Virus record (IMG/VR): IMGVR_UViG_3300002161_000764
Span: 40,409-104,408 of that record
Direction: 5' to 3' (one strand)
From: a virus
Length of the DNA stretch: 64,000 nucleotides
The notes beneath the pieces were generated by a model that was given only the letters and a program-made list of their open reading frames with translations, was not told the origin of the DNA and did not search any database. Shown one piece after another: positions 1 through 64,000 of the stretch. A program made the translations under genes and the position numbers. Positions within the stretch are counted from its first letter, which is position 1. The number at the start of each line of letters is the position of its first letter.

Positions 1-329
1 TTGCCCTGAAGAATGTCTAATGCTACCTTGTCTATAAGCGTAGTATCTTCGGATTTTACTGGTGGAACTACTTCCATCTTTATTCCTAGCAATGAAAACT
101 GCTGTGAAATTTCATCAAAGTTTAGTGATGACTGGACTGTAGTGAACTTTACACCTACAGTTTTCAAGTCCTTTAAAATTCTAATTGCTGCAACTTTATT
201 ACAGTTTTGTTGCATTAGTAAAGACACAAATGCCTTCTCGTCTTTTGGAACTCCAGACAATTTTAGCCCAACTCCCTTATCATCTTCCCAAGGCCACTCT
301 CCTTGCCAGTGCTTCTTTATGTTCTTCAT
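1..329 (-). CDS. Partial conserved protein, L7/L12 C-terminal-like fold (tentative)
   Basis: The frame is open from the ATG at 329 to the window edge, giving 109 codons with the C-terminus missing. The start overlaps the upstream exonuclease stop as ATGA, so the two are translationally coupled. After a tryptophan-rich start there is a stretch, NKVAAIRILKDLKTVGVK, followed by an ISQQFSLLGIKMEVV-like segment. The order helix, glycine turn, helix, beta strand recalls the C-terminal domain of ribosomal protein L7/L12 (NKVAVIKAVR...GLGLKEAK...GAEVEV). That resemblance is by eye only; the function in the phage is unknown. Confidence 0.65.
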   Translation of the reverse strand, partial: MKNIKKHWQGEWPWEDDKGVGLKLSGVPKDEKAFVSLLMQQNCNKVAAIRILKDLKTVGVKFTTVQSSLNFDEISQQFSLLGIKMEVVPPVKSEDTTLIDKVALDILQG

Positions 330-904
330 GTGAGCACCGCGCTCACAATTCTGGCAACATTTATGGCATCATCCTTCCCACGATGATGTGTTCCTTCAAA
401 TTTCAACTGAAGATGGTCAAGCATTGACATGAGGTCCTTCTCTTTGAACAACTTGTGTTTAAGAGCAAACAACGTCTTTACATTGAAGTGACTTCTCATC
501 ATAGCAAATGGGTTATCCCACTTCTGTATGCCATATAACTGTTGAACACCACCTTTACCATCACTAGCAAGTTTTGTTCTATCAAACTCGCCGCATGAAA
601 ACCAAACGTGTTCCTTCAATATTCCATAGTCTTGCTTAATTGATTTAAGGACAACCTCAATGTCATGTCCCTTATCTACCTCTTCCTGCGTCCAACTTGT
701 CAATTGAGTGCAGAATGGAGAAACAGAAGAAAATCGAGGCTTAACGACGTAACTCTCTGGGTAGATAATTTCGCCAGTATGAGGTAAAAGCCCGCATATG
801 CCTATTTCAATAATTTCGCTGGGTCTATCTGCTTGTTCCTGTCTAGTTTCCCAGCAGGTGCATTCAACATCAACTACCCAAACTAAGTCAGTTACTGCTA
901 CCAT
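326..904 (-). CDS. DEDDh-family 3'-5' exonuclease
   Basis: A 192-residue RNase T/DnaQ-like exonuclease. ExoI is DVECTCW with D12 and E14; a candidate ExoII aspartate is D108 in FDRTKL; ExoIII is H174 with D179 in HHRGKDDAINVARI, the HxxxxD spacing of DEDDh enzymes. The family removes nucleotides from 3' ends of DNA or RNA using two metals; ERI1/KapD-type proteins share the CTCW start. An upstream TTG at 925 is in frame, but the ATG at 904 lies inside the last codons of the upstream gene and starts directly before the conserved strand. The substrate cannot be told from sequence. Confidence 0.85.
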   Translation of the reverse strand: MVAVTDLVWVVDVECTCWETRQEQADRPSEIIEIGICGLLPHTGEIIYPESYVVKPRFSSVSPFCTQLTSWTQEEVDKGHDIEVVLKSIKQDYGILKEHVWFSCGEFDRTKLASDGKGGVQQLYGIQKWDNPFAMMRSHFNVKTLFALKHKLFKEKDLMSMLDHLQLKFEGTHHRGKDDAINVARIVSAVLT

Positions 905-1127
905 TTTCTTTGAAATAGTCTTCAATTACCTTGCGCTCAGCAATAAGAGAAATGCGCTCAACATTTATCTGATGAAGGGCGTGATGGATAGATGTGTATG
1001 GATCTGAAACGTGATTTAGGCGCGCAGCGAATGAATTACCTCTTGCCACAAGTTCGCCCGCCATTCTTGATAGTACGTAAAGCCGTGCTTCAATCCACTC
1101 AGCGCGTTCTTTGGAAATCGGCTGCAT
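888..1127 (-). CDS. Small conserved helical protein, unknown function
   Basis: About 79 residues starting MQPISKERAEW. The open frame extends to 1310, but that part is antisense-like overlap with the upstream gene, so the ATG at 1127 is preferred. It overlaps the upstream gene end by 29 bp and the exonuclease start by 17 bp, typical of dense phage operons. The sequence is mostly helical and charged with no recognised motif. No function is assigned. Confidence 0.6.
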   Translation of the reverse strand: MQPISKERAEWIEARLYVLSRMAGELVARGNSFAARLNHVSDPYTSIHHALHQINVERISLIAERKVIEDYFKENGSSN

Positions 1128-1722
1128 TTTTCCCTTCCATAGCGTTGACGAACCACTTTGGTACTTCTGTATTTGTCCACTTAGCAAACCTTGACTTAGA
1201 CTTAATATAGAACGTACGATACGCTTGAATAGCATCTTCATGTTTAAAATCTTCTGGCATCGCCTGTGCAAACGGTGTTTGCTGCCCCCTTGGTAGATTA
1301 CTAGGTGCAATTGAAAGAAATGGTTTAAGCCGCTCAGCAGAATGTTGCTTTTGGTAGCGCGCTGAATATTCCCTCAAACACCCATCAAATAGTTGAAATA
1401 GCCAGTGGTAATTGGCATCCGTCTCTCTTGCCCAAACAGAGCAGGGGTGGTTAGCATGAGCCACCATGTAGCACTTTGAATTTTCAACTATGATTTTTTC
1501 TGGTAAAAACCCATCTGAATCAATTTGAGTTTTTTCTCCATGGAGAAGATGCACCCGCTTTGTCTTCCCAGACTTCAACTGCACTGCCCGCATTTCACCA
1601 TCTAGAAGTCGATGAGTTGTTGATAGCATTTGTGCATATTCCAAAATCATTTTTACCACATGCTTGTCGCAGTGGAAACGTGCTGCCTCATACGGCAATG
1701 GTGAGAGTGCAAAAATATTCAT
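1099..1722 (-). CDS. Conserved T4-like phage protein of unknown function
   Basis: A 207-residue protein with the pattern of a widespread phage family: an N-terminal MNIFALSPLPYEAARFHCDK, then HVVKMILEYAQMLSTTHR, NHPCSVWARET, TPFAQAMPEDFK and AYRTFYIKSKSRFAKW. I recognise this family from many marine T4-like phages, but it has no established function that I know of. The invariant CDKHVVKM and HPCxVWAR blocks suggest an enzyme or metal/nucleotide binding; that is inference. A TATAAT-like -10 element lies just before the start, so it may begin an early transcript. Confidence 0.75.
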   Translation of the reverse strand: MNIFALSPLPYEAARFHCDKHVVKMILEYAQMLSTTHRLLDGEMRAVQLKSGKTKRVHLLHGEKTQIDSDGFLPEKIIVENSKCYMVAHANHPCSVWARETDANYHWLFQLFDGCLREYSARYQKQHSAERLKPFLSIAPSNLPRGQQTPFAQAMPEDFKHEDAIQAYRTFYIKSKSRFAKWTNTEVPKWFVNAMEGKNAADFQRTR

Positions 1723-1770
1723 ATCTACAATTATATGTAGAAGTTGAAAAGGATAGTAAAAAATTACAGG

Positions 1771-2661
1771 TTAAAGGCTAATTAGCGCGTAACCAGCATA
1801 TGCTGTTGAGAACGAGACAGACAGTTCATTTGGAGAAAGATAAGTAACATCTTGCGGTAGAATTGGCTTATAAACACCACTACCAGTATCTACAATAAAA
1901 GTAGAATGGACAAATCCGTTGGAAGCATTTAAACCATGATTAAAAGTCCATGTATTAGATGCACTTGCTTGCGTGTGGGTATACTTTCCTAAACTTGAAA
2001 TGTAGGAAGCATTTATAATCTCCCATAATGTTCCATTATGAATTTTTACAACACCAGCGCTTGTATCGTACCAAAGTTGCCCTAGATATGGTAGTGCCGG
2101 AGCAGTTGTTCCAGCATATTGCTGAGTTGACTTCAGCATGTTTTGCTGAAGTACTTCACCCCATCCAGAAAAATTACGGCCAATTAGTTCAAGTGGTCTG
2201 CCCTCAATGGTGACCCCAGGAGGTACTACAATTGGACTTTCGCCGCTTACTATTAGATAGTATGTTGATACATTGTAAATTTTACCAGTGCCAGCCATGT
2301 GGCTAGGTGTTGATGCTGTTAGTACTGGCTCTACTACATTGATTGTTGTTTGAGAAGAAGCAAATGAAGATGGTGAATGATCGCCGGAATTCAACTGCGT
2401 ATAAACTGTGTATTTCCCATTATAAGTTGGATTGTCCTTTACAAAAAACGTAGTAGCAACAACCAACTCATAACCAGCAGGTGCGGCAAGCGGAGATGTG
2501 TAGAACTGTACGACGGAACCCATCGTATCACGATAGTACTTACCATGAAAAACACTCGTCCAATTTCCAGACATATTATCAGGTGTAATCCCAATAACAA
2601 ACTTTCCAGGAGAAGAGGGTGTTCCAGCAATTACGCTTTCAATTTGAATTTCACGAGCCAT
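1771..2661 (-). CDS. Virion structural protein with C-terminal fibre beta module
   Basis: 296 residues, Gly/Ser/Thr/Tyr-rich and without catalytic motifs, as in tail-fibre or neck-type phage proteins. Residues around 170-215 contain LPYLGQLWYDTSAGVVKIHN, the GQLWYDT block common in T4-like structural proteins. The last 70 residues start YTHTQASASNTWTFNHGL and end GYALISL; this is the same module found in seven further copies at 43.7 kb and 50.6-55.1 kb. It stands alone on the minus strand behind its own late-type promoter, far from the main fibre genes. The place in the virion is unknown. Confidence 0.7.
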   Translation of the reverse strand: MAREIQIESVIAGTPSSPGKFVIGITPDNMSGNWTSVFHGKYYRDTMGSVVQFYTSPLAAPAGYELVVATTFFVKDNPTYNGKYTVYTQLNSGDHSPSSFASSQTTINVVEPVLTASTPSHMAGTGKIYNVSTYYLIVSGESPIVVPPGVTIEGRPLELIGRNFSGWGEVLQQNMLKSTQQYAGTTAPALPYLGQLWYDTSAGVVKIHNGTLWEIINASYISSLGKYTHTQASASNTWTFNHGLNASNGFVHSTFIVDTGSGVYKPILPQDVTYLSPNELSVSFSTAYAGYALISL

Positions 2662-2683
2662 ATCGCATCCAGAATATTTTTAC

Positions 2684-2691
2684 TATTTATG
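2684..2691 (-). promoter_or_regulatory. T4-type late promoter (CATAAATA)
   Basis: The minus strand reads GCATAAATAG, one base off the T4 late consensus TATAAATA, 23 bp before the structural gene that starts at 2661. The gp55-family sigma factor encoded at 23.3-23.7 kb is the expected reader. Confidence 0.6.
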
Positions 2692-2720
2692 CAATGGTCA
2701 AACCTTTTACCATGCTATTT

Positions 2721-3164
2721 TCAAAATGCCTTCTCAAGAAGACCTACATTGTCTGCGTGAGTTGGCGCAGTCCACCCAGCCGGCTTAATTAAATCTGGTA
2801 GTCCCAGTGGGTTGGGCCGCTCGGGTTTGATACCTGGATTTTTTTCCATATTCTTCTCATGCACACGCGCCCAAGCCTCGTAAGCATCAACTTGAAACGC
2901 ATCAAGAGTTCCAATTGCAACAACGCAAAGGTCAATCATAGCATCCACGACATCTTCTGCATCCTCAGGCTTTCCACTAGAAAAGGCTTTCTTTGCCTCA
3001 TCGAGTTCTTCCTGCAGGAAGTTCAACCTGAACTCTAGAAACTTTCGGAGTTTCTCTCGATCAAATGCACTAACTACTTCTCGAACACCAAACTTAGTGT
3101 GCATATCATTAATGTCTGCTACCCAATCGCCCTCAAGCGTAAAACCTAGATCTTCAGTATTCAT
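2721..3164 (-). CDS. MazG-like nucleoside triphosphate pyrophosphohydrolase
   Basis: 147 residues of the all-alpha NTP-PPase/PRA-PH type. The metal-binding pattern is visible: FLQEELDEAKKA (E52, E53, E56) followed by PEDAEDVVDAMIDLCVVA (E70, D74, D78) and AIGT. Members of this superfamily hydrolyse NTPs or dNTPs to monophosphate and pyrophosphate; phage versions are proposed to clean up nucleotide pools or counter host (p)ppGpp signalling. The N-terminal HTKFGV block is typical of phage members. The start has an AGGA Shine-Dalgarno sequence. It probably shares a transcript with the gene starting at 3659. Confidence 0.82.
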   Translation of the reverse strand: MNTEDLGFTLEGDWVADINDMHTKFGVREVVSAFDREKLRKFLEFRLNFLQEELDEAKKAFSSGKPEDAEDVVDAMIDLCVVAIGTLDAFQVDAYEAWARVHEKNMEKNPGIKPERPNPLGLPDLIKPAGWTAPTHADNVGLLEKAF

Positions 3165-3173
3165 TTTATTTTC

Positions 3174-3659
3174 CTATAAAAAATTTGCCTTAGCATCCTC
3201 AAGTGTCCAGTACCAGCCTTGCTCATTCTCCCAAGATCCATCCTCTTGCTTCTGCGGGTTTGCATATTTGGACCTTCTAACAAGCTTTCGTTCTAGCATA
3301 TGTGCAAAACTGTTATAGCCTAGAAACTCGTACTCATGATAACCATGTTGTTGGAATATATCATAGATAATATCGCGCCCTGCATCAATTTCCTGAATGG
3401 CAAAGCGATATTCATTGTTAGAAAGCGAGATATATTTTCCGTCGCTACTCTTTATTTCATGAAATAGACCGTTTAGACGATAGTCATTTGGTGCAAAATC
3501 ACTTGAAATTTCAGCGCCAATCTGCTTAACCTTCTCCTTCTCTGCCGTATCAATCGCAAGACCAATTGTTTGGATGTGCGTCTTGCCTTGATGGACAAAG
3601 TACCTTTCCTCAAGGAGACACCAACCGGCTTTTCTTTCGGCAGAAAAAAGTAAGGTCAT
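3174..3659 (-). CDS. Hypothetical protein
   Basis: 161 residues from the second ATG (MTLLFSAERKAGWCLLEERYF). The first ATG at 3674 would have a leader of only about nine bases without a Shine-Dalgarno, while the ATG at 3659 has AGG four bases before it. Mixed alpha/beta composition, a KYISLSNNEYRFAIQEIDAGR segment and a tryptophan-rich C-terminus; no family recognised. It directly precedes the MazG-like gene (9 bp gap). Confidence 0.6.
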   Translation of the reverse strand: MTLLFSAERKAGWCLLEERYFVHQGKTHIQTIGLAIDTAEKEKVKQIGAEISSDFAPNDYRLNGLFHEIKSSDGKYISLSNNEYRFAIQEIDAGRDIIYDIFQQHGYHEYEFLGYNSFAHMLERKLVRRSKYANPQKQEDGSWENEQGWYWTLEDAKANFL

Positions 3660-3691
3660 ATTACCTGCTTCCATATTACACTGTATATTAA

Positions 3692-3722
3692 ATTATACCA
3701 CAGAATGCAACCTGGGTGTAAA
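3692..3722 (-). promoter_or_regulatory. Possible sigma70-type early promoter
   Basis: On the minus strand TTTACA is followed after 19 bp by TATAAT, close to the bacterial -35/-10 pair. It would start RNA about 25 bases before the ATG at 3659. The spacing is long, so this is a candidate only. Confidence 0.35.
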
Positions 3723-3744
3723 TTTAAAAAGGTTGACTGCTTGA

Positions 3745-3933
3745 CTTGCTGCAGAGAAGGGCTATCAACTTATTCATATTTGGGACTTTGAGGTTCGAGA
3801 AAGCTGGGAAAAATTACAAAGCATTTTACGCTCTAAGTTGGGCGCAACACAAAAAGTTTATGCACGAAATTATTCTTTATACACACAAAAACAGGTCGTA
3901 AAAAAGCCGCCCGAAGGCGGCTTTTTGCATTGA
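3745..3933 (+). pseudogene. C-terminal remnant of a Vsr-like homing endonuclease
   Basis: The plus frame is open from just after a TGA at 3742 to TGA at 3931, with no start codon. It encodes AAEKGYQLIHIWDFEV then ...LQSILRSKLGATQKVYARN. The pattern GYQLIHI(F/W)..E followed by I(L/V)xSxLRxxLGxxxxxYARx is the conserved tail of phage EDxHD/Vsr-like homing endonucleases. The catalytic N-terminus is absent. The fragment points towards the 3' end of the capsid gene on the opposite strand, and its last codons run through the capsid gene's terminator hairpin. It is probably the scar of a lost endonuclease. Confidence 0.65.
3901..3926. terminator. Bidirectional rho-independent terminator after the capsid gene
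   Basis: Perfect stem GCCGCC (3906-3911), loop CGAA, GGCGGC (3916-3921), flanked by A5 and T5, so it works on either strand. It lies 23 bp past the stop of gene 23 on the minus strand and would end the gp22-gp23 transcript. Confidence 0.9.
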
Positions 3934-3948
3934 AATTAGCTAAACGGA

Positions 3949-5229
3949 TTAGCTAAATGCCACATTTTGTACTAGAACGCGAGCGTAGTAATCTGCGCTG
4001 TTGCCCAGTGATGTGCCTGTGCTTGTGAAAGTTGCCTTACCATAACGTGTCATCAGGCTGACTGCTGGCATGAAGGTGTTGGCATCAACAACTACGCCAG
4101 AAGACATTAGAGGAACGTATGGGCAGTAGAAGTAACCGCTGTCGAGTTCAGAGGCACCGCCCTTGAAGCCGATCAGGATGTCTTCGCCTGTTGCGCCGGC
4201 AGCATTTACTGCACCGCCGCTGATTGACCATGCGTCATTTACACCCCAATTGTATGAGTAAACCTTCATCTGACCATTCATTGTGCCAACCATACGGTTG
4301 CCAACTGGTGCATCGAAGGAACCTGATACTGCTGGTGCAAATACTGACTTAGCGGCTGACTGGAGCATAGAAGTGATCAGGTGACCACCGACTAGCCAGT
4401 TGCCAGGACCACGACGGGTCTTAGCACCGATTTCGTTAGCCATCTTGTTGATCAGTACGCCGAGGTGGGCATAGCGATCGCCTAGATAGTTAGGTGCAAA
4501 ACCTGGTGTGGCTGATGCAAAGTCGAACGTTGCCGTTGTGTTTGCCAGAGCCAGTAGGTCTGTCAGGATTTCATTGTCGATTTCGTGAGCGATTTGTGCT
4601 GATAGAGCAGCAGTTAGTTCGCTCTCGAGGTCCAGACCGTGCTGTGCATTCAGGTCTTGAGCAGCTTCCATTGACCAGCGAGCTTGCAGCTTACGTGAGC
4701 CAGCTGTGATGGTCTGCTTCAGAACTGATAGACGCATTGCCTTACCACCAAAGCCTTCGAAGTTGCCAGTCGTGGCGGCGAAGCCGTCAGATGTAGCAGC
4801 TGTTACAGCTGGTGGGTAGCCGGCGGTACCGACGTTTGCAGAAGAGTAGAAACGCTTCATCTTGCTGTTATTGCCGAAGGCTTCGTCGCCAGCAGCAATA
4901 TCGTTTCCAGCAACTACTGAGGCGCCAGTGGCGTCAGCAGCTTCGCTGAAAGCAAAACGCAGTGAGTATACTAGTCCTACTGGACCAGACATTGGCTGAA
5001 CGCCAACTAGGTCAGAGGAAATCGTACCTGGAAGGATACGACGGATCATTGGAATTACAATCTTCTGGAAGTTTGCAATATCACCAGCGCCTTGAGCGCC
5101 AGCTGGTGCTGTTTCCATTAGATGCTTTTTTTGGTTTTCTAGAAGAGTCTCGACGACCTGCTTCTTTGAACCCTGGAGGCCTTCAAGAAGAGCCTCTTTG
5201 GTCTCTTGCCAGTTTTCAAACAGTTGCAT
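3949..5229 (-). CDS. 23: Major capsid protein gp23
   Basis: 426 residues, short for the T4 gp23 family (521 in T4) but in the usual range of marine T4-like phages. Family blocks visible: NFQKIVIPMIRRILPGTI near the N-terminus, PMSGPVGLVYSLRF, and a C-terminal NTFMPAVSLMTRYGKA. The first about 45 residues (MQLFENWQETKEALLEGLQ ... KHLMETAPAG) are helical and likely a propeptide removed by gp21, probably near LME or LLE. It forms the hexamers of the head. It has a strong AGGAG Shine-Dalgarno, lies right after gp22 and ends at a strong terminator. Codons are noticeably GC-richer than in nearby minor genes, as expected for high expression. Confidence 0.96.
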   Translation of the reverse strand: MQLFENWQETKEALLEGLQGSKKQVVETLLENQKKHLMETAPAGAQGAGDIANFQKIVIPMIRRILPGTISSDLVGVQPMSGPVGLVYSLRFAFSEAADATGASVVAGNDIAAGDEAFGNNSKMKRFYSSANVGTAGYPPAVTAATSDGFAATTGNFEGFGGKAMRLSVLKQTITAGSRKLQARWSMEAAQDLNAQHGLDLESELTAALSAQIAHEIDNEILTDLLALANTTATFDFASATPGFAPNYLGDRYAHLGVLINKMANEIGAKTRRGPGNWLVGGHLITSMLQSAAKSVFAPAVSGSFDAPVGNRMVGTMNGQMKVYSYNWGVNDAWSISGGAVNAAGATGEDILIGFKGGASELDSGYFYCPYVPLMSSGVVVDANTFMPAVSLMTRYGKATFTSTGTSLGNSADYYARVLVQNVAFS

Positions 5230-5258
5230 AGTGATCTCCTTTTGGGATGTTGGCAGAT

Positions 5259-6152
5259 TTACTTGATACCTGCGAGGCGCTTCAGGTGTGCAAGTCCTTC
5301 ATTGACTGGCACAGCCTTTTGCTGGGTAGTTGCTACTGACTCTTCGCCAGTTACAACCTTCGTTTGTGTTTCAACAGCTTTTTCTTCAGTCAGTGCCTGT
5401 GCAACTTCTGCTGCCTGCTCACCTTCCTTTAGAATTCTGCCAATGAAAAATTTGTATGATTCTTCAAGACGAGCAGTGTCAACGTTCTTTAGGACCATTG
5501 CCATTTGCTCACGCTTCTTGCCAGTCAGAGAAGATAGAACCTGCTCCATCTTGGCTTCGCGAATCATCTTGTTGATTTCTTCTTCGCTATCAGCAAGACG
5601 CTTTTCAGCATCTGATAGCTTTTGTTCTGCTACGTTCAGTTTAGACTGAATTGCCTCTTCATCAACATAGCTTTGTGAGTACTCGTTGACGAAGGCTTCA
5701 AAAATGCGACGACCGAATTCATTCTGCTTGACGACTTCAAGATCTTCTTTGAGTTCGTCCATTTCAGAAGTCAGGCGCATTTCGAAGAAAGCGTCGATTT
5801 TGTCGACTAGAGAGTCTAGCTCTGTTGCAACTTCAGTTGCGAGCTTATGCTTCTCTTCAACTAGCTTTTCAGCGTATTCTGCCTCTAGATCACGGAAGCG
5901 CTCGATGTCTCCCTTGAGCTCAGAAATTTCCTTTGTTAGGGCTTCTGCAACGAAACCATCTACTTTAGAGATGAGTTCGTCTCTTTCAGAAATCCACTGT
6001 TCAGCTAGTTCATTACGAACTTCCATTGAAACGTCTTCACGGACTTTCGTCTTGAAGGCTTCAACAGATGCTGTCCATTGCTCAGAAATCTCTGTTTTGG
6101 TTTCTTCGCTGAGAAGCTCGGACTGTAGAAGCTTGTTCAGAATCTCATCCAT
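5259..6152 (-). CDS. 22: Prohead core scaffolding protein gp22
   Basis: 297 residues, almost entirely charged coiled coil (Glu/Lys/Asp-rich heptads from about 10 to 220), with a low-complexity Gln/Val/Thr tail and the C-terminal signature HLKRLAGIK. T4 gp22 forms the core on which gp23 assembles and is later degraded by gp21. Position between the gp21 region and gp23, an AAAGGAG ribosome site and a perfect late promoter 80 bp upstream all fit. A second protein at 61.1 kb ends in the similar KRFRILAGLE. Confidence 0.9.
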   Translation of the reverse strand: MDEILNKLLQSELLSEETKTEISEQWTASVEAFKTKVREDVSMEVRNELAEQWISERDELISKVDGFVAEALTKEISELKGDIERFRDLEAEYAEKLVEEKHKLATEVATELDSLVDKIDAFFEMRLTSEMDELKEDLEVVKQNEFGRRIFEAFVNEYSQSYVDEEAIQSKLNVAEQKLSDAEKRLADSEEEINKMIREAKMEQVLSSLTGKKREQMAMVLKNVDTARLEESYKFFIGRILKEGEQAAEVAQALTEEKAVETQTKVVTGEESVATTQQKAVPVNEGLAHLKRLAGIK

Positions 6153-6233
6153 TGCGTTCTCCTTTTACGTTCACAGCTCGCGCTGTATCTTTTTAAAAAG
6201 GTTTCATATAATGAAAACCTTGGCGCGTGTTCC

Positions 6234-6241
6234 TATTTATA
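6234..6241 (-). promoter_or_regulatory. T4 late promoter, perfect TATAAATA, for gp22-gp23
   Basis: The minus strand carries exact TATAAATA about 82 bp before the gp22 start and just after a terminator, so gp22-gp23 forms a separate late transcription unit bounded by terminators on both sides. Confidence 0.85.
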
Positions 6242-6251
6242 CAGAAACGTT

Positions 6252-6283
6252 AAAAAATGCCGTAAAAACGGTGTTTTTACGGC
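6252..6283 (-). terminator. Rho-independent terminator upstream of gp22
   Basis: An 11-bp perfect stem, GCCGTAAAAAC with its complement (6259-6269 and 6273-6283), loop of three, followed on the minus strand by ATTTTTT. It lies 16 bp after the stop of the small core-protein gene at 6299. Confidence 0.85.
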
Positions 6284-6298
6284 TTTAAACTTAAAAAT

Positions 6299-6508
6299 TT
6301 ATTCGTCTGAAGTTTCTTCTTCAGAGTCAAACTCAGGCATTTCTGCGCTATTCAAACGTTCTTCATTTTCTAAACTTGCTGCTTGTGCTAGACCAGCAAC
6401 TTCTCGTGTCTTAGATACGAAATAATCGTGCATTGAAACGGCAGCTTGTTCTTCCTTGCCGTTAATGATGTCCTGAAGCATTCCTTTTAGAAGTTCTCTG
6501 TTATCCAT
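6299..6508 (-). CDS. Prohead core-like small protein (paralogue of the gene at 7041)
   Basis: 69 residues. Residues 1-40 (LLKGMLQDIINGKEEQAAVS, then MHDYFVSKTREVAGL) are nearly identical to the start of the protein encoded at 7041-7445; the rest is a short Glu/Ser acidic tail. Small acidic proteins with an HDYFVSKT block next to genes 21 and 22 are the usual equivalents of T4 core proteins gp67/gp68. The paralogy is seen directly; the core role is inferred from place and composition. Confidence 0.65.
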   Translation of the reverse strand: MDNRELLKGMLQDIINGKEEQAAVSMHDYFVSKTREVAGLAQAASLENEERLNSAEMPEFDSEEETSDE

Positions 6509-6557
6509 AATATTCCTTTATGCAGTTTGAGACAATTTATTTACAGAGCTGCGGAGG

Positions 6558-6989
6558 TCATTTTGCAATCTCCTCTAAGGATTTTGCTAGACTTGACATC
6601 GCATCCATATAGTCTTGTGAGGATGAAGAGAATTTTCCTTCTAACTCCTTCTTTAGTAGATCACAAACTTCGCCAGCAAATTGCTTCCATTCCTTGATTT
6701 TTCTGAACTCCTTATGCTTTTCATTTATTACCATTGCAACATTCAACGTGCCGTGAGTATTGTATGCATTGCCTTTATCACGAAGACCTTCACGCAGGGC
6801 GCTGATTGCCACCTTACAAAGTTCACGATCTATCACTACCTTTGGAGCAATCGACCCGTACTTATCATCCAACCTACTCTTGGCAATCAAGAGAGCGTCT
6901 TTAACATCAAGAGAAAGGTCAAATGCTGAATCGGATTTACTAACAGTGAATCCGGCAAACCCTTCAACAATAATTTCAGAAAGCTTCAC
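6558..6989 (-). CDS. Putative internal/core head protein with gp21-type cleavage motif
   Basis: 143 residues of helical character. The N-terminus MKLSEIIVEGFAGF resembles T4 capsid-targeting sequences (MKTYQEFIAE), and IVE followed by G fits the gp21 cleavage rule (L/I)xE|(A/G/S). It lies between two paralogous small core proteins and directly upstream of the gp22 region. The rest has no family I recognise; the head location is inferred from gene order and the N-terminus. Confidence 0.6.
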   Translation of the reverse strand: MKLSEIIVEGFAGFTVSKSDSAFDLSLDVKDALLIAKSRLDDKYGSIAPKVVIDRELCKVAISALREGLRDKGNAYNTHGTLNVAMVINEKHKEFRKIKEWKQFAGEVCDLLKKELEGKFSSSSQDYMDAMSSLAKSLEEIAK

Positions 6990-7040
6990 GTAATTCTCTC
7001 TATTTTATAATTGCGCGTCTGTCAGACCTGCAGAAATTAA

Positions 7041-7445
7041 TTACTTATCTCCAAGTTGATATGGCTTGTCACCAGCAGAAACTCCGCCAACTTTGCCTTT
7101 GATTACTTGCTTCTTCTTCCAACCTGCCTTTTCAAGGGCACGATGAGTAGCAGCCAAAGATGTACGATTTCCAACGGTAACTGTGTTATCGTCAGGATCT
7201 ACTTCTGCACCATTAAGGTCTTCATAATCCATCGCATCTTTTCCACCTGGGTGATGGTAAACGATCTTGTCATGGACAGTTGCTTCTGCTTCCGAAAGAT
7301 CAAGTTCTTCGAATGCGGTCTGTGAAAGACCAGCAACTTCACGGGTTTTTGAAACGAAGTAGTCGTGCATAGATACTGCAGCCTCTTCTTCCTTGCCATT
7401 GATAATGCTCTGTAGCATTTCCTTGAGTTTTTCTTGATTGCTCAT
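7041..7445 (-). CDS. Prohead core-like protein with extended C-terminal domain
   Basis: 134 residues from ATG 7445, chosen over an upstream in-frame ATG because AAAGGG lies at the right distance before MSNQEKLKEML. Residues 1-40 repeat the small protein at 6299 (MLQSIINGKEEEAAVS, MHDYFVSKTREVAGL). The remainder (HDKIVYHHPGGKDAMDYEDL ... LAATHRALEKAGWKKKQVIK) looks like a small folded domain followed by a Lys/Gly tail. It probably belongs to the prohead core, as gp67/gp68 do. Confidence 0.65.
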   Translation of the reverse strand: MSNQEKLKEMLQSIINGKEEEAAVSMHDYFVSKTREVAGLSQTAFEELDLSEAEATVHDKIVYHHPGGKDAMDYEDLNGAEVDPDDNTVTVGNRTSLAATHRALEKAGWKKKQVIKGKVGGVSAGDKPYQLGDK

Positions 7446-7515
7446 AATTGCCCTTTTTAATATGGTTGTATGCATTTAAATAAATTTAAACTGCACAGTG
7501 GTAATTTATCGTAGA

Positions 7516-8127
7516 TTATTTTGAGCCCTTGCGAATTGCTTCAAGAAGACATAAAATTTCCTTTTTCAAATAAGCTTGTGCATTCTTATCATGTACTACT
7601 GTTTCAGCAAGAGACATAATCTTCTTGCTTCCAAGTGCTTCCATAACTGCAGATGGGTAGGCATCAGGAGCAGATGGCTGTGACACGATGTCTACGGTAA
7701 CGAATGAGAAGTCAGAAACTTCTCCACTCTCATTTACGTTTCCAGTTCCGCGTGATGATACTCCTAGTCTTACTCCACCCTCAATTAGACCGCGTGCAAT
7801 ATTTCCGCAGGGGGTGTTAAGAAGTTTCATCTTGCCAACAACGTTATTTCCATCCATTGTCATTTCAGAAATGACGTGTGATACTCTTCCAAGGTCAATT
7901 GACAGGGTGTCAGGGTGATTTAGTTCGCCGCAAATGCTAAAGCCTTCGCTGATTTTCTTCTGTGCAGACTCAACTACCTTTGACATTTCTGCGGAGCGGT
8001 ACTTTCTTCCATTTCCATTTACACACTCTGCCTGCATCAGAATACCCTTTAGGTATAGGTCTTGGCCCTTGCGCATTTCGCAGAGGCTAGCAGTAGATGG
8101 TGAAAGCTGTTCTGTTAAGATTTTCAT
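7516..8127 (-). CDS. 21: Prohead core protease gp21
   Basis: 203 residues, matching the T4 prohead maturation serine protease family. Catalytic candidates: H71 in CGELNHPDT and S124/S125 in RLGVSSRGTG; NGNGRKYR and VDIVSQPSAPDAYP are further family blocks. The enzyme processes the scaffold, gp23 and internal proteins after (L/I)xE sites. Its own N-terminus, MKILTEQLS, is of the same short amphipathic type as the putative capsid-targeted proteins. It has an AAGGGG ribosome site and its own late promoter, needed because a homing endonuclease separates it from gp20. Confidence 0.92.
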   Translation of the reverse strand: MKILTEQLSPSTASLCEMRKGQDLYLKGILMQAECVNGNGRKYRSAEMSKVVESAQKKISEGFSICGELNHPDTLSIDLGRVSHVISEMTMDGNNVVGKMKLLNTPCGNIARGLIEGGVRLGVSSRGTGNVNESGEVSDFSFVTVDIVSQPSAPDAYPSAVMEALGSKKIMSLAETVVHDKNAQAYLKKEILCLLEAIRKGSK

Positions 8128-8165
8128 TTTTTCCCCTTAAGCATGGGTAAAAGTGTAATTACGTT

Positions 8166-8173
8166 TATTTATC
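8166..8173 (-). promoter_or_regulatory. T4-type late promoter (GATAAATA) for gp21
   Basis: The minus strand reads GATAAATA 39 bp before the gp21 start, between the gp21 gene and the end of the homing endonuclease. Confidence 0.65.
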
Positions 8174-8175
8174 TG

Positions 8176-8197
8176 ATATAAGCACATTTGCTTATAT
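8176..8197 (-). terminator. Hairpin after the GIY-YIG endonuclease
   Basis: Perfect 9-bp inverted repeat ATATAAGCA (8176-8184), loop of four, TGCTTATAT (8189-8197), five bases past the endonuclease stop. AT-rich and without a long U tract, so it may be an mRNA 3' stabiliser or a weak terminator. Confidence 0.5.
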
Positions 8198-8201
8198 ATT
8201 T

Positions 8202-9032
8202 TCATGCGCAGCATGTGCTTATAACCTTTGATATCCAAGCATTCACTGTACTTTCAGGAATGCCCGTTTGCTTCGAAATATCTACTCTGAGTATTCCAAC
8301 TTTTGCAAGCGATATAACGTGAAGTTGAGTCTCTCTAGAGTGTCTTTTCATAAAGATGAATCCCGGTATCTTTGCAGCATCAATTGACTGCAGTAACGAA
8401 GAATGTTCAATGTTTTTTCTGTACGATGGATTTTTTATACCAGATATGGATGAAGACTGTTTTTTACGATACTCAGAGTTGTTTTTGTTTTTTCCACGGT
8501 GAAGAATGCTTATTTTTTTAGCCATTCTGGCAAGAGCATCTGAAGTTTGCTTTGTGCGCCCTCTCAGTTTATCTGATATTTGCGCGATATAGGCATGTGT
8601 ATGTTTTGTTCTACCACTCAGTGCCGCAGACATTCTCTTCAACCCCAAATCAGTATCTTTAGTTTTGCCTCTACGTTTTTCTGCAGTTTTTGCTACAGCA
8701 GTCTTTAGTTTTTCTTTATCTCTTTGCCAGCGCTTGCACAACGGAACAGTATCCAAATATCCTCCTCGGCCACCAAGCACTAAATTGAGACACTTTGGGT
8801 CAAGAAGCGTTTCGTAATTTACAAGTTTGCTTTCAAGAAGATATGCCTCATGCTTAGTTAGATGCTGCGCAAGAACTTGTTTTTTAGGCACGGCCGTCCT
8901 AAGCGCGCGCTTTAACGCCTTTCCTGATCCCCAATAAACATCGGTGCGTATAGTTTTGTTTCCCGGCAACTTTCTAACACCGATGTAGTACTCACCGGTG
9001 TCAAAAGTTGTTTTATACGCATAATGCGTCAT
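8202..9032 (-). CDS. GIY-YIG homing endonuclease with NUMOD3-type repeats
   Basis: 276 residues from ATG 9032. The N-terminal GIY-YIG-type nuclease has HYAYKTTFDTGEYYIGVRK and LTKHEAYLLESKLV (the Glu-containing helix). The middle holds repeated NUMOD3-like DNA-binding units (MSAALSGRTKHT, ISDKLRGRTKQT, MAKKISILHRGKNK). The C-terminus ends in a helix-turn-helix (VDISKQTGIPESTVNAWISK). It resembles T4 seg genes, free-standing enzymes that spread by cutting related phages. It sits between gp20 and gp21, a T4 head region that has no such gene in T4. A longer in-frame extension into gp20 was rejected. Confidence 0.85.
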   Translation of the reverse strand: MTHYAYKTTFDTGEYYIGVRKLPGNKTIRTDVYWGSGKALKRALRTAVPKKQVLAQHLTKHEAYLLESKLVNYETLLDPKCLNLVLGGRGGYLDTVPLCKRWQRDKEKLKTAVAKTAEKRRGKTKDTDLGLKRMSAALSGRTKHTHAYIAQISDKLRGRTKQTSDALARMAKKISILHRGKNKNNSEYRKKQSSSISGIKNPSYRKNIEHSSLLQSIDAAKIPGFIFMKRHSRETQLHVISLAKVGILRVDISKQTGIPESTVNAWISKVISTCCA

Positions 9033-9033
9033 T

Positions 9034-10698
9034 TTATGCTGCTGGAGGTGTAGTTTCTGCTGCTGGCGCTTCAGCCGGCGCTTCTGCCGGCGCTTCAGCA
9101 GGCGCCTCTCCGCCAAAGAAGCCACCACCTAATTCGCCACCTGCTCCAAGTTCGGCGCCTGGCATACCAGCACCTGCTTCAGGGGTTACTGCTTCTCTAT
9201 TCTCATAAACGGCGGGGTCATAAATTTGCTGCATAGATGGGATATTAGTATTCTCAGTAATCCCACGCTCTTCCTTAACCATCACCTCGTTCATCTGGAT
9301 CTCATCATCGGTCAGACCTAGGTATCTCTTCAGAACGAAGCGCTTTGAGAGTGTCTTTTCAGCAGAGATATTGTTGAACGAACTAATGAGATCTGCATCA
9401 AGAGCCGCTTGGCGATAAAGGGCAAAGTTTGCTGGTTCTGGGAGTTTAAGGCTGAACAGTTCGTCATCAATCTTTAGACCACACACCTTTAAGTAAATCT
9501 TAAACTCATTGTCAAGAATATCTTCAAGACGATCTTGAAGGCGCTTGACGAAGTTAGCAAAACGCAGTTCCTCAATATAAGCGATACCCACTTTTCCATC
9601 ATTGTATTGAGACCCACCAGCATCAGAGCCAGAAAGGTACGATGATGGTACTCTGAGCCCTCGGAACAATTTATCTCTAAAGTACTTTAGTAGATTTGTA
9701 CCGAAGTCCTCAGTTCCACCTGCTAGAGTTTCTACCTTCGATCCTCGACCAGTTGCAGTGACTGGGAAGAAGTAGTCTTCTTGAAGGCTTGTTGGGTCAT
9801 ATTGTCCGTCAATGATGTCCTTCTGACCGCTGCTTGTTTGACCAGGAACTCTCTTTTGGCGAATTTCATTCTTTACCTGCTCGAGGTACTGCTTTACCCG
9901 CTGTGCTGGCATATTGCCGACGTCGACGTAGAACACACGCCGCTCTGGAGCACGTACGATTCTATAAATGACAACTGCATCTTCAATCATTGACAGTTGT
10001 CTGAATATTCTAAAGATTGGGCGAAGAACTGACTGACCAAATGGTGCGCTGTCTCCCATCTCATCTGACATTGAGAAGTGAATCATCGCCGCTGCAGGAA
10101 TAACATCCATCTCCTCATTTCTCACGCCATAGTTAGATGTGCTGCCTGATGGCTTTCCTGGTTGCTTAAGATGGTAGTTGATTTTATTTCCCTGTTGGTC
10201 AATTTCAATACCATGCACTAAAGATGGATCAACCCACACCCAGCGCTTCGTATCAGATGTCTTTCTGAAGAAGCAGTCACCATATTTGATGAGATCACGG
10301 CAAATCTTGAACATTCGACGGTTGAGTTCCTGCATCTGCGACCATTGTCTAACAGCCTGACGAAGGGTAACTGCTGTTGTATCTGAAACGTCTTGATTTT
10401 CTTCTTTGTTATATTCAATAATAAATGGAAGCTTTGTCTTGCTATCTTTATTGCTCATCTCTTCTGCAATAACGTCAAGTGCTCTGGAAATATCAATGTC
10501 TGCGTCCATTGAGTCATATTGTTTGTAATTTGCCATTCTTGACCCTGGGCCTCTCAGAATTTGAGAGTACCACGTGATTGCCGCCATTGACGTTAGGTCA
10601 GTTGTCCTTGGGTCATAGGCATCTGTAGAAATGGTAGTATAAAGTTGCTTTCTTGACGCTGGAGTTATAATTTTCCAATATGATGAAAATTGTGCCAT
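9034..10698 (-). CDS. 20: Portal vertex protein gp20
   Basis: 554 residues. Family blocks: AITWYSQILRGPGSR, YDSMDADIDISRALDVIAEE, DCFFRKTSDTKRWVWVDPS, VIYRIVRAPERRVFYVDVGN and RVPSSYLSGSDAGG, diagnostic of the T4 portal used as a marker gene. The dodecamer forms the DNA entry ring and nucleates head assembly. The last 50 residues are an Ala/Gly/Pro/Glu tail with four APAE repeats, not seen in T4. It lies downstream of the tape-measure gene and two bases before the inserted endonuclease. Confidence 0.96.
   Translation of the reverse strand: MAQFSSYWKIITPASRKQLYTTISTDAYDPRTTDLTSMAAITWYSQILRGPGSRMANYKQYDSMDADIDISRALDVIAEEMSNKDSKTKLPFIIEYNKEENQDVSDTTAVTLRQAVRQWSQMQELNRRMFKICRDLIKYGDCFFRKTSDTKRWVWVDPSLVHGIEIDQQGNKINYHLKQPGKPSGSTSNYGVRNEEMDVIPAAAMIHFSMSDEMGDSAPFGQSVLRPIFRIFRQLSMIEDAVVIYRIVRAPERRVFYVDVGNMPAQRVKQYLEQVKNEIRQKRVPGQTSSGQKDIIDGQYDPTSLQEDYFFPVTATGRGSKVETLAGGTEDFGTNLLKYFRDKLFRGLRVPSSYLSGSDAGGSQYNDGKVGIAYIEELRFANFVKRLQDRLEDILDNEFKIYLKVCGLKIDDELFSLKLPEPANFALYRQAALDADLISSFNNISAEKTLSKRFVLKRYLGLTDDEIQMNEVMVKEERGITENTNIPSMQQIYDPAVYENREAVTPEAGAGMPGAELGAGGELGGGFFGGEAPAEAPAEAPAEAPAAETTPPAA
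9064..9112 (-). repeat. 12-bp tandem repeat in the portal C-terminus
   Basis: About four copies of a GC-rich 12-mer coding APAE at the end of gp20. The copies differ at synonymous positions, so selection on the peptide seems likely. Confidence 0.7.
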
Positions 10699-10710
10699 TT
10701 ATTTTTCCTA

Positions 10711-13700
10711 TTACGCTGTGCCTGTTGTAATAAAGCCCCAAAGTTTTTCAGCAGAAGTCATCTCTGGTCGATTTAGCGATTTGAGCATGTTCTCTGTTGG
10801 GTCACCTTGAGAAGTTAAGAATGCAAGTGTCTGCTTCAAAACTTCAAGTTGCTGCTGCGCTACAGTCAAAAGTTCTGCTTGACTTAGCCCCTCTTTAGTT
10901 GCTGCTACCGCTGTTCCTTCTGCTGGAGTTGTTTCTGTTGTTGCTGGAGTTTCATTTTTATTTAGACCTGGCTCAACCACAGTTGGCTGTTTAGCAGGTT
11001 GAGGTGTTGCTACTTGTGGTGGTTGCTGCTGTGCTGGGGCTGCCTGAACTGCTTCTTTCTTTACTGGCTCTGCCTGCACGGTCTGTTTTGCAGGTTCTGC
11101 TTGAATATTCTCCTTCTTTGCAGGTTCTGCCTTTACAGGTTCTTCCTTCTTCTTTTCTTCCTTCTTTTTCTTTTCTTCTTCCTTTCTAGCCGCTTCAGCA
11201 TTAACGTTTCTAACTGATTGAACGGTGCGAGAAGCAGATGCAGCGAGGTCATCGAGAGTTGTCACTCTATCGTTAACTAGAACTTCTGTCTTCTTCTTTG
11301 ATTTCTCTAACGCCTTTTGGTTTTCCTCACCGATGGAGCGCAGGGTTGCTCCTTCTTTTTTCCATAAGTCTTCACGCAGTTTTGCACCTTCTGCGATGCC
11401 TTGGTCAAGTTCATCTGCCTGTGCTCGCAGACCCTTTACCCACTTGTTATCCTTGCCCACGAATGGAAGAGACTCAATAATTAACGCGAGGCCCTTCAGA
11501 ATCCCGGCGCCTAGCATCTTCCAAAAGTCCACGAATGCAGAGGTACCGTAATCAATAATTTTTGTGGTGTTGACCTTGAAACTAATACCAAGTGCTTCAA
11601 ATACTGAGTTTACGCCCCAGTCAAAAATCCTTGTAAATCCAGTAAACAAACCATTTAACCCCGCAATTAACATTCCCCCTAATTTTCCAAACAATCCTTC
11701 GCCAAAGCCAAGTGCAGCGCCCATTTCACCAGTGAATAATTCCTCAATAGCACTTATGATTCCACCAAGAAGAGCACTTCCTTTAAAGAAACCACTAATT
11801 GATGAAAATATTCCCTTGACTGCAGCAACTGCACCGTTAAACATACCAGATACTGAACCTACCGCCTTTGCCGCCAAACCAGAAATTGATGAAAATATTC
11901 CCTTGACTGCAGCAATTGCACCGTTAAACATACCAGATACTGAACCTACCGCCTTTGCCGCCAAACCAGAAATTGATGAAAATGCGCTGGAAAACATACC
12001 AGTGACTGATGAAAAAATTCCCTTAAAAATTCCTGTTATAGGGGTAAGTACTTTTCCAGCAGTTGTTGCAATTGTTGAAAATACACCTGAAACTTTTGAA
12101 CCAAAATCTTTTAAGAATTTCATTGCACCAGTAGCAGCGCCAATTCCTTTGCCCTGTATGGCTGCAAGTATTTTGGCATACCACATTGACTGTATTGCAG
12201 TTTGTGCCACAAGGCCTGTCACCTCAATTGCAGCCTCTCCTAAAGGGTTCTTTGCAAAGCCGGAAAATACTGTCATTCCCTTTCCAATTGTCTGCAGAAT
12301 TCCACCAGTCTCCTTTCCAATCTCTTCATTTTGTACTGGCCCTGCATCTGTCTGAAGTTTTGCTTTAGCTGCTGCCTTTTGTGCTTCTCCATACGGAGTT
12401 CCAGCAAGTTTTTCACTTAACTGTTCACCGATAAATTCTGCCTGAATATTTCCAGTATTTTGCATTGCCTGCAGACGAGATTCCATCTGACCAGATAATT
12501 CAACGAATCTCTTTTCTTCTTCTGGGGTTTTCCTTTTCTTTTGTGATAGCCTTGCTAGTTCTTCGGTTTCGCCAGCAGACATGCCAGTAATTGCGCCAGC
12601 CTGACGTATTAGTCCTGCTGCCTGCATTCGTTGCTGGGCAGTTGCCTTGCGCTGGGCAAGCAGCGCATTAGTAAGCCCTGCCGATGCCTCTTTGGTCAAG
12701 CCCATCTGCTGACCTAAAGTAGCAGTATCCATCAATTGCGCCATCCGGGCCTGGCGTTCAGCAGGTGCAAGTCCTATTAAATCCTCCTGTACGTTTTCAT
12801 TACTAGCAATGTCCTTCATCAATTCTTGGAAGGCAGTTGAAGTCATCATCGTAGTTTTACGAAGCTTCTCAAACTGCTTTACCTGCGCATTAGTAGCATC
12901 TGCCTGCTTTTCCATTGGAATGCCAAGCATTACAGAATTAGTCTGCATTGATGCTGCTAACCTTTCTGCTGCTGGGCCAAATGTGCCTAGTCGTGCAAGG
13001 TCATGTGTTGTCTTATCAACTCTATCGCCGAAGTCATCAAAACTTCTTGCTCTTACAACCGCTGCCTGGTTGTCCTCCATCATCTCTGTGTATTCCTGCA
13101 GACTCATACCTGCAGTAATTGCATCACCATAAAGACCGGCTAGACTACTTGCTGCGCTAACACCGCGGGCCTGAAGATAAAAAATATCTTTGCCTAAACC
13201 AACAAATGCATCACCTAATATTCTAAGCGCATTTCTTAGCTCTATTTTGAATTTTTCAGTCTCTTCTCCCGCTTCTTCAACTTTGCCAGAAAAGTCATCT
13301 ACATCTCTGCCTGCCGACTCAAGTTCTCCAGCAAAGTCATCGACATCACGTGCAGAACTGCGAATAGTTGCTGTAGATTCGGCAACGGCTTCTCCGAGGT
13401 CACCAGCAAAGTCATCTATATCCCTAACAGTTGCCTTTACGGTTTCTACAGACCCAGCAAAGTCGTCTACTGAGCGTACAAGGGCATCACTACCTTCAGC
13501 CGGCCCCTTAACCTCTGCAACACTGTCAATCTTTGAAACTGCGCCCGTAAAGGAAGAGCCAAGGGCTCTAATTCCCTTTCTCATTCCAAGAAGGTCGCCT
13601 CTTACACCCCTAAAAGATTTGCCTAATTTTTCTGCTTCAAATGTCAGATCTTTTAACCCACGGGTGGCAACAATAATCGTCTTATCAAGAGATTCTGAAT

Positions 13701-13836
13701 CTTGACTTTGCTTACCTCCCTTGCCACCAGGCAGCCTTCTTTGCTCAGACGGAGCAGCGCCCTTGTTAGCAAGTAGCGACTGCTCAAGCAGTTTCTCTAT
13801 TCGTTGCAGGGTTTTTAATGCTTGGGTTTCATCCAT
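10711..13836 (-). CDS. Tape measure-type tail protein
   Basis: 1041 residues. Layout: N-terminal coiled coil; an Asp-rich region with DDFAG/DDFSG repeated about six times (about 110-185); a long helical section; a glycine/alanine/phenylalanine hydrophobic part (about 515-740) with an 87-bp tandem duplication (SISGLAAKAVGSVSGMFNGA); then a Lys/Glu/Pro/Ala/Gln low-complexity tail. This is the architecture of tail tape-measure proteins (T4 gp29, 590 residues), which set tail length and exit into the host envelope. Its size suggests a clearly longer tail than T4. It lies beside gp20 and divergent from gp26 rather than in a hub operon. It might instead be another long hub-associated protein. Confidence 0.78.
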   Translation of the reverse strand: MDETQALKTLQRIEKLLEQSLLANKGAAPSEQRRLPGGKGGKQSQDSESLDKTIIVATRGLKDLTFEAEKLGKSFRGVRGDLLGMRKGIRALGSSFTGAVSKIDSVAEVKGPAEGSDALVRSVDDFAGSVETVKATVRDIDDFAGDLGEAVAESTATIRSSARDVDDFAGELESAGRDVDDFSGKVEEAGEETEKFKIELRNALRILGDAFVGLGKDIFYLQARGVSAASSLAGLYGDAITAGMSLQEYTEMMEDNQAAVVRARSFDDFGDRVDKTTHDLARLGTFGPAAERLAASMQTNSVMLGIPMEKQADATNAQVKQFEKLRKTTMMTSTAFQELMKDIASNENVQEDLIGLAPAERQARMAQLMDTATLGQQMGLTKEASAGLTNALLAQRKATAQQRMQAAGLIRQAGAITGMSAGETEELARLSQKKRKTPEEEKRFVELSGQMESRLQAMQNTGNIQAEFIGEQLSEKLAGTPYGEAQKAAAKAKLQTDAGPVQNEEIGKETGGILQTIGKGMTVFSGFAKNPLGEAAIEVTGLVAQTAIQSMWYAKILAAIQGKGIGAATGAMKFLKDFGSKVSGVFSTIATTAGKVLTPITGIFKGIFSSVTGMFSSAFSSISGLAAKAVGSVSGMFNGAIAAVKGIFSSISGLAAKAVGSVSGMFNGAVAAVKGIFSSISGFFKGSALLGGIISAIEELFTGEMGAALGFGEGLFGKLGGMLIAGLNGLFTGFTRIFDWGVNSVFEALGISFKVNTTKIIDYGTSAFVDFWKMLGAGILKGLALIIESLPFVGKDNKWVKGLRAQADELDQGIAEGAKLREDLWKKEGATLRSIGEENQKALEKSKKKTEVLVNDRVTTLDDLAASASRTVQSVRNVNAEAARKEEEKKKKEEKKKEEPVKAEPAKKENIQAEPAKQTVQAEPVKKEAVQAAPAQQQPPQVATPQPAKQPTVVEPGLNKNETPATTETTPAEGTAVAATKEGLSQAELLTVAQQQLEVLKQTLAFLTSQGDPTENMLKSLNRPEMTSAEKLWGFITTGTA
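11798..11983 (-). repeat. 87-bp tandem duplication in the tape measure gene
   Basis: Two full copies (11798-11884 and 11885-11971), nearly identical at the DNA level, plus the first 12 bp of a third. The period of 29 codons is in frame, so the protein gains a 29-residue hydrophobic unit. Confidence 0.9.
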
Positions 13837-13853
13837 TGTTTAGCCTGGAAGTG

Positions 13854-13869
13854 ACGCTCTTTCGAGCGT
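13854..13869 (-). promoter_or_regulatory. GAAA-tetraloop hairpin in the tape measure leader
   Basis: On the minus strand ACGCTC-GAAA-GAGCGT forms a perfect 6-bp stem closed by a GNRA loop, about 18 bases before the ATG at 13836. A 5'-leader stability or translation element is possible. Confidence 0.4.
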
Positions 13870-13884
13870 AAATATATCATAGCA

Positions 13885-13892
13885 TATTTATC
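13885..13892 (-). promoter_or_regulatory. T4-type late promoter (GATAAATA) for the tape measure-gp20 unit
   Basis: The minus strand reads GATAAATA 49 bp before the tape-measure start, in the 70-bp divergent gap shared with gp26. Confidence 0.6.
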
Positions 13893-13906
13893 ATACGGGG
13901 ATGTAT

Positions 13907-14680
13907 ATGGAAAATGCGCAAAATCCACTTTTGCAGAAACTAAAACTTCCGGGCCGAGTATTTCAACTACCATCGCGCGGCGCACTTTACAGAAATGGTG
14001 AAGTTAATTGCATGGAAGGTGAAATTCATGTGCACGCGATGTCAGCATTAACCGAAATTAACCTAAAAAACCCAGACCTGTTGTTCAATGGAAAGGCTCT
14101 CGAAGAGGTATGCAGGGAATGCATTCCAGAAATTAAGAAGCCCACTGAACTTTTTGGCAGAGATGTAGATGCACTAATGTTTTTCCTTCGTGTAGTAACA
14201 TACGGGCCTCAGTTTGAAATCAATGTAAAGCACACCTGCGACGAAGCAAAGAATCATTCCTATGTGGTTGATTTGGAGAAGATGATTCAGGAAATGCGCC
14301 CACTTGACCCAACAACAAAGTTTGAGGTAGTTCTCCAGAATGGGCAAAAAGTAACCCTTCACCCAGTCAAGTTTGAGCATATGATTAAACTTTTCCAGAT
14401 GAATACTGGAAAACAAGAGTTGAATTCAGATGACGTCAAAGCCAATATCATCTTTAACCTAGTCAATTTGGTTGAGAGCGTAGATGGTATTACAGACCGT
14501 GCAATGATTGAAGAATGGGCTAAGTTGCTTACCACTCCAATGCAGAATAAAATAACTGAAGTCATCGAGAAGATGAATCAGTGGGGCCCAAACCAAACTA
14601 TTCAACTGAAGTGCAAGGACTGCAGCGAGATGATGAATGTTGAACTGCCTCTGAACCCAATAAGTTTTTTCACCGAATGA
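13907..14680 (+). CDS. 26: Baseplate hub protein gp26-like
   Basis: 257 residues from the second ATG (an in-frame ATG lies 6 bp upstream; GGGGAT is better spaced for 13907). The start NPLLQKLKLPGRVFQLPSRG and the block FGRDVDALMFFLRVVTYGP are typical of the T4 gp26 family (Pfam T4_baseplate). A CKDC pair near the C-terminus with the earlier cysteines may bind metal, as in related tail assembly chaperone-like proteins. gp26 acts in assembling the central hub. The stop overlaps the next start as ATGA. Confidence 0.85.
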   Translation: MENAQNPLLQKLKLPGRVFQLPSRGALYRNGEVNCMEGEIHVHAMSALTEINLKNPDLLFNGKALEEVCRECIPEIKKPTELFGRDVDALMFFLRVVTYGPQFEINVKHTCDEAKNHSYVVDLEKMIQEMRPLDPTTKFEVVLQNGQKVTLHPVKFEHMIKLFQMNTGKQELNSDDVKANIIFNLVNLVESVDGITDRAMIEEWAKLLTTPMQNKITEVIEKMNQWGPNQTIQLKCKDCSEMMNVELPLNPISFFTE

Positions 14681-14901
14681 TCATTTCTGGTGAGGCGAGC
14701 AGGATCGCCGAGATGATCAATTCAATGGGTATAGAAGTAAGAAACCTGCTCAAGTCAGCAATTGAGATTGCTTACTTTTCAAGAGGCTCCATTCAATATG
14801 AATCAGTACTGCATATGACCCCGCTTGAGCGGGATATTGCAGTTGAATTTATCAATAGGAGACTTGAGTTAGCCTCCAAGATGTCATTCCCTGTATTCTG
14901 A
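14677..14901 (+). CDS. Baseplate hub assembly protein, gp51-like (tentative)
   Basis: 74 residues coupled to gp26 by ATGA overlap. The pattern FSRGSIQYESVLHMTPLERD and IAVEFINRRLE is that of small proteins following gp26 in many T4-like phages, often labelled gp51 hub assembly catalyst. It is much shorter than T4 gp51 (249 residues), so the label rests on position and the C-terminal pattern. It ends 3 bp before the end of the convergent gene at 14905, with no terminator between. Confidence 0.65.
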   Translation: MIISGEASRIAEMINSMGIEVRNLLKSAIEIAYFSRGSIQYESVLHMTPLERDIAVEFINRRLELASKMSFPVF

Positions 14902-14904
14902 TAA

Positions 14905-16140
14905 CTACGTAGTCAGTTTGATGCCAATGGTGTTGATGATGCGTGGCAGTTCATCAATATACTGCCGCGGCACCCCATCAATTCCATCGTGCATCATAAT
15001 GCCGTGACGGTCAATCTCATTCCAAATTAGGTAGCGCGCCCCTCTCTCCCACTCAAAGTAGTTTGAGAATACGCGTTTTTGGTTCTTGAGCGATGGGTTA
15101 AGTTTCAAGTTTGCTGCACACACCGCCTTCTTTGCACGTGAGTACTGCCTCGAAATAGTTTGAAGCCGAGCGCCAATCTTCTCAAGACGACTTTGACTTA
15201 CATCTCCTGACGCTTGAATGATAAGTTGAGCGGTAACTGAAAAAGAATTGCCTCCTGACATAATTGCTGGTGAAATTCTTGACCCATTTGCAAGGCTCAT
15301 ACATACCTTCTTTACAACAGAAATTCCTTCTTCATTCCACTCAAGCCCGAGAGTGTTTTCACAGAGGTCCTTTCGCCACTTCTGCTTATCGTCGATTAGT
15401 TGTTTAAGGTCTGGGTAAAGCATCTTCACGAGACGTTGCTTAGTACTATAAATTTCACTAATGTGTGACATTAAATATTGCGTATATGCACTATCAATAT
15501 CAATTGATGCACCAAACAATTTTTCACGCAACCAAGATGGCCACGTCTCAATTGCAGCAATTGGCCAAATTGAGGTATCACGCTGCTTCAATTTACCAGC
15601 AGGTTGAAAAACAAAATTTACTTCGTCTTGCTGAAGAAGCCACTTGACAGGCGCAATTAAATCAACACGACCCTCACTATAAAGTTGGTCAAGTATATTT
15701 GACGAGTTGCTTCTGATGATATAGACCTTTGATATAACTCCATCTGGGCGTTCAGCAGGCACAAACTGAAGATCAAGTTCTGTTGTCTGAGCCTCAATAT
15801 TATTTTCTAACTTTTTTGGAATAAGCAGTGATATCTGCTTGTCATCATTTGCAATATTGTAGCCTAGTTGCTGTACGTCAAAAAAATAATCTAGGGCACG
15901 CCTATAGTCATATACCCAATCCCTAAGAGCAACGAGCCGCAGTTTAATTGGATAGAATGCTCTGCACGCAGCGTTGCGCATTGAATGCGAGTGCAGATTT
16001 GCAAGAAAAAGAATTAAGTCTTGCCTATCTTGCTGCCTCTGTCGATGAATTCTACTCTTGTCGTTGTAGAAGCGACTGACGTGAAGAGGATCTGCAGGGC
16101 TGATCACCCGGCTTGCCTTCACCCTGTAGATTGCGCTCAC
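14905..16140 (-). CDS. Putative compact palm-domain polymerase (single-subunit RNAP/family A-like)
   Basis: 411 residues, no annotated family known to me. Three spaced motifs suggest a polymerase palm: A, ASIDIDSAYTQYL (D214/D216); B, VVKKVCMSLANGSR (K277, K278, M281, G286), which aligns without gaps to T7 RNA polymerase KRSVMTLAYGSK; and C, GIMMHDGIDGVP (H384, D385), like T7 IHDSFGTIP or Pol I VHDE. Spacings of about 62 and 100 residues are nearer DNA polymerase I than T7 RNAP. The T7 ribose-selecting Tyr639 position is Asn285 here. The roughly 200-residue N-terminus is basic and helical. It is the last gene of a five-gene minus operon, overlapping the 75-residue gene by four bases. Activity, template and product are unknown. 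Confidence 0.6.
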   Translation of the reverse strand: MSAIYRVKASRVISPADPLHVSRFYNDKSRIHRQRQQDRQDLILFLANLHSHSMRNAACRAFYPIKLRLVALRDWVYDYRRALDYFFDVQQLGYNIANDDKQISLLIPKKLENNIEAQTTELDLQFVPAERPDGVISKVYIIRSNSSNILDQLYSEGRVDLIAPVKWLLQQDEVNFVFQPAGKLKQRDTSIWPIAAIETWPSWLREKLFGASIDIDSAYTQYLMSHISEIYSTKQRLVKMLYPDLKQLIDDKQKWRKDLCENTLGLEWNEEGISVVKKVCMSLANGSRISPAIMSGGNSFSVTAQLIIQASGDVSQSRLEKIGARLQTISRQYSRAKKAVCAANLKLNPSLKNQKRVFSNYFEWERGARYLIWNEIDRHGIMMHDGIDGVPRQYIDELPRIINTIGIKLTT

Positions 16141-16364
16141 ACGCGCCCGGTCTTCAACTTCTTATAAATTGACTTTACGCTATCTGGTCGAACAAGCAGT
16201 TGATAGCGTGGTGCTGAAGGCTGACTATTTTCCGATTTTGCAAATCTATTTTCGTACGTCTTAACGACGTATCCATCTTTCTTAATATCCTTACCTGCCT
16301 CTGATAAGGTAGTAGCGAGACCCAGCGCCGCCCGCCGCATCCTCTTTGCTTGTTTTCCGTTCAT
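16137..16364 (-). CDS. Small basic protein of a recurrent phage type, unknown function
   Basis: 75 residues beginning MNGKQAKRMRRAALGLA and ending RPDSVKSIYKKLKTGRV. The MNGKxAKxxRR start and a C-terminal (N/P)xSxRxxYxxxKK helix recur in small phage proteins of unknown role. It is highly basic, compatible with nucleic-acid binding. AGGAG lies well placed before the ATG, and the ATGA overlap with the polymerase-like gene suggests the two are made together. Confidence 0.65.
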   Translation of the reverse strand: MNGKQAKRMRRAALGLATTLSEAGKDIKKDGYVVKTYENRFAKSENSQPSAPRYQLLVRPDSVKSIYKKLKTGRV

Positions 16365-16385
16365 ATATATTCTCCTATAAAAAGG

Positions 16386-16988
16386 TCACCAGATCCCAGC
16401 GTACTTGGGATTTAAAACAGTATCTGCCCAGTCAGGGATATATCCAAAATTTTGCTTAAAAAATAACACTTCCCAGTTTTTGGATGATGCTGTGCCAAGC
16501 TTAGAGAGCCTAGGTCTTACGATTATAAATCGTATATCCTGCGGCTGCCTTAATCCCTTCACAAGGAGAGGTTCTTTAACACCCATCATTTGAATGATTG
16601 TATCACTTGGGCTGATCTGTTCCAAATGAAACGCAGGTATTGGGAGTTGAATTGAGTGAATGACTGAAGGATGTGGAGTTGGCAGTGCCCTAAGACCCTT
16701 GCTTGATTCACAAAATCTAACGATTGAATTTAAAAATGACTGATACGTAAAGTCATTCACACCGCCTCGCTTAACGTGCGCTTTCACCATATCACGGTCG
16801 GGTGGGAAATAAGTTGTTTTTACATCGCCTCTCTGCTTGGCATTGTACGGCCCAAGGAACTCTGCGGCCTGCACATGCAGGTTGTAGTGGTTTGAAAGAA
16901 CTGGAATAAGGTCTGAAAAGTCTTGAATTTTTCCTTGACGTGAAGCATCAAGCCGGGCATTCCACCTAGGCAGTGTAGTAGTTTCCAT
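16386..16988 (-). CDS. Hypothetical protein of the polymerase-nuclease cassette
   Basis: 200 residues, mixed alpha/beta, with PHPSVIHSIQLPIPAFHLEQ, a GVKEPLLVKGLR strand-turn and a C-terminal aromatic region (FFKQNFGYIPDWADTVLNPK). No motif recognised. It sits between the small basic gene and the PD-(D/E)XK nuclease in the same operon with short gaps on both sides (6 and 21 bp), so a shared process is likely. Confidence 0.65.
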   Translation of the reverse strand: METTTLPRWNARLDASRQGKIQDFSDLIPVLSNHYNLHVQAAEFLGPYNAKQRGDVKTTYFPPDRDMVKAHVKRGGVNDFTYQSFLNSIVRFCESSKGLRALPTPHPSVIHSIQLPIPAFHLEQISPSDTIIQMMGVKEPLLVKGLRQPQDIRFIIVRPRLSKLGTASSKNWEVLFFKQNFGYIPDWADTVLNPKYAGIW

Positions 16989-16994
16989 AATAGT

Positions 16995-17573
16995 TTAAAC
17001 TTTAGAATACCAAAATTCAATAATTGGTAATAGGTCATCAAGATAATAGACGTCAATGCTCTTGCTTATTCCAGCAGCTAAAAGAGTTAGGCGCGGCTTA
17101 ACACCATTCTCTGTAAGTACACGATAATCAGCTCGGACGTCTAAAGTATCCACTGCAACAAAAATAGCAGTTCTATTCCACTTAAAGATAAGCATAGGAG
17201 ACTTATCAATTTTGCAAGCGTCAACTGCTGCTTCATCGAACCATTTAAACACATTCGCAGTATTTGAAACAAGCGATGTGAAATTATCTGGAGTAGAGTA
17301 TGATTTACATTCTATAGAATGTTTAAAATTAAAGCCCTCTTTTCTCTCATTTACTGGAACAACGTCGCCAACAAAGATCTTAAGTGCTTCCTCGCCGAAC
17401 ATTTGACCTATAGTTTCAAAGTTCTTTCCGCCCACACGAGCGCCCGACCCGGGTGTACGGATAAAATTAAGTGGTGCAAGTGCAGCGGTAAGCTTTTTTG
17501 CAACGGTGCCTTCGAAGCCGTTGCCTTTTCCCTTGGAATTAAATCGCTTTTTCTTGTCTTTTGGCTGTTCCAT
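16995..17573 (-). CDS. PD-(D/E)XK nuclease, Holliday-junction-resolvase-like
   Basis: 192 residues. Catalytic layout: E21 in GNGFEGTVAKKL, a conserved RTPGSGARVGG loop, D70 in FVGDVVPV, and E88-x-K90 in HSIECKSY. This is the order of archaeal Hjc-type resolvases and phage PDDEXK nucleases. A Lys/Arg-rich N-terminus (KDKKKRFNSKGKG) would help DNA binding. The start lies inside the 3' end of the upstream GIY-YIG gene (35-bp overlap). Resolvase versus general endonuclease cannot be settled by sequence. Confidence 0.75.
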   Translation of the reverse strand: MEQPKDKKKRFNSKGKGNGFEGTVAKKLTAALAPLNFIRTPGSGARVGGKNFETIGQMFGEEALKIFVGDVVPVNERKEGFNFKHSIECKSYSTPDNFTSLVSNTANVFKWFDEAAVDACKIDKSPMLIFKWNRTAIFVAVDTLDVRADYRVLTENGVKPRLTLLAAGISKSIDVYYLDDLLPIIEFWYSKV

Positions 17574-18267
17574 TTTTTACCATCTTTGCTAATTGTTTGG
17601 ATGTTATTCCAAGTTGACGAAGTGCTGCACACCCAGATTTATATGTGATACCATTCACGGTATACTGCACTGCATTTACTGGGGTTCTACCTACATTCAT
17701 TTTCCCGACCTCAGCCATTGCAGTGCGCCGCTTGGGATCTTCAAGCATAATTTTTTGTGCTGCCGCCATCTTTGCACGAGTTTCTGCAGAGCGTGTTATT
17801 CCTTTAAGCCCATCAGAGGTCTTCCTCTTCTCTTCGGCGGTTCGCGGAATACCCAGCTTGGCATTCCTCATCTTCTTCTTTACTTCTGGGTTTGCTAATG
17901 CAACCTTGACCCCGGCACTGATCTTTTCTATGATCTCGCTCCTACGCAGCATAGTATCTTCGCCCCATCCTCCCTCCGCACGCGCTATGTTAAAGAGTAT
18001 TATCCCCTCAGATCTAAGGCGATCTATGTGCTCGTTTTCAATTGCAAAGTAGAATGCCTTGTCATAAGGACCAAGCAATTCGGTGATCTCATAGCTAAAC
18101 GCTTCAGCCCCATACTTCTGCCAAGCATGCTGCAGATGCCTGTTGAAATGTTTATTGTTTAGTAACAATCCAACGTGCACGCCCCACCGCTTGTCTATGT
18201 TCTTGGCTGAGCCCAAGTAGACCTTTTGATTAGCTGAACATGTAATAGTGTAGATGCCTCCGCGCAT
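17539..18267 (-). CDS. GIY-YIG homing endonuclease (Seg-like)
   Basis: 242 residues. The nuclease domain is clear: GIYTITC (4-10), KVYLGSAKNIDKRWGVH with Y17, G19, R27 and H31, and catalytic Glu E77 in FAIENEHIDRL. Middle residues carry NUMOD3-like KRKTSDGLKGITRSAETRAK and the C-terminus a NUMOD-type helix-turn-helix (ITYKSGCAALRQLGITSKQL). A late-type promoter ends only four bases before its ATG, so the transcript would be nearly leaderless. It heads the operon that ends with the polymerase-like gene and could have carried that cassette with it. Confidence 0.88.
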   Translation of the reverse strand: MRGGIYTITCSANQKVYLGSAKNIDKRWGVHVGLLLNNKHFNRHLQHAWQKYGAEAFSYEITELLGPYDKAFYFAIENEHIDRLRSEGIILFNIARAEGGWGEDTMLRRSEIIEKISAGVKVALANPEVKKKMRNAKLGIPRTAEEKRKTSDGLKGITRSAETRAKMAAAQKIMLEDPKRRTAMAEVGKMNVGRTPVNAVQYTVNGITYKSGCAALRQLGITSKQLAKMVKNGTAKRQEKAI

Positions 18268-18271
18268 ACCC

Positions 18272-18279
18272 TATTTATG
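18272..18279 (-). promoter_or_regulatory. T4-type late promoter (CATAAATA) of the 18.3-14.9 kb cassette
   Basis: The minus strand reads GCATAAATAGGGT and then ATG at 18267. It is the closest of all late-promoter matches to its start codon and the only match inside the cassette, so it probably drives all five genes late. Confidence 0.6.
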
Positions 18280-18300
18280 CGTAGTGGGAAAGCAAAAGGG

Positions 18301-18314
18301 TCAGGTCGACCTGA
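18301..18314. repeat. 14-bp perfect palindrome
   Basis: TCAGGTCGACCTGA is its own reverse complement, centred 40 bp upstream of the GIY-YIG gene in a non-coding gap. A dimeric protein site or an insertion/homing mark are possibilities. Confidence 0.6.
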
Positions 18315-18317
18315 TGT

Positions 18318-18395
18318 TTACTCGATGTCCTTAAGCTTTCGCTTCTGTGGCGGCTCGGGAGATACGTCTATAGCGGCGATATTTTGTTTTTGCAT
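18318..18395 (-). CDS. Possible 25-residue peptide
   Basis: ATG at 18395 to TAA at 18318 encodes MQKQNIAAIDVSPEPPQKRK then LKDIE. A late-type promoter (18424-18431) lies 29 bp upstream, but there is no clear ribosome site. The composition (Pro, then basic) is compatible with a real peptide, but the frame is too short to be sure. Confidence 0.25.
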   Translation of the reverse strand: MQKQNIAAIDVSPEPPQKRKLKDIE

Positions 18396-18423
18396 AATAG
18401 TTAAAATAGGTATGGGATAAAAA

Positions 18424-18431
18424 TATTTATC
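18424..18431 (-). promoter_or_regulatory. T4-type late promoter (GATAAATA)
   Basis: The minus strand reads GCGATAAATATT in the gap between the genes at 18466 and 17539. It would transcribe the 25-residue frame and the endonuclease operon with a leader. Confidence 0.5.
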
Positions 18432-18465
18432 GCCCCCGTTTCAACCTTTTTTATGCAATCAACAT

Positions 18466-18933
18466 TTATTTCTTTTCAGTGAAGTTGTCTTCGAAGTACT
18501 TTGCCTTTTGCACCGTGTAGGTGAACTCATCTTCATCAGTCTGGCGGATTAGATAGTCGCCCTTCTTAATGGTTTCAGTGTTACCCTCAAGGTCAATTTT
18601 TGAAGTATCACCTTCATACTTAAACGCTTCTACTTCTTCAGCATCTCGATAGACAATAAATCCCTCAGCATCTTCTTTTTGGTTTGCTCTTACAGGAACA
18701 TAGTTATCCTCTAGTTCCTCTGAATCCATAGTGGAAACAAGTTTGCGCTTGCCTGAAGTATCAGAGAACACCTCATATTCTGTTGGGACGCTATCTGGTA
18801 CTTTTTTGACCATATAGACAGCATTAGGCACATAGTTAAGTGCGCTGTCTTTATTTTCCTTCCAGATATCAGCAGCCTTGATTGTTTCAAGGGCTTCTTC
18901 ACTGATAGACAAAAGTTCCTGGAGAAGTTTCAT
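18466..18933 (-). CDS. Hypothetical acidic protein with capsid-targeting-like N-terminus
   Basis: 155 residues beginning MKLLQELLSISEEALETI, nearly the same start as the protein at 62183 (MLKLLQEL). The rest is acidic and beta-rich (YEVFSDTSGKRKLVSTMDSE, KGDYLIRQTDEDEFTYTV). No family recognised. If the N-terminus is a capsid-targeting signal, it would be an internal head protein. Its start overlaps the end of the gene at 18899 by 35 bp. Confidence 0.65.
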   Translation of the reverse strand: MKLLQELLSISEEALETIKAADIWKENKDSALNYVPNAVYMVKKVPDSVPTEYEVFSDTSGKRKLVSTMDSEELEDNYVPVRANQKEDAEGFIVYRDAEEVEAFKYEGDTSKIDLEGNTETIKKGDYLIRQTDEDEFTYTVQKAKYFEDNFTEKK

Positions 18934-19312
18934 ATTCGGTCCTGAATTGCAAGTTAGTTATAGAGAGCAGCGCGGCATCTGCGCTTTTTATAATGTTATT
19001 TAGTTGATTTTCGTACTCAATAATTTTTTTTTCTGGAATAGACATAAAATTCAGCATTACTGCAATGTGTTCTACAATCTTACAGTTACCCATTAATTCA
19101 AAGTCCTTAAGTAAAGGTTCTTCTTCTACCTCTTCTACGCTCAAGATGTAGTGCTCGTATGGGAATTCCAGTCTTCGCCGTAAAAACAGTTGACCAAATA
19201 ATTTTGATTTTGCCGTTCCAACGTCACATATCTTATTTAATGCAGCAGTAACAACCTGTTGCATCTTATCACGTGAGGCGAGTGCGGCTTCTAGTCTGTC
19301 AATATTAGTCAT
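18899..19312 (-). CDS. Hypothetical helical protein
   Basis: 137 residues from the ATG at 19312, preceded by GGGGTC at ribosome-site distance; an earlier in-frame ATG at 19333 lacks one. It begins MTNIDRLEAALASRDKMQQ and is mostly helical with a central acidic loop. It is co-directional with and just downstream of gp46, but no T4 homologue is recognised. Confidence 0.6.
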   Translation of the reverse strand: MTNIDRLEAALASRDKMQQVVTAALNKICDVGTAKSKLFGQLFLRRRLEFPYEHYILSVEEVEEEPLLKDFELMGNCKIVEHIAVMLNFMSIPEKKIIEYENQLNNIIKSADAALLSITNLQFRTEYETSPGTFVYQ

Positions 19313-19363
19313 ACTGACCCCAATAATAAACAATATTTACAGAGCACTCGTGAAAATATATTC

Positions 19364-21103
19364 TTATTGAACTACAACTTCGGAAAATCCATTTATTTTT
19401 CTAACAAGAAGGCTGTTGTCAAGTCTTCCGGCAATTGCTGGGTGATGACTAATTACAAAGATGCTCATTTCTTCATCTCGTGCCTTCTCTTTCAGAAGCC
19501 GGACAATTGAATCGATTCCGTTTTGGTCCAGGGCGCCATCTAACTCATCAATTAACAGAACATTAGTACGAGCGTGTAGGTGGTGCAGTACGTCTCTAAA
19601 TGCAAGCATTAGCGCAGTATTCACCCGCTTCTTTTCACCAGCGCTCAGATTTCCAAAGTCTAGTTCTCTCCCAAACTCAGAAACAGTACAACTCATATCT
19701 GCATCAAACTTTACTAGGTGCGGCAGACCAAGAGTACGAGTGTAGAGATTTACTCTGGAGTTTAGGAATGGAATTGTTTGATTGATAATTTTCCTGCGCA
19801 GGAAAGAATTTTTATCTGTAAGCAGTTTTACAAGAAAGTTTTGGTGGTCAAGCCTTTTACGAAGGACATCAACTTTAGAAAAGTCAATCGTATCTACCGC
19901 CTCATTTAAAAGAGTATCTCGAGCCTCGACGTGCGGGTTTTCAGCCAACTTTAACTCTTCAATTTTGTTTCGAAGAGATGCAGCATTTTCTCGTGCTGTC
20001 AGCAGGTCAGCAAGGTCAGGGTGTTTGATTTCACTTTCGAGAGTGGCAAGTCGGTCCTTCTTTTGCTTTAACTCTACATCGAGAGTTGTTTCCTTCTCTT
20101 CAGTTTCAAGAAGTTTTGCACCTTTTTCTTCTAGCAATTGACGAAGGGCGCTGAGACGCTCTGGCGCACTTGCATATGTCTGCGAGCAGTATGGACACCT
20201 TTGGTCTACCAAGTGGCTCTCTTCACCTATTAACTTTTCTACTTCTTTTGAAAGGAACTGCTTGTCCTTCTTCAATGGCACTAGACGCGCAGAAAGGTAT
20301 GCGCTCTCTTCCTTCAGTTTATCCTTCTCATCATGTAGAGACTTCTCAGAGACAAAATCGATTGTTGCAAGCGCCTCAAGCGTTGCCTCGATATTCGTAA
20401 TATTTTCTGCTCTAGACGTTTCCCACCGACTAACGCGGTCTTCTGCTTCCTTCAGGTGCTTCTTGTGAAGGTCAACTGCAACCTGTTGCTGAGCACAAAC
20501 GGCTTCTGCAATCTTAATATCACTTTCTGTTTGCCTGATTTTCTCCTTTAGCATCTGCGCCTTCTCAGAAAGCATTGTGATGTTGAATAACTCCTCAATC
20601 TGGTTGCGCTGCTGGGCAATTGGTAACTGCAAGAAGGCAGGAGAATTTCCAGAGAAAATTACTGTCTTTGTAAAAAGGTCGTATGAAATTCCGATGATGC
20701 TCTCAATTAACTCGTCGCACTCTGTCACACCCTTGCCTGGAGTAATGTCCTCACCATCGCGCTTGATTTCAATCTTGTACTCTTCACCTCGCGCTCGATA
20801 AATCTCATATTCAATGCCACCTTTTTCAAAAATAAGACGAACTTCCATCAGCGTATTCTTAGTGGCATTGGTACTATTGATTAGACGCTGTAGGCTAATG
20901 CTATCAAATGGCTTATTGAAGATTGCGTAGCAAAGAGCATTAATGATTGATGACTTGCCGCTGCCATTGCTTCCACCATTGTCTAGGTTTTGTCCTTCAA
21001 TCGATACCGTCTTCTGCTCAAAGAGGTCAAATACCTGTGTTTGGTTACCGTATGACAGAAAGTTTCTGACTTCGAGCGTCTTGAAGATAAGAGGGATTGA
21101 CAT
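19364..21103 (-). CDS. 46: Recombination endonuclease subunit gp46 (Rad50/SbcC-like)
   Basis: 579 residues (T4: 560). Walker A GGSNGSGKSS at 43-52; long coiled coil with zinc-hook CPYC at 303-306; ABC signature LSAGEKKR at 486-493; Walker B VLLIDE at 515-520; switch histidine in ISHH at 551-554. With gp47 it forms the MR complex that resects double-strand ends for recombination-dependent replication and helps host DNA breakdown. The start overlaps the gp47 stop (TAATG), so the subunits are coupled. Confidence 0.97.
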   Translation of the reverse strand: MSIPLIFKTLEVRNFLSYGNQTQVFDLFEQKTVSIEGQNLDNGGSNGSGKSSIINALCYAIFNKPFDSISLQRLINSTNATKNTLMEVRLIFEKGGIEYEIYRARGEEYKIEIKRDGEDITPGKGVTECDELIESIIGISYDLFTKTVIFSGNSPAFLQLPIAQQRNQIEELFNITMLSEKAQMLKEKIRQTESDIKIAEAVCAQQQVAVDLHKKHLKEAEDRVSRWETSRAENITNIEATLEALATIDFVSEKSLHDEKDKLKEESAYLSARLVPLKKDKQFLSKEVEKLIGEESHLVDQRCPYCSQTYASAPERLSALRQLLEEKGAKLLETEEKETTLDVELKQKKDRLATLESEIKHPDLADLLTARENAASLRNKIEELKLAENPHVEARDTLLNEAVDTIDFSKVDVLRKRLDHQNFLVKLLTDKNSFLRRKIINQTIPFLNSRVNLYTRTLGLPHLVKFDADMSCTVSEFGRELDFGNLSAGEKKRVNTALMLAFRDVLHHLHARTNVLLIDELDGALDQNGIDSIVRLLKEKARDEEMSIFVISHHPAIAGRLDNSLLVRKINGFSEVVVQ

Positions 21104-22143
21104 TACTTCAACTCCTCATATAGGTCAACTAGCATCGAGGGGTCAATTGTCTGCGATGGCTGGACGCCCTCTGTTATCAACTTGCGCACCGTATTGTCAA
21201 GTGATGTTAGGTCAATTTCACCTTCCATTTCTAATCCTTCTTCTAGTTGCTCTTTCCTTGCCATAAGGTCCTCTTCAACTGAAAATTCTCTTAGCCCCAG
21301 TGTCTTTATCATTTCTTCCTTAAGCGCCTGCACGTCGCTGTAGCCAATATCAACATCCAACATACAGCGTACGCGACTGTTTTCCGGAAAATATGCTTCA
21401 CCATCTAACACGCGGCTCAACTTCGTCTTGAAGAAAAGTGGTGCTTTTTCCCAGTTATGAAACCAAATATCTTCATTTTCAACGTCAAACACCGCGCATC
21501 CTCTTTCACTGTCACCAGCATCCCCAAAATTAGTTGGAAATGTATTGCCAATGTAGATTATGTTTTTGAATGTTTGTCTCTTATGAAAGTGCCCACTGAA
21601 GATAAACTGCGGTCCAGAAAAATCCTCAGGATCGGGTCCGTGCTCCATCCGCCTATCAGCACCAGTGACAATAAAGTTTCTAAATTCAAAGTGACCAATC
21701 ACATAACGACTTGAATTGATGTCAGGCACCTGTATTGGATATTCTTCCCTAAAGAGATAGGGAGCCGCATAGAATTTTTTAGTAAGTTTCTTTGGCTCAC
21801 TTACAAGGTGAAAGTTGTTTAGGTCATTGAAGATATCAGTCGAAAATATCTCTCTGTTTGAGCGATGGTAGAGGTCGTGATTGCCGATAATAAAAATCAC
21901 AGGTAAGCCGATAGCATTTAACCGCCTTGCACCCTCTTGAGAAAATTTCAGGGTCTTGACATTTATCTGATTTCTATTTTCAAACCAATCACCTAAAAAT
22001 GCAATATGTGAAGGTTTTTCCTGCTTTGCTACTTCGATAAGCCAATCGATATACTGCAGATTATCAAGATTGTGCTGCTCAGAGTTATTGCGACACCCCC
22101 AGTGGATGTCAGTAAACATTAGAAGTTTTTTGATTTCCTGCAT
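21103..22143 (-). CDS. 47: Recombination endonuclease subunit gp47 (Mre11/SbcD-like)
   Basis: 346 residues (T4: 339). All metallophosphoesterase motifs are present: FTDIHWG (D12, H14), FLGDWFENR (D52), IIGNHDLYHR (N88, H89), VIGHFEFR (H151) and SGHFHKRQ (H185, H187). It is the nuclease partner of gp46. An EDxHD-type homing endonuclease gene separates it from gp55; in T4 the same interval holds other small genes. Confidence 0.97.
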   Translation of the reverse strand: MQEIKKLLMFTDIHWGCRNNSEQHNLDNLQYIDWLIEVAKQEKPSHIAFLGDWFENRNQINVKTLKFSQEGARRLNAIGLPVIFIIGNHDLYHRSNREIFSTDIFNDLNNFHLVSEPKKLTKKFYAAPYLFREEYPIQVPDINSSRYVIGHFEFRNFIVTGADRRMEHGPDPEDFSGPQFIFSGHFHKRQTFKNIIYIGNTFPTNFGDAGDSERGCAVFDVENEDIWFHNWEKAPLFFKTKLSRVLDGEAYFPENSRVRCMLDVDIGYSDVQALKEEMIKTLGLREFSVEEDLMARKEQLEEGLEMEGEIDLTSLDNTVRKLITEGVQPSQTIDPSMLVDLYEELK

Positions 22144-23304
22144 TTATTTTTCCACGTAAAAAATTTCACCACAATCCCATACAGGGCTTTTCAACCCGTG
22201 CTTAAATTGTGGATGAATTTTATATTCCTTTGGTTCATCAAACCCAATTATGTTTAGATTAAACTGCTGTGGAAGTGGCCAAGCACCACTAACCTTTAAA
22301 CACTTACCGTCAAGTAAAAGTTGTTCATCTTTTGAAATATTAATGTAGTTTTCAAACAGCCTATCCTTTACTTCATTTGGCATTATATCAATTTCATCTT
22401 CAAACAGCGATATAAGCGTAATTGACTTTCTTAGGCAGGATATTAATTTTTCTTGGTGATAGCCATTATAGGCACCTGCTGCTTCACTATGCCAGTATAA
22501 GCCGTTAATTTCAATTGCAAGGTTATGTTCAGGCAGATAGAAATCCAGTTCCCTCGGCTTTATAATTTTTCTATCATTTTCAACAAAATTGATGTTATTT
22601 TCTAACAACCACGTTTTAACGCGTATGTGTTGAGTGCTAATCTGGTGTGGAAAACATTTCTTGCACCTTGGTATTTGAGAGCACCAAACACGTCGTGAAA
22701 AAATATGACCACAAATATGCTGTAGTTTTACTTCTTGAGAACTAGTAGGATTTTCAACAAGTGATAGATTTTCTTTTTCAAGCAAGAAAGACAATCTTCT
22801 GGTGAATGCCTGAGACTTAATTTCCTGGGATTGATCACGCAATTTGCCTAGATTAAAGGCGTTCTCTACACCATATTTTTTAAGCATTACTTTTTTAAAA
22901 TAGGAACCTCCAAAATAGTGCTCTGGTGTGGAGCCATATTTCTGAAGAACCGTTGCTGCTGCTTTATGTTTTGTTACTTCTAATTTTTGAGGATAGTCTA
23001 TTCCATATTTTTTAATGTTAGATTGCTTTCTAGCATACTGAGTTGTCTCAGCGTTAGCGCTGCATCTTGCAGAACAAAACTTTCTAAAAGTGCCTCTTGC
23101 GAATATTGTAGATTGACCACAAATAGCACACCCCTCAGGTTGCCCGTTTTGATCTATCCAAGCAACCTCAGCAGGTGTTCTTCCATTTAGTAACTTTTTG
23201 ATTTGCGGAGTTACTAACTTTTTCCAATTGGAATTTATTGAACCATCCTCTTTTATAATTGCTGATTTTTTAAGAATATCAGTTATCACTGCTGTTGCCA
23301 CCAC
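22144..23304 (-). CDS. EDxHD (Vsr-like) homing endonuclease with zinc fingers
   Basis: 386 residues. An N-terminal zinc finger (CAICGQ ... FCSARCSAN), repeated KKYG units (IKKYGIDYPQK, LQKYGSTPEHYF, LKKYGVENAF) as in NUMOD-type DNA binding, a second zinc finger (CGHIFSRR ... CKKCF), then the nuclease core: RELDFYLPEHNLAIEINGLY followed by WHSE and SLFEDE. This resembles I-Bth0305I-like enzymes. No ATG exists before the conserved part; the frame opens right after a TGA with GTG GTG, inside the last codons of gp55 (26-bp overlap), so a GTG start is likely. Codons are more AT-rich than in gp46/47, consistent with arrival by transfer. Confidence 0.85.
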   Translation of the reverse strand: MVATAVITDILKKSAIIKEDGSINSNWKKLVTPQIKKLLNGRTPAEVAWIDQNGQPEGCAICGQSTIFARGTFRKFCSARCSANAETTQYARKQSNIKKYGIDYPQKLEVTKHKAAATVLQKYGSTPEHYFGGSYFKKVMLKKYGVENAFNLGKLRDQSQEIKSQAFTRRLSFLLEKENLSLVENPTSSQEVKLQHICGHIFSRRVWCSQIPRCKKCFPHQISTQHIRVKTWLLENNINFVENDRKIIKPRELDFYLPEHNLAIEINGLYWHSEAAGAYNGYHQEKLISCLRKSITLISLFEDEIDIMPNEVKDRLFENYINISKDEQLLLDGKCLKVSGAWPLPQQFNLNIIGFDEPKEYKIHPQFKHGLKSPVWDCGEIFYVEK

Positions 23305-23737
23305 TCATAAAAGCTGTTTCATCAGAAGTTTTTCCAGATGAACGCTCTTGAAATGAGAAGGAAGGATTAACGCCAGCATCCACAAGAAGTTCATCGCGTA
23401 TGTCACGTTGCTTCTTTTCATCTGCAAGGTATTGAAGAAAACTTCGATAAACAGCAGTAGTGTAGAAAGCGAATGGATTGTCTGACTTCTCAGGATCAAA
23501 CTTGTGCCAGTTTGCACACAGATTAACAACGGCAAATGACACCATATCTTCTCTAAATGAATATCCGCCAAAGCTTGCGGAATAGGAATACCGCTCGGCA
23601 ATCATGTGGAGATATTTTGCGAGAATAGGTGACAACTTGCCCTTTTCTTTTGCCTCTTTAATGGATTCAAGCAATTGAGCATTAGTGACATAATGTCCCT
23701 TCGTAGTAGTAGATCTTGGTTTCTTGTAGGTAGGCAT
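23279..23737 (-). CDS. 55: Late-transcription sigma factor gp55
   Basis: 152 residues (T4: 185). The core block EDMVSFAVVNLCANWHKFDP with NPFAFYTTAVYRSFLQYL is the sigma region 2-like part of the T4 gp55 family, which directs host RNA polymerase to TATAAATA late promoters. Many matching octamers occur in this window. Location beside gp47/gp46 follows T4. The 3' end is overlapped by the homing endonuclease start. Confidence 0.93.
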   Translation of the reverse strand: MPTYKKPRSTTTKGHYVTNAQLLESIKEAKEKGKLSPILAKYLHMIAERYSYSASFGGYSFREDMVSFAVVNLCANWHKFDPEKSDNPFAFYTTAVYRSFLQYLADEKKQRDIRDELLVDAGVNPSFSFQERSSGKTSDETAFMSGGNSSDN

Positions 23738-23842
23738 TATTTTCCTTTACGGTCACGCATCTAAACGCAATATTTGTAATTGTAACATTTTCTTTACACG
23801 CCGTTTATCAAAATTTAGGTCCAGGACGATTAGACAAACGAG

Positions 23843-23850
23843 CATAAATA
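23843..23850 (+). promoter_or_regulatory. T4-type late promoter (CATAAATA) of the baseplate operon
   Basis: GCATAAATACC lies 24 bp before the nucleotidyltransferase ATG, at the head of the plus-strand block that runs through gp48, gp53, the hub, gp5 and gp25. Confidence 0.65.
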
Positions 23851-23873
23851 CCTAAAGTCCCATGGAGATAAGT

Positions 23874-24557
23874 ATGGAATTCTTGTCAGAAGAAGAAAAG
23901 GCAGAGAAAATTGGTTATCAAGACAAGCGAGTTGTTGTCATGGTTGGTCGTTTTCAGCCTCCAACGCGTGGGCACTACAAGGTTATTGACGCGATGAAGT
24001 CATTCATCAGGTCAAACCCAGACCTTGACCTTGATAGGATGCCAGTAGTTGTCATTGTAGCAGGAAGCAAGTCTGATTCAGATAAGAAAAGAAATCCACT
24101 CAGTGGCGATGACCGTAAGAAATTCATGGAAAGTTCTGGAAAAGCAAATGGGGTAACTTTTCTGATTGCACCCAATGCATTTGCTGCCTTCACAAAGGTA
24201 AGAGAAGAAGGAATGGAGCCCATCGCAGTTGCTTGTGGTGAGGACCGTGAAAAGGACTATCTAAAGATTCTAGATAAGCACTTCAGGGATGAGGATGATG
24301 AGCCAATTGAACATCATGTAATCTCGCTGGACCGCGACTTTGATACTGAAAAAGATGATGGTGAAGACTATTTTAATATGGTCATTGACATGATAAACAA
24401 TGGCGATGAAATAGATGATAACCAAATAAGCGGATCATTAGCACGTCATGCAGTAAAGAATGATCAGTTAGATGCTTTTGCATACATTGTTGGGCTAGAC
24501 GCAAAGAAGAAGTTGGCAGAAAAACTATTTGACAAAGTGAAGGAGGCTATTGAATGA
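23874..24557 (+). CDS. HIGH-type nucleotidyltransferase (NMNAT/cytidylyltransferase fold)
   Basis: 227 residues from the second ATG (GGAG six bases before it; the first ATG at 23862 has none). The nucleotidyltransferase loop is VGRFQPPTRGHYKVI (22-36) and the second family motif ISGSLAR at 185-191, matching ISxTxxR. The first His of the HxGH motif is Thr31, while H34 is kept. The family joins nucleotides to phosphorylated substrates (NMN, CTP-linked). It leads a structural operon and overlaps gp48 by ATGA, an odd place for an enzyme. Substrate unknown. Confidence 0.8.
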   Translation: MEFLSEEEKAEKIGYQDKRVVVMVGRFQPPTRGHYKVIDAMKSFIRSNPDLDLDRMPVVVIVAGSKSDSDKKRNPLSGDDRKKFMESSGKANGVTFLIAPNAFAAFTKVREEGMEPIAVACGEDREKDYLKILDKHFRDEDDEPIEHHVISLDRDFDTEKDDGEDYFNMVIDMINNGDEIDDNQISGSLARHAVKNDQLDAFAYIVGLDAKKKLAEKLFDKVKEAIE

Positions 24558-25762
24558 TAAAGAGCCTCATTACGAGCGCAGTTTCTTCTGCTTTACCACT
24601 TGCCGTGAATAACACTGTTGGCGATGTAAAAACAAAAATTGCTGAACTAGGTAGCAAAGTCAAAAATGTTTTCAATAATTCTGGACCATTTACAAAACTT
24701 GGTGCCAATGCACCATCTCTTACAAGCACGGCGAAGGAGCAACTTTTAGCCAGAACAGACTTGAAGGCAATTGCGCCAAATATGACAACTCAGGATATAG
24801 ATGAGAAGATTAGAGATATGGCAGGTAACCCGTGGCAGGGGACTGAACTTGACTCTGATGCTGCTACAAAATTGGTGCAAGATGCTGTTGACCAAGATGT
24901 CACCGCTGCACAGATGAAACAGGCTAAGAATGAGAATGCTCCAGTAGAACAGGATTTATCGCACATAATAAAACTTACTGAGGTATGGTCAAGTTTAGAG
25001 GTGCCATTTAGAATTATGCCTGAAATTACTGAAAGTCGTTCAGTTGAATATGAAGCGGTGCAACCTCCCCAATCACCATCTGCATTTCAGAAATACAAAG
25101 GAACAACAAATACCCAGTGGACAGTAAATGCCACGTTTATCTGTAGAACGTCTGCTGAAGCAACAAACAATTTGATTTTCTTGAACCGGCTTAGAGGGTG
25201 GACAATGCCATTCTTCGGTTCTAAACTTTCAAGATATGGACAAGAGTGGGCTTCACGGCTTGGAGCACCTCCTCCAGTTCTAATTCTAGAAGGCTGGCGA
25301 CAGAATATGCTTGGGCCTACTTATGTTGTAATTACTTCCCTAAACTGGAACTTTCCGCGCGATGTTGACTATATTCCTGCATATGAAATTGATTCTGCTG
25401 ATACTGGGGAAATAATGTACCGTGATGACACAACACCAAACATACCATTTCCAACGGTGATGCAACTGCAAATTCAACTTGTTGAAGCCTTCTCTACTGA
25501 CCAAGTTAATGGATTTGACTTACCTAAGTTTAGGGCAGGAAAGTATAAAGAAGCATTTGAGCGACTTCCACGTGGACAAGCAGGCACTATTACTGAGTGG
25601 GCAGAAGATGTACAGCAAGAAGCACAGCAAGTTGGCAGCGGCCAAACAAACGTCACATCTGAGAGTACTTCTCCTCCATCTGAGCCTGAAGCAGTTCAGT
25701 ACACAAGCCCAGAAGAACCTCTAACGAACCGTACTGGTGGCTATTATGGTGGAGGTGAATAA
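24554..25762 (+). CDS. 48: Baseplate tail tube cap gp48
   Basis: 402 residues (T4: 364). Family blocks: FRIMPEITESRSVEYEAVQP, LRGWTMPFFG, ASRLGAPPPVLILEG, VITSLNWNFPRDVDYIP and PFPTVMQLQIQLVEAFSTDQ. gp48 sits on the hub and starts tail-tube polymerisation. A long N-terminal helical extension and a low-complexity Pro/Ser/Thr/Gly C-terminus exceed the T4 protein. No gp54 is seen next to it. Confidence 0.9.
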   Translation: MIKSLITSAVSSALPLAVNNTVGDVKTKIAELGSKVKNVFNNSGPFTKLGANAPSLTSTAKEQLLARTDLKAIAPNMTTQDIDEKIRDMAGNPWQGTELDSDAATKLVQDAVDQDVTAAQMKQAKNENAPVEQDLSHIIKLTEVWSSLEVPFRIMPEITESRSVEYEAVQPPQSPSAFQKYKGTTNTQWTVNATFICRTSAEATNNLIFLNRLRGWTMPFFGSKLSRYGQEWASRLGAPPPVLILEGWRQNMLGPTYVVITSLNWNFPRDVDYIPAYEIDSADTGEIMYRDDTTPNIPFPTVMQLQIQLVEAFSTDQVNGFDLPKFRAGKYKEAFERLPRGQAGTITEWAEDVQQEAQQVGSGQTNVTSESTSPPSEPEAVQYTSPEEPLTNRTGGYYGGGE

Positions 25763-26139
25763 TGGCTGAAAAAAATAGCACACTTGTAAAAACTTCAAGA
25801 TACGTTGCTGGAGGCACCTCCGAAGTAAACAGGAATGCAATTGAATGGTGGGAAAAAAATACCATTAATCGTGATCCTTCAGACACATCCTATGTTGTAG
25901 AAAAGCGCTTTGAGGGGCGTTTAGATATGATAATTGCAGTCAATATAGGTGAACAATTTTCTAGATATTGGTGGGTTGTTGCTATGATGAATAGTGTTCT
26001 TGACCCATTCAATGAAGTGAAAGAAGGAAGAGTTCTATATCTTCCAACAAAAGAACGGCTGCAAAGTATGCTTACTGGAAAAATGGGTGGCATACCTTCA
26101 ACTCGACAAGTTCCAATATCAATATTACCAATAGTATAA
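25762..26139 (+). CDS. 53: Baseplate wedge protein gp53-like
   Basis: 125 residues, shorter than T4 gp53 (196). Characteristic order: a YVVEKRFEGRLDMIIAVNIG strand set, then WWVVAMMNSVLDPFNEVKEG and VLYLPTKERLQSML; the last part resembles the LysM-like end of gp53. It connects neighbouring baseplate wedges. The start overlaps the gp48 stop. Confidence 0.82.
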   Translation: MAEKNSTLVKTSRYVAGGTSEVNRNAIEWWEKNTINRDPSDTSYVVEKRFEGRLDMIIAVNIGEQFSRYWWVVAMMNSVLDPFNEVKEGRVLYLPTKERLQSMLTGKMGGIPSTRQVPISILPIV

Positions 26140-28350
26140 ATGACAGATCCAAAAACCACCACGTCGTACGAGTTGTTTAATCCACTCGACGCATTTTCAA
26201 CATATTCAACTCACTTCGTTATACTTGCGGCTCGTACCACAGAGAATGCAAGGCTGTTTACAGAAGTTGAAAGAAACGTTGAAACACTTGCTGCTATAGA
26301 TGCGACGCCTGCACTGGGGGACAAAGTAAACTACCCAGGAGCAAAGGGTGATGTATTTCTTGTGATTGATACCCGCAGATTCTCGCAGTATACTGTTGAG
26401 AATATGAAATATGAGGTTTTGATAAATGGGCTGTCAAAGGGGCAATCACACGCAAACTTAGCGACTTTGGTCGAAATGACTGTGCTAGATAGCGTTGGAA
26501 TTTCTTTCATCAACTACATGCAATGGCTGATGGATTCAAAAATGCAGACCAATTTTGACGGTATGATTTTCTTGATTCGCGTCATATTCGTCGGTCACCT
26601 AGAAGATGGCACATCTCAAACTGTGCAGGATATTACTATTCCCGCCCACCTCTTTAAGATGGAGGTCAATCTTGATTATGCGAAGGGCATTTATAATTTA
26701 GAGTTTATGCCAAATACGAATTTCTCAATTAGCGAACATCGTAGGTGGCTAAACATTGGTACTGCATCGAGTTATTTTACTGGTGATGGAAACAAGACGC
26801 TTGGTGGACTTATTGATTCTTTTGAAGTTAGACTAAATGAAGAATCTTCAAAAAATTACAATGCACTACAACCACTGCTGAAGCAGGCTGGTAGGCCGCC
26901 GGCCCAGACAACGGGTAAATTTGGAAGACTTGTAAAGTATCAAATTACTGTTCCAGAAGATTGGAGAAAATTCACATTTACTGGAGCAAGTGTGAATGCG
27001 GCAGAGGAAAGAAACTTTGTTGATGAATTGAAAAAGCAAGAGTCTGCAAAGACAGAACAACAGAAAAAACAGTCTTCACCTAGCGATGGTACGTCTGCGC
27101 CCACAAAAGATGCTCATATGTCTGTAAATGCTGGCATACTAATTACCGATGTGCTAGATTTAATATTCAAACAAGTGAAGGAAATTGCACAATTTGCAAA
27201 TTCTGAAAAAGTATCAGATACTGACAAGTATCTAACATTCTATAAGCACGTGATCGGTATTACCAGCGACGAAGAAACTGTTACGCTACACGTAGATGTA
27301 GTGCCTTTTGAAGTACCAAATATTAAGCCTCCATCGCAGAAAGATACAGCGTCTTCTGTTTCACAACATCAAGATAAATTCTATGTTGAAGTTACTGATG
27401 CAGCCACTAAAACAAAAAAGAGAATACCAAAGAACTATTTTGAACTCGATTATATTTTTACTGGAAAAAATACGCATATACTAAACTTTGATATGAAGAT
27501 CCAGGATCTTCAATTTATGCTAGCATCAAATACCAAGGTTAGTGAAGGCGAATTAGTCTCACAGGTACTTGAGGGACAGGGAGATAAACAAAAGGCAGAA
27601 GCACAGGCAAAACTTTCGCCAAGAATAAAAGAAGTTTTATCTGCACGACAATATGACCCGCTTCTAATTCCCACCCTAACAAAGGAGGAACTTGCATCTT
27701 TTTCTGCGTTTACAAACTTTAGAAATAAAGAAGAACAACGAGAAACAACTGCATATGTACAGCAGTATTCAAGGAACCTTTCAGCATTTTATGCAATAAG
27801 CCCAGTTCAAATTTCTATGACCATAAAAGGCAATCCACTTATTATGGGAAAGTTTAATTTGCCTGAATTTCCACCAAATATTTCAACTACTACAAATACT
27901 GGCGCTGAAGGTGGCCAAACAACGGCTACGAGTCAAACAGCAAAGCAAGAGTATAGACAAAAATTTGAAGAGCGAGTGCTGAAGAAGAAAAACGGTGTTG
28001 TGAGAGGAAATACGCCTGGCACTTTCAGTGTTAATCCACCAATTGGCAATGACAGTTATGTTTCTACCCCAGTGTTTGTTAAGGTAAACATTAAGGGACC
28101 AAATGTTGATTTCTTAGACAATGGACAGATTGTAACTTTAGATGACGCAGGCAAAAATCTTGCACCATTTGCAACTGAGGTACTGTATGATAACTACTAT
28201 GTAGTGTTTAAAGTAGTAAACAAAATAGAGCGTGGTATCTTTACGCAGGAACTAGAACTGTGGTCTCATAACGTATATGGTCAAGGAAAGTTAACTTCTG
28301 AGCAGATTCAGACGAAACAGCCCAATAAGGCACCAGCAACTACTGGATAA
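26140..28350 (+). CDS. Baseplate hub structural protein (gp27 position)
   Basis: 736 residues, directly before the gp5 spike gene where the hub trimer is expected. It begins with STHFVILAARTTENARLF and has beta-rich N- and C-terminal parts (NVDFLDNGQIVTLDDAG, ATEVLYDNYYVVFKVVNKIE) separated by a Lys/Gln/Ser linker around 305-330. The length is almost twice T4 gp27 (391), so it may fuse hub functions or belong to the larger hub type of marine T4-like phages. Exact orthology to gp27 is inferred from position. Confidence 0.65.
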   Translation: MTDPKTTTSYELFNPLDAFSTYSTHFVILAARTTENARLFTEVERNVETLAAIDATPALGDKVNYPGAKGDVFLVIDTRRFSQYTVENMKYEVLINGLSKGQSHANLATLVEMTVLDSVGISFINYMQWLMDSKMQTNFDGMIFLIRVIFVGHLEDGTSQTVQDITIPAHLFKMEVNLDYAKGIYNLEFMPNTNFSISEHRRWLNIGTASSYFTGDGNKTLGGLIDSFEVRLNEESSKNYNALQPLLKQAGRPPAQTTGKFGRLVKYQITVPEDWRKFTFTGASVNAAEERNFVDELKKQESAKTEQQKKQSSPSDGTSAPTKDAHMSVNAGILITDVLDLIFKQVKEIAQFANSEKVSDTDKYLTFYKHVIGITSDEETVTLHVDVVPFEVPNIKPPSQKDTASSVSQHQDKFYVEVTDAATKTKKRIPKNYFELDYIFTGKNTHILNFDMKIQDLQFMLASNTKVSEGELVSQVLEGQGDKQKAEAQAKLSPRIKEVLSARQYDPLLIPTLTKEELASFSAFTNFRNKEEQRETTAYVQQYSRNLSAFYAISPVQISMTIKGNPLIMGKFNLPEFPPNISTTTNTGAEGGQTTATSQTAKQEYRQKFEERVLKKKNGVVRGNTPGTFSVNPPIGNDSYVSTPVFVKVNIKGPNVDFLDNGQIVTLDDAGKNLAPFATEVLYDNYYVVFKVVNKIERGIFTQELELWSHNVYGQGKLTSEQIQTKQPNKAPATTG

Positions 28351-28354
28351 CAGC

Positions 28355-29452
28355 ATGAACTTGATACCATTTGTAGAAGGAATTGTAATTGACACATCTG
28401 ACCCACAACAGATGGGCAGAATAAAGGTGCACTGTCCATCTATTGACGGTGACAAAATTGATCCTGCAAGTATTCCATGGGTTTCATATGTTAGTCCATT
28501 AGCAGGGCAAACAGTAAATTATCCTGCAGGCAGTTCAGCAGCAGTGGCGCGAGGACCACATTCATATGGGTTTTGGGCTATCCCCAAGATAGGAACTCTA
28601 GTAATTGTTGGCTTCTTATATGGTGACCATAACCTGCGCTTCTATATTGGCTCATACTTTGGCGATCATGGTAATCGTTCTCTTCCTGCAGGAAGAAATA
28701 CATCATCTGCTGGGCCAATTACAGACATTCTCGAGCCTGTTGAACCATCTGCTACCAATCTTAAGCAGCAGTTTCAGGGAAAACTAGATACTTCAGAGGC
28801 ACGTACGCGCGGGGGCTATGAACGTCAGGTGGCTCAGCCACGGACAGATAAAGATGGTACTGAAGGCTACCATAAAGGCACAGTTGAAAGTGGCTTAGAC
28901 CCACAAACATACTGCATAACAACGCCTGGTAGAAACAGCATCATTATTCAGGACAACCCTGAAAATGCAAGAATTAGAATTAAAACTGCTGAGGGGGCAC
29001 AGATAATTCTGGATGATGCAAATGAGCGCATCTATGTAAGCACGGCAAAAGGTAAGAGTTGGGTAGAACTTGACCAAGATGGTAGAATTCATGTATATGC
29101 TGCAGATAGCATAAGCGTAACTTCAGGTGCAGACATCAACTTTAGCGCCAAGGGCGACTTTAATGTGCATGCAGGCGGAAATATAAATTTACTTGCGGTG
29201 GGGCATGGACGCCTGACTGCATGTAAGGACATTTCACTGAGCGCTGATACTACCGTAAATATTGAAAGTAAAGACCAGATGAACTTGTTATCAGCCGCAA
29301 GTATTATTCAGACGGGTAAGAAAGACATTCACCTCAATGGTCCAGATGCAAGTTCAGCGCTATGTGCAGAAGAACCAAAAACTGTCCCACAGCACGAGCC
29401 TTGGACAAGAAGTGCAACTAAGGGCAAACGTGGTAAAAATTGGAAAGCATAA
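28355..29452 (+). CDS. 5: Central spike protein gp5-like (no lysozyme domain)
   Basis: 365 residues. The N-terminal OB fold is visible (VEGIVIDTSDPQQMGRIKVH, PWVSYVSPLAG, PKIGTLVIVGFLYGD). Residues 190-330 form a repetitive beta-helix with VgrG-like short strands (IRIKTAEGAQIILDDANERI, ISVTSGADINFSAKGDFNVH). The C-terminal QHEPWTR is typical of marine T4-like gp5. The T4 lysozyme domain between OB and helix is absent, so wall degradation must come from elsewhere, perhaps the M23/GH108 protein at 56 kb. Confidence 0.88.
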   Translation: MNLIPFVEGIVIDTSDPQQMGRIKVHCPSIDGDKIDPASIPWVSYVSPLAGQTVNYPAGSSAAVARGPHSYGFWAIPKIGTLVIVGFLYGDHNLRFYIGSYFGDHGNRSLPAGRNTSSAGPITDILEPVEPSATNLKQQFQGKLDTSEARTRGGYERQVAQPRTDKDGTEGYHKGTVESGLDPQTYCITTPGRNSIIIQDNPENARIRIKTAEGAQIILDDANERIYVSTAKGKSWVELDQDGRIHVYAADSISVTSGADINFSAKGDFNVHAGGNINLLAVGHGRLTACKDISLSADTTVNIESKDQMNLLSAASIIQTGKKDIHLNGPDASSALCAEEPKTVPQHEPWTRSATKGKRGKNWKA

Positions 29453-29455
29453 GAA

Positions 29456-29842
29456 ATGATAACTAGGAAGGCAATTTATAGAGGTTTTTCTACTGCTTAT
29501 CATAAAGATAACAGGACTGCGGGCTTTACAACGGCAAATGTTGAAGCAGTCAAGAGAGACCTTTTGAATCACATCCACACCGTCAAAGGTGAGCGAGTGA
29601 TGATGCCTAATTTTGGGACTAGAATTCCGCTGCTAGCATTTGAGCCGCTGGACCAAAAAACACTTGCAATTGTCGAATATGACTTGAGAGAAGTCTTCAA
29701 CTATGACCCGCGTGTTGAACTGGTAGAGTTGGCAGTAATGGCACTGCCAAACGAAAATGCCATAGTTGCGTATGCAGATTTACGCTACCTAGAGATTAAT
29801 GCAACCGAGACGCTTAAACTCGAGTTTCCTGTGGGTGGTTGA
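29456..29842 (+). CDS. 25: Baseplate wedge protein gp25
   Basis: 128 residues (T4: 132) with the gp25/GpW core VKRDLLNHIHTVKGERVMMP, NFGTRIPLLAFEPLD and YDPRVELVELAV. gp25 primes sheath assembly and joins the wedge core with gp6 and gp53. It lies between the spike gene and gp6. Confidence 0.95.
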   Translation: MITRKAIYRGFSTAYHKDNRTAGFTTANVEAVKRDLLNHIHTVKGERVMMPNFGTRIPLLAFEPLDQKTLAIVEYDLREVFNYDPRVELVELAVMALPNENAIVAYADLRYLEINATETLKLEFPVGG

Positions 29843-29899
29843 TAAAAACCGAGATGGAATAATCACTAAATAACTCTATTATTTGAATGGTGTGGTAAT

Positions 29900-32800
29900 A
29901 TGGCGTTGAGGACAACATACTCTGCTGAGCAATGGGAAAAGGTTTATCAGGCATTTTCTGCTGTAAATTTTACATCCTTTGACTTTGATACCATCAAGCA
30001 GTCACTTATTGACTATACTAAGACGTACTACCCTGAACAGTTCAATAGTTACATTGAAAGTTCAGAGTTTATCGCTTTGCTAGAGATATTTGCCTATATC
30101 TGCGAGCAACTTGCCTATCGAATTGATATGGTAAGTCACGAAAATTTCATCACGACTGCTCAGCGCAAGCAGTCTATTCTTCGCCTTGCGAAACTTATTT
30201 CATACAAGGCAACAAGAAATATCGCCGTTCGTGGTCTTGTAAAAATCACTACGGTGGTAACCACTGAGCAGGTATTTGACAGCCGAGGCGTAAATCTATC
30301 AGGATTAACCATCGTCTGGAATGACCCAAATAATTCTAACTGGAAAGAGCAGTTCTTCCTGGTGATCAACCGAATTTTGAATTCCAGGTTTGGCGAACCG
30401 CAGAAGACCTTCCAAATCGGTGATGTGGTAATGGACCTTTATTCTCTAAAGAATAATGCTGATTCATTCCCTGTTGGTGTTTTCCCATTTACCGTAAACA
30501 CTGGTACTGAAACACACCCAATGGAATTTGTTCCCGCTGACCTAGATGAAAATGGTCCTTTCGAGCGAGAGCCTGACCCAATTGCTGCAATGTCAATCAT
30601 CTATGCAAATGACGGTATAGGCGATGGTTCAGACTACACTGGCTTCCTTGGCTTCGTAAAGCAGGGCGTTCTGTCACGTGTTGATTATGAAATTGCGGAT
30701 GTGCTGCCAAACCGCCAGTTAGATTTTGAAACAGGAAATATCAACCATACTGATGTGTGGGTTCAGCGAATTGATACCTTCGATAGAATTATTGAGCGCT
30801 GGAAACAAGTCGATAGCATCTCTGAGCAAAACCTTACGTTCAATGAGATTAGAGACACACGTAAGAAGTTCGAGGTTGATACTCTAGAAAATGACAGAAT
30901 AAAAGTAATATTTGGTGATGGTGACTTCAGCGATATTCCTCAAGGAACGTTTAGGTTCTGGGTAAGACAGTCTGCTGGCAGAAGTCTAGTAATTCAGAAG
31001 AATAGACTTGTAAATCAGGGAATGAACTTCTCATACACAGGGTCTTCTGGAAATGCTGAGACGTGTGGTATTACGTTCAGCCTCACTAGTACTCTTCAGA
31101 ATGGTTCTGCAACTGAAAGTATTGAGCATATTCGTCGGTCTTCTCCAGCCACATACTACGCACAAAATAGAATGGTAAATGGTCAGGACTACAACACATA
31201 TATGTTGAAGGATCCAACCATTCTTAGACTGAAGGCTATCAATCGAACTTTTGCAGGTCAACCAAAATACATTGACTGGAATGATGCTTCTGGTTCATAT
31301 GAAAATGTAAAACTGTTTGGCGATGACCTAACGATGCGTTATTCCATTGGGGTAAATTCGCAAACAACATCAATAAGTGGAAGAGCACTTATTGACAGCA
31401 TTATTGAGCCACTAATGAATACCAGTGGCGTAATTAATATGATGCTGCACATTTCAGCAAGTGACCCAATTATGAAGGGTGTTGTATCTTCTCCAAGAAG
31501 GAAGTTTATTGAAGATAATAGAGGTGGTATCTATTTTGATAAAAACAACTCATTCGTTAGTCTAATTTCTGCAGTTACTGCAGATGGTTCTTTAAAGGAA
31601 AAAACTGCAATTCAGGCGCTGATTGACCGTCACTACTATGGCGAACCTCTTGAAACTGTAGTTCTCGGCGATGGCACCATTCTTGGTAGAATTCCAGATC
31701 CAGATTTATTCCCAAAAGATGACAGCAAAATCTATCAGCAAAATCTGCCAAGAACAATAGATGGTGTGAATAAGTTTCCACCAGGAGATATCGGTTCAGG
31801 GCTTCAGCCTATTGCAGATCAAGATTATTTTGGTCTTCGCTATAATCGCTATACGAATGGTATTGGAAATGGTAGTATTGATGTCACAACATATAACACC
31901 GATTGGGTTGCTTCAAACTATTGGATGAATGGAGAAGTATTCACGTTAGAAGTTCAAACAGACGGTGAAACTATTTCTGTACGAAGCAACTTAAGAGGTA
32001 CATTCCCATCAGCAACAGTTGGCGAGGTTTATTACTTCTTGCCTGAGGGGCAGATTACCCCAGTTGAAATGTTTTTGGTGACTGTCGGCACAATTCCATT
32101 TGAGCAGGGAGATGCATTTATTCTTGATACCTCTTCAGCGGGTAGTCTGTCTGCTCGCACCTACCCATCTGATGCCACACAAGTATTCAATTTGAATGGA
32201 TGGTGGCAGATTTTAGGCTTCTCTGAAATGCCAGCATATTCATCAGGAATTGTTGATAGTGAGTATTTTGACCAGAAATTTACAACTGAAGAAACTGACC
32301 CAACCCTTAGACAACATTCATGGCTAATTTTTGTGCGTAAGATTCGTCAGCAGCCAACCAATAATGTAATTGGATATGAAGTTCATAGTCGTGAACTAAA
32401 GTTGGTGATTGAAAGTCTGACAACTAAGTTTTGGTTTAATGCGGTGGATCAACTTATTGACAATGAAACAAAGAAAGTTGTCTTTGATAATGTTAAAATT
32501 CTACGATCAAATCTAAATTGGAATGGTGAACTCCTTGGCAAAAATCAAGTATATGACGTTGTTGGCGCTGTAGTTGACAGCGATGGCATTACTAATTTCA
32601 ATAGACTGGAAATTGTTCCAACAGACTTGCTAAATGAGGATGAAAGTGGAAATCTCATTCCTGACCGACTGCTTCAGTTTGAAAACTTTGCAGGAACAGG
32701 AACTGGTTCCCCTTCATATGAGTACTTTATAGTAGGGGCACCAGAAGTTCTGCTTGAGGGTGCTCAACTAGCAGATGCAATTGCTGCATTTGGCGTTGCT

Positions 32801-33502
32801 CCACCAGGTGCGCTCGCAGTGTATGATAGTGGTGATACTGTATGGTATGGAAGAAGACTGAGAATGCCAACTCTCGGTGGAGATACTGGGCTCGACTTTA
32901 TGTGGTCACATTTCTCTCCATTTACTAACATCATTGATCCATCTGTGACAAATATTCATGATGTGTATCTGATGACGCGCGGCTACTATGATAATGTCAT
33001 CAGTTACATTCGTGGTGTAAGTACTACCCCAGCAGTTGCTCCAACTCCACTTGAACTTCGTTCTTCATATGGTTATCTGTTGAAGAATAAGATGCTGTCA
33101 GATACCGTCGTTCTACACCCAGGAAAGATTAGGTTGCTCTTTGGTAATATGGCAGAGCCACAACTCAGAGCAAAATTCAAAGTTGTTAGAAGTGCAGGTG
33201 CTTCTCTGACTAATGAGCGCATCAAGGAAGAAATTCTAAATGTCATCAATATCTTCTTTGATATTGACAACTGGGATTTTGGAGACACATTCTATGCAAC
33301 CGAACTTATAACGCTTATCCACCAGAGGCTGCCTGCAGATATCTCCTCTGTAGTACTTGTACCTGTCTATAGTAGCAATTCTTTCGGCTCGCTCTTCACT
33401 GTTCAGAGCGGTCATGATGAAATTCTACAATCTGCTGCAGAACTTTCTGATATTGAAGTAGTTGAGGCGCTTACACCAACAGTAATTAGACAGTCAAGGT
33501 GA
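29900..33502 (+). CDS. 6: Baseplate wedge protein gp6
   Basis: 1200 residues (T4: 660). The N-terminus is diagnostic: FDFDTIKQSLIDYTKTYYPE, EFIALLEIFAYICEQLAYRI and NFITTAQRKQSILRLAKLI. Later blocks match the baseplate J-like core (RRSSPATYYAQNRMVNGQDY). The extra 500 residues are beta-rich insertions in the second half, containing VNAVDQL/strand repeats. gp6 forms the inner ring of wedges that opens on contraction. Confidence 0.93.
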   Translation: MALRTTYSAEQWEKVYQAFSAVNFTSFDFDTIKQSLIDYTKTYYPEQFNSYIESSEFIALLEIFAYICEQLAYRIDMVSHENFITTAQRKQSILRLAKLISYKATRNIAVRGLVKITTVVTTEQVFDSRGVNLSGLTIVWNDPNNSNWKEQFFLVINRILNSRFGEPQKTFQIGDVVMDLYSLKNNADSFPVGVFPFTVNTGTETHPMEFVPADLDENGPFEREPDPIAAMSIIYANDGIGDGSDYTGFLGFVKQGVLSRVDYEIADVLPNRQLDFETGNINHTDVWVQRIDTFDRIIERWKQVDSISEQNLTFNEIRDTRKKFEVDTLENDRIKVIFGDGDFSDIPQGTFRFWVRQSAGRSLVIQKNRLVNQGMNFSYTGSSGNAETCGITFSLTSTLQNGSATESIEHIRRSSPATYYAQNRMVNGQDYNTYMLKDPTILRLKAINRTFAGQPKYIDWNDASGSYENVKLFGDDLTMRYSIGVNSQTTSISGRALIDSIIEPLMNTSGVINMMLHISASDPIMKGVVSSPRRKFIEDNRGGIYFDKNNSFVSLISAVTADGSLKEKTAIQALIDRHYYGEPLETVVLGDGTILGRIPDPDLFPKDDSKIYQQNLPRTIDGVNKFPPGDIGSGLQPIADQDYFGLRYNRYTNGIGNGSIDVTTYNTDWVASNYWMNGEVFTLEVQTDGETISVRSNLRGTFPSATVGEVYYFLPEGQITPVEMFLVTVGTIPFEQGDAFILDTSSAGSLSARTYPSDATQVFNLNGWWQILGFSEMPAYSSGIVDSEYFDQKFTTEETDPTLRQHSWLIFVRKIRQQPTNNVIGYEVHSRELKLVIESLTTKFWFNAVDQLIDNETKKVVFDNVKILRSNLNWNGELLGKNQVYDVVGAVVDSDGITNFNRLEIVPTDLLNEDESGNLIPDRLLQFENFAGTGTGSPSYEYFIVGAPEVLLEGAQLADAIAAFGVAPPGALAVYDSGDTVWYGRRLRMPTLGGDTGLDFMWSHFSPFTNIIDPSVTNIHDVYLMTRGYYDNVISYIRGVSTTPAVAPTPLELRSSYGYLLKNKMLSDTVVLHPGKIRLLFGNMAEPQLRAKFKVVRSAGASLTNERIKEEILNVINIFFDIDNWDFGDTFYATELITLIHQRLPADISSVVLVPVYSSNSFGSLFTVQSGHDEILQSAAELSDIEVVEALTPTVIRQSR

Positions 33503-33509
33503 ATGAATT

Positions 33510-33908
33510 ATGAAACTAACTGAAATTCTTGATGAAAATGAATCGGTGTTGGCAGGTATACTTGAGCGTAAATTTGGAAAGGAACCAATTTACGTAGTAG
33601 CGCGCTTTCGACGTCCATTTACACTTGGCAGAAAACTTTATGTTGGTAAATTACGATTCAATGCTGGTGAAAAAATACAAAAGGAAGACATGCGAAAAGA
33701 TGGAAACTGGCGCTTTATTTTAAAACTAGACAGCCCTAAAGATGTAGTTTACCCACTTGCAGATTATTTTGACAAACAGTTTATGCTAAAGAAAATGGGT
33801 AAAGACAATAAGTTGGTACTAGTTAATAGACAGCAAGAAGATTATTATCCATATCCAGAAGAACTTGAAGCAGGCTTTGCAAAACTTGAGGCCGCAGAAA
33901 AAACATAA
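33510..33908 (+). CDS. Hypothetical protein with capsid-targeting-like N-terminus
   Basis: 132 residues beginning MKLTEILDENESVLAGILER. The middle has basic beta-strand pairs (IYVVARFRRPFTLGRKLYVG) and the end is acidic. It sits between gp6 and the giant wedge gene, 7 bp after gp6. No family recognised. Confidence 0.65.
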   Translation: MKLTEILDENESVLAGILERKFGKEPIYVVARFRRPFTLGRKLYVGKLRFNAGEKIQKEDMRKDGNWRFILKLDSPKDVVYPLADYFDKQFMLKKMGKDNKLVLVNRQQEDYYPYPEELEAGFAKLEAAEKT

Positions 33909-33950
33909 AGTCTATCCAAAAGTCGCCGCCGAGAAGCATCAGTCTTCTGC

Positions 33951-33958
33951 ATAAATAT
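33951..33958 (+). promoter_or_regulatory. T4-type late promoter (CATAAATA)
   Basis: CATAAATATG lies 30 bp before the ATG of the giant structural gene at 33988. Confidence 0.6.
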
Positions 33959-33987
33959 GCTATCAGATAATATTTTCGTGATAGCAA

Positions 33988-36900
33988 ATGGCACAACAAC
34001 CTGATTACGTTCTACCTTTCAACAATCTGATTCAGTATGTTCCCAAGAACCTGAGGAACAGCGTCGTAACGGGATTGTTGGATAATCTGTTCAACCGGTT
34101 CATGACTAGAGATGAATCTGTTCCACTATACGGGTATATTGGAAAGAAGCCCAGTGCTGAGGAAGATAAATCTCCAAAAATTACCCAACTTACAGTAGAG
34201 CGTGATATCAATGCTATTACGCCAGTTCTCAACTTTAAGGTTGGCAGTGAGCATATTCCATTTACATTCCAAGACATTCTGAAAAAAGCAGAGCGACTTG
34301 GAATTGATGCAAATTCACAAAACTGGCTGTACAGCCAGGGCAATAACTTTAAGCCACCTGTAGACTTTGACAAGTTTGTAAATTTCTACAAGTACTACTG
34401 GATAGGAAAGGCAATTGATGCTATTCCAGAAATGGAATGGAATCCTGAACTACTTCCAGAATACTATGTCATTAAAAAGCCAGCACTTACAGATTTAGTA
34501 AAACTAAATGTGCGTGTATCGTCTGGACCACTTGATTCATATGTACTAACTGGCTCAGGATTCTTAGACCAGTCATTTACCGTACAGTTTCTTGACGCAT
34601 ATAACTTTACAATTACTCCTTCTGCAGCGCTACAGGGACCAGGAGGTTTATATTCTCCCATTCCTGCTTCCTACAATCTGCCTATACTGCCAACCGGTAT
34701 TGTTAATCCTGCTGATGATGAGAGACCATTTTCCTATCAGGTCACTGGTCCTCAAGGCACCTTTACCCTACTTGAATTTAAAATTACACGTGAGCCAACT
34801 TTTGATAGTTTTGGCACACATGATGGCTGGACAAGTTATGTTGCAGCAGACACCATAGCAATCGATACTACATTTCTCACTGATGCCTATTCACTAAATT
34901 TTTCAGGCTCACTTGGAATAAAGCCAAAAATAAGTGGAGTTCAAGCACTAGATGTCTTTCAAACAATAGACGGAGTTCAACTTCGTGAAGGTGATAGAGT
35001 TTTAATTCAGGCACCAGCGCCCATAAGCGGAATTTATATTGTTTCAAAGCAAGTGTGGACGCGTGCCCCTGACTTTGATACTGATACCTGGTCAATTGGC
35101 GCAAGAACATTTACTGAACTAGGTACTCTATATGGCGGAAAAGTTTGGGAATCATTGGGTGCGCCGAGTGCGTGGGGTTGGATTGACACTGGGCTAACTG
35201 AAAGTTTGACCAATGATTGGCAGGAAGGCAACCTTTGGCTAAAGGGAAGTGAAGTTGATGCCCTTGGAATTCCAAGATCAAATATAATTCAAGCAACACG
35301 CCCAATTATTGAATATTACGCAGATGTCCAATTAAATTCTCGCGTTGTTGATGGTGTTGCACAAGACAGTGAATTACTAGGAAGCAACTACAAGCAAGAA
35401 AAAAGTGAGTTTAATCAACTTCCACTGTTTGACCTTTTCACATATGATAATCACCATTCAGGTTTAGTCAGTTCAATTTTCTATTATGAAGAAGACCCAA
35501 CAGCAGAAGTAGATGTGGCACTACAGAGAAGAATAAGACGAAGCACCAACGAAAGTGCTGACTTTATATTCAATCATGGCTGTGTAGATAATGACCAACG
35601 AATTTTATTTTTCAAACAAGATAACCTTCTAAAAACTATTTGGTTAGCAGGTTATAACTCCCCAAGCACAGTTGATGTCACATTTAATGGCAGTGGTGAT
35701 GGTGCCATCACCACTGTTACACCAAGTGAATTTACACAGCAGCAAATTTGGACTTTGACAGCGACTGGACCAACAACGTTTGATATATCTGGCTCAAAGA
35801 TGGTTGAACTACCAGTGCCATTCAATCAGGTGGTGGTTGGAATTGCATATGATAATGGAGAAATTTCATTTACCATAAATGCTGGAATTACACCATTTTC
35901 GGCTGGTGATACTTTCATTATTAGAATTGCAAATCTTGAGCGTCCTCGCTATGTTTTCAGAAATGAAGATAGCGTAGTAAATGACTTATTTGGTGGATAC
36001 GCTGGTGATATTAATGGGATTGGTGCCTGGCAGTCATCAAGAACATTTATTAACAACCCATACAATGAATCTCGCGCTGAAATTGCTGAAGGATCAATTT
36101 ACTCTCACTTCCGAAGTATCCTTGGAAATCAAGTTGAGGGGCGACCAACAGATTATGCTTTTGGTGGAAATATAAAACTATGGAGTGAGCAGCACACTCT
36201 TCTAGCATCTCTATTAATGCAGAAGGACCTTACACCTGTTTCTGTGATTGACCTTGCCCAGCGCCTATATGATAATGCACTGAATGCTGTCAGAGATATC
36301 TACATGCAAAAGATTGTTGAATATTTTTCAACAAATGAAACTGTTACTAGTGATGGTACGCCTGCAGGAACAGCAAAAGTAGAATCGCTTCTTGAGTATG
36401 TCTTACAACTTCGTTCGCTTGATCATCAAGTAAGAACAGTAATGTTTGACACAACGGCTGGTGTTTTAGGATTTCCAATTACGCTGCCTTCACTAGGAAT
36501 TCTAGAGCCAGTTGTTCCAACATACATGTTTGATCCTGTTCTTGGAAGCACGCTGTTTATTCATCATGATGGACACGCCACGGTACCATTTGTGAATGAT
36601 GAAACATTTAAACAGCAGATTTTTGGTGCATATGCTGGTAAAAATATTCTTAGGAGTGATGGTACAGAAACACCTGCCGTAGGTTCATTCTCTGCAACCC
36701 CACCTCCCGTTCCTTACAAAGGTGAATTTTGGCTACCACCCACAGGTGAAGTTTATTCATTTGCCGTAGATTTTGATACTGAAGCCACACCTGATGCTTC
36801 CGTTGCAGGAACAGTTTGGTTTAAGAGAAGCAGTAGCCAATTGTATATTAGCAATGGCATTACATGGGATTTACAGCCAACGCACATAACATATTGGACC

Positions 36901-39900
36901 CAAGTTGATCTTGCAGCAACATTAAATGAGATGCTGTTGTTAGTAGAACAGCGTCTCTATGGTGATATAAACCAAAATCAACGAAGATACGATTTTTCTG
37001 CAATTGTGACAAATCAATCATTTCAAGAACAACTACGTCGCGAGTTATTCACATTTGCTGCTGTAAATGGTTTAGATCCACTTGGTACAAACTATGATGC
37101 TACTGACCCATTTACTTGGAATTATTCTCAATCAATTGCATTTGCGCCCGTAACAACTCCTACAGTTCCAGCACGTTGGTACAATGCCATGATGGCTCAC
37201 CAACAGACATTTGTAGGGATTATTCCAACTGAGCGCCCAAATCTAGAACCTTGGAAACTTTTTGGTTTTTCTACTTTTAGCGCATGGTGGTCATCACTGA
37301 CACCGCTACAGCAAGTAGCATACACACCTTTTGCCACACCTGATGATTTACTAGATGGTACATTTATAAATGGTGGCTCTGTTCGTGCTGTTGAAACTAA
37401 TACATCTGCATCTACCACATTATTTGGTCTGACAACTATCGATGATGTGGCATTGTCAAGTGGTGATGTTGTTCTACTAACTTCTGAGGTGCTACCACAA
37501 AATAATGGTGCCTGGATTGTTTCACCCGGACCTTGGGCTAGGACTGCCGCCCCATTGGCGTTTAAGACGTTCTTTAATGTTGAGCAGGGCAACTCACAAG
37601 CAGGTACAGTTTGGGCGCTGACAGGTACCGTTGCAGCCGTTGGTACAGATCCAGTCAATATTGCTCAGGTACGGGCATGGAGTACCGAAATGTGGGTAGA
37701 TATTTTGGCTATTTACCCAACTCTAAGGCTAAGCGTAAATCCATGGACAGATGCCTTGCTACCACCATATATTAAGCAATGGTTTATTGAGCCAACAATT
37801 GCACCAGCAACTCCTGGTGTAACAAATCAAATTGCATCTTTTGCACTAACAAATTCTATTCCTCCTGGAGTTGCTGCTCCTTATCAGTTTGGTGAAGGAA
37901 GCCCAGTGGAAGAAGTATGGTCACGTTCAATTGACTATGGTTATTCTAAAGCAAAAGCGCTATTTAGATTTGACCCACTCGCGTTCCTGGGTTTCTGCTG
38001 GGGCTTTAATTGGGTAGAAGTTGATGGCATCCTCTACGATGGATATGACCTAAACATGCCACGCCACCAGTACTTCAAGTTGCACGGTGAGCCTCTGAAG
38101 AGTATTGATAGGACAACGGCATTTAACTTTACTTCGGTAACAGGAACTTCTGCAGTTGATCTTACCATTCAATATGATGCATATGACATAAACAGGCGTC
38201 AGAACTTCAGCGTGAGAACAGCAGATGGCACAATTATTGGATACGTACAAGAAGGGCTTTCTAACATCTTCTCTGCTTCTGGCATAACTATGCTTTCATC
38301 CAGTTTCTTTATTGAAGATAAAGGCTATCCATTTAAGATGGGTGATAAGGTAAGAGTAACTGCAAATGCCGACGGAACAAATCTTCAGGTGGTATTTACT
38401 CCTGCAATCTATCATCAAATTTACGGTTTTGGTCAAATTTTTACAAACTCTCTAAGAGAAATTTCCACTGACACAACCACCAGTTATGCAATAAATGCAT
38501 TTAGAGAATGGGATGTAAACATGGGTCACCGGGCTGGTGGCTTAATAGCAACTGATGACCTAAAGATTTTTACTGAAACAAGTACTCTTAGCCCAGCGTC
38601 TTATTCTTTGTTGTTTAAAAAGAATGACGGCATGAAAAGCATATGGTTACAGGGCTTAAGAATTACGGTACAGCAATATGGAACCGTTGCAATTCAAAAT
38701 GGTTTCCAGATGAACTACCCAGCAGGTGATGGTAGTGATTGGTCATTTAGAATAGAAGGGTATAATCCAAGATTTTTAGACATCACATACTATACATTCT
38801 CACCTACATCTGCTAGACAGACATTCTATGCTCTTGACCAGTCTGCAACGAATTTGGCTTGGACGCAACCTCTTGAGAAGAATGCTACTGTTACGACACA
38901 ACTACCACAGACAATAACTGGCATACAGAATGTTCTTGACTTCCTATTTGGGTATGCACAATATACTGAAGACCAAGGCTGGGAATTTACGTATATTGAT
39001 GGAACAAATATAGATGCTGAAACTGGAAGAAATAGAGACTGGCAACTTGAATTCGAAAAATTTGTTGATAGAGTGTATAGAGGAATAGACCCAGGACAGG
39101 GTGTTATTGTCAATCCATTTATTGATCAAGTACAAGTTAAACAGTCTTCTGGGCTGCTTGGAACATTTGGGAATGAGGTGTTGTTTGATATCTACAGCCA
39201 TGCTGCCGTATTTGATATTAACGGAAGTAAGTTAAGTAAGAATGACGTATTTGTTTCTAGAACAAATCAAAAATCACACATCGATGCAGTATCCCCAATG
39301 TTTTCAATACATGCGTTGATTGATGAATTTGAGCATCTGTTTGTTTTTGAAAACTATGTTGATCCCTCAGAAAGCAATGGGGTGCTATATGACCCATTTT
39401 CTGGTGCTCGTACAGTAACATATAAGTTTAATGGTAGAAAACAAATCGGCGGCACCCTCAGACCTGAGTTTGGTGGTTACTATCTAGTTGGAAATGAAGT
39501 TAAGCAGAACCTTCAGGCAAGTACAGATAACCTTGCTGCGCTATATGATGCAAATGAAGTTTTTGAAAACACAAAAACAACTAAGAATGCGCTTGCTCTT
39601 TTAGGCTTCAACACAAAAGACTACTTTACCAGTCTTGATATTACTGACCGTTCACAGTTTAATTTCTGGAGAGGGCTGATACAGTCGAAGGGAACCAATA
39701 TGTCCATCGACGCGTATCTGAACAACAACCGCTTCAAAGATGCAAAACTTGACGAATATTGGGCTTATAAGATTGCTGAATACGGTGATGCGCGTCAGAA
39801 GACCTTCCCTGAACTTCGTGTTCAGGTGCAGGACTGCCTGCAGCAGTTCACTCAACTCCAGTTTGATGCCGCGGTTGAACTTCCCAACTTTACCCAGATT

Positions 39901-42900
39901 ACACGCTTTGACGAACACCGCTGGTTCACAATTGATGACCTAAATCAAGACACCTTCTTTAAGGCAGAACCAGTTGGTAGTTTCTCCAAAACGGTTACTA
40001 TGAATGAGATAGTTCAACTACCATTCATTGCAGATGCCCTAATCATTTCTGGCTCTGTCACACAGCTAAATGCAGCTTCTTTACTTGCGACTGCTAATGG
40101 AACGATAACAATTACCGGTTATGGAGCAGCAACACCACGCTATAATCCAATAAAATTGTTTAACTATGAAGACGATGAACTAGTTGAAGAAATTCCACTA
40201 TGGCACCCTGCTACTGGAAAGCACTCACCTGTTGCACTAGAATCAGTTAATATTATTAGTTCTGAAAATCCTGCAAAGTACAACTATTCAACACTGCTAA
40301 TTAATAATCCTGCATACGATGCACTTCGTGCTTGGGGAGATAAAGAGGTAGGAAGAATTTGGTTTAACACAAAAAATTTGTTCTATGTCCCTTATTATGA
40401 TTCATTTGTTTTCCCAAATAGAGCAGAAAGACTAAGCCGCTGGGGAGCACTTGCCGATTATGCAACTATTGATGTTTATGAGTGGGTAAAATCTGCCGTG
40501 CCACCATCTGAGTACGATGCTCTTGCACGAATTGACGCCGGCAATGCAGATATTGATGACACTGTAAAAGCATCTGGGCAAGTTGCGCTTGAGGAACTTT
40601 ATGCCCGTGATAGAATTTATAAGATTGCACCTGTCGCTTGGTCATTTTCACCTGTTGCAACTGATGTTGATTGGGGTGATAGACCACCTATGAAGTACAG
40701 CGGTGACATTACAAACTCTGTTGGATTAGTTGTAAACGGTGAATTCATATTCTTAGACACCGGCTCATTTGCGCAACTGGGTATCATTTCTGGAGATAGA
40801 GTTGGCACTTGGCAACATGGAGTTTCTCCTGGACCATTATCAGAGGGTGTTATAAATGATACCTTCCAGCAACTACTTCTGGACAGTTCATCTGGAACAT
40901 CACTTGCACCAATACCAACTACTGTTATTTCAAGCGTGGGTCCTGATGATTTTACTTGTTCAGTTTCAGTTGAGGCTGTTTCTTACCCAGATACCCGCTT
41001 TATTGGAGAGATAGCAGTTACCCAAGAACAAGATGTAAATCAGTTAACTGATATTGATGGCAATCTAATTGCGCTTTGGGACCACAACTTCTATATTCGC
41101 GTGACAGAGGTATCAACTGGCGAATATTCTCGTTTTCTTGCGTATACAATTAGAATTGCTGGTTCAGGGTCTGGTACCGCTCTTGACCCATTCGTACAGG
41201 ACCCATTAGTAACTTCAGTGACCAATGGTTCAATTTATGACTATACTATAACTGAACTTGGTTTAAGATTTAGGGTGGTGTCATCTACAACTGGTATAGT
41301 TGATGGTGATTTTGCGGTAAGAGCAATAGGGCAGGCATATGGAACAAACACCCTACTTATTAAAGACGCTGTCACTGTAAATTGGATTATTGCAGCAGAA
41401 GATGGTCAATATACAAATGATACCACAGATACACTGTACGCATATAACAATGAGATTGGCTGGCGTGTATGGAATGTTCCAACACAGGCTGAATTGAACA
41501 GTGATGGTAAACAACCAAGCAGCAGTTGGAAACCATATGTTGGAGAGGCAAAGGAGTTCTATCCTACTTTTGATGACCTGCAGGAAGCAGTTGAGTACAC
41601 AGAAAATCCGCTCACATTAAACGATGGGACAGTAGTACCAAGATACCTAAGTGATTGGACAGAGTGGGAAAAACTACAGGATATAAAGGTCTCAAGAATT
41701 TCAGCAACAACTGCTGATATGCTATTCAATATTTCTGAGTTTGATTTTTCACTCACCAAGTTTGATGTTAGCCGCACCGCAGTCTATGTAAATGGAATTG
41801 CTCAGTTGAAAGCAGCATATGAAATATCTGGTGGAGAACTTACCGTTCTGAATGTGCAGCAAGGGTTCACTGTAGATATAATTATGCGCAAGTATAATCC
41901 ACCTGCATCTGAACTGGGATTCAATCCAGATGTCGAAGATGACCTGTCATTCAGGAGACAATACAAGAAGGACTATGAATATGTTGCACAGGAAGTGAGA
42001 GATAAGGATGGAAACCTAAACACCATCTACTATTACTTCTGGGTAAAAAATAAGTCAACAGTTGCAACTGGAAAGAAAATGTCTGTACAGGCCATAACAG
42101 ACAATTTAAGAACCGGTCCTGTAAACTTCCTTACGTTCCAGAATATTCTTCCAGCACAGACGGTTCCAACAATTCTGCCTTGGAGATATGATGCTATCAC
42201 AATTTCTGGTCTGTCTTATGTTGTTACTAAGGATGATACCTTCAAACTCAGATTTACCAGAAACTTTACTCTTAGAGACGACCCAAATGAACTTGACTTG
42301 AAGAATACTCACACAGAATGGGGGCTAATTAGACCTGCCCAGAAGTCAAAGATCCCTGAGAAATTATGGTTGAAGTTAGTTGATAGCATGGCAGGACTAG
42401 ATGCTGCTTTAAATCCAGTTCCTTCTTTGCGTCGAGTTCTTTATGATGAAAGAAATGGAACAACTACAAGGTATGGCTTTGGTAATGAGCAAACTCTTGC
42501 TCCTTCTAATTTGCTCAGGTCATCAGTTTCTTACACTATAGTAAATACTAAACAAACTGAAGAAACAATGACAGAAATAGTGCCTGACTATATTGAATTT
42601 ATTGATGCGGTGGTTGATATTGCATCAACAGATGAATATGATAACCCGATTGAAAAGCAGGAAGCAAAGAAAACAAAGGCACTTCAGGTTGAGCAAGTAT
42701 TCTTCTCAACATCTGCCCAGATAAGATCAACAATGACTGATATTTGGACATCAGCATCTGTTGCCCAAATTAATGAAATTTTCTTTGCCGCGCTTGAGGA
42801 CATACTGGCAAGTAACTTTGAACTTACCGATATTTTCAAGACATCAAGGCTTTCCATTTATTCAATTCAAGAAAAACGCGCCGGAAACGTAGTACCAACA

Positions 42901-42909
42901 TATGAATAA
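33988..42909 (+). CDS. Giant baseplate wedge/virion structural protein (gp7 position)
   Basis: 2973 residues, nearly three times T4 gp7 (1032). It follows gp6 and starts with VLPFNNLIQYVPKNLRNSVV; a signature block, NSQNWLYSQGNNFKPPVDFD and KFVNFYKYYWIGKAI, follows at about 105-145. It contains two copies of a fibre-type module (GVQLREGDRVLIQ at about 34.93-35.23 kb and DDVALSSGDVVLLT at about 37.42-37.68 kb) and one of a PF...GD...I beta unit at 35.79-35.94 kb. No enzymatic motif. It is likely a peripheral wedge or arm scaffold; the gp7 label rests on order only. Confidence 0.7.
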   Translation: MAQQPDYVLPFNNLIQYVPKNLRNSVVTGLLDNLFNRFMTRDESVPLYGYIGKKPSAEEDKSPKITQLTVERDINAITPVLNFKVGSEHIPFTFQDILKKAERLGIDANSQNWLYSQGNNFKPPVDFDKFVNFYKYYWIGKAIDAIPEMEWNPELLPEYYVIKKPALTDLVKLNVRVSSGPLDSYVLTGSGFLDQSFTVQFLDAYNFTITPSAALQGPGGLYSPIPASYNLPILPTGIVNPADDERPFSYQVTGPQGTFTLLEFKITREPTFDSFGTHDGWTSYVAADTIAIDTTFLTDAYSLNFSGSLGIKPKISGVQALDVFQTIDGVQLREGDRVLIQAPAPISGIYIVSKQVWTRAPDFDTDTWSIGARTFTELGTLYGGKVWESLGAPSAWGWIDTGLTESLTNDWQEGNLWLKGSEVDALGIPRSNIIQATRPIIEYYADVQLNSRVVDGVAQDSELLGSNYKQEKSEFNQLPLFDLFTYDNHHSGLVSSIFYYEEDPTAEVDVALQRRIRRSTNESADFIFNHGCVDNDQRILFFKQDNLLKTIWLAGYNSPSTVDVTFNGSGDGAITTVTPSEFTQQQIWTLTATGPTTFDISGSKMVELPVPFNQVVVGIAYDNGEISFTINAGITPFSAGDTFIIRIANLERPRYVFRNEDSVVNDLFGGYAGDINGIGAWQSSRTFINNPYNESRAEIAEGSIYSHFRSILGNQVEGRPTDYAFGGNIKLWSEQHTLLASLLMQKDLTPVSVIDLAQRLYDNALNAVRDIYMQKIVEYFSTNETVTSDGTPAGTAKVESLLEYVLQLRSLDHQVRTVMFDTTAGVLGFPITLPSLGILEPVVPTYMFDPVLGSTLFIHHDGHATVPFVNDETFKQQIFGAYAGKNILRSDGTETPAVGSFSATPPPVPYKGEFWLPPTGEVYSFAVDFDTEATPDASVAGTVWFKRSSSQLYISNGITWDLQPTHITYWTQVDLAATLNEMLLLVEQRLYGDINQNQRRYDFSAIVTNQSFQEQLRRELFTFAAVNGLDPLGTNYDATDPFTWNYSQSIAFAPVTTPTVPARWYNAMMAHQQTFVGIIPTERPNLEPWKLFGFSTFSAWWSSLTPLQQVAYTPFATPDDLLDGTFINGGSVRAVETNTSASTTLFGLTTIDDVALSSGDVVLLTSEVLPQNNGAWIVSPGPWARTAAPLAFKTFFNVEQGNSQAGTVWALTGTVAAVGTDPVNIAQVRAWSTEMWVDILAIYPTLRLSVNPWTDALLPPYIKQWFIEPTIAPATPGVTNQIASFALTNSIPPGVAAPYQFGEGSPVEEVWSRSIDYGYSKAKALFRFDPLAFLGFCWGFNWVEVDGILYDGYDLNMPRHQYFKLHGEPLKSIDRTTAFNFTSVTGTSAVDLTIQYDAYDINRRQNFSVRTADGTIIGYVQEGLSNIFSASGITMLSSSFFIEDKGYPFKMGDKVRVTANADGTNLQVVFTPAIYHQIYGFGQIFTNSLREISTDTTTSYAINAFREWDVNMGHRAGGLIATDDLKIFTETSTLSPASYSLLFKKNDGMKSIWLQGLRITVQQYGTVAIQNGFQMNYPAGDGSDWSFRIEGYNPRFLDITYYTFSPTSARQTFYALDQSATNLAWTQPLEKNATVTTQLPQTITGIQNVLDFLFGYAQYTEDQGWEFTYIDGTNIDAETGRNRDWQLEFEKFVDRVYRGIDPGQGVIVNPFIDQVQVKQSSGLLGTFGNEVLFDIYSHAAVFDINGSKLSKNDVFVSRTNQKSHIDAVSPMFSIHALIDEFEHLFVFENYVDPSESNGVLYDPFSGARTVTYKFNGRKQIGGTLRPEFGGYYLVGNEVKQNLQASTDNLAALYDANEVFENTKTTKNALALLGFNTKDYFTSLDITDRSQFNFWRGLIQSKGTNMSIDAYLNNNRFKDAKLDEYWAYKIAEYGDARQKTFPELRVQVQDCLQQFTQLQFDAAVELPNFTQITRFDEHRWFTIDDLNQDTFFKAEPVGSFSKTVTMNEIVQLPFIADALIISGSVTQLNAASLLATANGTITITGYGAATPRYNPIKLFNYEDDELVEEIPLWHPATGKHSPVALESVNIISSENPAKYNYSTLLINNPAYDALRAWGDKEVGRIWFNTKNLFYVPYYDSFVFPNRAERLSRWGALADYATIDVYEWVKSAVPPSEYDALARIDAGNADIDDTVKASGQVALEELYARDRIYKIAPVAWSFSPVATDVDWGDRPPMKYSGDITNSVGLVVNGEFIFLDTGSFAQLGIISGDRVGTWQHGVSPGPLSEGVINDTFQQLLLDSSSGTSLAPIPTTVISSVGPDDFTCSVSVEAVSYPDTRFIGEIAVTQEQDVNQLTDIDGNLIALWDHNFYIRVTEVSTGEYSRFLAYTIRIAGSGSGTALDPFVQDPLVTSVTNGSIYDYTITELGLRFRVVSSTTGIVDGDFAVRAIGQAYGTNTLLIKDAVTVNWIIAAEDGQYTNDTTDTLYAYNNEIGWRVWNVPTQAELNSDGKQPSSSWKPYVGEAKEFYPTFDDLQEAVEYTENPLTLNDGTVVPRYLSDWTEWEKLQDIKVSRISATTADMLFNISEFDFSLTKFDVSRTAVYVNGIAQLKAAYEISGGELTVLNVQQGFTVDIIMRKYNPPASELGFNPDVEDDLSFRRQYKKDYEYVAQEVRDKDGNLNTIYYYFWVKNKSTVATGKKMSVQAITDNLRTGPVNFLTFQNILPAQTVPTILPWRYDAITISGLSYVVTKDDTFKLRFTRNFTLRDDPNELDLKNTHTEWGLIRPAQKSKIPEKLWLKLVDSMAGLDAALNPVPSLRRVLYDERNGTTTRYGFGNEQTLAPSNLLRSSVSYTIVNTKQTEETMTEIVPDYIEFIDAVVDIASTDEYDNPIEKQEAKKTKALQVEQVFFSTSAQIRSTMTDIWTSASVAQINEIFFAALEDILASNFELTDIFKTSRLSIYSIQEKRAGNVVPTYE

Positions 42910-45900
42910 ACTGCTAAACAAAAGTTCAACGTATGTTCAAAGTCTAGTTGACTTTGCGCTTGACACTAAGCCATACCACTCAAAGATAACTGAAATTGCA
43001 GTTGAATATCAGTTTGAGGATACTATCAACGTAAAGATGGAGGATTCAATCTTCAGCAGGTTGATGACGAAGGCAGCATGGGGATATAACTTCTTTTCAG
43101 ATGCAAATCCGGCAAATAGGGCTTTTCCGCTCCAACGAGTTGTGTCTCCATTTATTTTCAGCAACTATAAAAATGATGATCCTCTAAATTCTCTTGGTGG
43201 CTTCAAGGTAGGAAGAGATGAAAACACTGATATGGCTTTAGTGCCAACTGTTTTCAACAAGAGAACTAGCGCCGGAATTTTTGACGCAAATATACAGAAA
43301 AGTGCTGGTAGTACTTTATCGCTTATTGAGGGACTTGATTATTTCCATAACTATGGGTCAAACGAATTTAGAGTTTCTACACCAAGTCCAACCGAATTAG
43401 ACCAAAATCGTAGGTGGCAGGAAACACGAGCAGAGAGTGTGGTGCTTACAACTACTCTTGCTCTTCAAAGTGTTGCTCTTGACGTACTAAACCCAAACAG
43501 CATAAACAGGCAAGTTAGGTCTTTACTTGGACAAATTGAAGTACATCTTGTTTCCTATCCAAATGCTGCTGCATCTGCTGAACTTGCAACACTAATATCT
43601 GCTGTTGATTTACCAAGTATGCCGACTTCGTATGAAGCACTGCTTAATTCGCTATGTACTACTTTCTATTTTAGCCAATCTATAGCATCAACGGTATGGA
43701 ATATAACACATAATCTTGGCGGTGCACCAGATAATGTAATGATAAAGAATGAATTTGGTGCTGTAATTACACCTGCGTTTATCAGTAATACATCAGCAAA
43801 TACTACAGTAGTCACATTTTCAGCCGCTACATCTGGTGATGCAATTCTTATAAAGAATATTACACCAGCGTTATCTGGATACTCAGGGTGGATTGGTCAA
43901 GATTCATATCCAACTCCGACGAGCAAGTATGTAAATGAAAAATTAAGTCAACTATCTCCCTCTCTATATTTCAATCATTTTTCTGATTTAAGATTAAGAG
44001 AAAATGGTGGTGCATTCTATGATGGAATAGTTGCTGCAGGCTTTACTATTTCAAATGTAGTGGCTGTATTTGGAACAGATTCAGATGAATGGACGCTAAA
44101 GGTCATTGACACCGTTCCTCAGGTTGTTTCAGTGACTGGAAAAAATTATGGGTTAATAGGGGCATTTGTTGTAGGTAGTTCATTTACAAGTCCCTATCTT
44201 ACATTTGATAGCAGCACTTCTGCAGGTACACTAACGCTAGGTGATGAGTATATTCTAACTCCAGACGGCAAGATAGTTATTGACAATACTGCTCCGCTAG
44301 AAGTTTGGAATATTATCAAGACAAATCCACAATCATATAGCAGACCTTCTTTTGTTTCTACTCGTTTTGGGTATATCCAAAGTGCAACTACAGTTATAGG
44401 TCAAGTAACTATTATTGATGGAACTATTCCAACTGGGACAATAATTCTGACTGCTACATCTGGAACAACATTTAGTCTGTCAAGCACTATCGAGCCTTCA
44501 TATACTGGATCTGTTACTGTTGGGGTTCCATTCAATGATGGGCGTCTTCAGTTTACTATTATGGCAGGGTCAGCCCAGCCGTTTGCAGCTGGTGACCAGT
44601 TCCTAATAAACATCATAAATGAACCGCCACAGCATTTTGATCTAGGTCTTTACTATGGCTATGATCTTGACAGTTATGATAATCAGACTGTAGTTTATGA
44701 AAACCAGAATTCATCTGACCCGCTGTACAATGTGCCTTTAGATTTTAGATATGACAGCAGGTTCTTTGACTTTGATATCAATTCACTTGGTCTTGCCCTG
44801 ACACAAGCAGTGGTAGATGGAAGACAATTCAAACTTACCGCTGCGCCAGACGGAGCACCAATTGCAGTTCTGCAAAAGGATGGAAGTGGTCCTACTAATG
44901 TGATTGACCTTGCTGGACCAACTTCTGGAATTGCGCCTGACCCTTCGCTGACAAGTGTGCCAGTTGTTTCAATGCCTGGAGATCCAAATCCTTCTCCAGA
45001 CCTTCAAGTATTCTATGCACAAACATTTGGCCTACAGTATTCTGATGATGGTGGAACCACTTGGTCAAGCGCAATATCTGTTCCAGTAAATGTTCCATAC
45101 TCAAATGCTTCTCTTGGCATAAGTTTAACAATCCCATTTACATCAAAGCCATTTATCGCAGTTACCAGCGATACTGGAATTAGTGGCGGTGATGTATTCT
45201 TCTTTAGAGTGACAAATCCTGGTCCAATACAAGACCCAATTCCAGCAATCTTTTCATCACCAAATGTGCCAAGAATTGCTATGTATGGTGAAGGGTTTTT
45301 CAACAGTCCTGCTGCCGATTGGACAATTACCTTTAATTCGTCTGACCAGTACACGCTAACAGGCATATACACCACCGGCACTTTAGCAGGTTCAACTGTT
45401 ACTGGATATCCAGTAACAGGAAATTTGAGTGTGCCTGGAGCATGGGTAAATCGAAATCTTACATATAAAGATGATTACCTATATTTTACCATTATTCCAT
45501 CTATATTAGGTTTTGCTTCTGGTGATGAGTTCTATTTCAGCACATATGATGAAAAGCCGGCGGTGCTTGTGCATGGTTCTGTAAGTGGTTGGCAGCCAAT
45601 GGCTGAATATGGTAAGTGGTACTGGAATGGAAAAATTGGATTTAAGATTGATGAGACATTGGCTATTGTCTTTAAGAATAATCAACCCATAGCATCTAGC
45701 GATGGTGATTATACACGAATTAGTGTAAGTCAAGTACGTCCAGATACACCTTCACTTGTTTATACATTTAATAGGGTTGTTGATGGTAGTACCATAACCT
45801 TTATGGTTAACCGTTCTGATGTGGGTATTGTTGATTTCTGTCCATCAACTGGTGTATTCATTGACAAGTATATAAAAGTTATCCTTTCAGATCCATCTAC

Positions 45901-47404
45901 AACATTTCAAGTATGTACATACCCTGATGAATTAGATTTTTGGAACGCGCAGGACACTGTTATTTTTAAATCTGACGTTGGTGCACTGCAACCTAAAACA
46001 GATGACTTTGTAAATGTAAAGAAAGCAGAAGTAGGAAGGCTTGCAATAAATCTAGATTACTCAATTTTACCAACGCCCCCGACGCTTTTGCCATTGTCGC
46101 CCTTTTCGATTGACCCAGATTTTATTGACCTATCTACTGGCACGTATTTCGGTGCGCCGCCAGTTGAGACATATTCGCCTGAAGCAATTTTACTGAACAA
46201 TTGGTTACCGCTAAAGGTTGATGGATATGATGCTGTTTCTTCTTTTGCCCACCTCCCAGATACTGCAACTGAAATGCGTGTTAAAAGCGCATCATCGGGA
46301 GAAAGTGTAGGAACGATTTACACACTAGGTACATTAAATGAGCCTATAAGATTTCAATGGGATGAAGCATTCTTTAACAAGTACCTTCCACTTAATTCAC
46401 AGGCAAATGTCATCACCTATGGCTCTCACCTAAATGAAAATGTAAGAGTTCTTATTTCTGAGAAGGTAAACTTTCTAACCAGCGGTGGCGCTCTTTTTGA
46501 AAATGCGTTATTCTCAGATGTAATGACCATCTCAGCAATCGATAATCACACCATAAACATTGATCTAAATCAGTTTGAGAATGTAAATGCAAACGTCGCT
46601 GATGGTCCATTTGATGGCTTCCTACCAGGATATAGCAATTTACCCTATGATGCAGAAGATGCGCTCGGAATTGATTTTATAAGTTTGGCTGCTGCTAGCG
46701 GTCAGTATGATACTGGCACGCCGCTTGTTGATAACTTCCTTAGGGCGGTATATTTAAACTCTCTGCCAATTCTTACTGCTGAGCAGTTGGCAGAGTTAAC
46801 TAGTATTTCTTATTTGATAGATGATTACCTTCAGCCCGGTGGGATTGGTGCAACTTCGCTGATGCAGTTCCTAACAGCGCTTGATGCTGATGCATATGCT
46901 GCAGGCGGCGTTGAGCCAACTCTTGGAATTCCAAAGCGCGGGATGGCCGCTGATATTAATAAGACAGATTCTTCTACTGCGACTTCAAATATATCTGAGG
47001 CATTTTCTGCTGTTGCAAACGTTTTACCTTTATCCTACGATGAAAGTGGATATGGCTCTGGTGGCTTTGATGCTGATGGAGATGTGATTGTTTATTTTAC
47101 AGCGGGTGCATCAATGAACCCTGCAAATAACTATACCTTCCCCTATCCTGTTCCACCCAGCGCATCATATTCTACTTTAGATACGCCATTTACTACATCT
47201 ATTGCTGCAAGGGTGTTTGAAATAACGTTCCCTGCACCACCAATCAACTATGCGGCGCCGACCATTCCAGTTTTCCCAGTTTTTAGAATTTTGACGCCTA
47301 CCATCACAACTCCGCTAACTATTTCATATGTAGAGCAGATAAATGCTCGAAAATTTAGGTTTAGTATGGCTTCTACAGAAGAAGCGAAGGTTATAACTAC
47401 GTGA
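42902..47404 (+). CDS. Giant virion structural protein (gp8 position)
   Basis: 1500 residues starting 8 bp inside the previous gene (translation coupling). The N-terminus VQSLVDFALDTKPYHSKITE is followed by an embedded copy of the fibre beta module (IASTVWNITHNLG, 43669-43863) and at least three PF...F(T/I)I...(P/F)FxxGDxF units (44.50-44.62, 45.06-45.22, 45.36-45.54 kb). It is beta-rich, with no catalytic motif. T4 gp8 has 334 residues, so orthology is doubtful; it is best read as a baseplate/fibre attachment protein. Confidence 0.65.
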   Translation: MNKLLNKSSTYVQSLVDFALDTKPYHSKITEIAVEYQFEDTINVKMEDSIFSRLMTKAAWGYNFFSDANPANRAFPLQRVVSPFIFSNYKNDDPLNSLGGFKVGRDENTDMALVPTVFNKRTSAGIFDANIQKSAGSTLSLIEGLDYFHNYGSNEFRVSTPSPTELDQNRRWQETRAESVVLTTTLALQSVALDVLNPNSINRQVRSLLGQIEVHLVSYPNAAASAELATLISAVDLPSMPTSYEALLNSLCTTFYFSQSIASTVWNITHNLGGAPDNVMIKNEFGAVITPAFISNTSANTTVVTFSAATSGDAILIKNITPALSGYSGWIGQDSYPTPTSKYVNEKLSQLSPSLYFNHFSDLRLRENGGAFYDGIVAAGFTISNVVAVFGTDSDEWTLKVIDTVPQVVSVTGKNYGLIGAFVVGSSFTSPYLTFDSSTSAGTLTLGDEYILTPDGKIVIDNTAPLEVWNIIKTNPQSYSRPSFVSTRFGYIQSATTVIGQVTIIDGTIPTGTIILTATSGTTFSLSSTIEPSYTGSVTVGVPFNDGRLQFTIMAGSAQPFAAGDQFLINIINEPPQHFDLGLYYGYDLDSYDNQTVVYENQNSSDPLYNVPLDFRYDSRFFDFDINSLGLALTQAVVDGRQFKLTAAPDGAPIAVLQKDGSGPTNVIDLAGPTSGIAPDPSLTSVPVVSMPGDPNPSPDLQVFYAQTFGLQYSDDGGTTWSSAISVPVNVPYSNASLGISLTIPFTSKPFIAVTSDTGISGGDVFFFRVTNPGPIQDPIPAIFSSPNVPRIAMYGEGFFNSPAADWTITFNSSDQYTLTGIYTTGTLAGSTVTGYPVTGNLSVPGAWVNRNLTYKDDYLYFTIIPSILGFASGDEFYFSTYDEKPAVLVHGSVSGWQPMAEYGKWYWNGKIGFKIDETLAIVFKNNQPIASSDGDYTRISVSQVRPDTPSLVYTFNRVVDGSTITFMVNRSDVGIVDFCPSTGVFIDKYIKVILSDPSTTFQVCTYPDELDFWNAQDTVIFKSDVGALQPKTDDFVNVKKAEVGRLAINLDYSILPTPPTLLPLSPFSIDPDFIDLSTGTYFGAPPVETYSPEAILLNNWLPLKVDGYDAVSSFAHLPDTATEMRVKSASSGESVGTIYTLGTLNEPIRFQWDEAFFNKYLPLNSQANVITYGSHLNENVRVLISEKVNFLTSGGALFENALFSDVMTISAIDNHTINIDLNQFENVNANVADGPFDGFLPGYSNLPYDAEDALGIDFISLAAASGQYDTGTPLVDNFLRAVYLNSLPILTAEQLAELTSISYLIDDYLQPGGIGATSLMQFLTALDADAYAAGGVEPTLGIPKRGMAADINKTDSSTATSNISEAFSAVANVLPLSYDESGYGSGGFDADGDVIVYFTAGASMNPANNYTFPYPVPPSASYSTLDTPFTTSIAARVFEITFPAPPINYAAPTIPVFPVFRILTPTITTPLTISYVEQINARKFRFSMASTEEAKVITT

Positions 47405-47411
47405 CCTGCCG

Positions 47412-47419
47412 AATAAATA
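47412..47419 (+). promoter_or_regulatory. T4-type late promoter (AATAAATA)
   Basis: GAATAAATACA lies 25 bp before the ATG at 47444. Confidence 0.55.
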
Positions 47420-47443
47420 CATCCAAATCAATGTGAGGAAGAT

Positions 47444-48058
47444 ATGCAAGAGACATTCAAAACGTTAGTTTCCGGTCATGTTCTTATTAAGGACAATACC
47501 ACAGGAGAAGTGCTGGTTGACAAGCAAAATGCTATTCATCCTAAGAATATGGCTACAGCAATTGCTAGGGGACTAGCAAATTCTGTAAATCATCAAGTTT
47601 TTAAAATGAAACTTGGGAATGGTGGTACATACATCGATGCTTCTATGCAGATAGTATTTCAGCCACCTATTACCACTGGTGACACTGCAGATCTTTACAA
47701 TGCAACATATGCAGAGGTTGTTGATGATGAAGATGCAAGCATCTCTGCATATCCAGGAAATTCTGTTGTTTATACAAATATTCCTGCTTCAACAAACACC
47801 CGAGTAATTGTTACTTGCGTTGTTTCTTCAAATGAGGCTATCAATAATCCAACAGACGGGGGCGATGGTGACCCAAGTCTAAATCCAGAAGGTACATTCT
47901 TCTTTGATGAACTTGGTCTTTTCACCAAGCAAACAGACTCTAACCTACTGAATGGTGCAGATGAACTAATGCTGTCACATTTAATCTTTAGCCCAATTGA
48001 ACACACTGGAAATCGTGAACTGACAATTGTTTATACGTTGACCGTGTCAGTGTCGTAA
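47444..48058 (+). CDS. Conserved virion protein, baseplate/fibre connector type
   Basis: 204 residues. The start VSGHVLIKDNTTGEVLVDKQ followed by NAIHPKNMATAIARGLA is a block I recognise from many T4-like and other myophage structural genes next to tail fibres. The C-terminal half has EGTFFFDELGLFTK and a final strand-rich ELTIVYTLTVSV. No enzymatic motif. A role in joining fibres to the baseplate is inferred from position. Confidence 0.7.
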   Translation: MQETFKTLVSGHVLIKDNTTGEVLVDKQNAIHPKNMATAIARGLANSVNHQVFKMKLGNGGTYIDASMQIVFQPPITTGDTADLYNATYAEVVDDEDASISAYPGNSVVYTNIPASTNTRVIVTCVVSSNEAINNPTDGGDGDPSLNPEGTFFFDELGLFTKQTDSNLLNGADELMLSHLIFSPIEHTGNRELTIVYTLTVSVS

Positions 48059-48070
48059 TTACCGCAATAA

Positions 48071-48088
48071 TACTGTATAAGTACAGTA
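48071..48088 (+). promoter_or_regulatory. Intergenic inverted repeat
   Basis: TACTGTA-TAAG-TACAGTA forms a perfect 7-bp stem in the 153-bp gap after the gene at 47444. The absence of a T tract argues against a strong terminator; an operator or RNA-processing hairpin is possible. The rest of the gap is AT-rich (TATAAAAATAAATC near 48171) and carries the ribosome site of the next gene. Confidence 0.4.
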
Positions 48089-48211
48089 AATATTGTTTGA
48101 ATATAACAACTATATCCATAACCATAACCATATCAATACGCAGCAAAGGTGAAATATCTTGTTATATGCATATAAAAATAAATCACTGCATGCTGCGAAA
48201 AGGAGTAATTT

Positions 48212-49882
48212 GTGCGCGTAACTTTTAGACAAGGTATTGCTAGATATCAGACAGATGTCAATGCCACTCCTACCTTTCTGCAGAAATCGCCGCTAAATGT
48301 ACAGTTTGTTGACTTAGTAGTATCACCAGATCCTACAGTCATTATATTTGCACATAAAAATGCGACGTACGTATTTGAAGAAACTAAAACAGTAAGAAAT
48401 GCTTGGGGTCCATTTACTGGCACTACAACGTATTATCTCTACTGGGACATTGATCTTCTTACGGCCCAAATAACACGCGGTATTACAATTCACCCGCCAA
48501 TCATTTCAGGTGTTGCGCCTGTAAGCCCTCCAATCGACCAGCATTGGTTTGACAGTCTAAACACCGTAATGAAGGTGTGGAATGGAGTCAAATGGATTGA
48601 GAAGATTAGGGTATTTGCTGCAACATACAGTTCATCTGCTATCATCAAGCCATATGCCCTTGGAACACAGGTAGGCATAACTGGAGACTTTGAGACTGGC
48701 AGTATTATTCTTGACTCATTTCTTAATCCATTAAGACAGTCAGACGGATCATTTGTTACATCAACAACTGATATGTCAGTTGTCGGCGTTGGTACACGCC
48801 GTGTCAGATTCGAATCTGACCTTGTGACATTGATGGCAAATGAGTATATTCCAAAGAACAGCCTTATTCACCTTCAGGCAGGAAGAAAAGCGATCTTAGC
48901 ACGAAATACGGATTTAATGACTCGTGTAGATGGTATTGCACTAGAAGATATGCATGCCGGCGAAACATCAATTATTGTTACTGGTGGACTTGTAAAAGAC
49001 AACACTTGGTCTTGGCCAATAAATTCTGTAAACAGACCTCTTTTCTGTGGTCCTACTGGAGAACTTACGCTAATTCCTCCTGTGCAAGGGGTGCTACAAA
49101 GAGTTGGTTATGTGTTTGACACAGATGCAATTTACATTGATATACACCCAGTGGTAATGCTTGATACTATTAACGTTCCAGCACCACCGCCACCTCCACC
49201 GCCACTTTCTCCAGTTCCAGACTTTACGGTGCTACCATTTACTACTACTGGAATTGCACCATTTACAGTGCAATTCCAAGATCTTTCTATCAATTCACCA
49301 ACTTCTTGGGAATGGGACTTTACAAATGATGGTTCAGTAGACTCAACTCTGCAGAATCCGACATATTCATACACCACCTCAGGGGTTTATAACGTAAGGC
49401 TGAAAGTTGCAAATGCCTATGGGACTAATCAGGTAGTAAAAACATCATTCATAACGGCAACAACTCCACCACCTTCTGGAACGTTTACTAACCTAGAGAT
49501 CAACATTGGTGGTCCAATGCAAGTTGATAGAAACCAATTATTTACTATTGTCATAACAACTAGAAATACTGGTTTCTTAACTGCAACTAACGTCGTGCGG
49601 CGTATTGAAGTTCTTGATCTAAGTGGAAACCAAATTGCTGTCAGCGGTTTACCTGTTGGCTCTACATTGAATAGAGTTACAACTGCACCGCCAAGGAATA
49701 TTGTGGTATTACCATCAGTAGTGTCAATGGCAAGTGGATCTACGCTCACCAACACATTTACGCTACAAGCCCCGCCGACAGGTGGAAACCAATCAATTCG
49801 TGTTATCGCATACGTAAGTAGTCCAGAGGCTGACGTAGAAGAAGGTGATAACAGCGTTTCACTATATGTGATGGTGGTGTAA
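48212..49882 (+). CDS. Structural protein with PKD and CARDB-like domains
   Basis: 556 residues. It starts at GTG with AAAGGAG well spaced; no ATG is available. The N-terminal 320 residues are a phage structural region with IDQHWFDSLNTVMKVWNG (the GQLWYDT-type block). A polyproline hinge (APPPPPPPL) follows, then a PKD domain (about 333-410: APFTVQFQDLSINSPTSWEW, YTTSGVYNVRLKVAN) and a CARDB-like domain (NLEINIGGPMQVDRNQLFTI to the end). PKD and CARDB are extracellular carbohydrate or surface-binding folds, so receptor or capsule binding is likely. Confidence 0.8.
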   Translation: MRVTFRQGIARYQTDVNATPTFLQKSPLNVQFVDLVVSPDPTVIIFAHKNATYVFEETKTVRNAWGPFTGTTTYYLYWDIDLLTAQITRGITIHPPIISGVAPVSPPIDQHWFDSLNTVMKVWNGVKWIEKIRVFAATYSSSAIIKPYALGTQVGITGDFETGSIILDSFLNPLRQSDGSFVTSTTDMSVVGVGTRRVRFESDLVTLMANEYIPKNSLIHLQAGRKAILARNTDLMTRVDGIALEDMHAGETSIIVTGGLVKDNTWSWPINSVNRPLFCGPTGELTLIPPVQGVLQRVGYVFDTDAIYIDIHPVVMLDTINVPAPPPPPPPLSPVPDFTVLPFTTTGIAPFTVQFQDLSINSPTSWEWDFTNDGSVDSTLQNPTYSYTTSGVYNVRLKVANAYGTNQVVKTSFITATTPPPSGTFTNLEINIGGPMQVDRNQLFTIVITTRNTGFLTATNVVRRIEVLDLSGNQIAVSGLPVGSTLNRVTTAPPRNIVVLPSVVSMASGSTLTNTFTLQAPPTGGNQSIRVIAYVSSPEADVEEGDNSVSLYVMVV

Positions 49883-49883
49883 T

Positions 49884-50819
49884 ATGACAACTATCTTAAA
49901 ACCAGTATATGTTGTTGAAGACCTTGGCGAATTCTCACGGCTTCCTGATGGCGCTATTATCAATATTGGCGGTGTTGCTGGACCAACATTCACTGTCGGT
50001 GGTAGAGGACTTCTTTTTGATGATGGTTCATCCACATCTGCAACGCCAGGCACTGGTACTACACTACAGGTAGCCTATGGCAATTCACTAACGCCGGCGC
50101 AGATAAACACAACAATTGGCAAGGACATTGTATTCAATGCCTTAAACAATAATAAGTTTATCTTTGATGCAAGCACTGGTACTGTTATTATTCAGGGAAA
50201 TCTGAATGTTCTAGGTACAAGTAACGTAGTAGAAGGAACAGTTTCTAATCTAGATCAGGTTAATATTCAAACACCTGATCCATCAACTATTGGATTTACT
50301 ATCCAGCCAATGGTTGGGATAACACCGGTTGTAAATCTAGTCGATATTAAGGCTATAAATGGTGGTCCTACAGTATTCAGTATTGGTCCTACAGGCACCA
50401 CCTCAGTTACTGATATACTAATTAGCGGTACTGTAAATGGTACCCCTATTTCTGAAATTCTTGACCACCTCAATGCAGTAGTTTTTCCTGCAAAGCACAC
50501 GGCTGCACAGATTTCTGCAAACACTACTGGTCTGACAAATGTATCTGGTAATACTGTTCAGGAAGTAATTGAAAGTATTGATTCACAGATCAGTGCATTC
50601 ACAGCAAATGATGTTCAGGGCTATGAACACGTACAACTATTATCATCAGCAATTTGGGTAGTAGCACACGGTGCAAATAGCAAGAGAGTTCAGGTGTCTG
50701 TATGGGATAATGCTGATAGCATACTTATTCCAGATGCAGTCGTAATAACTGATATGAACACGGTAACTATTGCATTTGCTAGCCCATTGACTGGTAGAGC
50801 AATATTGCTGATTTTCTGA
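49884..50819 (+). CDS. Tail fibre-type protein with C-terminal beta module
   Basis: 311 residues, Gly/Thr/Val-rich, with a repeat-poor middle resembling fibre shaft sequence (FDASTGTVIIQGNLNVLGTS). The last 65 residues, YEHVQLLSSAIWVVAHGANS to GRAILLIF, are a copy of the shared beta module. It begins 2 bp after the PKD protein. A fibre subunit or adaptor is likely. Confidence 0.75.
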   Translation: MTTILKPVYVVEDLGEFSRLPDGAIINIGGVAGPTFTVGGRGLLFDDGSSTSATPGTGTTLQVAYGNSLTPAQINTTIGKDIVFNALNNNKFIFDASTGTVIIQGNLNVLGTSNVVEGTVSNLDQVNIQTPDPSTIGFTIQPMVGITPVVNLVDIKAINGGPTVFSIGPTGTTSVTDILISGTVNGTPISEILDHLNAVVFPAKHTAAQISANTTGLTNVSGNTVQEVIESIDSQISAFTANDVQGYEHVQLLSSAIWVVAHGANSKRVQVSVWDNADSILIPDAVVITDMNTVTIAFASPLTGRAILLIF

Positions 50820-50827
50820 TGAACATC

Positions 50828-50835
50828 AATAAATA
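50828..50835 (+). promoter_or_regulatory. T4-type late promoter (AATAAATA)
   Basis: CAATAAATATAC lies 29 bp before the DUF5659-type gene and probably also drives the large fibre gene. Confidence 0.55.
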
Positions 50836-50863
50836 TACTTGAACTGCAAAATATCAAAACACA

Positions 50864-51091
50864 ATGAAAAAACATATTGAAACAAGCGACATTGTACTTG
50901 CAGCAACACTGAAAGTCAATGGTCAAAAACTAGATCGTATCGAGAAGCAGGGGAACCGTGGTATATTCTGCTTCTTAGATGTTGATGAGACATTACTAAA
51001 TGAGTTTGATTTAGGAAAAAGTCTCGTAGAACCAGTTTCTTTCAACAACGCTATAAAGGCGCTGACGACAGCCACAAGGCGAATCAATTAA
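50864..51091 (+). CDS. DUF5659-family small protein
   Basis: 75 residues. ETSDIVLAATLKVNGQKLDR, then GIFCFLDVDETLL and VSFNNAIKALTTA match the pattern of DUF5659, a small phage family (TSDLYLAAxLxxxGxxL ... RxxFxF ... ALxxL). Function unknown. It is encoded between two fibre-type genes. Confidence 0.72.
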   Translation: MKKHIETSDIVLAATLKVNGQKLDRIEKQGNRGIFCFLDVDETLLNEFDLGKSLVEPVSFNNAIKALTTATRRIN

Positions 51092-51120
51092 CCACAACCC
51101 TTTTTTAGGAGAAAATTACT

Positions 51121-53940
51121 ATGAAGATTAATGGCTCACTGGTATTTGATGCCTCATCAGCGTCAGAAATCCAGAATCTACGTGTCGAAAAGGTAGCATC
51201 AAACCCAACTTGGGTTGCTGCCGATTCCGGCCGTGTTATTTTCAACACAACAGCAGGTATTCTGTACATTGGTGTTGGTGCACCAACCAGCAACTGGGTT
51301 GCCCTAGCAACTGGTGGTGATGCTACTGCACTGCAGACAGAAGTCAACAACCTCGAGGCTGCTCTAGGCACTGGTATCAATCCTGCCGATGGCACATTCG
51401 TTGCTGCTGCTTTCTCAGCATTCAACAATGTAACAGCACCAACAACATATACTGACGTTCTGTATCAACTAGACCAAGCCATCGAAGGCAAGGACGCCCT
51501 AGCTGAACTAAACGACGTTGATGTTACTGGCGTAGTAGGTGGTCAGTTCCTACAGTACAATGGTTCCACAAGCAAGTGGGAAGATCGTACTCTAGTTCTA
51601 GACGACGCTTCTGACGTAACACTAACCGCTCCAACAGCCGGACACGTTCTATACGTCAACGGTTCTGGTCAGTGGGTAAATGCTGCTCCAGGCGCAACAT
51701 CTGGTGTACAAGGCTATGATGCTGAACTTGCTGCTCTAGCAACAGTTGTTTCAGGTGCTGACGTACTACCATACTTCACCGGTTCAGGTTCTGCAACTGG
51801 CACAACTCTGACATCATTTGCACGCACACTGCTTGATGATCCAGATCTAGCCACTGCACAAGCAACTCTAGGCATTCAGCCAGTTGACTCAACACTAACA
51901 GCAATCGCTAGCCTAACTGGTGGCATCGTTGTTGTAAGTGCTGATGGCACTGCTGCTTATGCACGTACCCTGATTGCTCCATCAGAAGGTATCACCATCA
52001 CCAACCCAGACGGTGTTGCTGGTAACCCAACATTTGCTCTAGCAAATGACCTGAATGCATACGAAGGTCTAGCAACAACTGGATACGTTGTACGTACAGG
52101 CGACGGCACAGCAACAACCCGTGCAATCACTGGTACTGCTGGAAACGTTGTTGTAACAAACGGTGACGGCGTTGCTTCTAACACTAACGTTGACCTTGCT
52201 GCAGTAGTACAAGCAACTGGCGGTTCATTCCTAAAGGTAACACTAGATGGTTATGGTCGCGTAACTGCAAATACCGCTGTAACAACAGCCGATATCACTG
52301 CTCTAGTTGATGCTACATATGTAAACGTCGCTGGCGATACAATGACTGGCACGCTAAACATGGGTGGTAATACCATTACTGGTCTAGCTACACCAACTGC
52401 AGATACAGAAGCCGCCACAAAGGCATATGTAGATGCTCTAGCAAATGGTCTATCATGGAAAGATGCAGTTCGCGTCGCTTCAACAGGACCAGCAACATTG
52501 GCAACAGCTTTTGCTGCAGGTCAAACAGTTGACGGCGTAACACTAGTTGCTGGCGATCGTATCCTTATTAAGGACCAGGCAACTGCTTCTGAGAATGGCA
52601 TCTATATTGTTCAGGCTTCTGGTGCTCCAGTACGCGCTGCTGATATGAATGATGCTGCTGAGTTTGATGGTGCTGCTCTGTTCGTACAAGAAGGTACTGT
52701 TAACCAAAGCTCAGGCTGGACACAAACAGCAACCGTTGCTACAGTTGGTACAGATTCTGTCACATTCTCACAGTTCACAGGCGGTGCTCTATACACATGG
52801 GGTACAGGTCTTGGAAATTCTGGCAACACGATTTTCGTAAATCTTGGTGCTGGTATCTCCGAACTACCATCTGACGAAATCGGTATTGACCTATATGCCC
52901 CAACCGGCGGCGGTCTAATCCTAACACAAGATGGTTCTGCATATTCAACTAACGCAGCTGCTAAGCTTCACCTAAAGCTTGCTGCAGCAGGTGGTCTAAC
53001 GCAAGACGCAACTGGTCTGTACATTCCTGCTGATGGCGTAACAAACGCTATGCTGTTGAATGACTTCATCAATACTGATGGTGATTCAGGCACTGGTTCT
53101 ATCGCTCTAGGCGGTACCCTTGAAATCCAAGGTAATTCCGTACAGGGTATCGTAACTTCAGTATCAGGCGGTGTATTCGTAGTAACTGCATCTGATGCAA
53201 GCACCTCACAAAAGGGCACAGCATCTTTCGATTCAGGTGACTTCGCGGTAGCAAGCGGTGCAGTAAGCATCAAGGCAGGCGGTGTTGATAACAACCAACT
53301 AGCCTTCAGCACAGTAACATTTGCTGGTAATACCGGCACTGATGCAGTTGCTCTAGGCGAGACAATGACCATCTCTGGTTCTGGTGCAATCACAACAGCC
53401 GTTGGAACAGCCAATGATATGACAGTAAGCGTTGCTACAGCAACAACATCTACACTAGGTGTTGCAAGCTTCAGCAGCGACTTCTTCTCAGTATCAGGTG
53501 GTGCAGTCAGCCTAGCCGCAACGCTAGATGACCTAACCAATGTTTCACTAGCCGATGCTGCTACGACAGATGACATTCTAACCAAGACAGCAAGTGACTG
53601 GCAGCCAGTATCACGTGCAGCACTGGTCGGTTCTACATCAATCGATGCACATAATGATGTCACAATCACATCAGCAACTGGTGGTCAGGCTCTGATTTAC
53701 AATGGCTCACAGTGGGTAAATCGCAAGATCTATCACACAGAGACATTTGCTTCAGCATCAACTTGGGTTGTTACACACAGCCTAGGTCAGAAGTTCTGCA
53801 ACGTCACTGTAGCAGACAGTGCTGATGAAGTTGTAATTCCACAGTCTATCACTTTCAATAGCACTACACAGCTAACCGTCACCTTCAACACAGCAATCGC
53901 TGGTCAGGTAATGGTAACTGGCGTAGCCGCTGGTGCATAA
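51121..53940 (+). CDS. Large tail fibre protein
   Basis: 939 residues. The N-terminus MKINGSLVFDASSASEIQNL, followed by a GRVIFNTTAGILYIG block, is the attachment type common to T4-like fibre proteins. The middle holds a GLATPTADTEAATKAYVDAL block and a DGVTLVAGDRILIKDQATAS module also present twice in the 2973-residue protein. The C-terminal 70 residues are a copy of the beta module (ASTWVVTHSLGQ). Leucines are mostly CTA/CTG and the gene is GC-richer than its neighbours. It has strong AGGAG and ends at a strong terminator. It is the best candidate for the main receptor-binding fibre. Confidence 0.88.
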   Translation: MKINGSLVFDASSASEIQNLRVEKVASNPTWVAADSGRVIFNTTAGILYIGVGAPTSNWVALATGGDATALQTEVNNLEAALGTGINPADGTFVAAAFSAFNNVTAPTTYTDVLYQLDQAIEGKDALAELNDVDVTGVVGGQFLQYNGSTSKWEDRTLVLDDASDVTLTAPTAGHVLYVNGSGQWVNAAPGATSGVQGYDAELAALATVVSGADVLPYFTGSGSATGTTLTSFARTLLDDPDLATAQATLGIQPVDSTLTAIASLTGGIVVVSADGTAAYARTLIAPSEGITITNPDGVAGNPTFALANDLNAYEGLATTGYVVRTGDGTATTRAITGTAGNVVVTNGDGVASNTNVDLAAVVQATGGSFLKVTLDGYGRVTANTAVTTADITALVDATYVNVAGDTMTGTLNMGGNTITGLATPTADTEAATKAYVDALANGLSWKDAVRVASTGPATLATAFAAGQTVDGVTLVAGDRILIKDQATASENGIYIVQASGAPVRAADMNDAAEFDGAALFVQEGTVNQSSGWTQTATVATVGTDSVTFSQFTGGALYTWGTGLGNSGNTIFVNLGAGISELPSDEIGIDLYAPTGGGLILTQDGSAYSTNAAAKLHLKLAAAGGLTQDATGLYIPADGVTNAMLLNDFINTDGDSGTGSIALGGTLEIQGNSVQGIVTSVSGGVFVVTASDASTSQKGTASFDSGDFAVASGAVSIKAGGVDNNQLAFSTVTFAGNTGTDAVALGETMTISGSGAITTAVGTANDMTVSVATATTSTLGVASFSSDFFSVSGGAVSLAATLDDLTNVSLADAATTDDILTKTASDWQPVSRAALVGSTSIDAHNDVTITSATGGQALIYNGSQWVNRKIYHTETFASASTWVVTHSLGQKFCNVTVADSADEVVIPQSITFNSTTQLTVTFNTAIAGQVMVTGVAAGA

Positions 53941-53964
53941 ATCTTAGAACTTAAATTCTAAGTC

Positions 53965-53993
53965 AAAAGGGTGGCATTTGCCACCCTTTTTTT
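53965..53993 (+). terminator. Rho-independent terminator after the tail fibre gene
   Basis: AAAAGGGTGGC (53965-53975), loop ATTT, GCCACCCTTTT and further T residues: an 11-bp perfect stem with a U tract, 25 bp after the stop. Confidence 0.93.
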
Positions 53994-54001
53994 ATTTCTT
54001 C

Positions 54002-54009
54002 AATAAATA
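54002..54009 (+). promoter_or_regulatory. T4-type late promoter (AATAAATA)
   Basis: CAATAAATATTA follows the fibre terminator by 8 bp and lies 33 bp before the ATG at 54042, starting a new late unit. Confidence 0.6.
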
Positions 54010-54041
54010 TTATGTACTCCTCTACTTAAGGAAGTTCTGCT

Positions 54042-54644
54042 ATGAAATTCTATGGACATGCAAATCTTCAGACAAATGAACTGCAAAATGCTGTTCTATC
54101 AACTCTGACAACATTCCCAATTGACCCAAAAGTTGGTCAAGTTGCATTCGTAAACAGTATTGTTTACATCTGCACCGCAGTTGACCCTCTGCCTGCAATT
54201 TGGGTTCCCCTAACAAGAGAAATTTCTTCTTATACACATACTCAAGAATCAGCAGCAACTACTTGGAACATCACACATAGTCTCAACACTACAAGTGTTA
54301 ACATTCAAGTTTATGACAACACAAATAAGGTTGTCATTCCAGATTCTATCGAAACAACTGGTCCAAATACAGCAACAGTTACTGTAGGCACTTTGATGAC
54401 AGGACGTGCAGTTGTAGTTACAGGACATATCGATGGTCTTCAGCGTCCTACATATGCTTATACGCACTACCAAAATTCTTCATCAACAACTTGGACAATT
54501 ACACATAACCTTGGCTATAATCCAATCGTTCGTGTATTCATTGGCACAAGTGAAGTTCAGCCAGCATCAATCTCTCATCCAAACACAAATACAACAGTTA
54601 TTACTTTCACAACAGCCCAAGTTGGCTATGCACAACTTATCTAA
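54042..54644 (+). CDS. Virion-type protein with two copies of the beta module
   Basis: 200 residues. An N-terminal about 60-residue domain (NELQNAVLSTLTTFPIDPKV, GQVAFVNSIVYICT) recalls the GQLWYDT-type attachment region. Two tandem modules follow: YTHTQESAATTWNITHSL to GRAVVV, and YTHYQNSSSTTWTITHNLG to GYAQLI. It is probably a fibre adaptor or tip. Module boundaries are judged by eye. Confidence 0.7.
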   Translation: MKFYGHANLQTNELQNAVLSTLTTFPIDPKVGQVAFVNSIVYICTAVDPLPAIWVPLTREISSYTHTQESAATTWNITHSLNTTSVNIQVYDNTNKVVIPDSIETTGPNTATVTVGTLMTGRAVVVTGHIDGLQRPTYAYTHYQNSSSTTWTITHNLGYNPIVRVFIGTSEVQPASISHPNTNTTVITFTTAQVGYAQLI

Positions 54645-54656
54645 GAGGAGTCAAAA

Positions 54657-54884
54657 ATGCCTCTGACTAGAAGAGTCGCTACAAGTTACACGCATACGCA
54701 AGATTCTGCCGCCAGCACCTGGACAATTGTTCATGGTGTTGGAGGTTATCCAATTGTTGATGCATATACGACAAAGGACGGGGAACTTCTAAAGATTATT
54801 CCATCTGCAGTTACATATGTAGATGCAAATACCTGTACCTTGACCTTTACTGTTCCATTTTCAGGCTTTGCTACGGTGACGTAA
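54657..54884 (+). CDS. Single beta-module protein
   Basis: 75 residues consisting of almost nothing but one module (YTHTQDSAASTWTIVHGVGG to GFATVT) after a short MPLTRRVA start, with AGAGGAG upstream. A free-standing module suggests an exchangeable subunit that decorates a fibre or oligomerises. Confidence 0.7.
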   Translation: MPLTRRVATSYTHTQDSAASTWTIVHGVGGYPIVDAYTTKDGELLKIIPSAVTYVDANTCTLTFTVPFSGFATVT

Positions 54885-55097
54885 ATGAAAACTTTGTCTT
54901 ACATTCAAACCACTCCTGCAACCACCTGGACAATCACCCATAACTTTGGGATGAAGCCGGCGTGGGACCTGCTACTTGATACTAATGGTTCTCGCACTAA
55001 GGGGTACCCCCAAAAAGCAGAACACGTTGATGATAATACGCTTAGATTGACTTTTACAACTAACAAAACTGGAGCAGTAAGATTGATTGGTGTGTAA
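54885..55097 (+). CDS. Single beta-module protein
   Basis: 70 residues, one divergent module (YIQTTPATTWTITHNFGMKP to GAVRLIGV). The ATG follows the previous stop with no gap, so translation is coupled. It has the same likely role as its neighbour. Confidence 0.65.
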   Translation: MKTLSYIQTTPATTWTITHNFGMKPAWDLLLDTNGSRTKGYPQKAEHVDDNTLRLTFTTNKTGAVRLIGV

Positions 55098-55126
55098 AAG
55101 TTATATGAATAACAAGGAATACCCAT

Positions 55127-55591
55127 ATGAATTTTCTAACACTAAAAATATACGCCATTATTGCGGCTATAGTTCTTTCTGCTCTAGGAGGTTGGGCATA
55201 TTCAAAGCATTTGCAAATTGAAAAATTAAAAGACCAAGTTGTAGAAGAAAAAAATCTAAAGGATGCTGCAATTAATCAGCGAAATGAGGCTGCTGGACAA
55301 CGCGATAAAGTTATTGAACTAAACAAGTTGAGTGAGAGAACTATCGCGTTGATGCTGCAGGAAAAGGAAGATATTGAGAGAGCCTTATCATTGCTTGAAG
55401 ATGATAAGAAGAAAAATCAACAAACAATTTCTTCACTTAGTGCCAAGATAAGAAATCAATCAAACAATCCTGCAAACAAAGTTGAATTGAGCCCAGTGCT
55501 TAAAATGACTGTAGATGAAATTCAGAAGCAACGGCTTATACGCTCAGGCGTAATGCCTGCTGCTTCCGCACCAGCAGGAGGTAAAAAATGA
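55127..55591 (+). CDS. Inner-membrane spanin (Rz-like)
   Basis: 154 residues. One N-terminal transmembrane helix (about 7-24, IYAIIAAIVLSALGGWAYS), then a long periplasmic coiled coil (about 30-115) and an Ala/Pro tail. It overlaps a downstream lipoprotein gene by ATGA. This is the two-component spanin arrangement: i-spanin and o-spanin fuse the inner and outer membranes of Gram-negative hosts at lysis. Confidence 0.8.
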   Translation: MNFLTLKIYAIIAAIVLSALGGWAYSKHLQIEKLKDQVVEEKNLKDAAINQRNEAAGQRDKVIELNKLSERTIALMLQEKEDIERALSLLEDDKKKNQQTISSLSAKIRNQSNNPANKVELSPVLKMTVDEIQKQRLIRSGVMPAASAPAGGKK

Positions 55592-55947
55592 AGAACATAC
55601 TTATTGCATTTTTACTTATATTTTTAGGTGGCTGTGCCACTACAAAACCGGGAGATGGTTTTGTTCAGAAAGAGATAGTAGTTGAAACACAGTATGTTGT
55701 TAGAAAGGCATCTTTAGCCCAAAAGAAAATTCCTGACTATCCTGCACCAATAAATGTTGCTGCTGCAACTCAACTTGACCTAGCAGACTGGATTGCACGG
55801 TCTGAAGAGAGAATGCTGAACCTAGAGTCAATTATTAAGAGGCTGATTGAGTTTTATGAGAAGCCAATAACAGATGAAGAGAAGAAAGATGCTGCATCTA
55901 AGAAGACAGTCAGCACAACGACCACTCCTATTCCATCTGGTAAATGA
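55588..55947 (+). CDS. Outer-membrane lipoprotein spanin (Rz1-like)
   Basis: 119 residues with a signal peptide and lipobox LGGC (Cys16), then a short periplasmic part with Pro-rich PDYPAPINV and a helix, ending in Thr/Pro-rich sequence. It is the partner of the gene at 55127. It is a little longer than many Rz1 proteins, but gene order and lipobox are decisive. Confidence 0.8.
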   Translation: MKNILIAFLLIFLGGCATTKPGDGFVQKEIVVETQYVVRKASLAQKKIPDYPAPINVAAATQLDLADWIARSEERMLNLESIIKRLIEFYEKPITDEEKKDAASKKTVSTTTTPIPSGK

Positions 55948-55957
55948 GGTATGTTGA

Positions 55958-57604
55958 ATGACATGTTCATGCGCGCAACCAAAGATTTTAGAGGCAAATA
56001 GTACTGAGAATTCTGCACTTGGCAAAGAAAATCAAGGCATGCTGCCTGGTGAAAATATTGACTGCTACATGAAGAGGGCAGAGAGCCCTACAGGCTTAAA
56101 GGATGATGCTACAGAGTGGCAGAAAAACAAGATTAAAAATACTGGCATTCCAGTGAATGCCGATGGAAGCATAAACGTTACCTTCACTCTTACTCCCGAC
56201 AGTGACCGAACACCAACAAATTGGGTGTATACAGGACTACCGTCATGGCTGACTGCTGGTGGTACAAACAACGCAACTATTTCAGGAACGTGTCCACCTG
56301 CTGAGCGTGGAAAAGTAATTCAGATATTGGTTAAGGCAGTCGATGGTACAGGCGATATTGATAGTATCTCATATAAAGTTGCACCTGATGAAGCGAACAA
56401 TGACAACTCCATTCAACTCATTAATCCTCTTCCGGGTGGTACGGTAACCTCTCCATTTTCGCATGCACGTGTTGGACCGGTTGATGGTGTTGTAAGACCA
56501 CATAAGGGAATTGACCTCTCAACTCCCGGTCCTCGTCACCTGGTGACTGATATTGTTGCTGCAGCGGATGGGGTAGTAGTTGGTATTTCAACAGCAGGTC
56601 CTGGTGGTAATGGTGTAACTATAAATCATTTTACTGCTTCAGGAAAGTTGCTGTGTCAAACCTTTTACTGTCACCTTCAAAAGATTTATGTTGAGAAAAA
56701 TCAGAGGGTTGCGGCAAGTCAAAAGATAGGTTTAGAAGGATCTACCGGTCGCTCGACAGGAAATCACCTCCACTTTGAGTGTAGGCTGCTGAATGAAAAC
56801 GGTTCTATAAAGACATGGATTGACCCTCTACCGCTAATAAGGGGTCAGACAAATGTTGCTGGAAAAACAAACCCAGACAACACACCAGTTGAAGGAACAG
56901 TTCAGCCTCAAACTTCTGATGCACGTCTAACTACCTCTAATGCTGACTCAAGAGGTGGGTGCCCACCATTTGGTCCCAACTATCCTTCAGGAAGTGGGTC
57001 AGTTGCTCCTGCTCCCGCGCCTGGTACTCCTCCAGTACCACCTCCTTCGGCTGGTCCATTTGAGCAGGCTTGGTTTTTTACCTTGAAGCATGAAGTGGGT
57101 CCTCACTGGATGTCAACACCACAAAATAGCCCAGGCGACCCTGAAGTAGATGCCGGCGCAAAGGATACAAAGCAGCAAAAATTTAAAGTTGGATATGTTA
57201 AACTGCAAGGTGACACCGGCGGTCTAACAAAATTCGGTGTGGCACAGAATCCAAACCCAAGAGTAGATGTTGAAAATTTAGATTATGCGGGGGCAAAACA
57301 ATTTGGCTACAATGTGTTTTGGCTGGGTGGGGCGGCGGCGCTATTTGAGTCGTCAAAGCCAAAACTTGCAGTGATGCTGTTCGACATGAGTTACCTGCAT
57401 GGACCCGTAAGTGTTAAGAAATACATCCTTGAGCCAGCAAATATTGGTTCTCTAAGTGATGCAGATGCGTGTAAGGCGCTGCATGATGCGCAAAAACAAT
57501 ATCTAGAAAAAATTATAGCAAGAAGACCAACAAACGAAAGATTTAGAAATGGCTGGTTTAAGCGAAGCAAGGAACTTTTAGACTATGCCCTTTCACTTCC
57601 ATAA
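55958..57604 (+). CDS. Two-domain peptidoglycan hydrolase: M23 peptidase plus GH108-like muramidase
   Basis: 548 residues without a signal peptide. A putative-Ig (He_PIG-like) fold at 62-145, then an M23 endopeptidase domain with HKGID (H182, D186), H239 and HLHFE (H270, H272), a Pro/Ala linker (345-365), then a GH108-like domain with LKHEVG (candidate catalytic E379), GDTGGLTKFGV and FDMSYLHGP. It cuts both peptide and glycan strands. It follows the spanins, fitting an endolysin, but the nearby PAAR gene and the gp5 spike without a lysozyme domain allow a tail-associated role. Confidence 0.85.
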   Translation: MTCSCAQPKILEANSTENSALGKENQGMLPGENIDCYMKRAESPTGLKDDATEWQKNKIKNTGIPVNADGSINVTFTLTPDSDRTPTNWVYTGLPSWLTAGGTNNATISGTCPPAERGKVIQILVKAVDGTGDIDSISYKVAPDEANNDNSIQLINPLPGGTVTSPFSHARVGPVDGVVRPHKGIDLSTPGPRHLVTDIVAAADGVVVGISTAGPGGNGVTINHFTASGKLLCQTFYCHLQKIYVEKNQRVAASQKIGLEGSTGRSTGNHLHFECRLLNENGSIKTWIDPLPLIRGQTNVAGKTNPDNTPVEGTVQPQTSDARLTTSNADSRGGCPPFGPNYPSGSGSVAPAPAPGTPPVPPPSAGPFEQAWFFTLKHEVGPHWMSTPQNSPGDPEVDAGAKDTKQQKFKVGYVKLQGDTGGLTKFGVAQNPNPRVDVENLDYAGAKQFGYNVFWLGGAAALFESSKPKLAVMLFDMSYLHGPVSVKKYILEPANIGSLSDADACKALHDAQKQYLEKIIARRPTNERFRNGWFKRSKELLDYALSLP

Positions 57605-57618
57605 TTTAGGAGATTAAA

Positions 57619-58167
57619 ATGGAAACCTTAACATATGATGAAGCACGTCTTCAAATTAAAAACGGTGACATTATAAACATGTATAAGCACCGCGACACAA
57701 TTAACTACGTGTTTCACGCCTTCGTGGAGTTTTTTACTGGTTCTCCCATCTATCACACTGCTGTTGCAGTGTGGATGAAGTCACCTAACGGTGCAGAGCG
57801 TCTGATGGTTGTTGAAACAAATCTGCTAGGTGGCAAGAGAATCGTACCTCTCAGCATCTTCGTTAATGGCAAGCATAAACTAGAGGTCATTCACCTCCCT
57901 GAAGAGTATAAATTCTCTGATATGGAAGAAAAAATGATGGAACGTGTAGGCACACAGAAGTACAGCCCAATTGATCTCCTAACAATTGGTATTAGAGAGT
58001 TCTTTGGTCTTCCAAAGAAAGATTTAAATGGCGATGTTTGCAGCGAGCTTGTTGCAAAGATGTGGGCTTTTGCGGGTGTTCCTATCAAAGATACTCACAT
58101 AAGTCCTGGAAAGCTACGCTCTGTGCTATTAAATATGGGTATTAAATCAGGATTTTATTTTAAGTAA
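57619..58167 (+). CDS. Permuted papain-fold (NlpC/P60/YiiX-type) hydrolase
   Basis: 182 residues. KNGDIINMYK, then TGSPIYHTAVAVWM with H46, VVETN with E66, and GDVCSELVAKMW with C141: the His-before-Cys order is typical of circularly permuted NlpC/P60 (YiiX/C92-like) proteins, which act on peptides, lipids or amide bonds. It has AGGAG upstream. It stands between a wall hydrolase and a PAAR protein, so cell-wall or envelope work is likely. The substrate is unknown. Confidence 0.8.
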   Translation: METLTYDEARLQIKNGDIINMYKHRDTINYVFHAFVEFFTGSPIYHTAVAVWMKSPNGAERLMVVETNLLGGKRIVPLSIFVNGKHKLEVIHLPEEYKFSDMEEKMMERVGTQKYSPIDLLTIGIREFFGLPKKDLNGDVCSELVAKMWAFAGVPIKDTHISPGKLRSVLLNMGIKSGFYFK

Positions 58168-58466
58168 TGTCTGGCAACGTTGTACGAATTGGTGATAAGG
58201 TATCTTGTGGCGACAACTCGGCCTCAGGGTCAGGTAATGTGTTTGCCAATGGGATGCCTATTACCCATAATGCGCTAAAGAAAACAACTGGTCATGGATG
58301 CTTCCATCCAACAGTTTTTATTGGACCTTGGACACGTACAGTTTTTGTGAATAATGAGCCAGTTGCACTAAAGGGCAAGACGCGTATTCAACCACATAAG
58401 TGTAGAAAATCAGTACATGATGGCATTGCTTCAACAGGTGCTCCAACAGTTTATTTTGAAGAGTAA
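58167..58466 (+). CDS. 5.4: PAAR-domain spike tip protein (T4 gp5.4-like)
   Basis: 99 residues, Gly-rich, with paired short strands and the His/Cys content of PAAR tips: VVRIGDKVSCGD, GNVFANGMPITHNALKK, GHGCFHPT, QPHKCRKSVHDGI. PAAR proteins sharpen the gp5/VgrG spike. It starts inside the previous stop (TAATG). It is encoded 29 kb from the gp5 gene. Confidence 0.85.
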   Translation: MSGNVVRIGDKVSCGDNSASGSGNVFANGMPITHNALKKTTGHGCFHPTVFIGPWTRTVFVNNEPVALKGKTRIQPHKCRKSVHDGIASTGAPTVYFEE

Positions 58467-58472
58467 GTGCGT

Positions 58473-59009
58473 ATGAAAACACGGGAACTATTTGAGGTAA
58501 AAGAAAAAGTAGAGTGGGTCGCTGATGAAGATGCTGCTTTTCATTTACTTCTAAAGCGCTTAAGTTTAAGATATCGAAAGAAGCCATTTATGTACAAGGA
58601 TAGATGGTCATTTGGCGGAGAAATTTTTGATACTGAAAAACAAGAAATCACGCTGCCTCTAGAAAAGAGACTTGTAGGCGCTCAGAAGGCAGTAGCAAAG
58701 CATCTCTTTGACCTGCACAAATCTGGAAGAGAGGTTGTAGTTTATCAACCTGCGCGTTATGACTACATGCGTGGAAAGGCAGGTGTTTGGGCACTGTCAC
58801 CATCTGAATTTACAAGCCGCTTAATTTATGCTGATGACACGCTGCCAGCAGTTGAATCACTTGTAAAGGACAGGATGCAGAAGAATACGACAGTAGATGG
58901 CAAATATTCAATTGTGTTCCAATACGGTGTGTCAGACCCAAAGCCCCTTGAAGATAAAAAAGAGTCAGCGAAGAAAGCGTATCGAGTCGTAAAAGGCCCG
59001 GCTAAATAA
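58473..59009 (+). CDS. Hypothetical protein
   Basis: 178 residues from ATG 58473; a GTG six bases earlier is also possible. It begins MKTRELFEVKEK, another short amphipathic start. The middle is basic and aromatic (LSLRYRKKPFMYKDRWSFGG). No family recognised. It begins right after the PAAR gene. Confidence 0.65.
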   Translation: MKTRELFEVKEKVEWVADEDAAFHLLLKRLSLRYRKKPFMYKDRWSFGGEIFDTEKQEITLPLEKRLVGAQKAVAKHLFDLHKSGREVVVYQPARYDYMRGKAGVWALSPSEFTSRLIYADDTLPAVESLVKDRMQKNTTVDGKYSIVFQYGVSDPKPLEDKKESAKKAYRVVKGPAK

Positions 59010-59017
59010 AGAGCATA

Positions 59018-59875
59018 ATGACATATGTGCCACCATTCAAACCTGGTACAGAGGCTCAGTTAAGGTCAGTCTCTGCGCGCCGAGGCCGCCTTTTTTCTGG
59101 AGGGACGTACTTTAGATCAAAAGATATTGGTCAAGCAGCAAATAAAATTTCAGTACAAGTGGTAGAATTTTCAGGATCAGATGCAGTCTTCGTGGTACAG
59201 AATAACAACTTAATTTCTTCCGAAATAATTTCTGGTCCAGTACAAATAAATGTTCTATCTCTATCTCTCGACTACAATGAGACAATTGAGGTAACATCTC
59301 TCTCCTCACCCCTCGCAGCGGCGGCGAAATATAGCATTAGCGCACAAATAGCGCCGCCACCCCCAACAGTCACCCCACTTGGAAATTTCAAACTTTCTAA
59401 CTTTTTCAATATACCCAGTCACTTTTCAGGAATTATCACCCCGGGCTCATCAGTTTTCACACCAACTGATAAGATAGTCATCACTCCGCGCACTCGGGTG
59501 TATCGTTTGGAGCCACTTTCTGCGACCGACCCGGAGACTGGTAGCGCAGTGAATGGTTGGGATATATCTAACCTGCGAGCACAGGTAAATGCAAATGACC
59601 CATGGATTGAGATGCCTGAGAGAGGGACAGACGCGCAAGATCTGCCACCTGCGGCTGATAGTATGGTCTTATCTGCATTTGTAAAAACTAACCTATCTGG
59701 CGGTGATGGCCCGCCAGCCACCCCAAGCAACGAAAACACAGGTCCAACAAAAGCACTTATATTTGTTGCTTATGCTGAAGGACCAGATGGTGCAATGAGA
59801 GATATTGCAGAAGTTCGTGAATGGGTAGGAGAAAGTGCCTCTTCAGGAGAGTGGAGATCCTATCAAGCAGCGTAA
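59018..59875 (+). CDS. Hypothetical structural-type protein
   Basis: 285 residues, beta-rich, no catalytic motif. FKPGTEAQLRSVSARRGRLF starts a basic N-terminus; APPPPTVTPLG is a hinge; the C-terminal half has ALIFVAYAEGPDGAMRDIAE and ends in a Trp-rich segment. It is probably a virion component, last gene of the plus block. It ends 3 bp from a convergent gene with no terminator. Confidence 0.6.
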   Translation: MTYVPPFKPGTEAQLRSVSARRGRLFSGGTYFRSKDIGQAANKISVQVVEFSGSDAVFVVQNNNLISSEIISGPVQINVLSLSLDYNETIEVTSLSSPLAAAAKYSISAQIAPPPPTVTPLGNFKLSNFFNIPSHFSGIITPGSSVFTPTDKIVITPRTRVYRLEPLSATDPETGSAVNGWDISNLRAQVNANDPWIEMPERGTDAQDLPPAADSMVLSAFVKTNLSGGDGPPATPSNENTGPTKALIFVAYAEGPDGAMRDIAEVREWVGESASSGEWRSYQAA

Positions 59876-59878
59876 GGA

Positions 59879-60517
59879 TTAGTTAATAAACCAATCTGTA
59901 TAGGATCCTGGGAAATTCTCGGGATTATACAACCAAGGACTATCATCACTAGTATGAAGTTTAATGGTAATTTTAATCTGCTCTAAACTACCAACAAGAA
60001 TAGGCGAGCAAGCAGTAATAAAGTGAGGACCGCCCGGAAAAAATACGATTGTTCCGCGCGTTGGTACAAGACTGAAGTTGTATGCTGGGAATTCTAATTT
60101 TCCGCCATATACTTCAAACCTTGGGTCAAGTGGTACTCCACTGTTAAAGTCTTTTAGCCATAGATAACCAACAAGGTCTGTGTCTTTTGTCTTTATCCAT
60201 TTCTTTCTAAGAAACTTTGAGTTATCACACCCATGTGTTTCACAAGGTACCTCTGGATTTTCAAAATACTGCTGAAAAAGCGGTGTTTCAAAGTTTTTAA
60301 TTCCGCCATTATAACGCTCTTCCATTTCAGACACATTAGGCTGAACGGCTTCTTGCAGATAATTTACTAATTCAGCGTCAATTACAAAGCGCTCATGCTT
60401 TAATGGCTTCCCCTTCTCGTTTAAGGAGGGAGTACTAATACCTAATTGGCTAATAATTAAGTCACACTTAGCAGGTGAGACTGCGTCTTCTATTACGAAG
60501 AAAGGACTTCTAATCAT
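59879..60517 (-). CDS. 2OG-Fe(II) oxygenase-like protein
   Basis: 212 residues. The C-terminal half, GYLWLKDFNSGVPLDPRFEV, GGKLEFPAYNFSLVPTRGTI, VFFPGGPHFITACSPILVGS, follows the jelly-roll pattern of phage 2OG-Fe(II) dioxygenases (GGxLxFP ... PxxGxxVxFP ... H). A distal His is visible (PHFITA); the proximal HxD is not obvious, with THGCD as a candidate. Such genes are common in marine T4-like phages and may hydroxylate proteins or nucleic acids. The activity is uncertain because of the unclear iron triad. Confidence 0.65.
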   Translation of the reverse strand: MIRSPFFVIEDAVSPAKCDLIISQLGISTPSLNEKGKPLKHERFVIDAELVNYLQEAVQPNVSEMEERYNGGIKNFETPLFQQYFENPEVPCETHGCDNSKFLRKKWIKTKDTDLVGYLWLKDFNSGVPLDPRFEVYGGKLEFPAYNFSLVPTRGTIVFFPGGPHFITACSPILVGSLEQIKITIKLHTSDDSPWLYNPENFPGSYTDWFIN

Positions 60518-60526
60518 ATGATATGG

Positions 60527-61075
60527 TTATAAAAAATACTGATGCAGTTCTGGTCCAGCCACTAGATAGGTTTCTCCAAATTTAGACTTTTGAACCTTAG
60601 CAGTTGCACCAGCAACTTTGCCAGTTGATGTTGAAAGCATAAAACGGTGTGTATCTTCCCAGAGTGAAATGGTACTTTCAGTAAGGGCAAATGTAATTTT
60701 ATCGCCTCTCTGAATTTCCTTCACATACAAAACTGTGTGCTTGCCCCTGCGCACAACAACCTTATCGCCGTCAATTGCACATACACCCAGACTTTCCAAC
60801 TTAGCAGGCTCTTCTTCATCCATTCCTGCCAGTTCGTCTTCAGGTGCTACAGTTTCTTCTGGTGCAGTACCAGCCATTTCATCAGCATCACCTTCTCCAG
60901 TTGTTGTCTCATCAGTAGTCTCTTCTTCACTGGTATCCAGCATGCCAATTGCAATGTGTAGAAGATTTTCTGGTTTTGCTTCTACAACTTCAACGTCGTG
61001 ACCAGCACCTTTTAGTGCTTCTTCGCCGGCAGAAGCATCTACTCCAGGAGGTGCAAAAATTACGATCTGTGCCAT
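60527..61075 (-). CDS. Hypothetical protein with acidic linker (possible head/core protein)
   Basis: 182 residues: a small alpha/beta N-terminus (MAQIVIFAPPGVDASAGEEA), an acidic Thr/Glu/Asp linker (about 48-90), and a beta-rich C-terminal domain (VCAIDGDKVVVRRGKHTVLY ... GETYLVAGPELHQYFL). No family recognised. It stands in the cluster of acidic/basic proteins that may be internal head components. Confidence 0.6.
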   Translation of the reverse strand: MAQIVIFAPPGVDASAGEEALKGAGHDVEVVEAKPENLLHIAIGMLDTSEEETTDETTTGEGDADEMAGTAPEETVAPEDELAGMDEEEPAKLESLGVCAIDGDKVVVRRGKHTVLYVKEIQRGDKITFALTESTISLWEDTHRFMLSTSTGKVAGATAKVQKSKFGETYLVAGPELHQYFL

Positions 61076-61080
61076 TTCAT

Positions 61081-61491
61081 TTACTCCAAGCCAGCCAGAA
61101 TCCTAAAGCGCTTTGCCACCGAAGCCGCCTCAGCCTTCTTTTCTTCTGCCTTTGTTTCTACCACAGTTATGGGTGAAGAGCACTCAGCCTCACAGGCAAT
61201 CTTGCACTTATCAATACCAATTCGCTTGACAACGCGGTAGGTCTTGGAGGTGTTGCCTTCAAGAATACCGACGCTGAATACAACGTCAAATGAAACAACA
61301 TCGCACGCTGGGTCAAATGCACCTGATGAAGAAATAGATTCAGCATAAACTGAAACACAGGCAGGGTCGTGCTGATGATGTGGAGAGCCAATCACAACTG
61401 AATCTACAGCATCTGACGCATAGGAAGACTGGGTTCCAATTGTGGGAACAGAAATAACTGGTAGATTCATTTCATTGATTTGTTCTGACAT
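61081..61491 (-). CDS. Hypothetical protein with gp22-like C-terminal tail
   Basis: 136 residues from ATG 61491, chosen because GGAG lies six bases before it; an earlier in-frame ATG at 61509 overlaps the previous gene. The body has several cysteines (HHQHDPACVSVYAE, IDKCKIACEAEC). The end, VAKRFRILAGLE, resembles the gp22 end HLKRLAGIK. A shared docking tail in the prohead core is possible. Confidence 0.6.
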   Translation of the reverse strand: MSEQINEMNLPVISVPTIGTQSSYASDAVDSVVIGSPHHQHDPACVSVYAESISSSGAFDPACDVVSFDVVFSVGILEGNTSKTYRVVKRIGIDKCKIACEAECSSPITVVETKAEEKKAEAASVAKRFRILAGLE

Positions 61492-61505
61492 AGCAAACTC
61501 CATTA

Positions 61506-62186
61506 TCATTCAAGTCTATTTATCGCGGTCTGCCAGAATAAAGCCGCTCTTTCTTTCAATTCTTGCTTTAATTCTTGATTAAACTCAACTAAAAACTCCA
61601 TTGGGAAGCCTGTTTCTGCTACCATTAAAATTACACCGCTGTTTATTTGTGTATCAAACATCTCATTGTGTGCTTCGGCATAGAAGCAAATTTGGAGTTT
61701 ATAATCGTGAATGTCTGTATTATTTTTAACTCTATTTGATGTCTTAAAGTCAATAATTGCGGGTCTTCCCTTATACACACCAACAAGGTCACATCGCCCA
61801 CCGATTTCATATGTTGAGCAGTAAAGGGGAACTTCTTGACCCCAGACTTCATCAATTTTAGAAAGTTTTAACTTAAGAGAATTGAATGACTGCATATCAG
61901 CATATGGCACTGACTTACCGTCAATAGGCTGATTTACGTCTTCACCTTTAAGATAGCGCTCTATTAGCAAATGAACATTAGTACCGCGCGTCGTAGCAGC
62001 ATGACTTACAGCCGCTGCCTTAGCAGCGCCAAGACTTTCCTGCCACTTCTTCAGTGAAGCCTTCTTTTCTTCAGCCTCAGTCTTTCCTAAAACAGTGGTA
62101 ATGGAAGGATAATAACCAAAGGGAGTGTCATACCACCTTTGGTTATTATGAGGAACAGTTGAAAGTTCGGTGTAGTTAAATTTCAC
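61506..62186 (-). CDS. RecB-like PD-(D/E)XK exonuclease
   Basis: 226 residues. RGTNVHLLIERYLKG (H72, the RecB/Cas4-type His), GGRCDLVGVYKG (D133) and AIIDFKTSNR (D146-x-K148) form the PD-(D/E)XK site, and YKLQICFYAEA is the Q/Y motif of this clade. Such phage nucleases process DNA ends in recombination or degrade host DNA. It overlaps the upstream start by ATGA. Confidence 0.85.
   Translation of the reverse strand: MKFNYTELSTVPHNNQRWYDTPFGYYPSITTVLGKTEAEEKKASLKKWQESLGAAKAAAVSHAATTRGTNVHLLIERYLKGEDVNQPIDGKSVPYADMQSFNSLKLKLSKIDEVWGQEVPLYCSTYEIGGRCDLVGVYKGRPAIIDFKTSNRVKNNTDIHDYKLQICFYAEAHNEMFDTQINSGVILMVAETGFPMEFLVEFNQELKQELKERAALFWQTAINRLE
61517..61524 (-). promoter_or_regulatory. T4-type late promoter (GATAAATA)
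   Basis: The minus strand reads GCGATAAATAGAC inside the 3' end of the nuclease gene, 26 bp before the ATG at 61491. Confidence 0.5.
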
Positions 62187-62854
62187 TTTAGTCGTCTATT
62201 CATACGAACGAGACGTCTAGAAGTAGGTTTCCTGCGAGTGCGTTTAGATTTCAAAATTCTGATAATCTTCTTTTTTCTGGATGCTAATTTGAGTTTCATT
62301 CTAGTTCGCGCTTTAGCGCGAGGTTTAAATGCAGCACGTGCACTTGACACAACTCTACCTTTTCTAAACCCCGATGTTACTCTAAAACCGCGCTTTATCT
62401 TCTTTCCTTGACGTCTAAAAGCACGCTTGATTCCTTCTTCTAACTCCTCTTCATTGGAAGATTTGATTATATCATCATCTTCATCCTCAGCATCTTCTTC
62501 AGAAGGTTGCTCTTCTTCATATGTTTCAATGCCAAGTTCTTTTAGAGTTTTTTCATCAAGCACTATACCCTGTGGATAAATTTTGTCATTATCTCTAGAC
62601 AGAACTATACTGTCATCTAAAACTTCTACATACACCGACTTGCCAGAATGGTCCTCAATCTCACCACTCTCACCGTCTTCAGCAAGGTCAAACAGATCAT
62701 TCAGTTGATTAATATCTAACTTTATGATAAATCCTTCTGCTGATAAGATGACGCCGTGATTTGCTAAGTGCCCAACGTTCCATCCTCCTTTAGGGAGGAT
62801 AGGCTCATCAGATACCGTCTCCTTAGACGTAAGTTCCTGTAGAAGTTTCAACAT
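62183..62854 (-). CDS. Putative internal head protein with basic C-terminus
   Basis: 223 residues: a targeting-like start MLKLLQELTS, a folded beta-rich part (20-110), a very acidic stretch (112-140, EEEQPSEEDAEDEDDD) and then 83 residues that are mostly Arg/Lys (RRQGKKIKRGFRVTSGFRKG ... RRKPTSRRLVRMNRRLK). The junction is LEE|G at 138-141, matching the gp21 rule LxE|G. Cleavage would release a basic DNA-binding peptide from its acidic mask. The head role is inferred, not shown. Confidence 0.6.
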   Translation of the reverse strand: MLKLLQELTSKETVSDEPILPKGGWNVGHLANHGVILSAEGFIIKLDINQLNDLFDLAEDGESGEIEDHSGKSVYVEVLDDSIVLSRDNDKIYPQGIVLDEKTLKELGIETYEEEQPSEEDAEDEDDDIIKSSNEEELEEGIKRAFRRQGKKIKRGFRVTSGFRKGRVVSSARAAFKPRAKARTRMKLKLASRKKKIIRILKSKRTRRKPTSRRLVRMNRRLK

Positions 62855-62858
62855 TGGA

Positions 62859-63710
62859 TTACAGGGCTCTACCTTGCTTGCTTAGTTTAGCAACCAACGT
62901 ATTCATTAAACGAAGCATTGATGATTGGCTTCCAATAGCCTTATCACCCATTTCAATCTGTTTCATCTTCATCTTAACTGTTGATGGAAGCTTTGCAACA
63001 TCTACACCGAGAGCAGCAAGTAGCTGCTGAGCAGCCATTTCAAACTCAGATAGTTTTTGTCCTTGAGCAGGAGCTTCATTCATTTCTTCTTCTTTAACGG
63101 TAACTTCAGAGCCAACATTTGCAAGATCTACTCCAAGTTGGTCAGCCAGCATCATAAACTTAGAGCGAACTACGCCACGTTGAACTAGTGATGCAGTGTC
63201 CATTAGTGATGCAGCATCGCGTCTCATTGCACGTGTGAGGAGACCAGATGGGAAGTTTAGGGCTGCTAAAACTTCCTCAATCTGCCTGACTATTTTTGAA
63301 CCAATTAGGTCAATTTCCTTATCGCTTGCCATTGGCTTCTTAGTAATCTTATCAACAACTGGTGCTTCTTCTGCTTCTTTAACCTCTTGACGAGCAAAGC
63401 CCTTTGCAGTTGCAAGCGCAGCAAATAAACGTTGCGCAGCAATGCGTAGAGGTCTGTTGGTTCTCATTTCATCTGCAACTTCAAGAGCAGCGCTTTTTAC
63501 TGCCTTTGGGCGGCTTTCAAGCGTCTCAAGCGAAATGCCTAGCAGGTGATATAGTTGGACGATTTGACGTGCCATAGGCATGGTCAAATTTGCAACTGCT
63601 GGGCTTGTTGATGGAATGCTTGTGATGTCAAAGTTATCCTTAAAGCCATCAACGTCTTTTTCTTTTGCCTCGTTTAGAACGCGGCTTAGGAATTTTTTAC
63701 CGATAGACAT
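62859..63710 (-). CDS. Putative head-associated protein
   Basis: 283 helical residues. The start MSIGKKFLSRVLNEAKEKD has LNE|A, a good gp21 cleavage pattern at residue 14. Two similar helical blocks recur (LYHLLGISLETL ... AAQRLFAALATAKG and AAQQLLAALGVDVAKL), suggesting an internal repeat. AAAGGAG lies five bases before the ATG, and 25 bp overlap the preceding gene. No family recognised. Confidence 0.6.
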   Translation of the reverse strand: MSIGKKFLSRVLNEAKEKDVDGFKDNFDITSIPSTSPAVANLTMPMARQIVQLYHLLGISLETLESRPKAVKSAALEVADEMRTNRPLRIAAQRLFAALATAKGFARQEVKEAEEAPVVDKITKKPMASDKEIDLIGSKIVRQIEEVLAALNFPSGLLTRAMRRDAASLMDTASLVQRGVVRSKFMMLADQLGVDLANVGSEVTVKEEEMNEAPAQGQKLSEFEMAAQQLLAALGVDVAKLPSTVKMKMKQIEMGDKAIGSQSSMLRLMNTLVAKLSKQGRAL

Positions 63711-64000
63711 AAAATCTCCTTTAGTGTATGAAAGTTATTCTCAGCCGCTTTGTTAGCGAGAATTTGTGTTTCTTCAACAGGGGACTTTCCCGTAAGTCCT
63801 CTGCCTAATTTCTTTAGAGCAGACTTTTTCTTTTCTGCTGGTTTTTCTTCTTCAGACTCTTCTTCAGACTCTTCTTCAGACTCTTCTTCAGACTCTTCTG
63901 ATTTTTCTTCCTCAGGTTCAGCCTCTTCAGATGGCTCTTCTTCAGATGGCTCTTCTTCAGATGGCTCTTCTTCAGATGGCTCTTCTTCAGATGGCTCTTC
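63686..64000 (-). CDS. Partial acidic repeat protein (N-terminus beyond window)
   Basis: The frame is open from the right edge to TAA at 63686 (104 codons visible). It has about five EEPSE units, then four ESEE units, then a basic, helical tail (KPAEKKKSALKKLGRGLTGK). Acidic low-complexity proteins next to head-type genes suggest a prohead core or linker role, but this is inference. Confidence 0.7.
   Translation of the reverse strand, partial: EEPSEEEPSEEEPSEEEPSEEEPSEEAEPEEEKSEESEEESEEESEEESEEEKPAEKKKSALKKLGRGLTGKSPVEETQILANKAAENNFHTLKEILCLSVKNS
63852..63899 (-). repeat. 12-bp tandem repeat (four exact copies, ESEE)
   Basis: On the plus strand TCAGACTCTTCT occurs four times in a row without change; it codes for ESEE on the minus strand. 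Confidence 0.95.
63927..64000 (-). repeat. 15-bp tandem repeat (about five exact copies, EEPSE)
   Basis: On the plus strand TCAGATGGCTCTTCT repeats with period 15 and runs off the window edge; it codes for EEPSE on the minus strand. The perfect identity suggests recent expansion. Confidence 0.95.

Follow-up and report, generated by a model that had tools for sequence, protein, structure and literature searches.

A putative mini-polymerase of family A fold encoded beside the recombination genes of large T4-like phages

The window analysed here, 64,000 bases in length, covers bases 40,409-104,408 of a 104,408-base IMG/VR record, which is a fragment. On its minus strand, at positions 14905-16140, lies an open reading frame for a protein of 411 amino acids, here called the mini-polymerase. 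The gene begins with a GTG start codon, which overlaps the stop of an upstream gene for 75 amino acids by four bases (16137-16140). An initial annotation of this DNA regarded the phage as T4-like, and PHROGs families bear this out with matches to a major head protein, a portal, a head protease, a late sigma factor and the SbcC/SbcD-like gp46/gp47 pair, as does a match to PF12322 (T4 baseplate) in the window. The gp55-like late sigma factor is encoded at 23279-23737 on the minus strand (phrog_234, E 7.1e-32). For the major head protein, the nearest matches come from the jumbo phages Xanthomonas XacN1 (50.7%) and Stenotrophomonas RAS14/CM1 (47.2%).

The mini-polymerase gene stands at the end of a gp47-gp46-resolvase operon, with its neighbours upstream on the same (minus) strand. 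Directly upstream is the gene for the 75-residue protein (16137-16364; weak match to phrog_15472, E 1.5e-5), whose family is found upstream in 30 of the 55 loci with enough DNA to tell, followed by a gene for a 200-residue protein of unknown family (16386-16988), a frequent neighbour present in 40 of 51 such loci. Next come a PDDEXK endonuclease, a RusA-like resolvase (16995-17573; PF24608, E 3.6e-23; phrog_244; 34 of 47 such loci), and the two subunits of the recombination nuclease, the gp46/SbcC-like one at 19364-21103 (phrog_77, E 1.1e-88; 42 of 45 loci) and the gp47/SbcD-like one at 21103-22143 (phrog_100, E 1.2e-57; 36 of 43 loci), both again counted over loci with enough DNA. Downstream of the mini-polymerase a baseplate gene lies on the opposite strand in 56 of the 62 loci. 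These neighbourhood counts are not dereplicated and include several near-identical pairs, e.g. L010/L021 and L088/L089.

The 200-residue neighbour gave no Pfam match over the cut-off, no NCBIfam match and no match among PDB sequences, nor does it match the mini-polymerase profile. Residues H111, S112, Q114, W172, E173 and D189 are invariant in 35 sequences of this protein, which is a possible partner of the mini-polymerase. In 16 loci a family with similarity to nucleoside 2-deoxyribosyltransferases (PF15891) occurs, standing immediately ahead of the mini-polymerase gene in 15; the match comes from one tested member (L046:7510-8001, E 7e-33). Several further features were seen in these regions. 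A GIY-YIG endonuclease (17539-18267; PF01541, E 6.2e-9) lies amid the recombination-operon genes of the window. At L003:625-3909 gp46 appears, by eye, to be interrupted at its nucleotide-binding motif by an intein-like insert with an endonuclease-type reading frame. The reading frame at 22144-23304 of the window, with a weak match to DUF7487, and that at L001:7653-9185, which is flanked by the mini-polymerase gene and the baseplate gene, belong to one small family found in three loci, possibly a mobile endonuclease. Elsewhere in the window, 23862-24557 encodes a cytidylyltransferase-like protein (PF01467, E 3.9e-5, over the cut-off), and two very long reading frames of 2973 and 1500 amino acids lie back to back on the plus strand (33988-42909 and 42902-47404).

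Iterated scans of IMG/VR delivered 3, 17, 36, 49 and 62 loci in successive rounds, on contigs of up to 368 kb. The family comprises 62 homologous proteins, 55 of them distinct, from 60 IMG/VR loci, one contig of a metagenome-assembled genome (MAG) and the window. The latter contig, 14 kb in length and binned to an Omnitrophota MAG, was the only locus found in a scan of genome contigs; it is taken as a phage contig and not as a host gene. Residue counts given below cover 61 loci and the window; L040 gave no called protein, and rows not counted at a position are fragments gapped there. L006, a copy of L005, was left out of alignments and counts, and L001-L004 were left out as duplicates. A 42-row alignment was also made without the fragments L020, L038 and L040, without L021, L032, L033, L036 and L054 (identical or almost identical to rows that were retained) and without 13 loci added later; its 41 relatives share 34-61% identity with the window protein. 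The gene is under purifying selection, with dN/dS values of 0.09-0.12 in the four of ten pairs in which dS was unsaturated, three of these four sharing members; the other six pairs were saturated.

Searched by tblastn with four members of the family, 50,697 phage records gave nothing at E 10, and the 42-row profile found no match in any of eight phages (XacN1, RAS14, the partial genome of Vibrio 2.275, Phosso, PA5oct, T4, 2L372D and T7). It did match two other records, both of which hold members of that profile. The carriers of the family are a group of large T4-like phages known from environmental DNA only, and a literature search found no paper on the family. In Pfam the window protein has no match at E 1, and over 30 members only matches of single members appeared (best E 0.055), PF00476 not being among them. 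PHROGs gave weak matches for the window protein (E 0.17 and 0.35) and, over 42 members, matches of one or two members each (best E 0.004) to families of which 10 of 11 carry no description. No NCBIfam match was found at E 0.1. Among PDB sequences there was none for the window protein or for the 42-row profile, and the single match of a 15-row profile, SidJ (E 0.49), is at chance level.

The initial annotation had recognised in the protein three motifs of the kind found in T7-type RNA polymerases (RNAPs) and Pol I, and these are present at the residues it named: ASIDIDSAYTQYL with D214 and D216, KKVCMSLANGSR with K277, K278, M281 and N285, and MMHDGIDGV with H384-D385. Its ungapped alignment of motif B with T7 RNA polymerase is likewise real, with six of 12 residues identical (K, M, L, A, G and S), and hhalign reached the same register unaided, placing K277 on K631. 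Motif A, D214-I-D/E-S-A-Y219-T-Q221, is encoded at 15478-15501, motif B, K277-x3-M281-x3-N285-G286-S287, at 15280-15312 in the register K631/M635/Y639 of T7 RNAP, and motif C, H384-D385-G-x-D388-G389, at 14974-14991, all on the minus strand. D214 is kept in 60 of 60 homologous proteins, K277, M281, N285 and G286 each in 61 of 61, and H384 and D385 each in 62 of 62; since these residues are invariant in the relatives, the motif B match is more than chance. R256 is also kept (61/61), and G182, L184 and R187 (60/60 each) form a hairpin G182-x-L184-x-x-R187 (15580-15597, minus strand) between the long strands 173-181 and 187-192, which would correspond by its place to the T/DX2GR motif of Pol A.

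The expectation that the key residues be kept in homologues held for D214, K277 and D385 but failed for D216, where 36 of 60 proteins have Glu, 22 Asp and two Asn. As position 216 is not conserved, it is not the catalytic residue; the motif A aspartate is D214, and the D216A mutant proposed earlier would be the wrong loss-of-function control. At position 219, five residues after D214 (D+5), Tyr is found in 52 and Phe in eight proteins. Position 273, four residues before the motif B lysine (K-4), is Ile in 37 and Arg in eight of 62.

AlphaFold2, supplied with a 15-sequence alignment, predicted the structure with a pLDDT of 87.9 and a pTM of 0.80. In the model D214 ends strand 212-215 ahead of helix 218-230, K277 lies on helix 270-284, with the rest of motif B on or just after it, and H384-D385 occupy the turn of a beta hairpin (strands 381-383 and 386-388). 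This order of elements is the layout of the Pol I palm and fingers. No canonical thumb is seen in the predicted model. A Foldseek search of the PDB returned family A DNA polymerases as its top three matches (two chains of Pol theta and the apicoplast DNA polymerase, from two entries), the best with E 0.076 and probability 0.92 and none below E 0.001. In VIA the best 50 rows are all family A DNA polymerases, aligned over 233-251 residues with Z 11.8-9.8 and rmsd 4.2-5.2, the aligned part of the model being residues from about 130 to 411. Pol theta leads with Z 11.8 (242 residues, rmsd 4.5), followed by KlenTaq (10.9), T7 DNA polymerase (10.7) and Klenow (9.9). These scores exceed the background stated for the tool, which is 7-8 for the best row and 4-5 at rank 50 when there is no clear match, though mostly helical models can reach 13-14.

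In a library of viral structures three proteins matched at E 0.001 or less: the uncharacterised phage proteins A0A6J5NAK1 (5.5e-9) and A0A6J5NHK2 (1e-5), and a protein of Pyramimonas orientalis virus whose name refers to an origin-binding domain (2.7e-4). All three may be relatives. Among the best 50 rows of this library 12 are named as DNA polymerase, including five labelled family A or Pol I, with E 0.03-3.6. A reverse transcriptase, represented by weak Foldseek rows only (8ubc, 9wy8), was considered and dropped; the motif spacing of reverse transcriptases does not fit the mini-polymerase. The earlier proposal of a second, minimal polymerase of the Pol I/T7 palm class is thus supported by a confidently predicted fold and by invariant motifs, while sequence profiles do not back it.

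The profile tests were made with hhalign, in which the family gave probabilities of 0.1 against Pol A, 0.6 against single-subunit RNAPs and 0.07 against divPolA2, a divergent phage Pol A discussed below. As the first control, Pol A against RNAP, reached only 1.6, nulls of 60 column-shuffled templates and a working control were added. In the comparison with 10 phage Pol A proteins, 39 of the 60 shuffles score at least as high as the family, and only motif C is in register (H384-D385 on H653-D654); against divPolA2 24 of 60 shuffles are as good, only D385 falling on the motif C aspartate, and with N-terminal profiles 38 of 60. None of 60 shuffles reached the control of divPolA2 against Pol A, whose alignment brings all three motifs into register; for Pol A against RNAP the number was likewise zero, and there motifs B and C line up. 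Nothing of use came from global mode. Because the comparison with Pol A stays at chance while the control passes, the family has diverged further than divPolA2 has, and what places it in family A is the predicted fold together with the invariant residues.

The best profile signal came from seven T7-type RNAPs, whose score was reached by three of 60 shuffles and whose motif B is in exact register (K277/M281/N285 on K631/M635/Y639). This signal speaks for a rival explanation that appears rather improbable, in which the protein would be a site-directed primer-maker or RNA polymerase, its N-terminal domain recognising DNA and its palm starting chains de novo like the T7-type RNAPs. In the same alignment, however, motifs A and C do not line up, and T7 RNAP ranks only 26th in the PDB Foldseek search (E 7.9). 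The best 50 VIA rows include no single-subunit RNAP, though one may rank further down. The N-terminal domain, residues 1-136 (15733-16140, minus strand), is a small alpha/beta domain with the element order helix-strand-helix-helix-strand-turn-strand, and when refolded alone with a 40-row alignment it was predicted with a pLDDT of 85.5. Foldseek found nothing significant for it (best E 0.4). VIA returned weak rows with Z up to 3.8, many of which we take to be winged-helix DNA binders. Element order and weak rows together offer a lead that the domain may be a winged helix, and such matches would suit a polymerase directed to DNA sites. No promoter-recognition domain was recognised, which counts against the RNA polymerase explanation.

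The predicted active site bears on the substrate. In the T7-type RNAPs D+5 is Gly in all seven proteins (G542) and the motif B Tyr (Y639) is also invariant. In the phage Pol A set D+5 is Glu in at least nine of ten proteins (E480), R518, K522 and G531 are invariant and Tyr is the majority residue at 530. The Pol A form of motif B is Arg-x3-Lys-x7-Tyr-Gly. Compared with it the mini-polymerase keeps K277 and G286 but neither the Tyr, replaced by N285 in 61 of 61, nor the Arg at 273, the K-4 Arg being invariant in both the Pol A and the RNAP sets and not conserved in this family. As judged from the motif, D+5 would be the equivalent of the sugar-gate position: E615G of Taq is termed a 'steric gate mutation' in the conversion of a DNA to an RNA polymerase, and for family B polymerases a Tyr has been proposed as steric gate, both as described in PMC4215692. 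A bulky Tyr or Phe at D+5 would therefore favour dNTPs, and its presence in place of the invariant Gly of the RNAPs argues against the specialised RNA polymerase suggested in the initial annotation.

By the same motif alignment N285 would sit at the position of Tyr766 of Klenow. Klenow Y766S is described in PMC3121766 as having a more open site, as bypassing lesions and as being less faithful, so that fidelity of the mini-polymerase may be low. An unlikely rival explanation builds on this and sees the protein as a translesion or end-joining polymerase like Pol theta, with an open active site tolerating mismatches or lesions. Besides N285, the absence of an exonuclease, the Pol theta entries at the top of the structural matches and the position of the gene with gp46/47 agree with it. 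Pol theta is, however, only about 1-2 Z units ahead of the other family A rows, and the equivalence of N285 and Y766 is one of motif only.

According to a further rival, the protein would be derived from a polymerase without polymerising itself, acting for instance as a DNA-binding recombination mediator or as a regulator of the family B polymerase; the unconserved K-4 Arg, the missing motif B Tyr, the variable D216 and the lack of a visible thumb would be accounted for. An inactive enzyme should have lost some of its catalytic residues, whereas D214, K277 and H384-D385 do not vary in 60-62 proteins, 41 of them aligned relatives with 34-61% identity to the window protein, which makes this explanation quite improbable.

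The phages were further searched for other polymerases and primases, in 22 records consisting of the window's own and 21 on contigs of at least 87 kb among 50 loci (L005-L054), L010 and L021 being near copies. A family B polymerase (PF00136) is encoded in 18 of the 22 and a T4 gp61-type primase in 19, while PF00476 occurs in none; neither of the two former proteins nor PF00476 was found in the window's own 104-kb fragment. The mini-polymerase gene is therefore an addition in those records, neither their replicase nor a stand-in primase. A replacement replicase was considered and dropped because 18 of the 22 records encode a family B polymerase, and the primase role considered in the initial annotation is not needed, given the gp61-type enzyme in 19. 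The RNA polymerase explanation is weakened by the same primase and by the gp55-like sigma factor of the window.

Among known enzymes, the family A DNA polymerases (Klenow, KlenTaq, T7 gp5 and Pol theta) share with the mini-polymerase the predicted palm and fingers, the aspartates of motifs A and C, the motif B Lys and the HD of motif C. The mini-polymerase differs from them in having no exonuclease, no canonical thumb visible in the model, no motif B Tyr, no conserved K-4 Arg and no PF00476 match. The T7-type RNAPs resemble it in the ungapped motif B shared with T7 gp1 and in the HD of motif C. They differ from it at D+5 and at the motif B Tyr, the mini-polymerase having less than half their length and spacings of 63 residues between motifs A and B and 108 between B and C, against 94 and 181 in T7 RNAP.

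The idea of such a mini-polymerase is anticipated in print by divPolA2, which is described together with divPolA1 in PMC11348598 (preprint PMC11188092), the only two publications found under the name 'divPolA2'. As characterised there, divPolA2 is a protein of about 430 amino acids from Rheinheimera barbaviruses, Vibrio phages and others (representative AUR84708), extra to PolB, with a palm that holds the catalytic residues, no exonuclease, no thumb and an N-terminal globular domain of unknown kind; a role as a repair DNA polymerase or as an RNAP was proposed, and the RNAP role left open there lends something to the RNAP rival. The mini-polymerase would work like divPolA2. The likeness extends to size and to presence beside a PolB and, on the predicted model, would take in the palm residues, the lack of an exonuclease and a globular N-terminal domain where a thumb would be. 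A sequence relation between the two is not detectable (best BLASTP E 4.7, hhalign probability 0.07), and scanning viral contigs with the divPolA2 representative turned up no relative. Across seven divPolA2 proteins the K-4 Arg is invariant and D+5 is Glu in four, His in two and Trp in one, whereas the mini-polymerases have an unconserved Arg and Tyr or Phe. By the account in PMC11348598 divPolA2 occurs in variable neighbourhoods, unlike the mini-polymerase with its conserved recombination operon. divPolA1, reported in the same paper from Flavobacterium phage immuto and others and set against the mini-polymerase here by its description, is likewise an extra divergent PolA with a truncated thumb and no exonuclease activity expected, but it keeps an inactivated exonuclease domain.

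On balance, we regard the mini-polymerase as a putative auxiliary DNA polymerase of family A fold, without exonuclease and thumb, for recombination or repair synthesis. The protein is probably active, and most likely a DNA-making enzyme tied to recombination or repair; it is gene order alone that suggests the recombination role. In this auxiliary polymerase a family A palm and fingers would be joined to a small N-terminal domain, which may be a winged helix and, standing in for the thumb, would grip the DNA. D214 and D385 would hold two Mg2+ ions, K277 on the fingers helix would bind the triphosphate of the dNTP, and Y219 would act as the steric gate that excludes rNTPs. The enzyme would extend 3' ends arising from the gp46/47 nuclease and from strand invasion, in gap filling or in short repair tracts, with bulk replication left to the family B polymerase.

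The textbook example of recombination-dependent replication, that of the T4-like phages, relies on a single family B polymerase. A bolder and doubtful extension of the auxiliary polymerase proposal would make the family a third, independently diverged thumb-less lineage of family A, whose winged helix-like domain reads a DNA site or structure so that an enzyme of 411 residues can start or resume synthesis, a clade of jumbo T4-like phages thereby running recombination with a low-fidelity polymerase of its own next to gp43. A literature search joining winged helix, family A DNA polymerase, palm and bacteriophage found nothing.

Similar oddities are already known from a few other phages, while the sequence family of the mini-polymerase itself is unnamed by Pfam, NCBIfam and PDB searches. 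If the auxiliary polymerase proposal is true, a conserved second polymerase encoded with gp46/47 would mean that a dedicated enzyme has taken over part of recombination-dependent synthesis. The small set of diverged Pol A variants described so far would then gain a very small member lacking both a canonical thumb and an exonuclease, one that would help to define the minimal needs of such a catalyst.

Follow-up and report, generated by a model that had tools for sequence, protein, structure and literature searches.

A candidate internal head protein precursor with a conserved, predicted prohead-protease site in T4-like environmental phages

The window analysed here was the whole 64,000-nucleotide stretch that makes up the last part of a virus record of 104,408 bases (IMG/VR record IMGVR_UViG_3300002161_000764, positions 40,409 to 104,408). 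A minus-strand gene for a 223-residue precursor was found near the end of the window, directly upstream of an exonuclease gene, and a T4-type head module was encoded in the same window. The features are given below; the arrow marks the known or predicted cut in protease motifs.

62183..62854, minus strand: whole gene, 223 aa precursor (ORF with ATG at 62854 and stop ending at 62183; 54% identical full-length IMG/VR homologue)
62831..62854, minus strand: N-terminal leader, residues 1–8 (MLKLLQEL), a short helix, capsid-targeting-like (MxLLxE[LVI] start in most members; AlphaFold2 helix 3–9; comparison with T4 IPII/IPIII)
62534..62800, minus strand: small beta-rich folded pro-region domain, residues 19–107 (AlphaFold2 pLDDT; kept across the long-form lineage)
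62435..62533, minus strand: acidic linker, residues 108–140, mostly disordered (composition and pLDDT)
62432..62443, minus strand: predicted prohead-protease site LEE↓G, residues 138–141, cut after Glu140 ([LIVF]xE in 41/41 relatives; Glu constant on the tree)
62186..62434, minus strand: mature basic domain, residues 141–223, net charge +37, predicted to form a beta-hairpin followed by two long helices (composition, alignment and AlphaFold2; family of at least 342 viral stretches)
61506..62186, minus strand: PD-(D/E)XK exonuclease (phrog_298, E 3.6e-53), whose start overlaps the stop of the basic-protein gene
62859..63710, minus strand: neighbour gene whose product has LNE↓A close to its N-terminus (MSIGKKFLSRVLNE↓A) and is probably a further capsid-targeted protein of the head interior (four loci compared)
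3949..5229, minus strand: major capsid protein of the gp23 type, itself with a predicted LME↓T site (phrog_138, E 7.4e-88; [LM]xE↓[ST] kept in relatives)
7516..8127, minus strand: gp21-type prohead protease, the likely cutter (phrog_207, E 1.5e-57; active-site blocks GE-x-x-HP and GVSSRG in common with T4 gp21)
9034–10698: portal gp20, part of the T4-type head module
23279–23737: late sigma factor

The next gene upstream was cut off by the record end inside a tandem repeat that codes for (EEPSEE)n (63814–64000).

An initial annotation, made from the letters alone, had pointed to an MLKLLQEL start, an acidic stretch, LEE↓G at residues 138–141 and an Arg/Lys-rich tail of ~83 residues, and had named no strand; all of these were present in the minus-strand ORF. 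Asp and Glu made up 18 of the 33 residues (55%) from 108 to 140, and residues 141–223 contained 37 Lys or Arg among 83 residues and no Asp or Glu. The pI was 4.05 for residues 1–140 and 12.0 for residues 141–223, with a charge of −30 in the pro-region and +37 in the mature part. Further LxE-like triplets occurred at residues 5–7 (LQE↓L), 57–59, 99–101 and 104–106. This indicated that the motif alone was weak evidence and that the weight of LEE↓G came from comparison with relatives.

Neither the window protein nor its basic domain had a match in PHROGs, Pfam, NCBIfam or the PDB sequences, and a direct tblastn search of the annotated phages in INPHARED with the window protein gave no match. One IMG/VR homologue, which was 54% identical over its length and carried LDE↓G in the same place as the LEE↓G of the window protein, pointed on to gp12 of Salicola phage SCTP-2. 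The homologue in locus L002, used as query, gave a weak match to SCTP-2, and the alignment of the tails then revealed the family. An alignment of three basic domains led to at least 342 related stretches in IMG/VR, 80 of which were retrieved for analysis. The consensus of the domain was GxK..[KR][FY]R[CV]TSGxRKGR[IV]V ... K..RT[KR]R..P.S.R...LN. The sole isolate relative was SCTP-2 gp12 (ASV44027.1), with a basic domain identical at 41% to that of the L002 homologue and at 37% to that of the window protein. The domain was absent from the bacterial and archaeal species genomes in a scan of limited sensitivity. By sequence, this is a large family of T4-like environmental phages that the family libraries searched do not describe.

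The part preceding the basic domain varied widely. It comprised ~70–160 residues in the long-form lineage, to which the window protein belongs, and mostly a bare leader of 8–27 residues elsewhere, and SCTP-2, L087 and L088 had no pro-region at all. In one locus (L068:5332-6243), a PG_binding_1 domain (E 1.1e-18) was found in the pro-region between an MYLREL leader and an LEE↓K site, and L036 gave a below-threshold AlbA_2 match (E 2.6e-4) between leader and site. Two tandem basic-domain paralogues, both bearing a leader and an xE site, were observed in some short-form loci (L066:5508-6117, L041:5932-6579, L033:5684-6276, and L070:5678-6297).

Conservation of the predicted cut site, a comparison that the initial annotation had proposed, was assessed in leader-bearing members with <85% identity, with the conserved [FY]R[VC] motif as the anchor. 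All 41 non-redundant members contained [LIVF]xE at a fixed place before the basic domain, with L or I in 30 of them; the offset from the anchor was 16 residues, or 14–15 in one subtype. When the upstream residues were shuffled in 5000 trials, a mean of 6.5 members had the site (SD 2.3, maximum 15), vs. the observed 41. P1 was Glu in 41/41 and P3 was L (17), I (13), V (10), or F (1), with 13 different residues at P2 and G (27), A (6), K (6), E (1), or R (1) at P1′. On a tree of 39 offset-16 sequences, P1 changed 0 times, P2 at least 23 times and P4 at least 25 times, and P3 stayed hydrophobic throughout; since this set was chosen by the motif, the absence of changes at P1 is partly by construction, and the unselected test is the 41/41 against shuffles. 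A short protease motif such as the L/I-x-E of T4 gp21 would show this profile, with Val apparently tolerated at P3 as well. The L/I-x-E cleavage rule of T4 gp21 and the T4 targeting leaders are documented (PMC9026906); the departures from the strict rule were Val at P3 (10/41) and Lys at P1′ (6/41). In SCTP-2 gp12, L087 and L088, the start Met coincided exactly with P1′, and a stop codon in the same frame came shortly before it. The product is thus also made naturally without a cut, which argues that LxE lies outside the fold.

Most members started with MxLLxE[LVI] or with a short leader of the MLLREL type, and 28 of the 41 members fitted the strict leader pattern; this conservation supports the proposal in the initial annotation of a capsid-targeting-like N-terminus. 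Short forms began, for example, with MLLRELIE↓G, MLLRELFTNQIDE↓K or MQIADIIPE↓G, and the T4 proteins IPII and IPIII start with MKTYQEFIAE↓A. The leader was also common in the neighbourhood. Across all loci, the pattern began 32% of the genes that lay on the same strand as the family gene and no more than 4 kb from it vs. 5% of other ORFs, a count in which the latter class holds some spurious ORFs and related genes are counted repeatedly. The chance rate of the loose pattern was 4% per position, as measured at internal positions. Counted by gene family, leader-rich families occurred on both sides of the family gene, and most other families were close to zero. One leader-bearing neighbour matched the virion structural family phrog_14154 (E 5.9e-12). 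A leader-bearing neighbour family matching phrog_14154 (L070:7417-8316 and relatives in many loci; MNIREIS..TAASLNESLAKRFG) had no relative in the annotated phage collection. Counterparts of the upstream neighbour gene at 62859..63710 carried LNE↓A in L002 and L008 and LSE↓G in L011, and upstream genes in other long loci started with MSLLKEL, MKLLSEI or MKLIQEL. Genome-wide, the leader count in G000 was modest (6 of 97 genes vs. 1.3 expected). Three more genes of the window had the same kind of leader and are candidates for head targeting: 6558–6989 (MKLSEIIVE↓G), 18466–18933 (MKLLQELL) and 33510–33908 (MKLTEILDE↓N).

No recognisable leader was found in the SCTP-2 lineage, in the long forms L025 and L027, and probably in L024 and L026. 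This suggested that the leader was not the sole route into the head. If the leaderless members are head proteins too, there must be other routes, for example by charge or by contacts with the core.

The structure was predicted by AlphaFold2 on a 17-member long-form alignment, with a second run on one short form. The pLDDT was about 82–93 for residues 21–110, <50 for 113–133 and about 90–96 for most of 141–200. In the model, the basic domain comprised a beta-hairpin (142–149, 152–159) followed by helices 182–206 and 211–222, and the short-form run gave the same layout. The BFVD model A0A248SJ00, a 108-aa viral protein that was 49% identical and is evidently SCTP-2 gp12, matched with a TM of 0.83. 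The PDB contained no fold match for the basic domain and no convincing one for the beta-rich domain of the pro-region; the predicted fold of the basic domain is apparently new. The term protamine-like, used in the initial annotation, implies a disordered Arg/Lys-rich chain and does not suit a confidently predicted hairpin with two helices.

In the long forms, the mean charge was −23 for the pro-region vs. +31 for the mature part, and the two were correlated (r = −0.80, 17 sequences that are not independent). Short forms had a mean of −4 before the cut vs. +31 in the mature part, and the acidic linker had no counterpart in most of the family. The acidic mask proposed earlier is therefore confined to the long-form lineage, with its charge-matched pro-region, and fails as a general feature: other members keep the site but have little or no acidic region, so charge balancing is not the general reason for the cut. 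It is a plausible refinement limited to the long-form lineage. The other earlier suggestion, bulk genome packing, is doubtful. At a T4-like copy number of about 360 (PMC9958956), a charge of +37 per copy amounts to about 13,000 charges, enough for roughly 2% of the phosphates if the genome is 300 kb long or 6% if it is 104 kb. With only a few percent of the DNA charge covered, bulk condensation is improbable at this copy number. The T4 internal proteins are located in the disordered inner DNA region and have been reported to speed packaging (PMC7697877); by analogy, such a T4-style effect would be a sufficient role for the basic domain.

Gp21 was encoded in 9/9 family-bearing records >180 kb, one of these genes being truncated where its record stops. 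In these phages, the major capsid proteins had a conserved [LM]xE↓[ST] near residues 36–45 with a variable middle residue: LME↓T in the window, LAE↓T in L105, LKE↓T in L106, LVE↓T in L108, and LKE↓S in SCTP-2. These predicted sites are as would be expected if one protease acts on both kinds of protein. The site conservation, the gp21 homologue in the phage and the naturally pre-cut members together support a gp21-type cut at LxE↓G that would free a basic product, as first proposed. Two related small genes (6299–6508 and 7041–7475) were located between the protease gene and a probable gp22-type scaffold gene; their products had a common N-terminal stretch, IINGKEE.AAVSMHDYFVSKTREVAGL, and a weak likeness to the virion structural protein phrog_15696 (E 0.038 and 0.0066, respectively), reminiscent of T4 gp67. 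Near the family gene, the late-promoter motif TATAAATA was counted 27 times on the plus strand and 13 times on the minus strand in 609 kb.

Sequence is a poor guide to internal head proteins, which are little conserved. In T4, IPI is injected and guards the DNA of the phage against a nuclease of the host. The present family resembled T4 IPI, IPII and IPIII in its predicted basic products, a short N-terminal leader with an E-F/L-I core (MKTYQEFIAE↓A in T4, MLLRELIE↓G in short forms), a predicted L/I-x-E cut site and a phage that encodes gp21, all of them features of T4-type capsid-targeted internal proteins; the leader was assigned by sequence resemblance. However, it differed from them in having a conserved small domain and, in the window lineage, a strongly acidic pro-region of 140 residues instead of 10–19 in T4. 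No PHROG, Pfam or NCBIfam match indicated homology to the IPI, IPII or IPIII families. The best reading of these sequences is that the protein would work like a T4 internal head protein, though outside the IP sequence families. Inner head proteins of giant phages (SPN3US gp47, gp50, gp53 and gp54; phiKZ gp93) also have pro-regions, mostly >100 residues in SPN3US, that are removed at an x-E type motif (PMC5694885). By their description, with which the comparison was made, the SPN3US proteins follow an AxE rule, and nothing like a basic hairpin-helix domain is described among their products (PMC5694885). SCTP-2 gp12 has the homologous basic domain, but it starts at the cut position and has no leader, pro-region or site.

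Taken together, the product of the gene is probably a precursor that, in a T4-like phage, gives rise to an internal (core) protein of the head; the prohead protease would cut it to free a folded basic domain. The short helical leader, by its similarity to known leaders, its sharing with neighbours and its clustering, may carry the precursor into the prohead core. There, a gp21-type protease would cleave LEE↓G after Glu140, at the end of the disordered acidic linker, as the conserved site suggests. The freed domain of 83 residues, with a net charge of +37, would stay in the head, bind incoming DNA and perhaps be ejected with it. In the long forms, the nearly charge-balancing acidic pro-region probably prevents the basic part from binding nucleic acid before cleavage, a lineage-specific role. 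These comparisons lend good support to processing by the prohead protease; DNA binding in the head and ejection are less certain than entry, cut and retention. The overall interpretation of the initial annotation was thus partly supported.

Other explanations were considered. T4 gp68 also has an acidic first half and a strongly basic second half, with a stretch (RKAxxTKxxNPA) in common with the window protein, and by eye membership in its family was attractive. A prohead core or scaffold protein of this kind would be digested in maturation, as T4 gp68 is broken down to small peptides (PMC9958956), and its basic piece would have no role in the finished virion. These genomes gave no gp68-family match, which may leave that slot free. 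However, hhalign with nine gp68 sequences gave a probability of 1.8% (E 0.028) over only 20 columns, and the gene at 62183–62854 was located away from gp20 (9034–10698) and gp21 (7516–8127), whereas the T4 gp68 gene lies between gp20/gp67 and gp21. The failed profile comparison and the different gene position spoke against family membership. The mature domain of the window protein was also without any [LI]xE, so the protease would spare it, and a role of the gp68 kind is unlikely.

Two further explanations concern the basic domain and the motif. The basic domain might be a mere anchor or packaging handle, with the domain between leader and site as the cargo, freed from the DNA-bound anchor by the cut. 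Unrelated domains do fill this slot: a beta-rich one in the window protein, PG_binding_1 in L068 and possibly an AlbA_2-like one in L036. Most short forms, however, had only the leader there and yet kept the site and the basic domain, and we consider such an arrangement quite improbable. Alternatively, LxE↓G might be the structural start of the basic domain, capping a helix or strand in a non-virion DNA- or RNA-binding protein that works with the linked exonuclease. The exonuclease was linked in 78 of the 84 loci searched, usually 2–4 kb downstream in short-form loci. Against this, members of the SCTP-2 type retain the fold without LxE, P2 varied freely while P1 and P3 were held, and the neighbours bore leaders, one of them belonging to a virion structural family. 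This made a structural cap very improbable. The precursor of an internal head protein therefore remained the preferred reading.

The combination of leader, fixed [LIV]xE site, basic hairpin-helix domain and leader-rich gene cluster flags such proteins in at least 342 stretches of uncultured phages that carry no family annotation, and it offers a general sequence-only route to prohead-protease substrates and targeting leaders. Members beginning at the predicted cut amount to a natural experiment on the purpose of the pro-region. More tentatively, we speculated that these proteins form a very common, undescribed family of internal head proteins that T4-like phages in the environment activate by proteolysis. 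A DNA-binding basic domain of new fold, sometimes present as a tandem pair, would be set free in the prohead from pro-regions that can replace one another (a bare leader, an acidic domain matched in charge, or a peptidoglycan-binding domain) and be ejected into the host with the genome. The finding is larger than first stated, extending from one gene to a widespread unannotated family with modular pro-regions.
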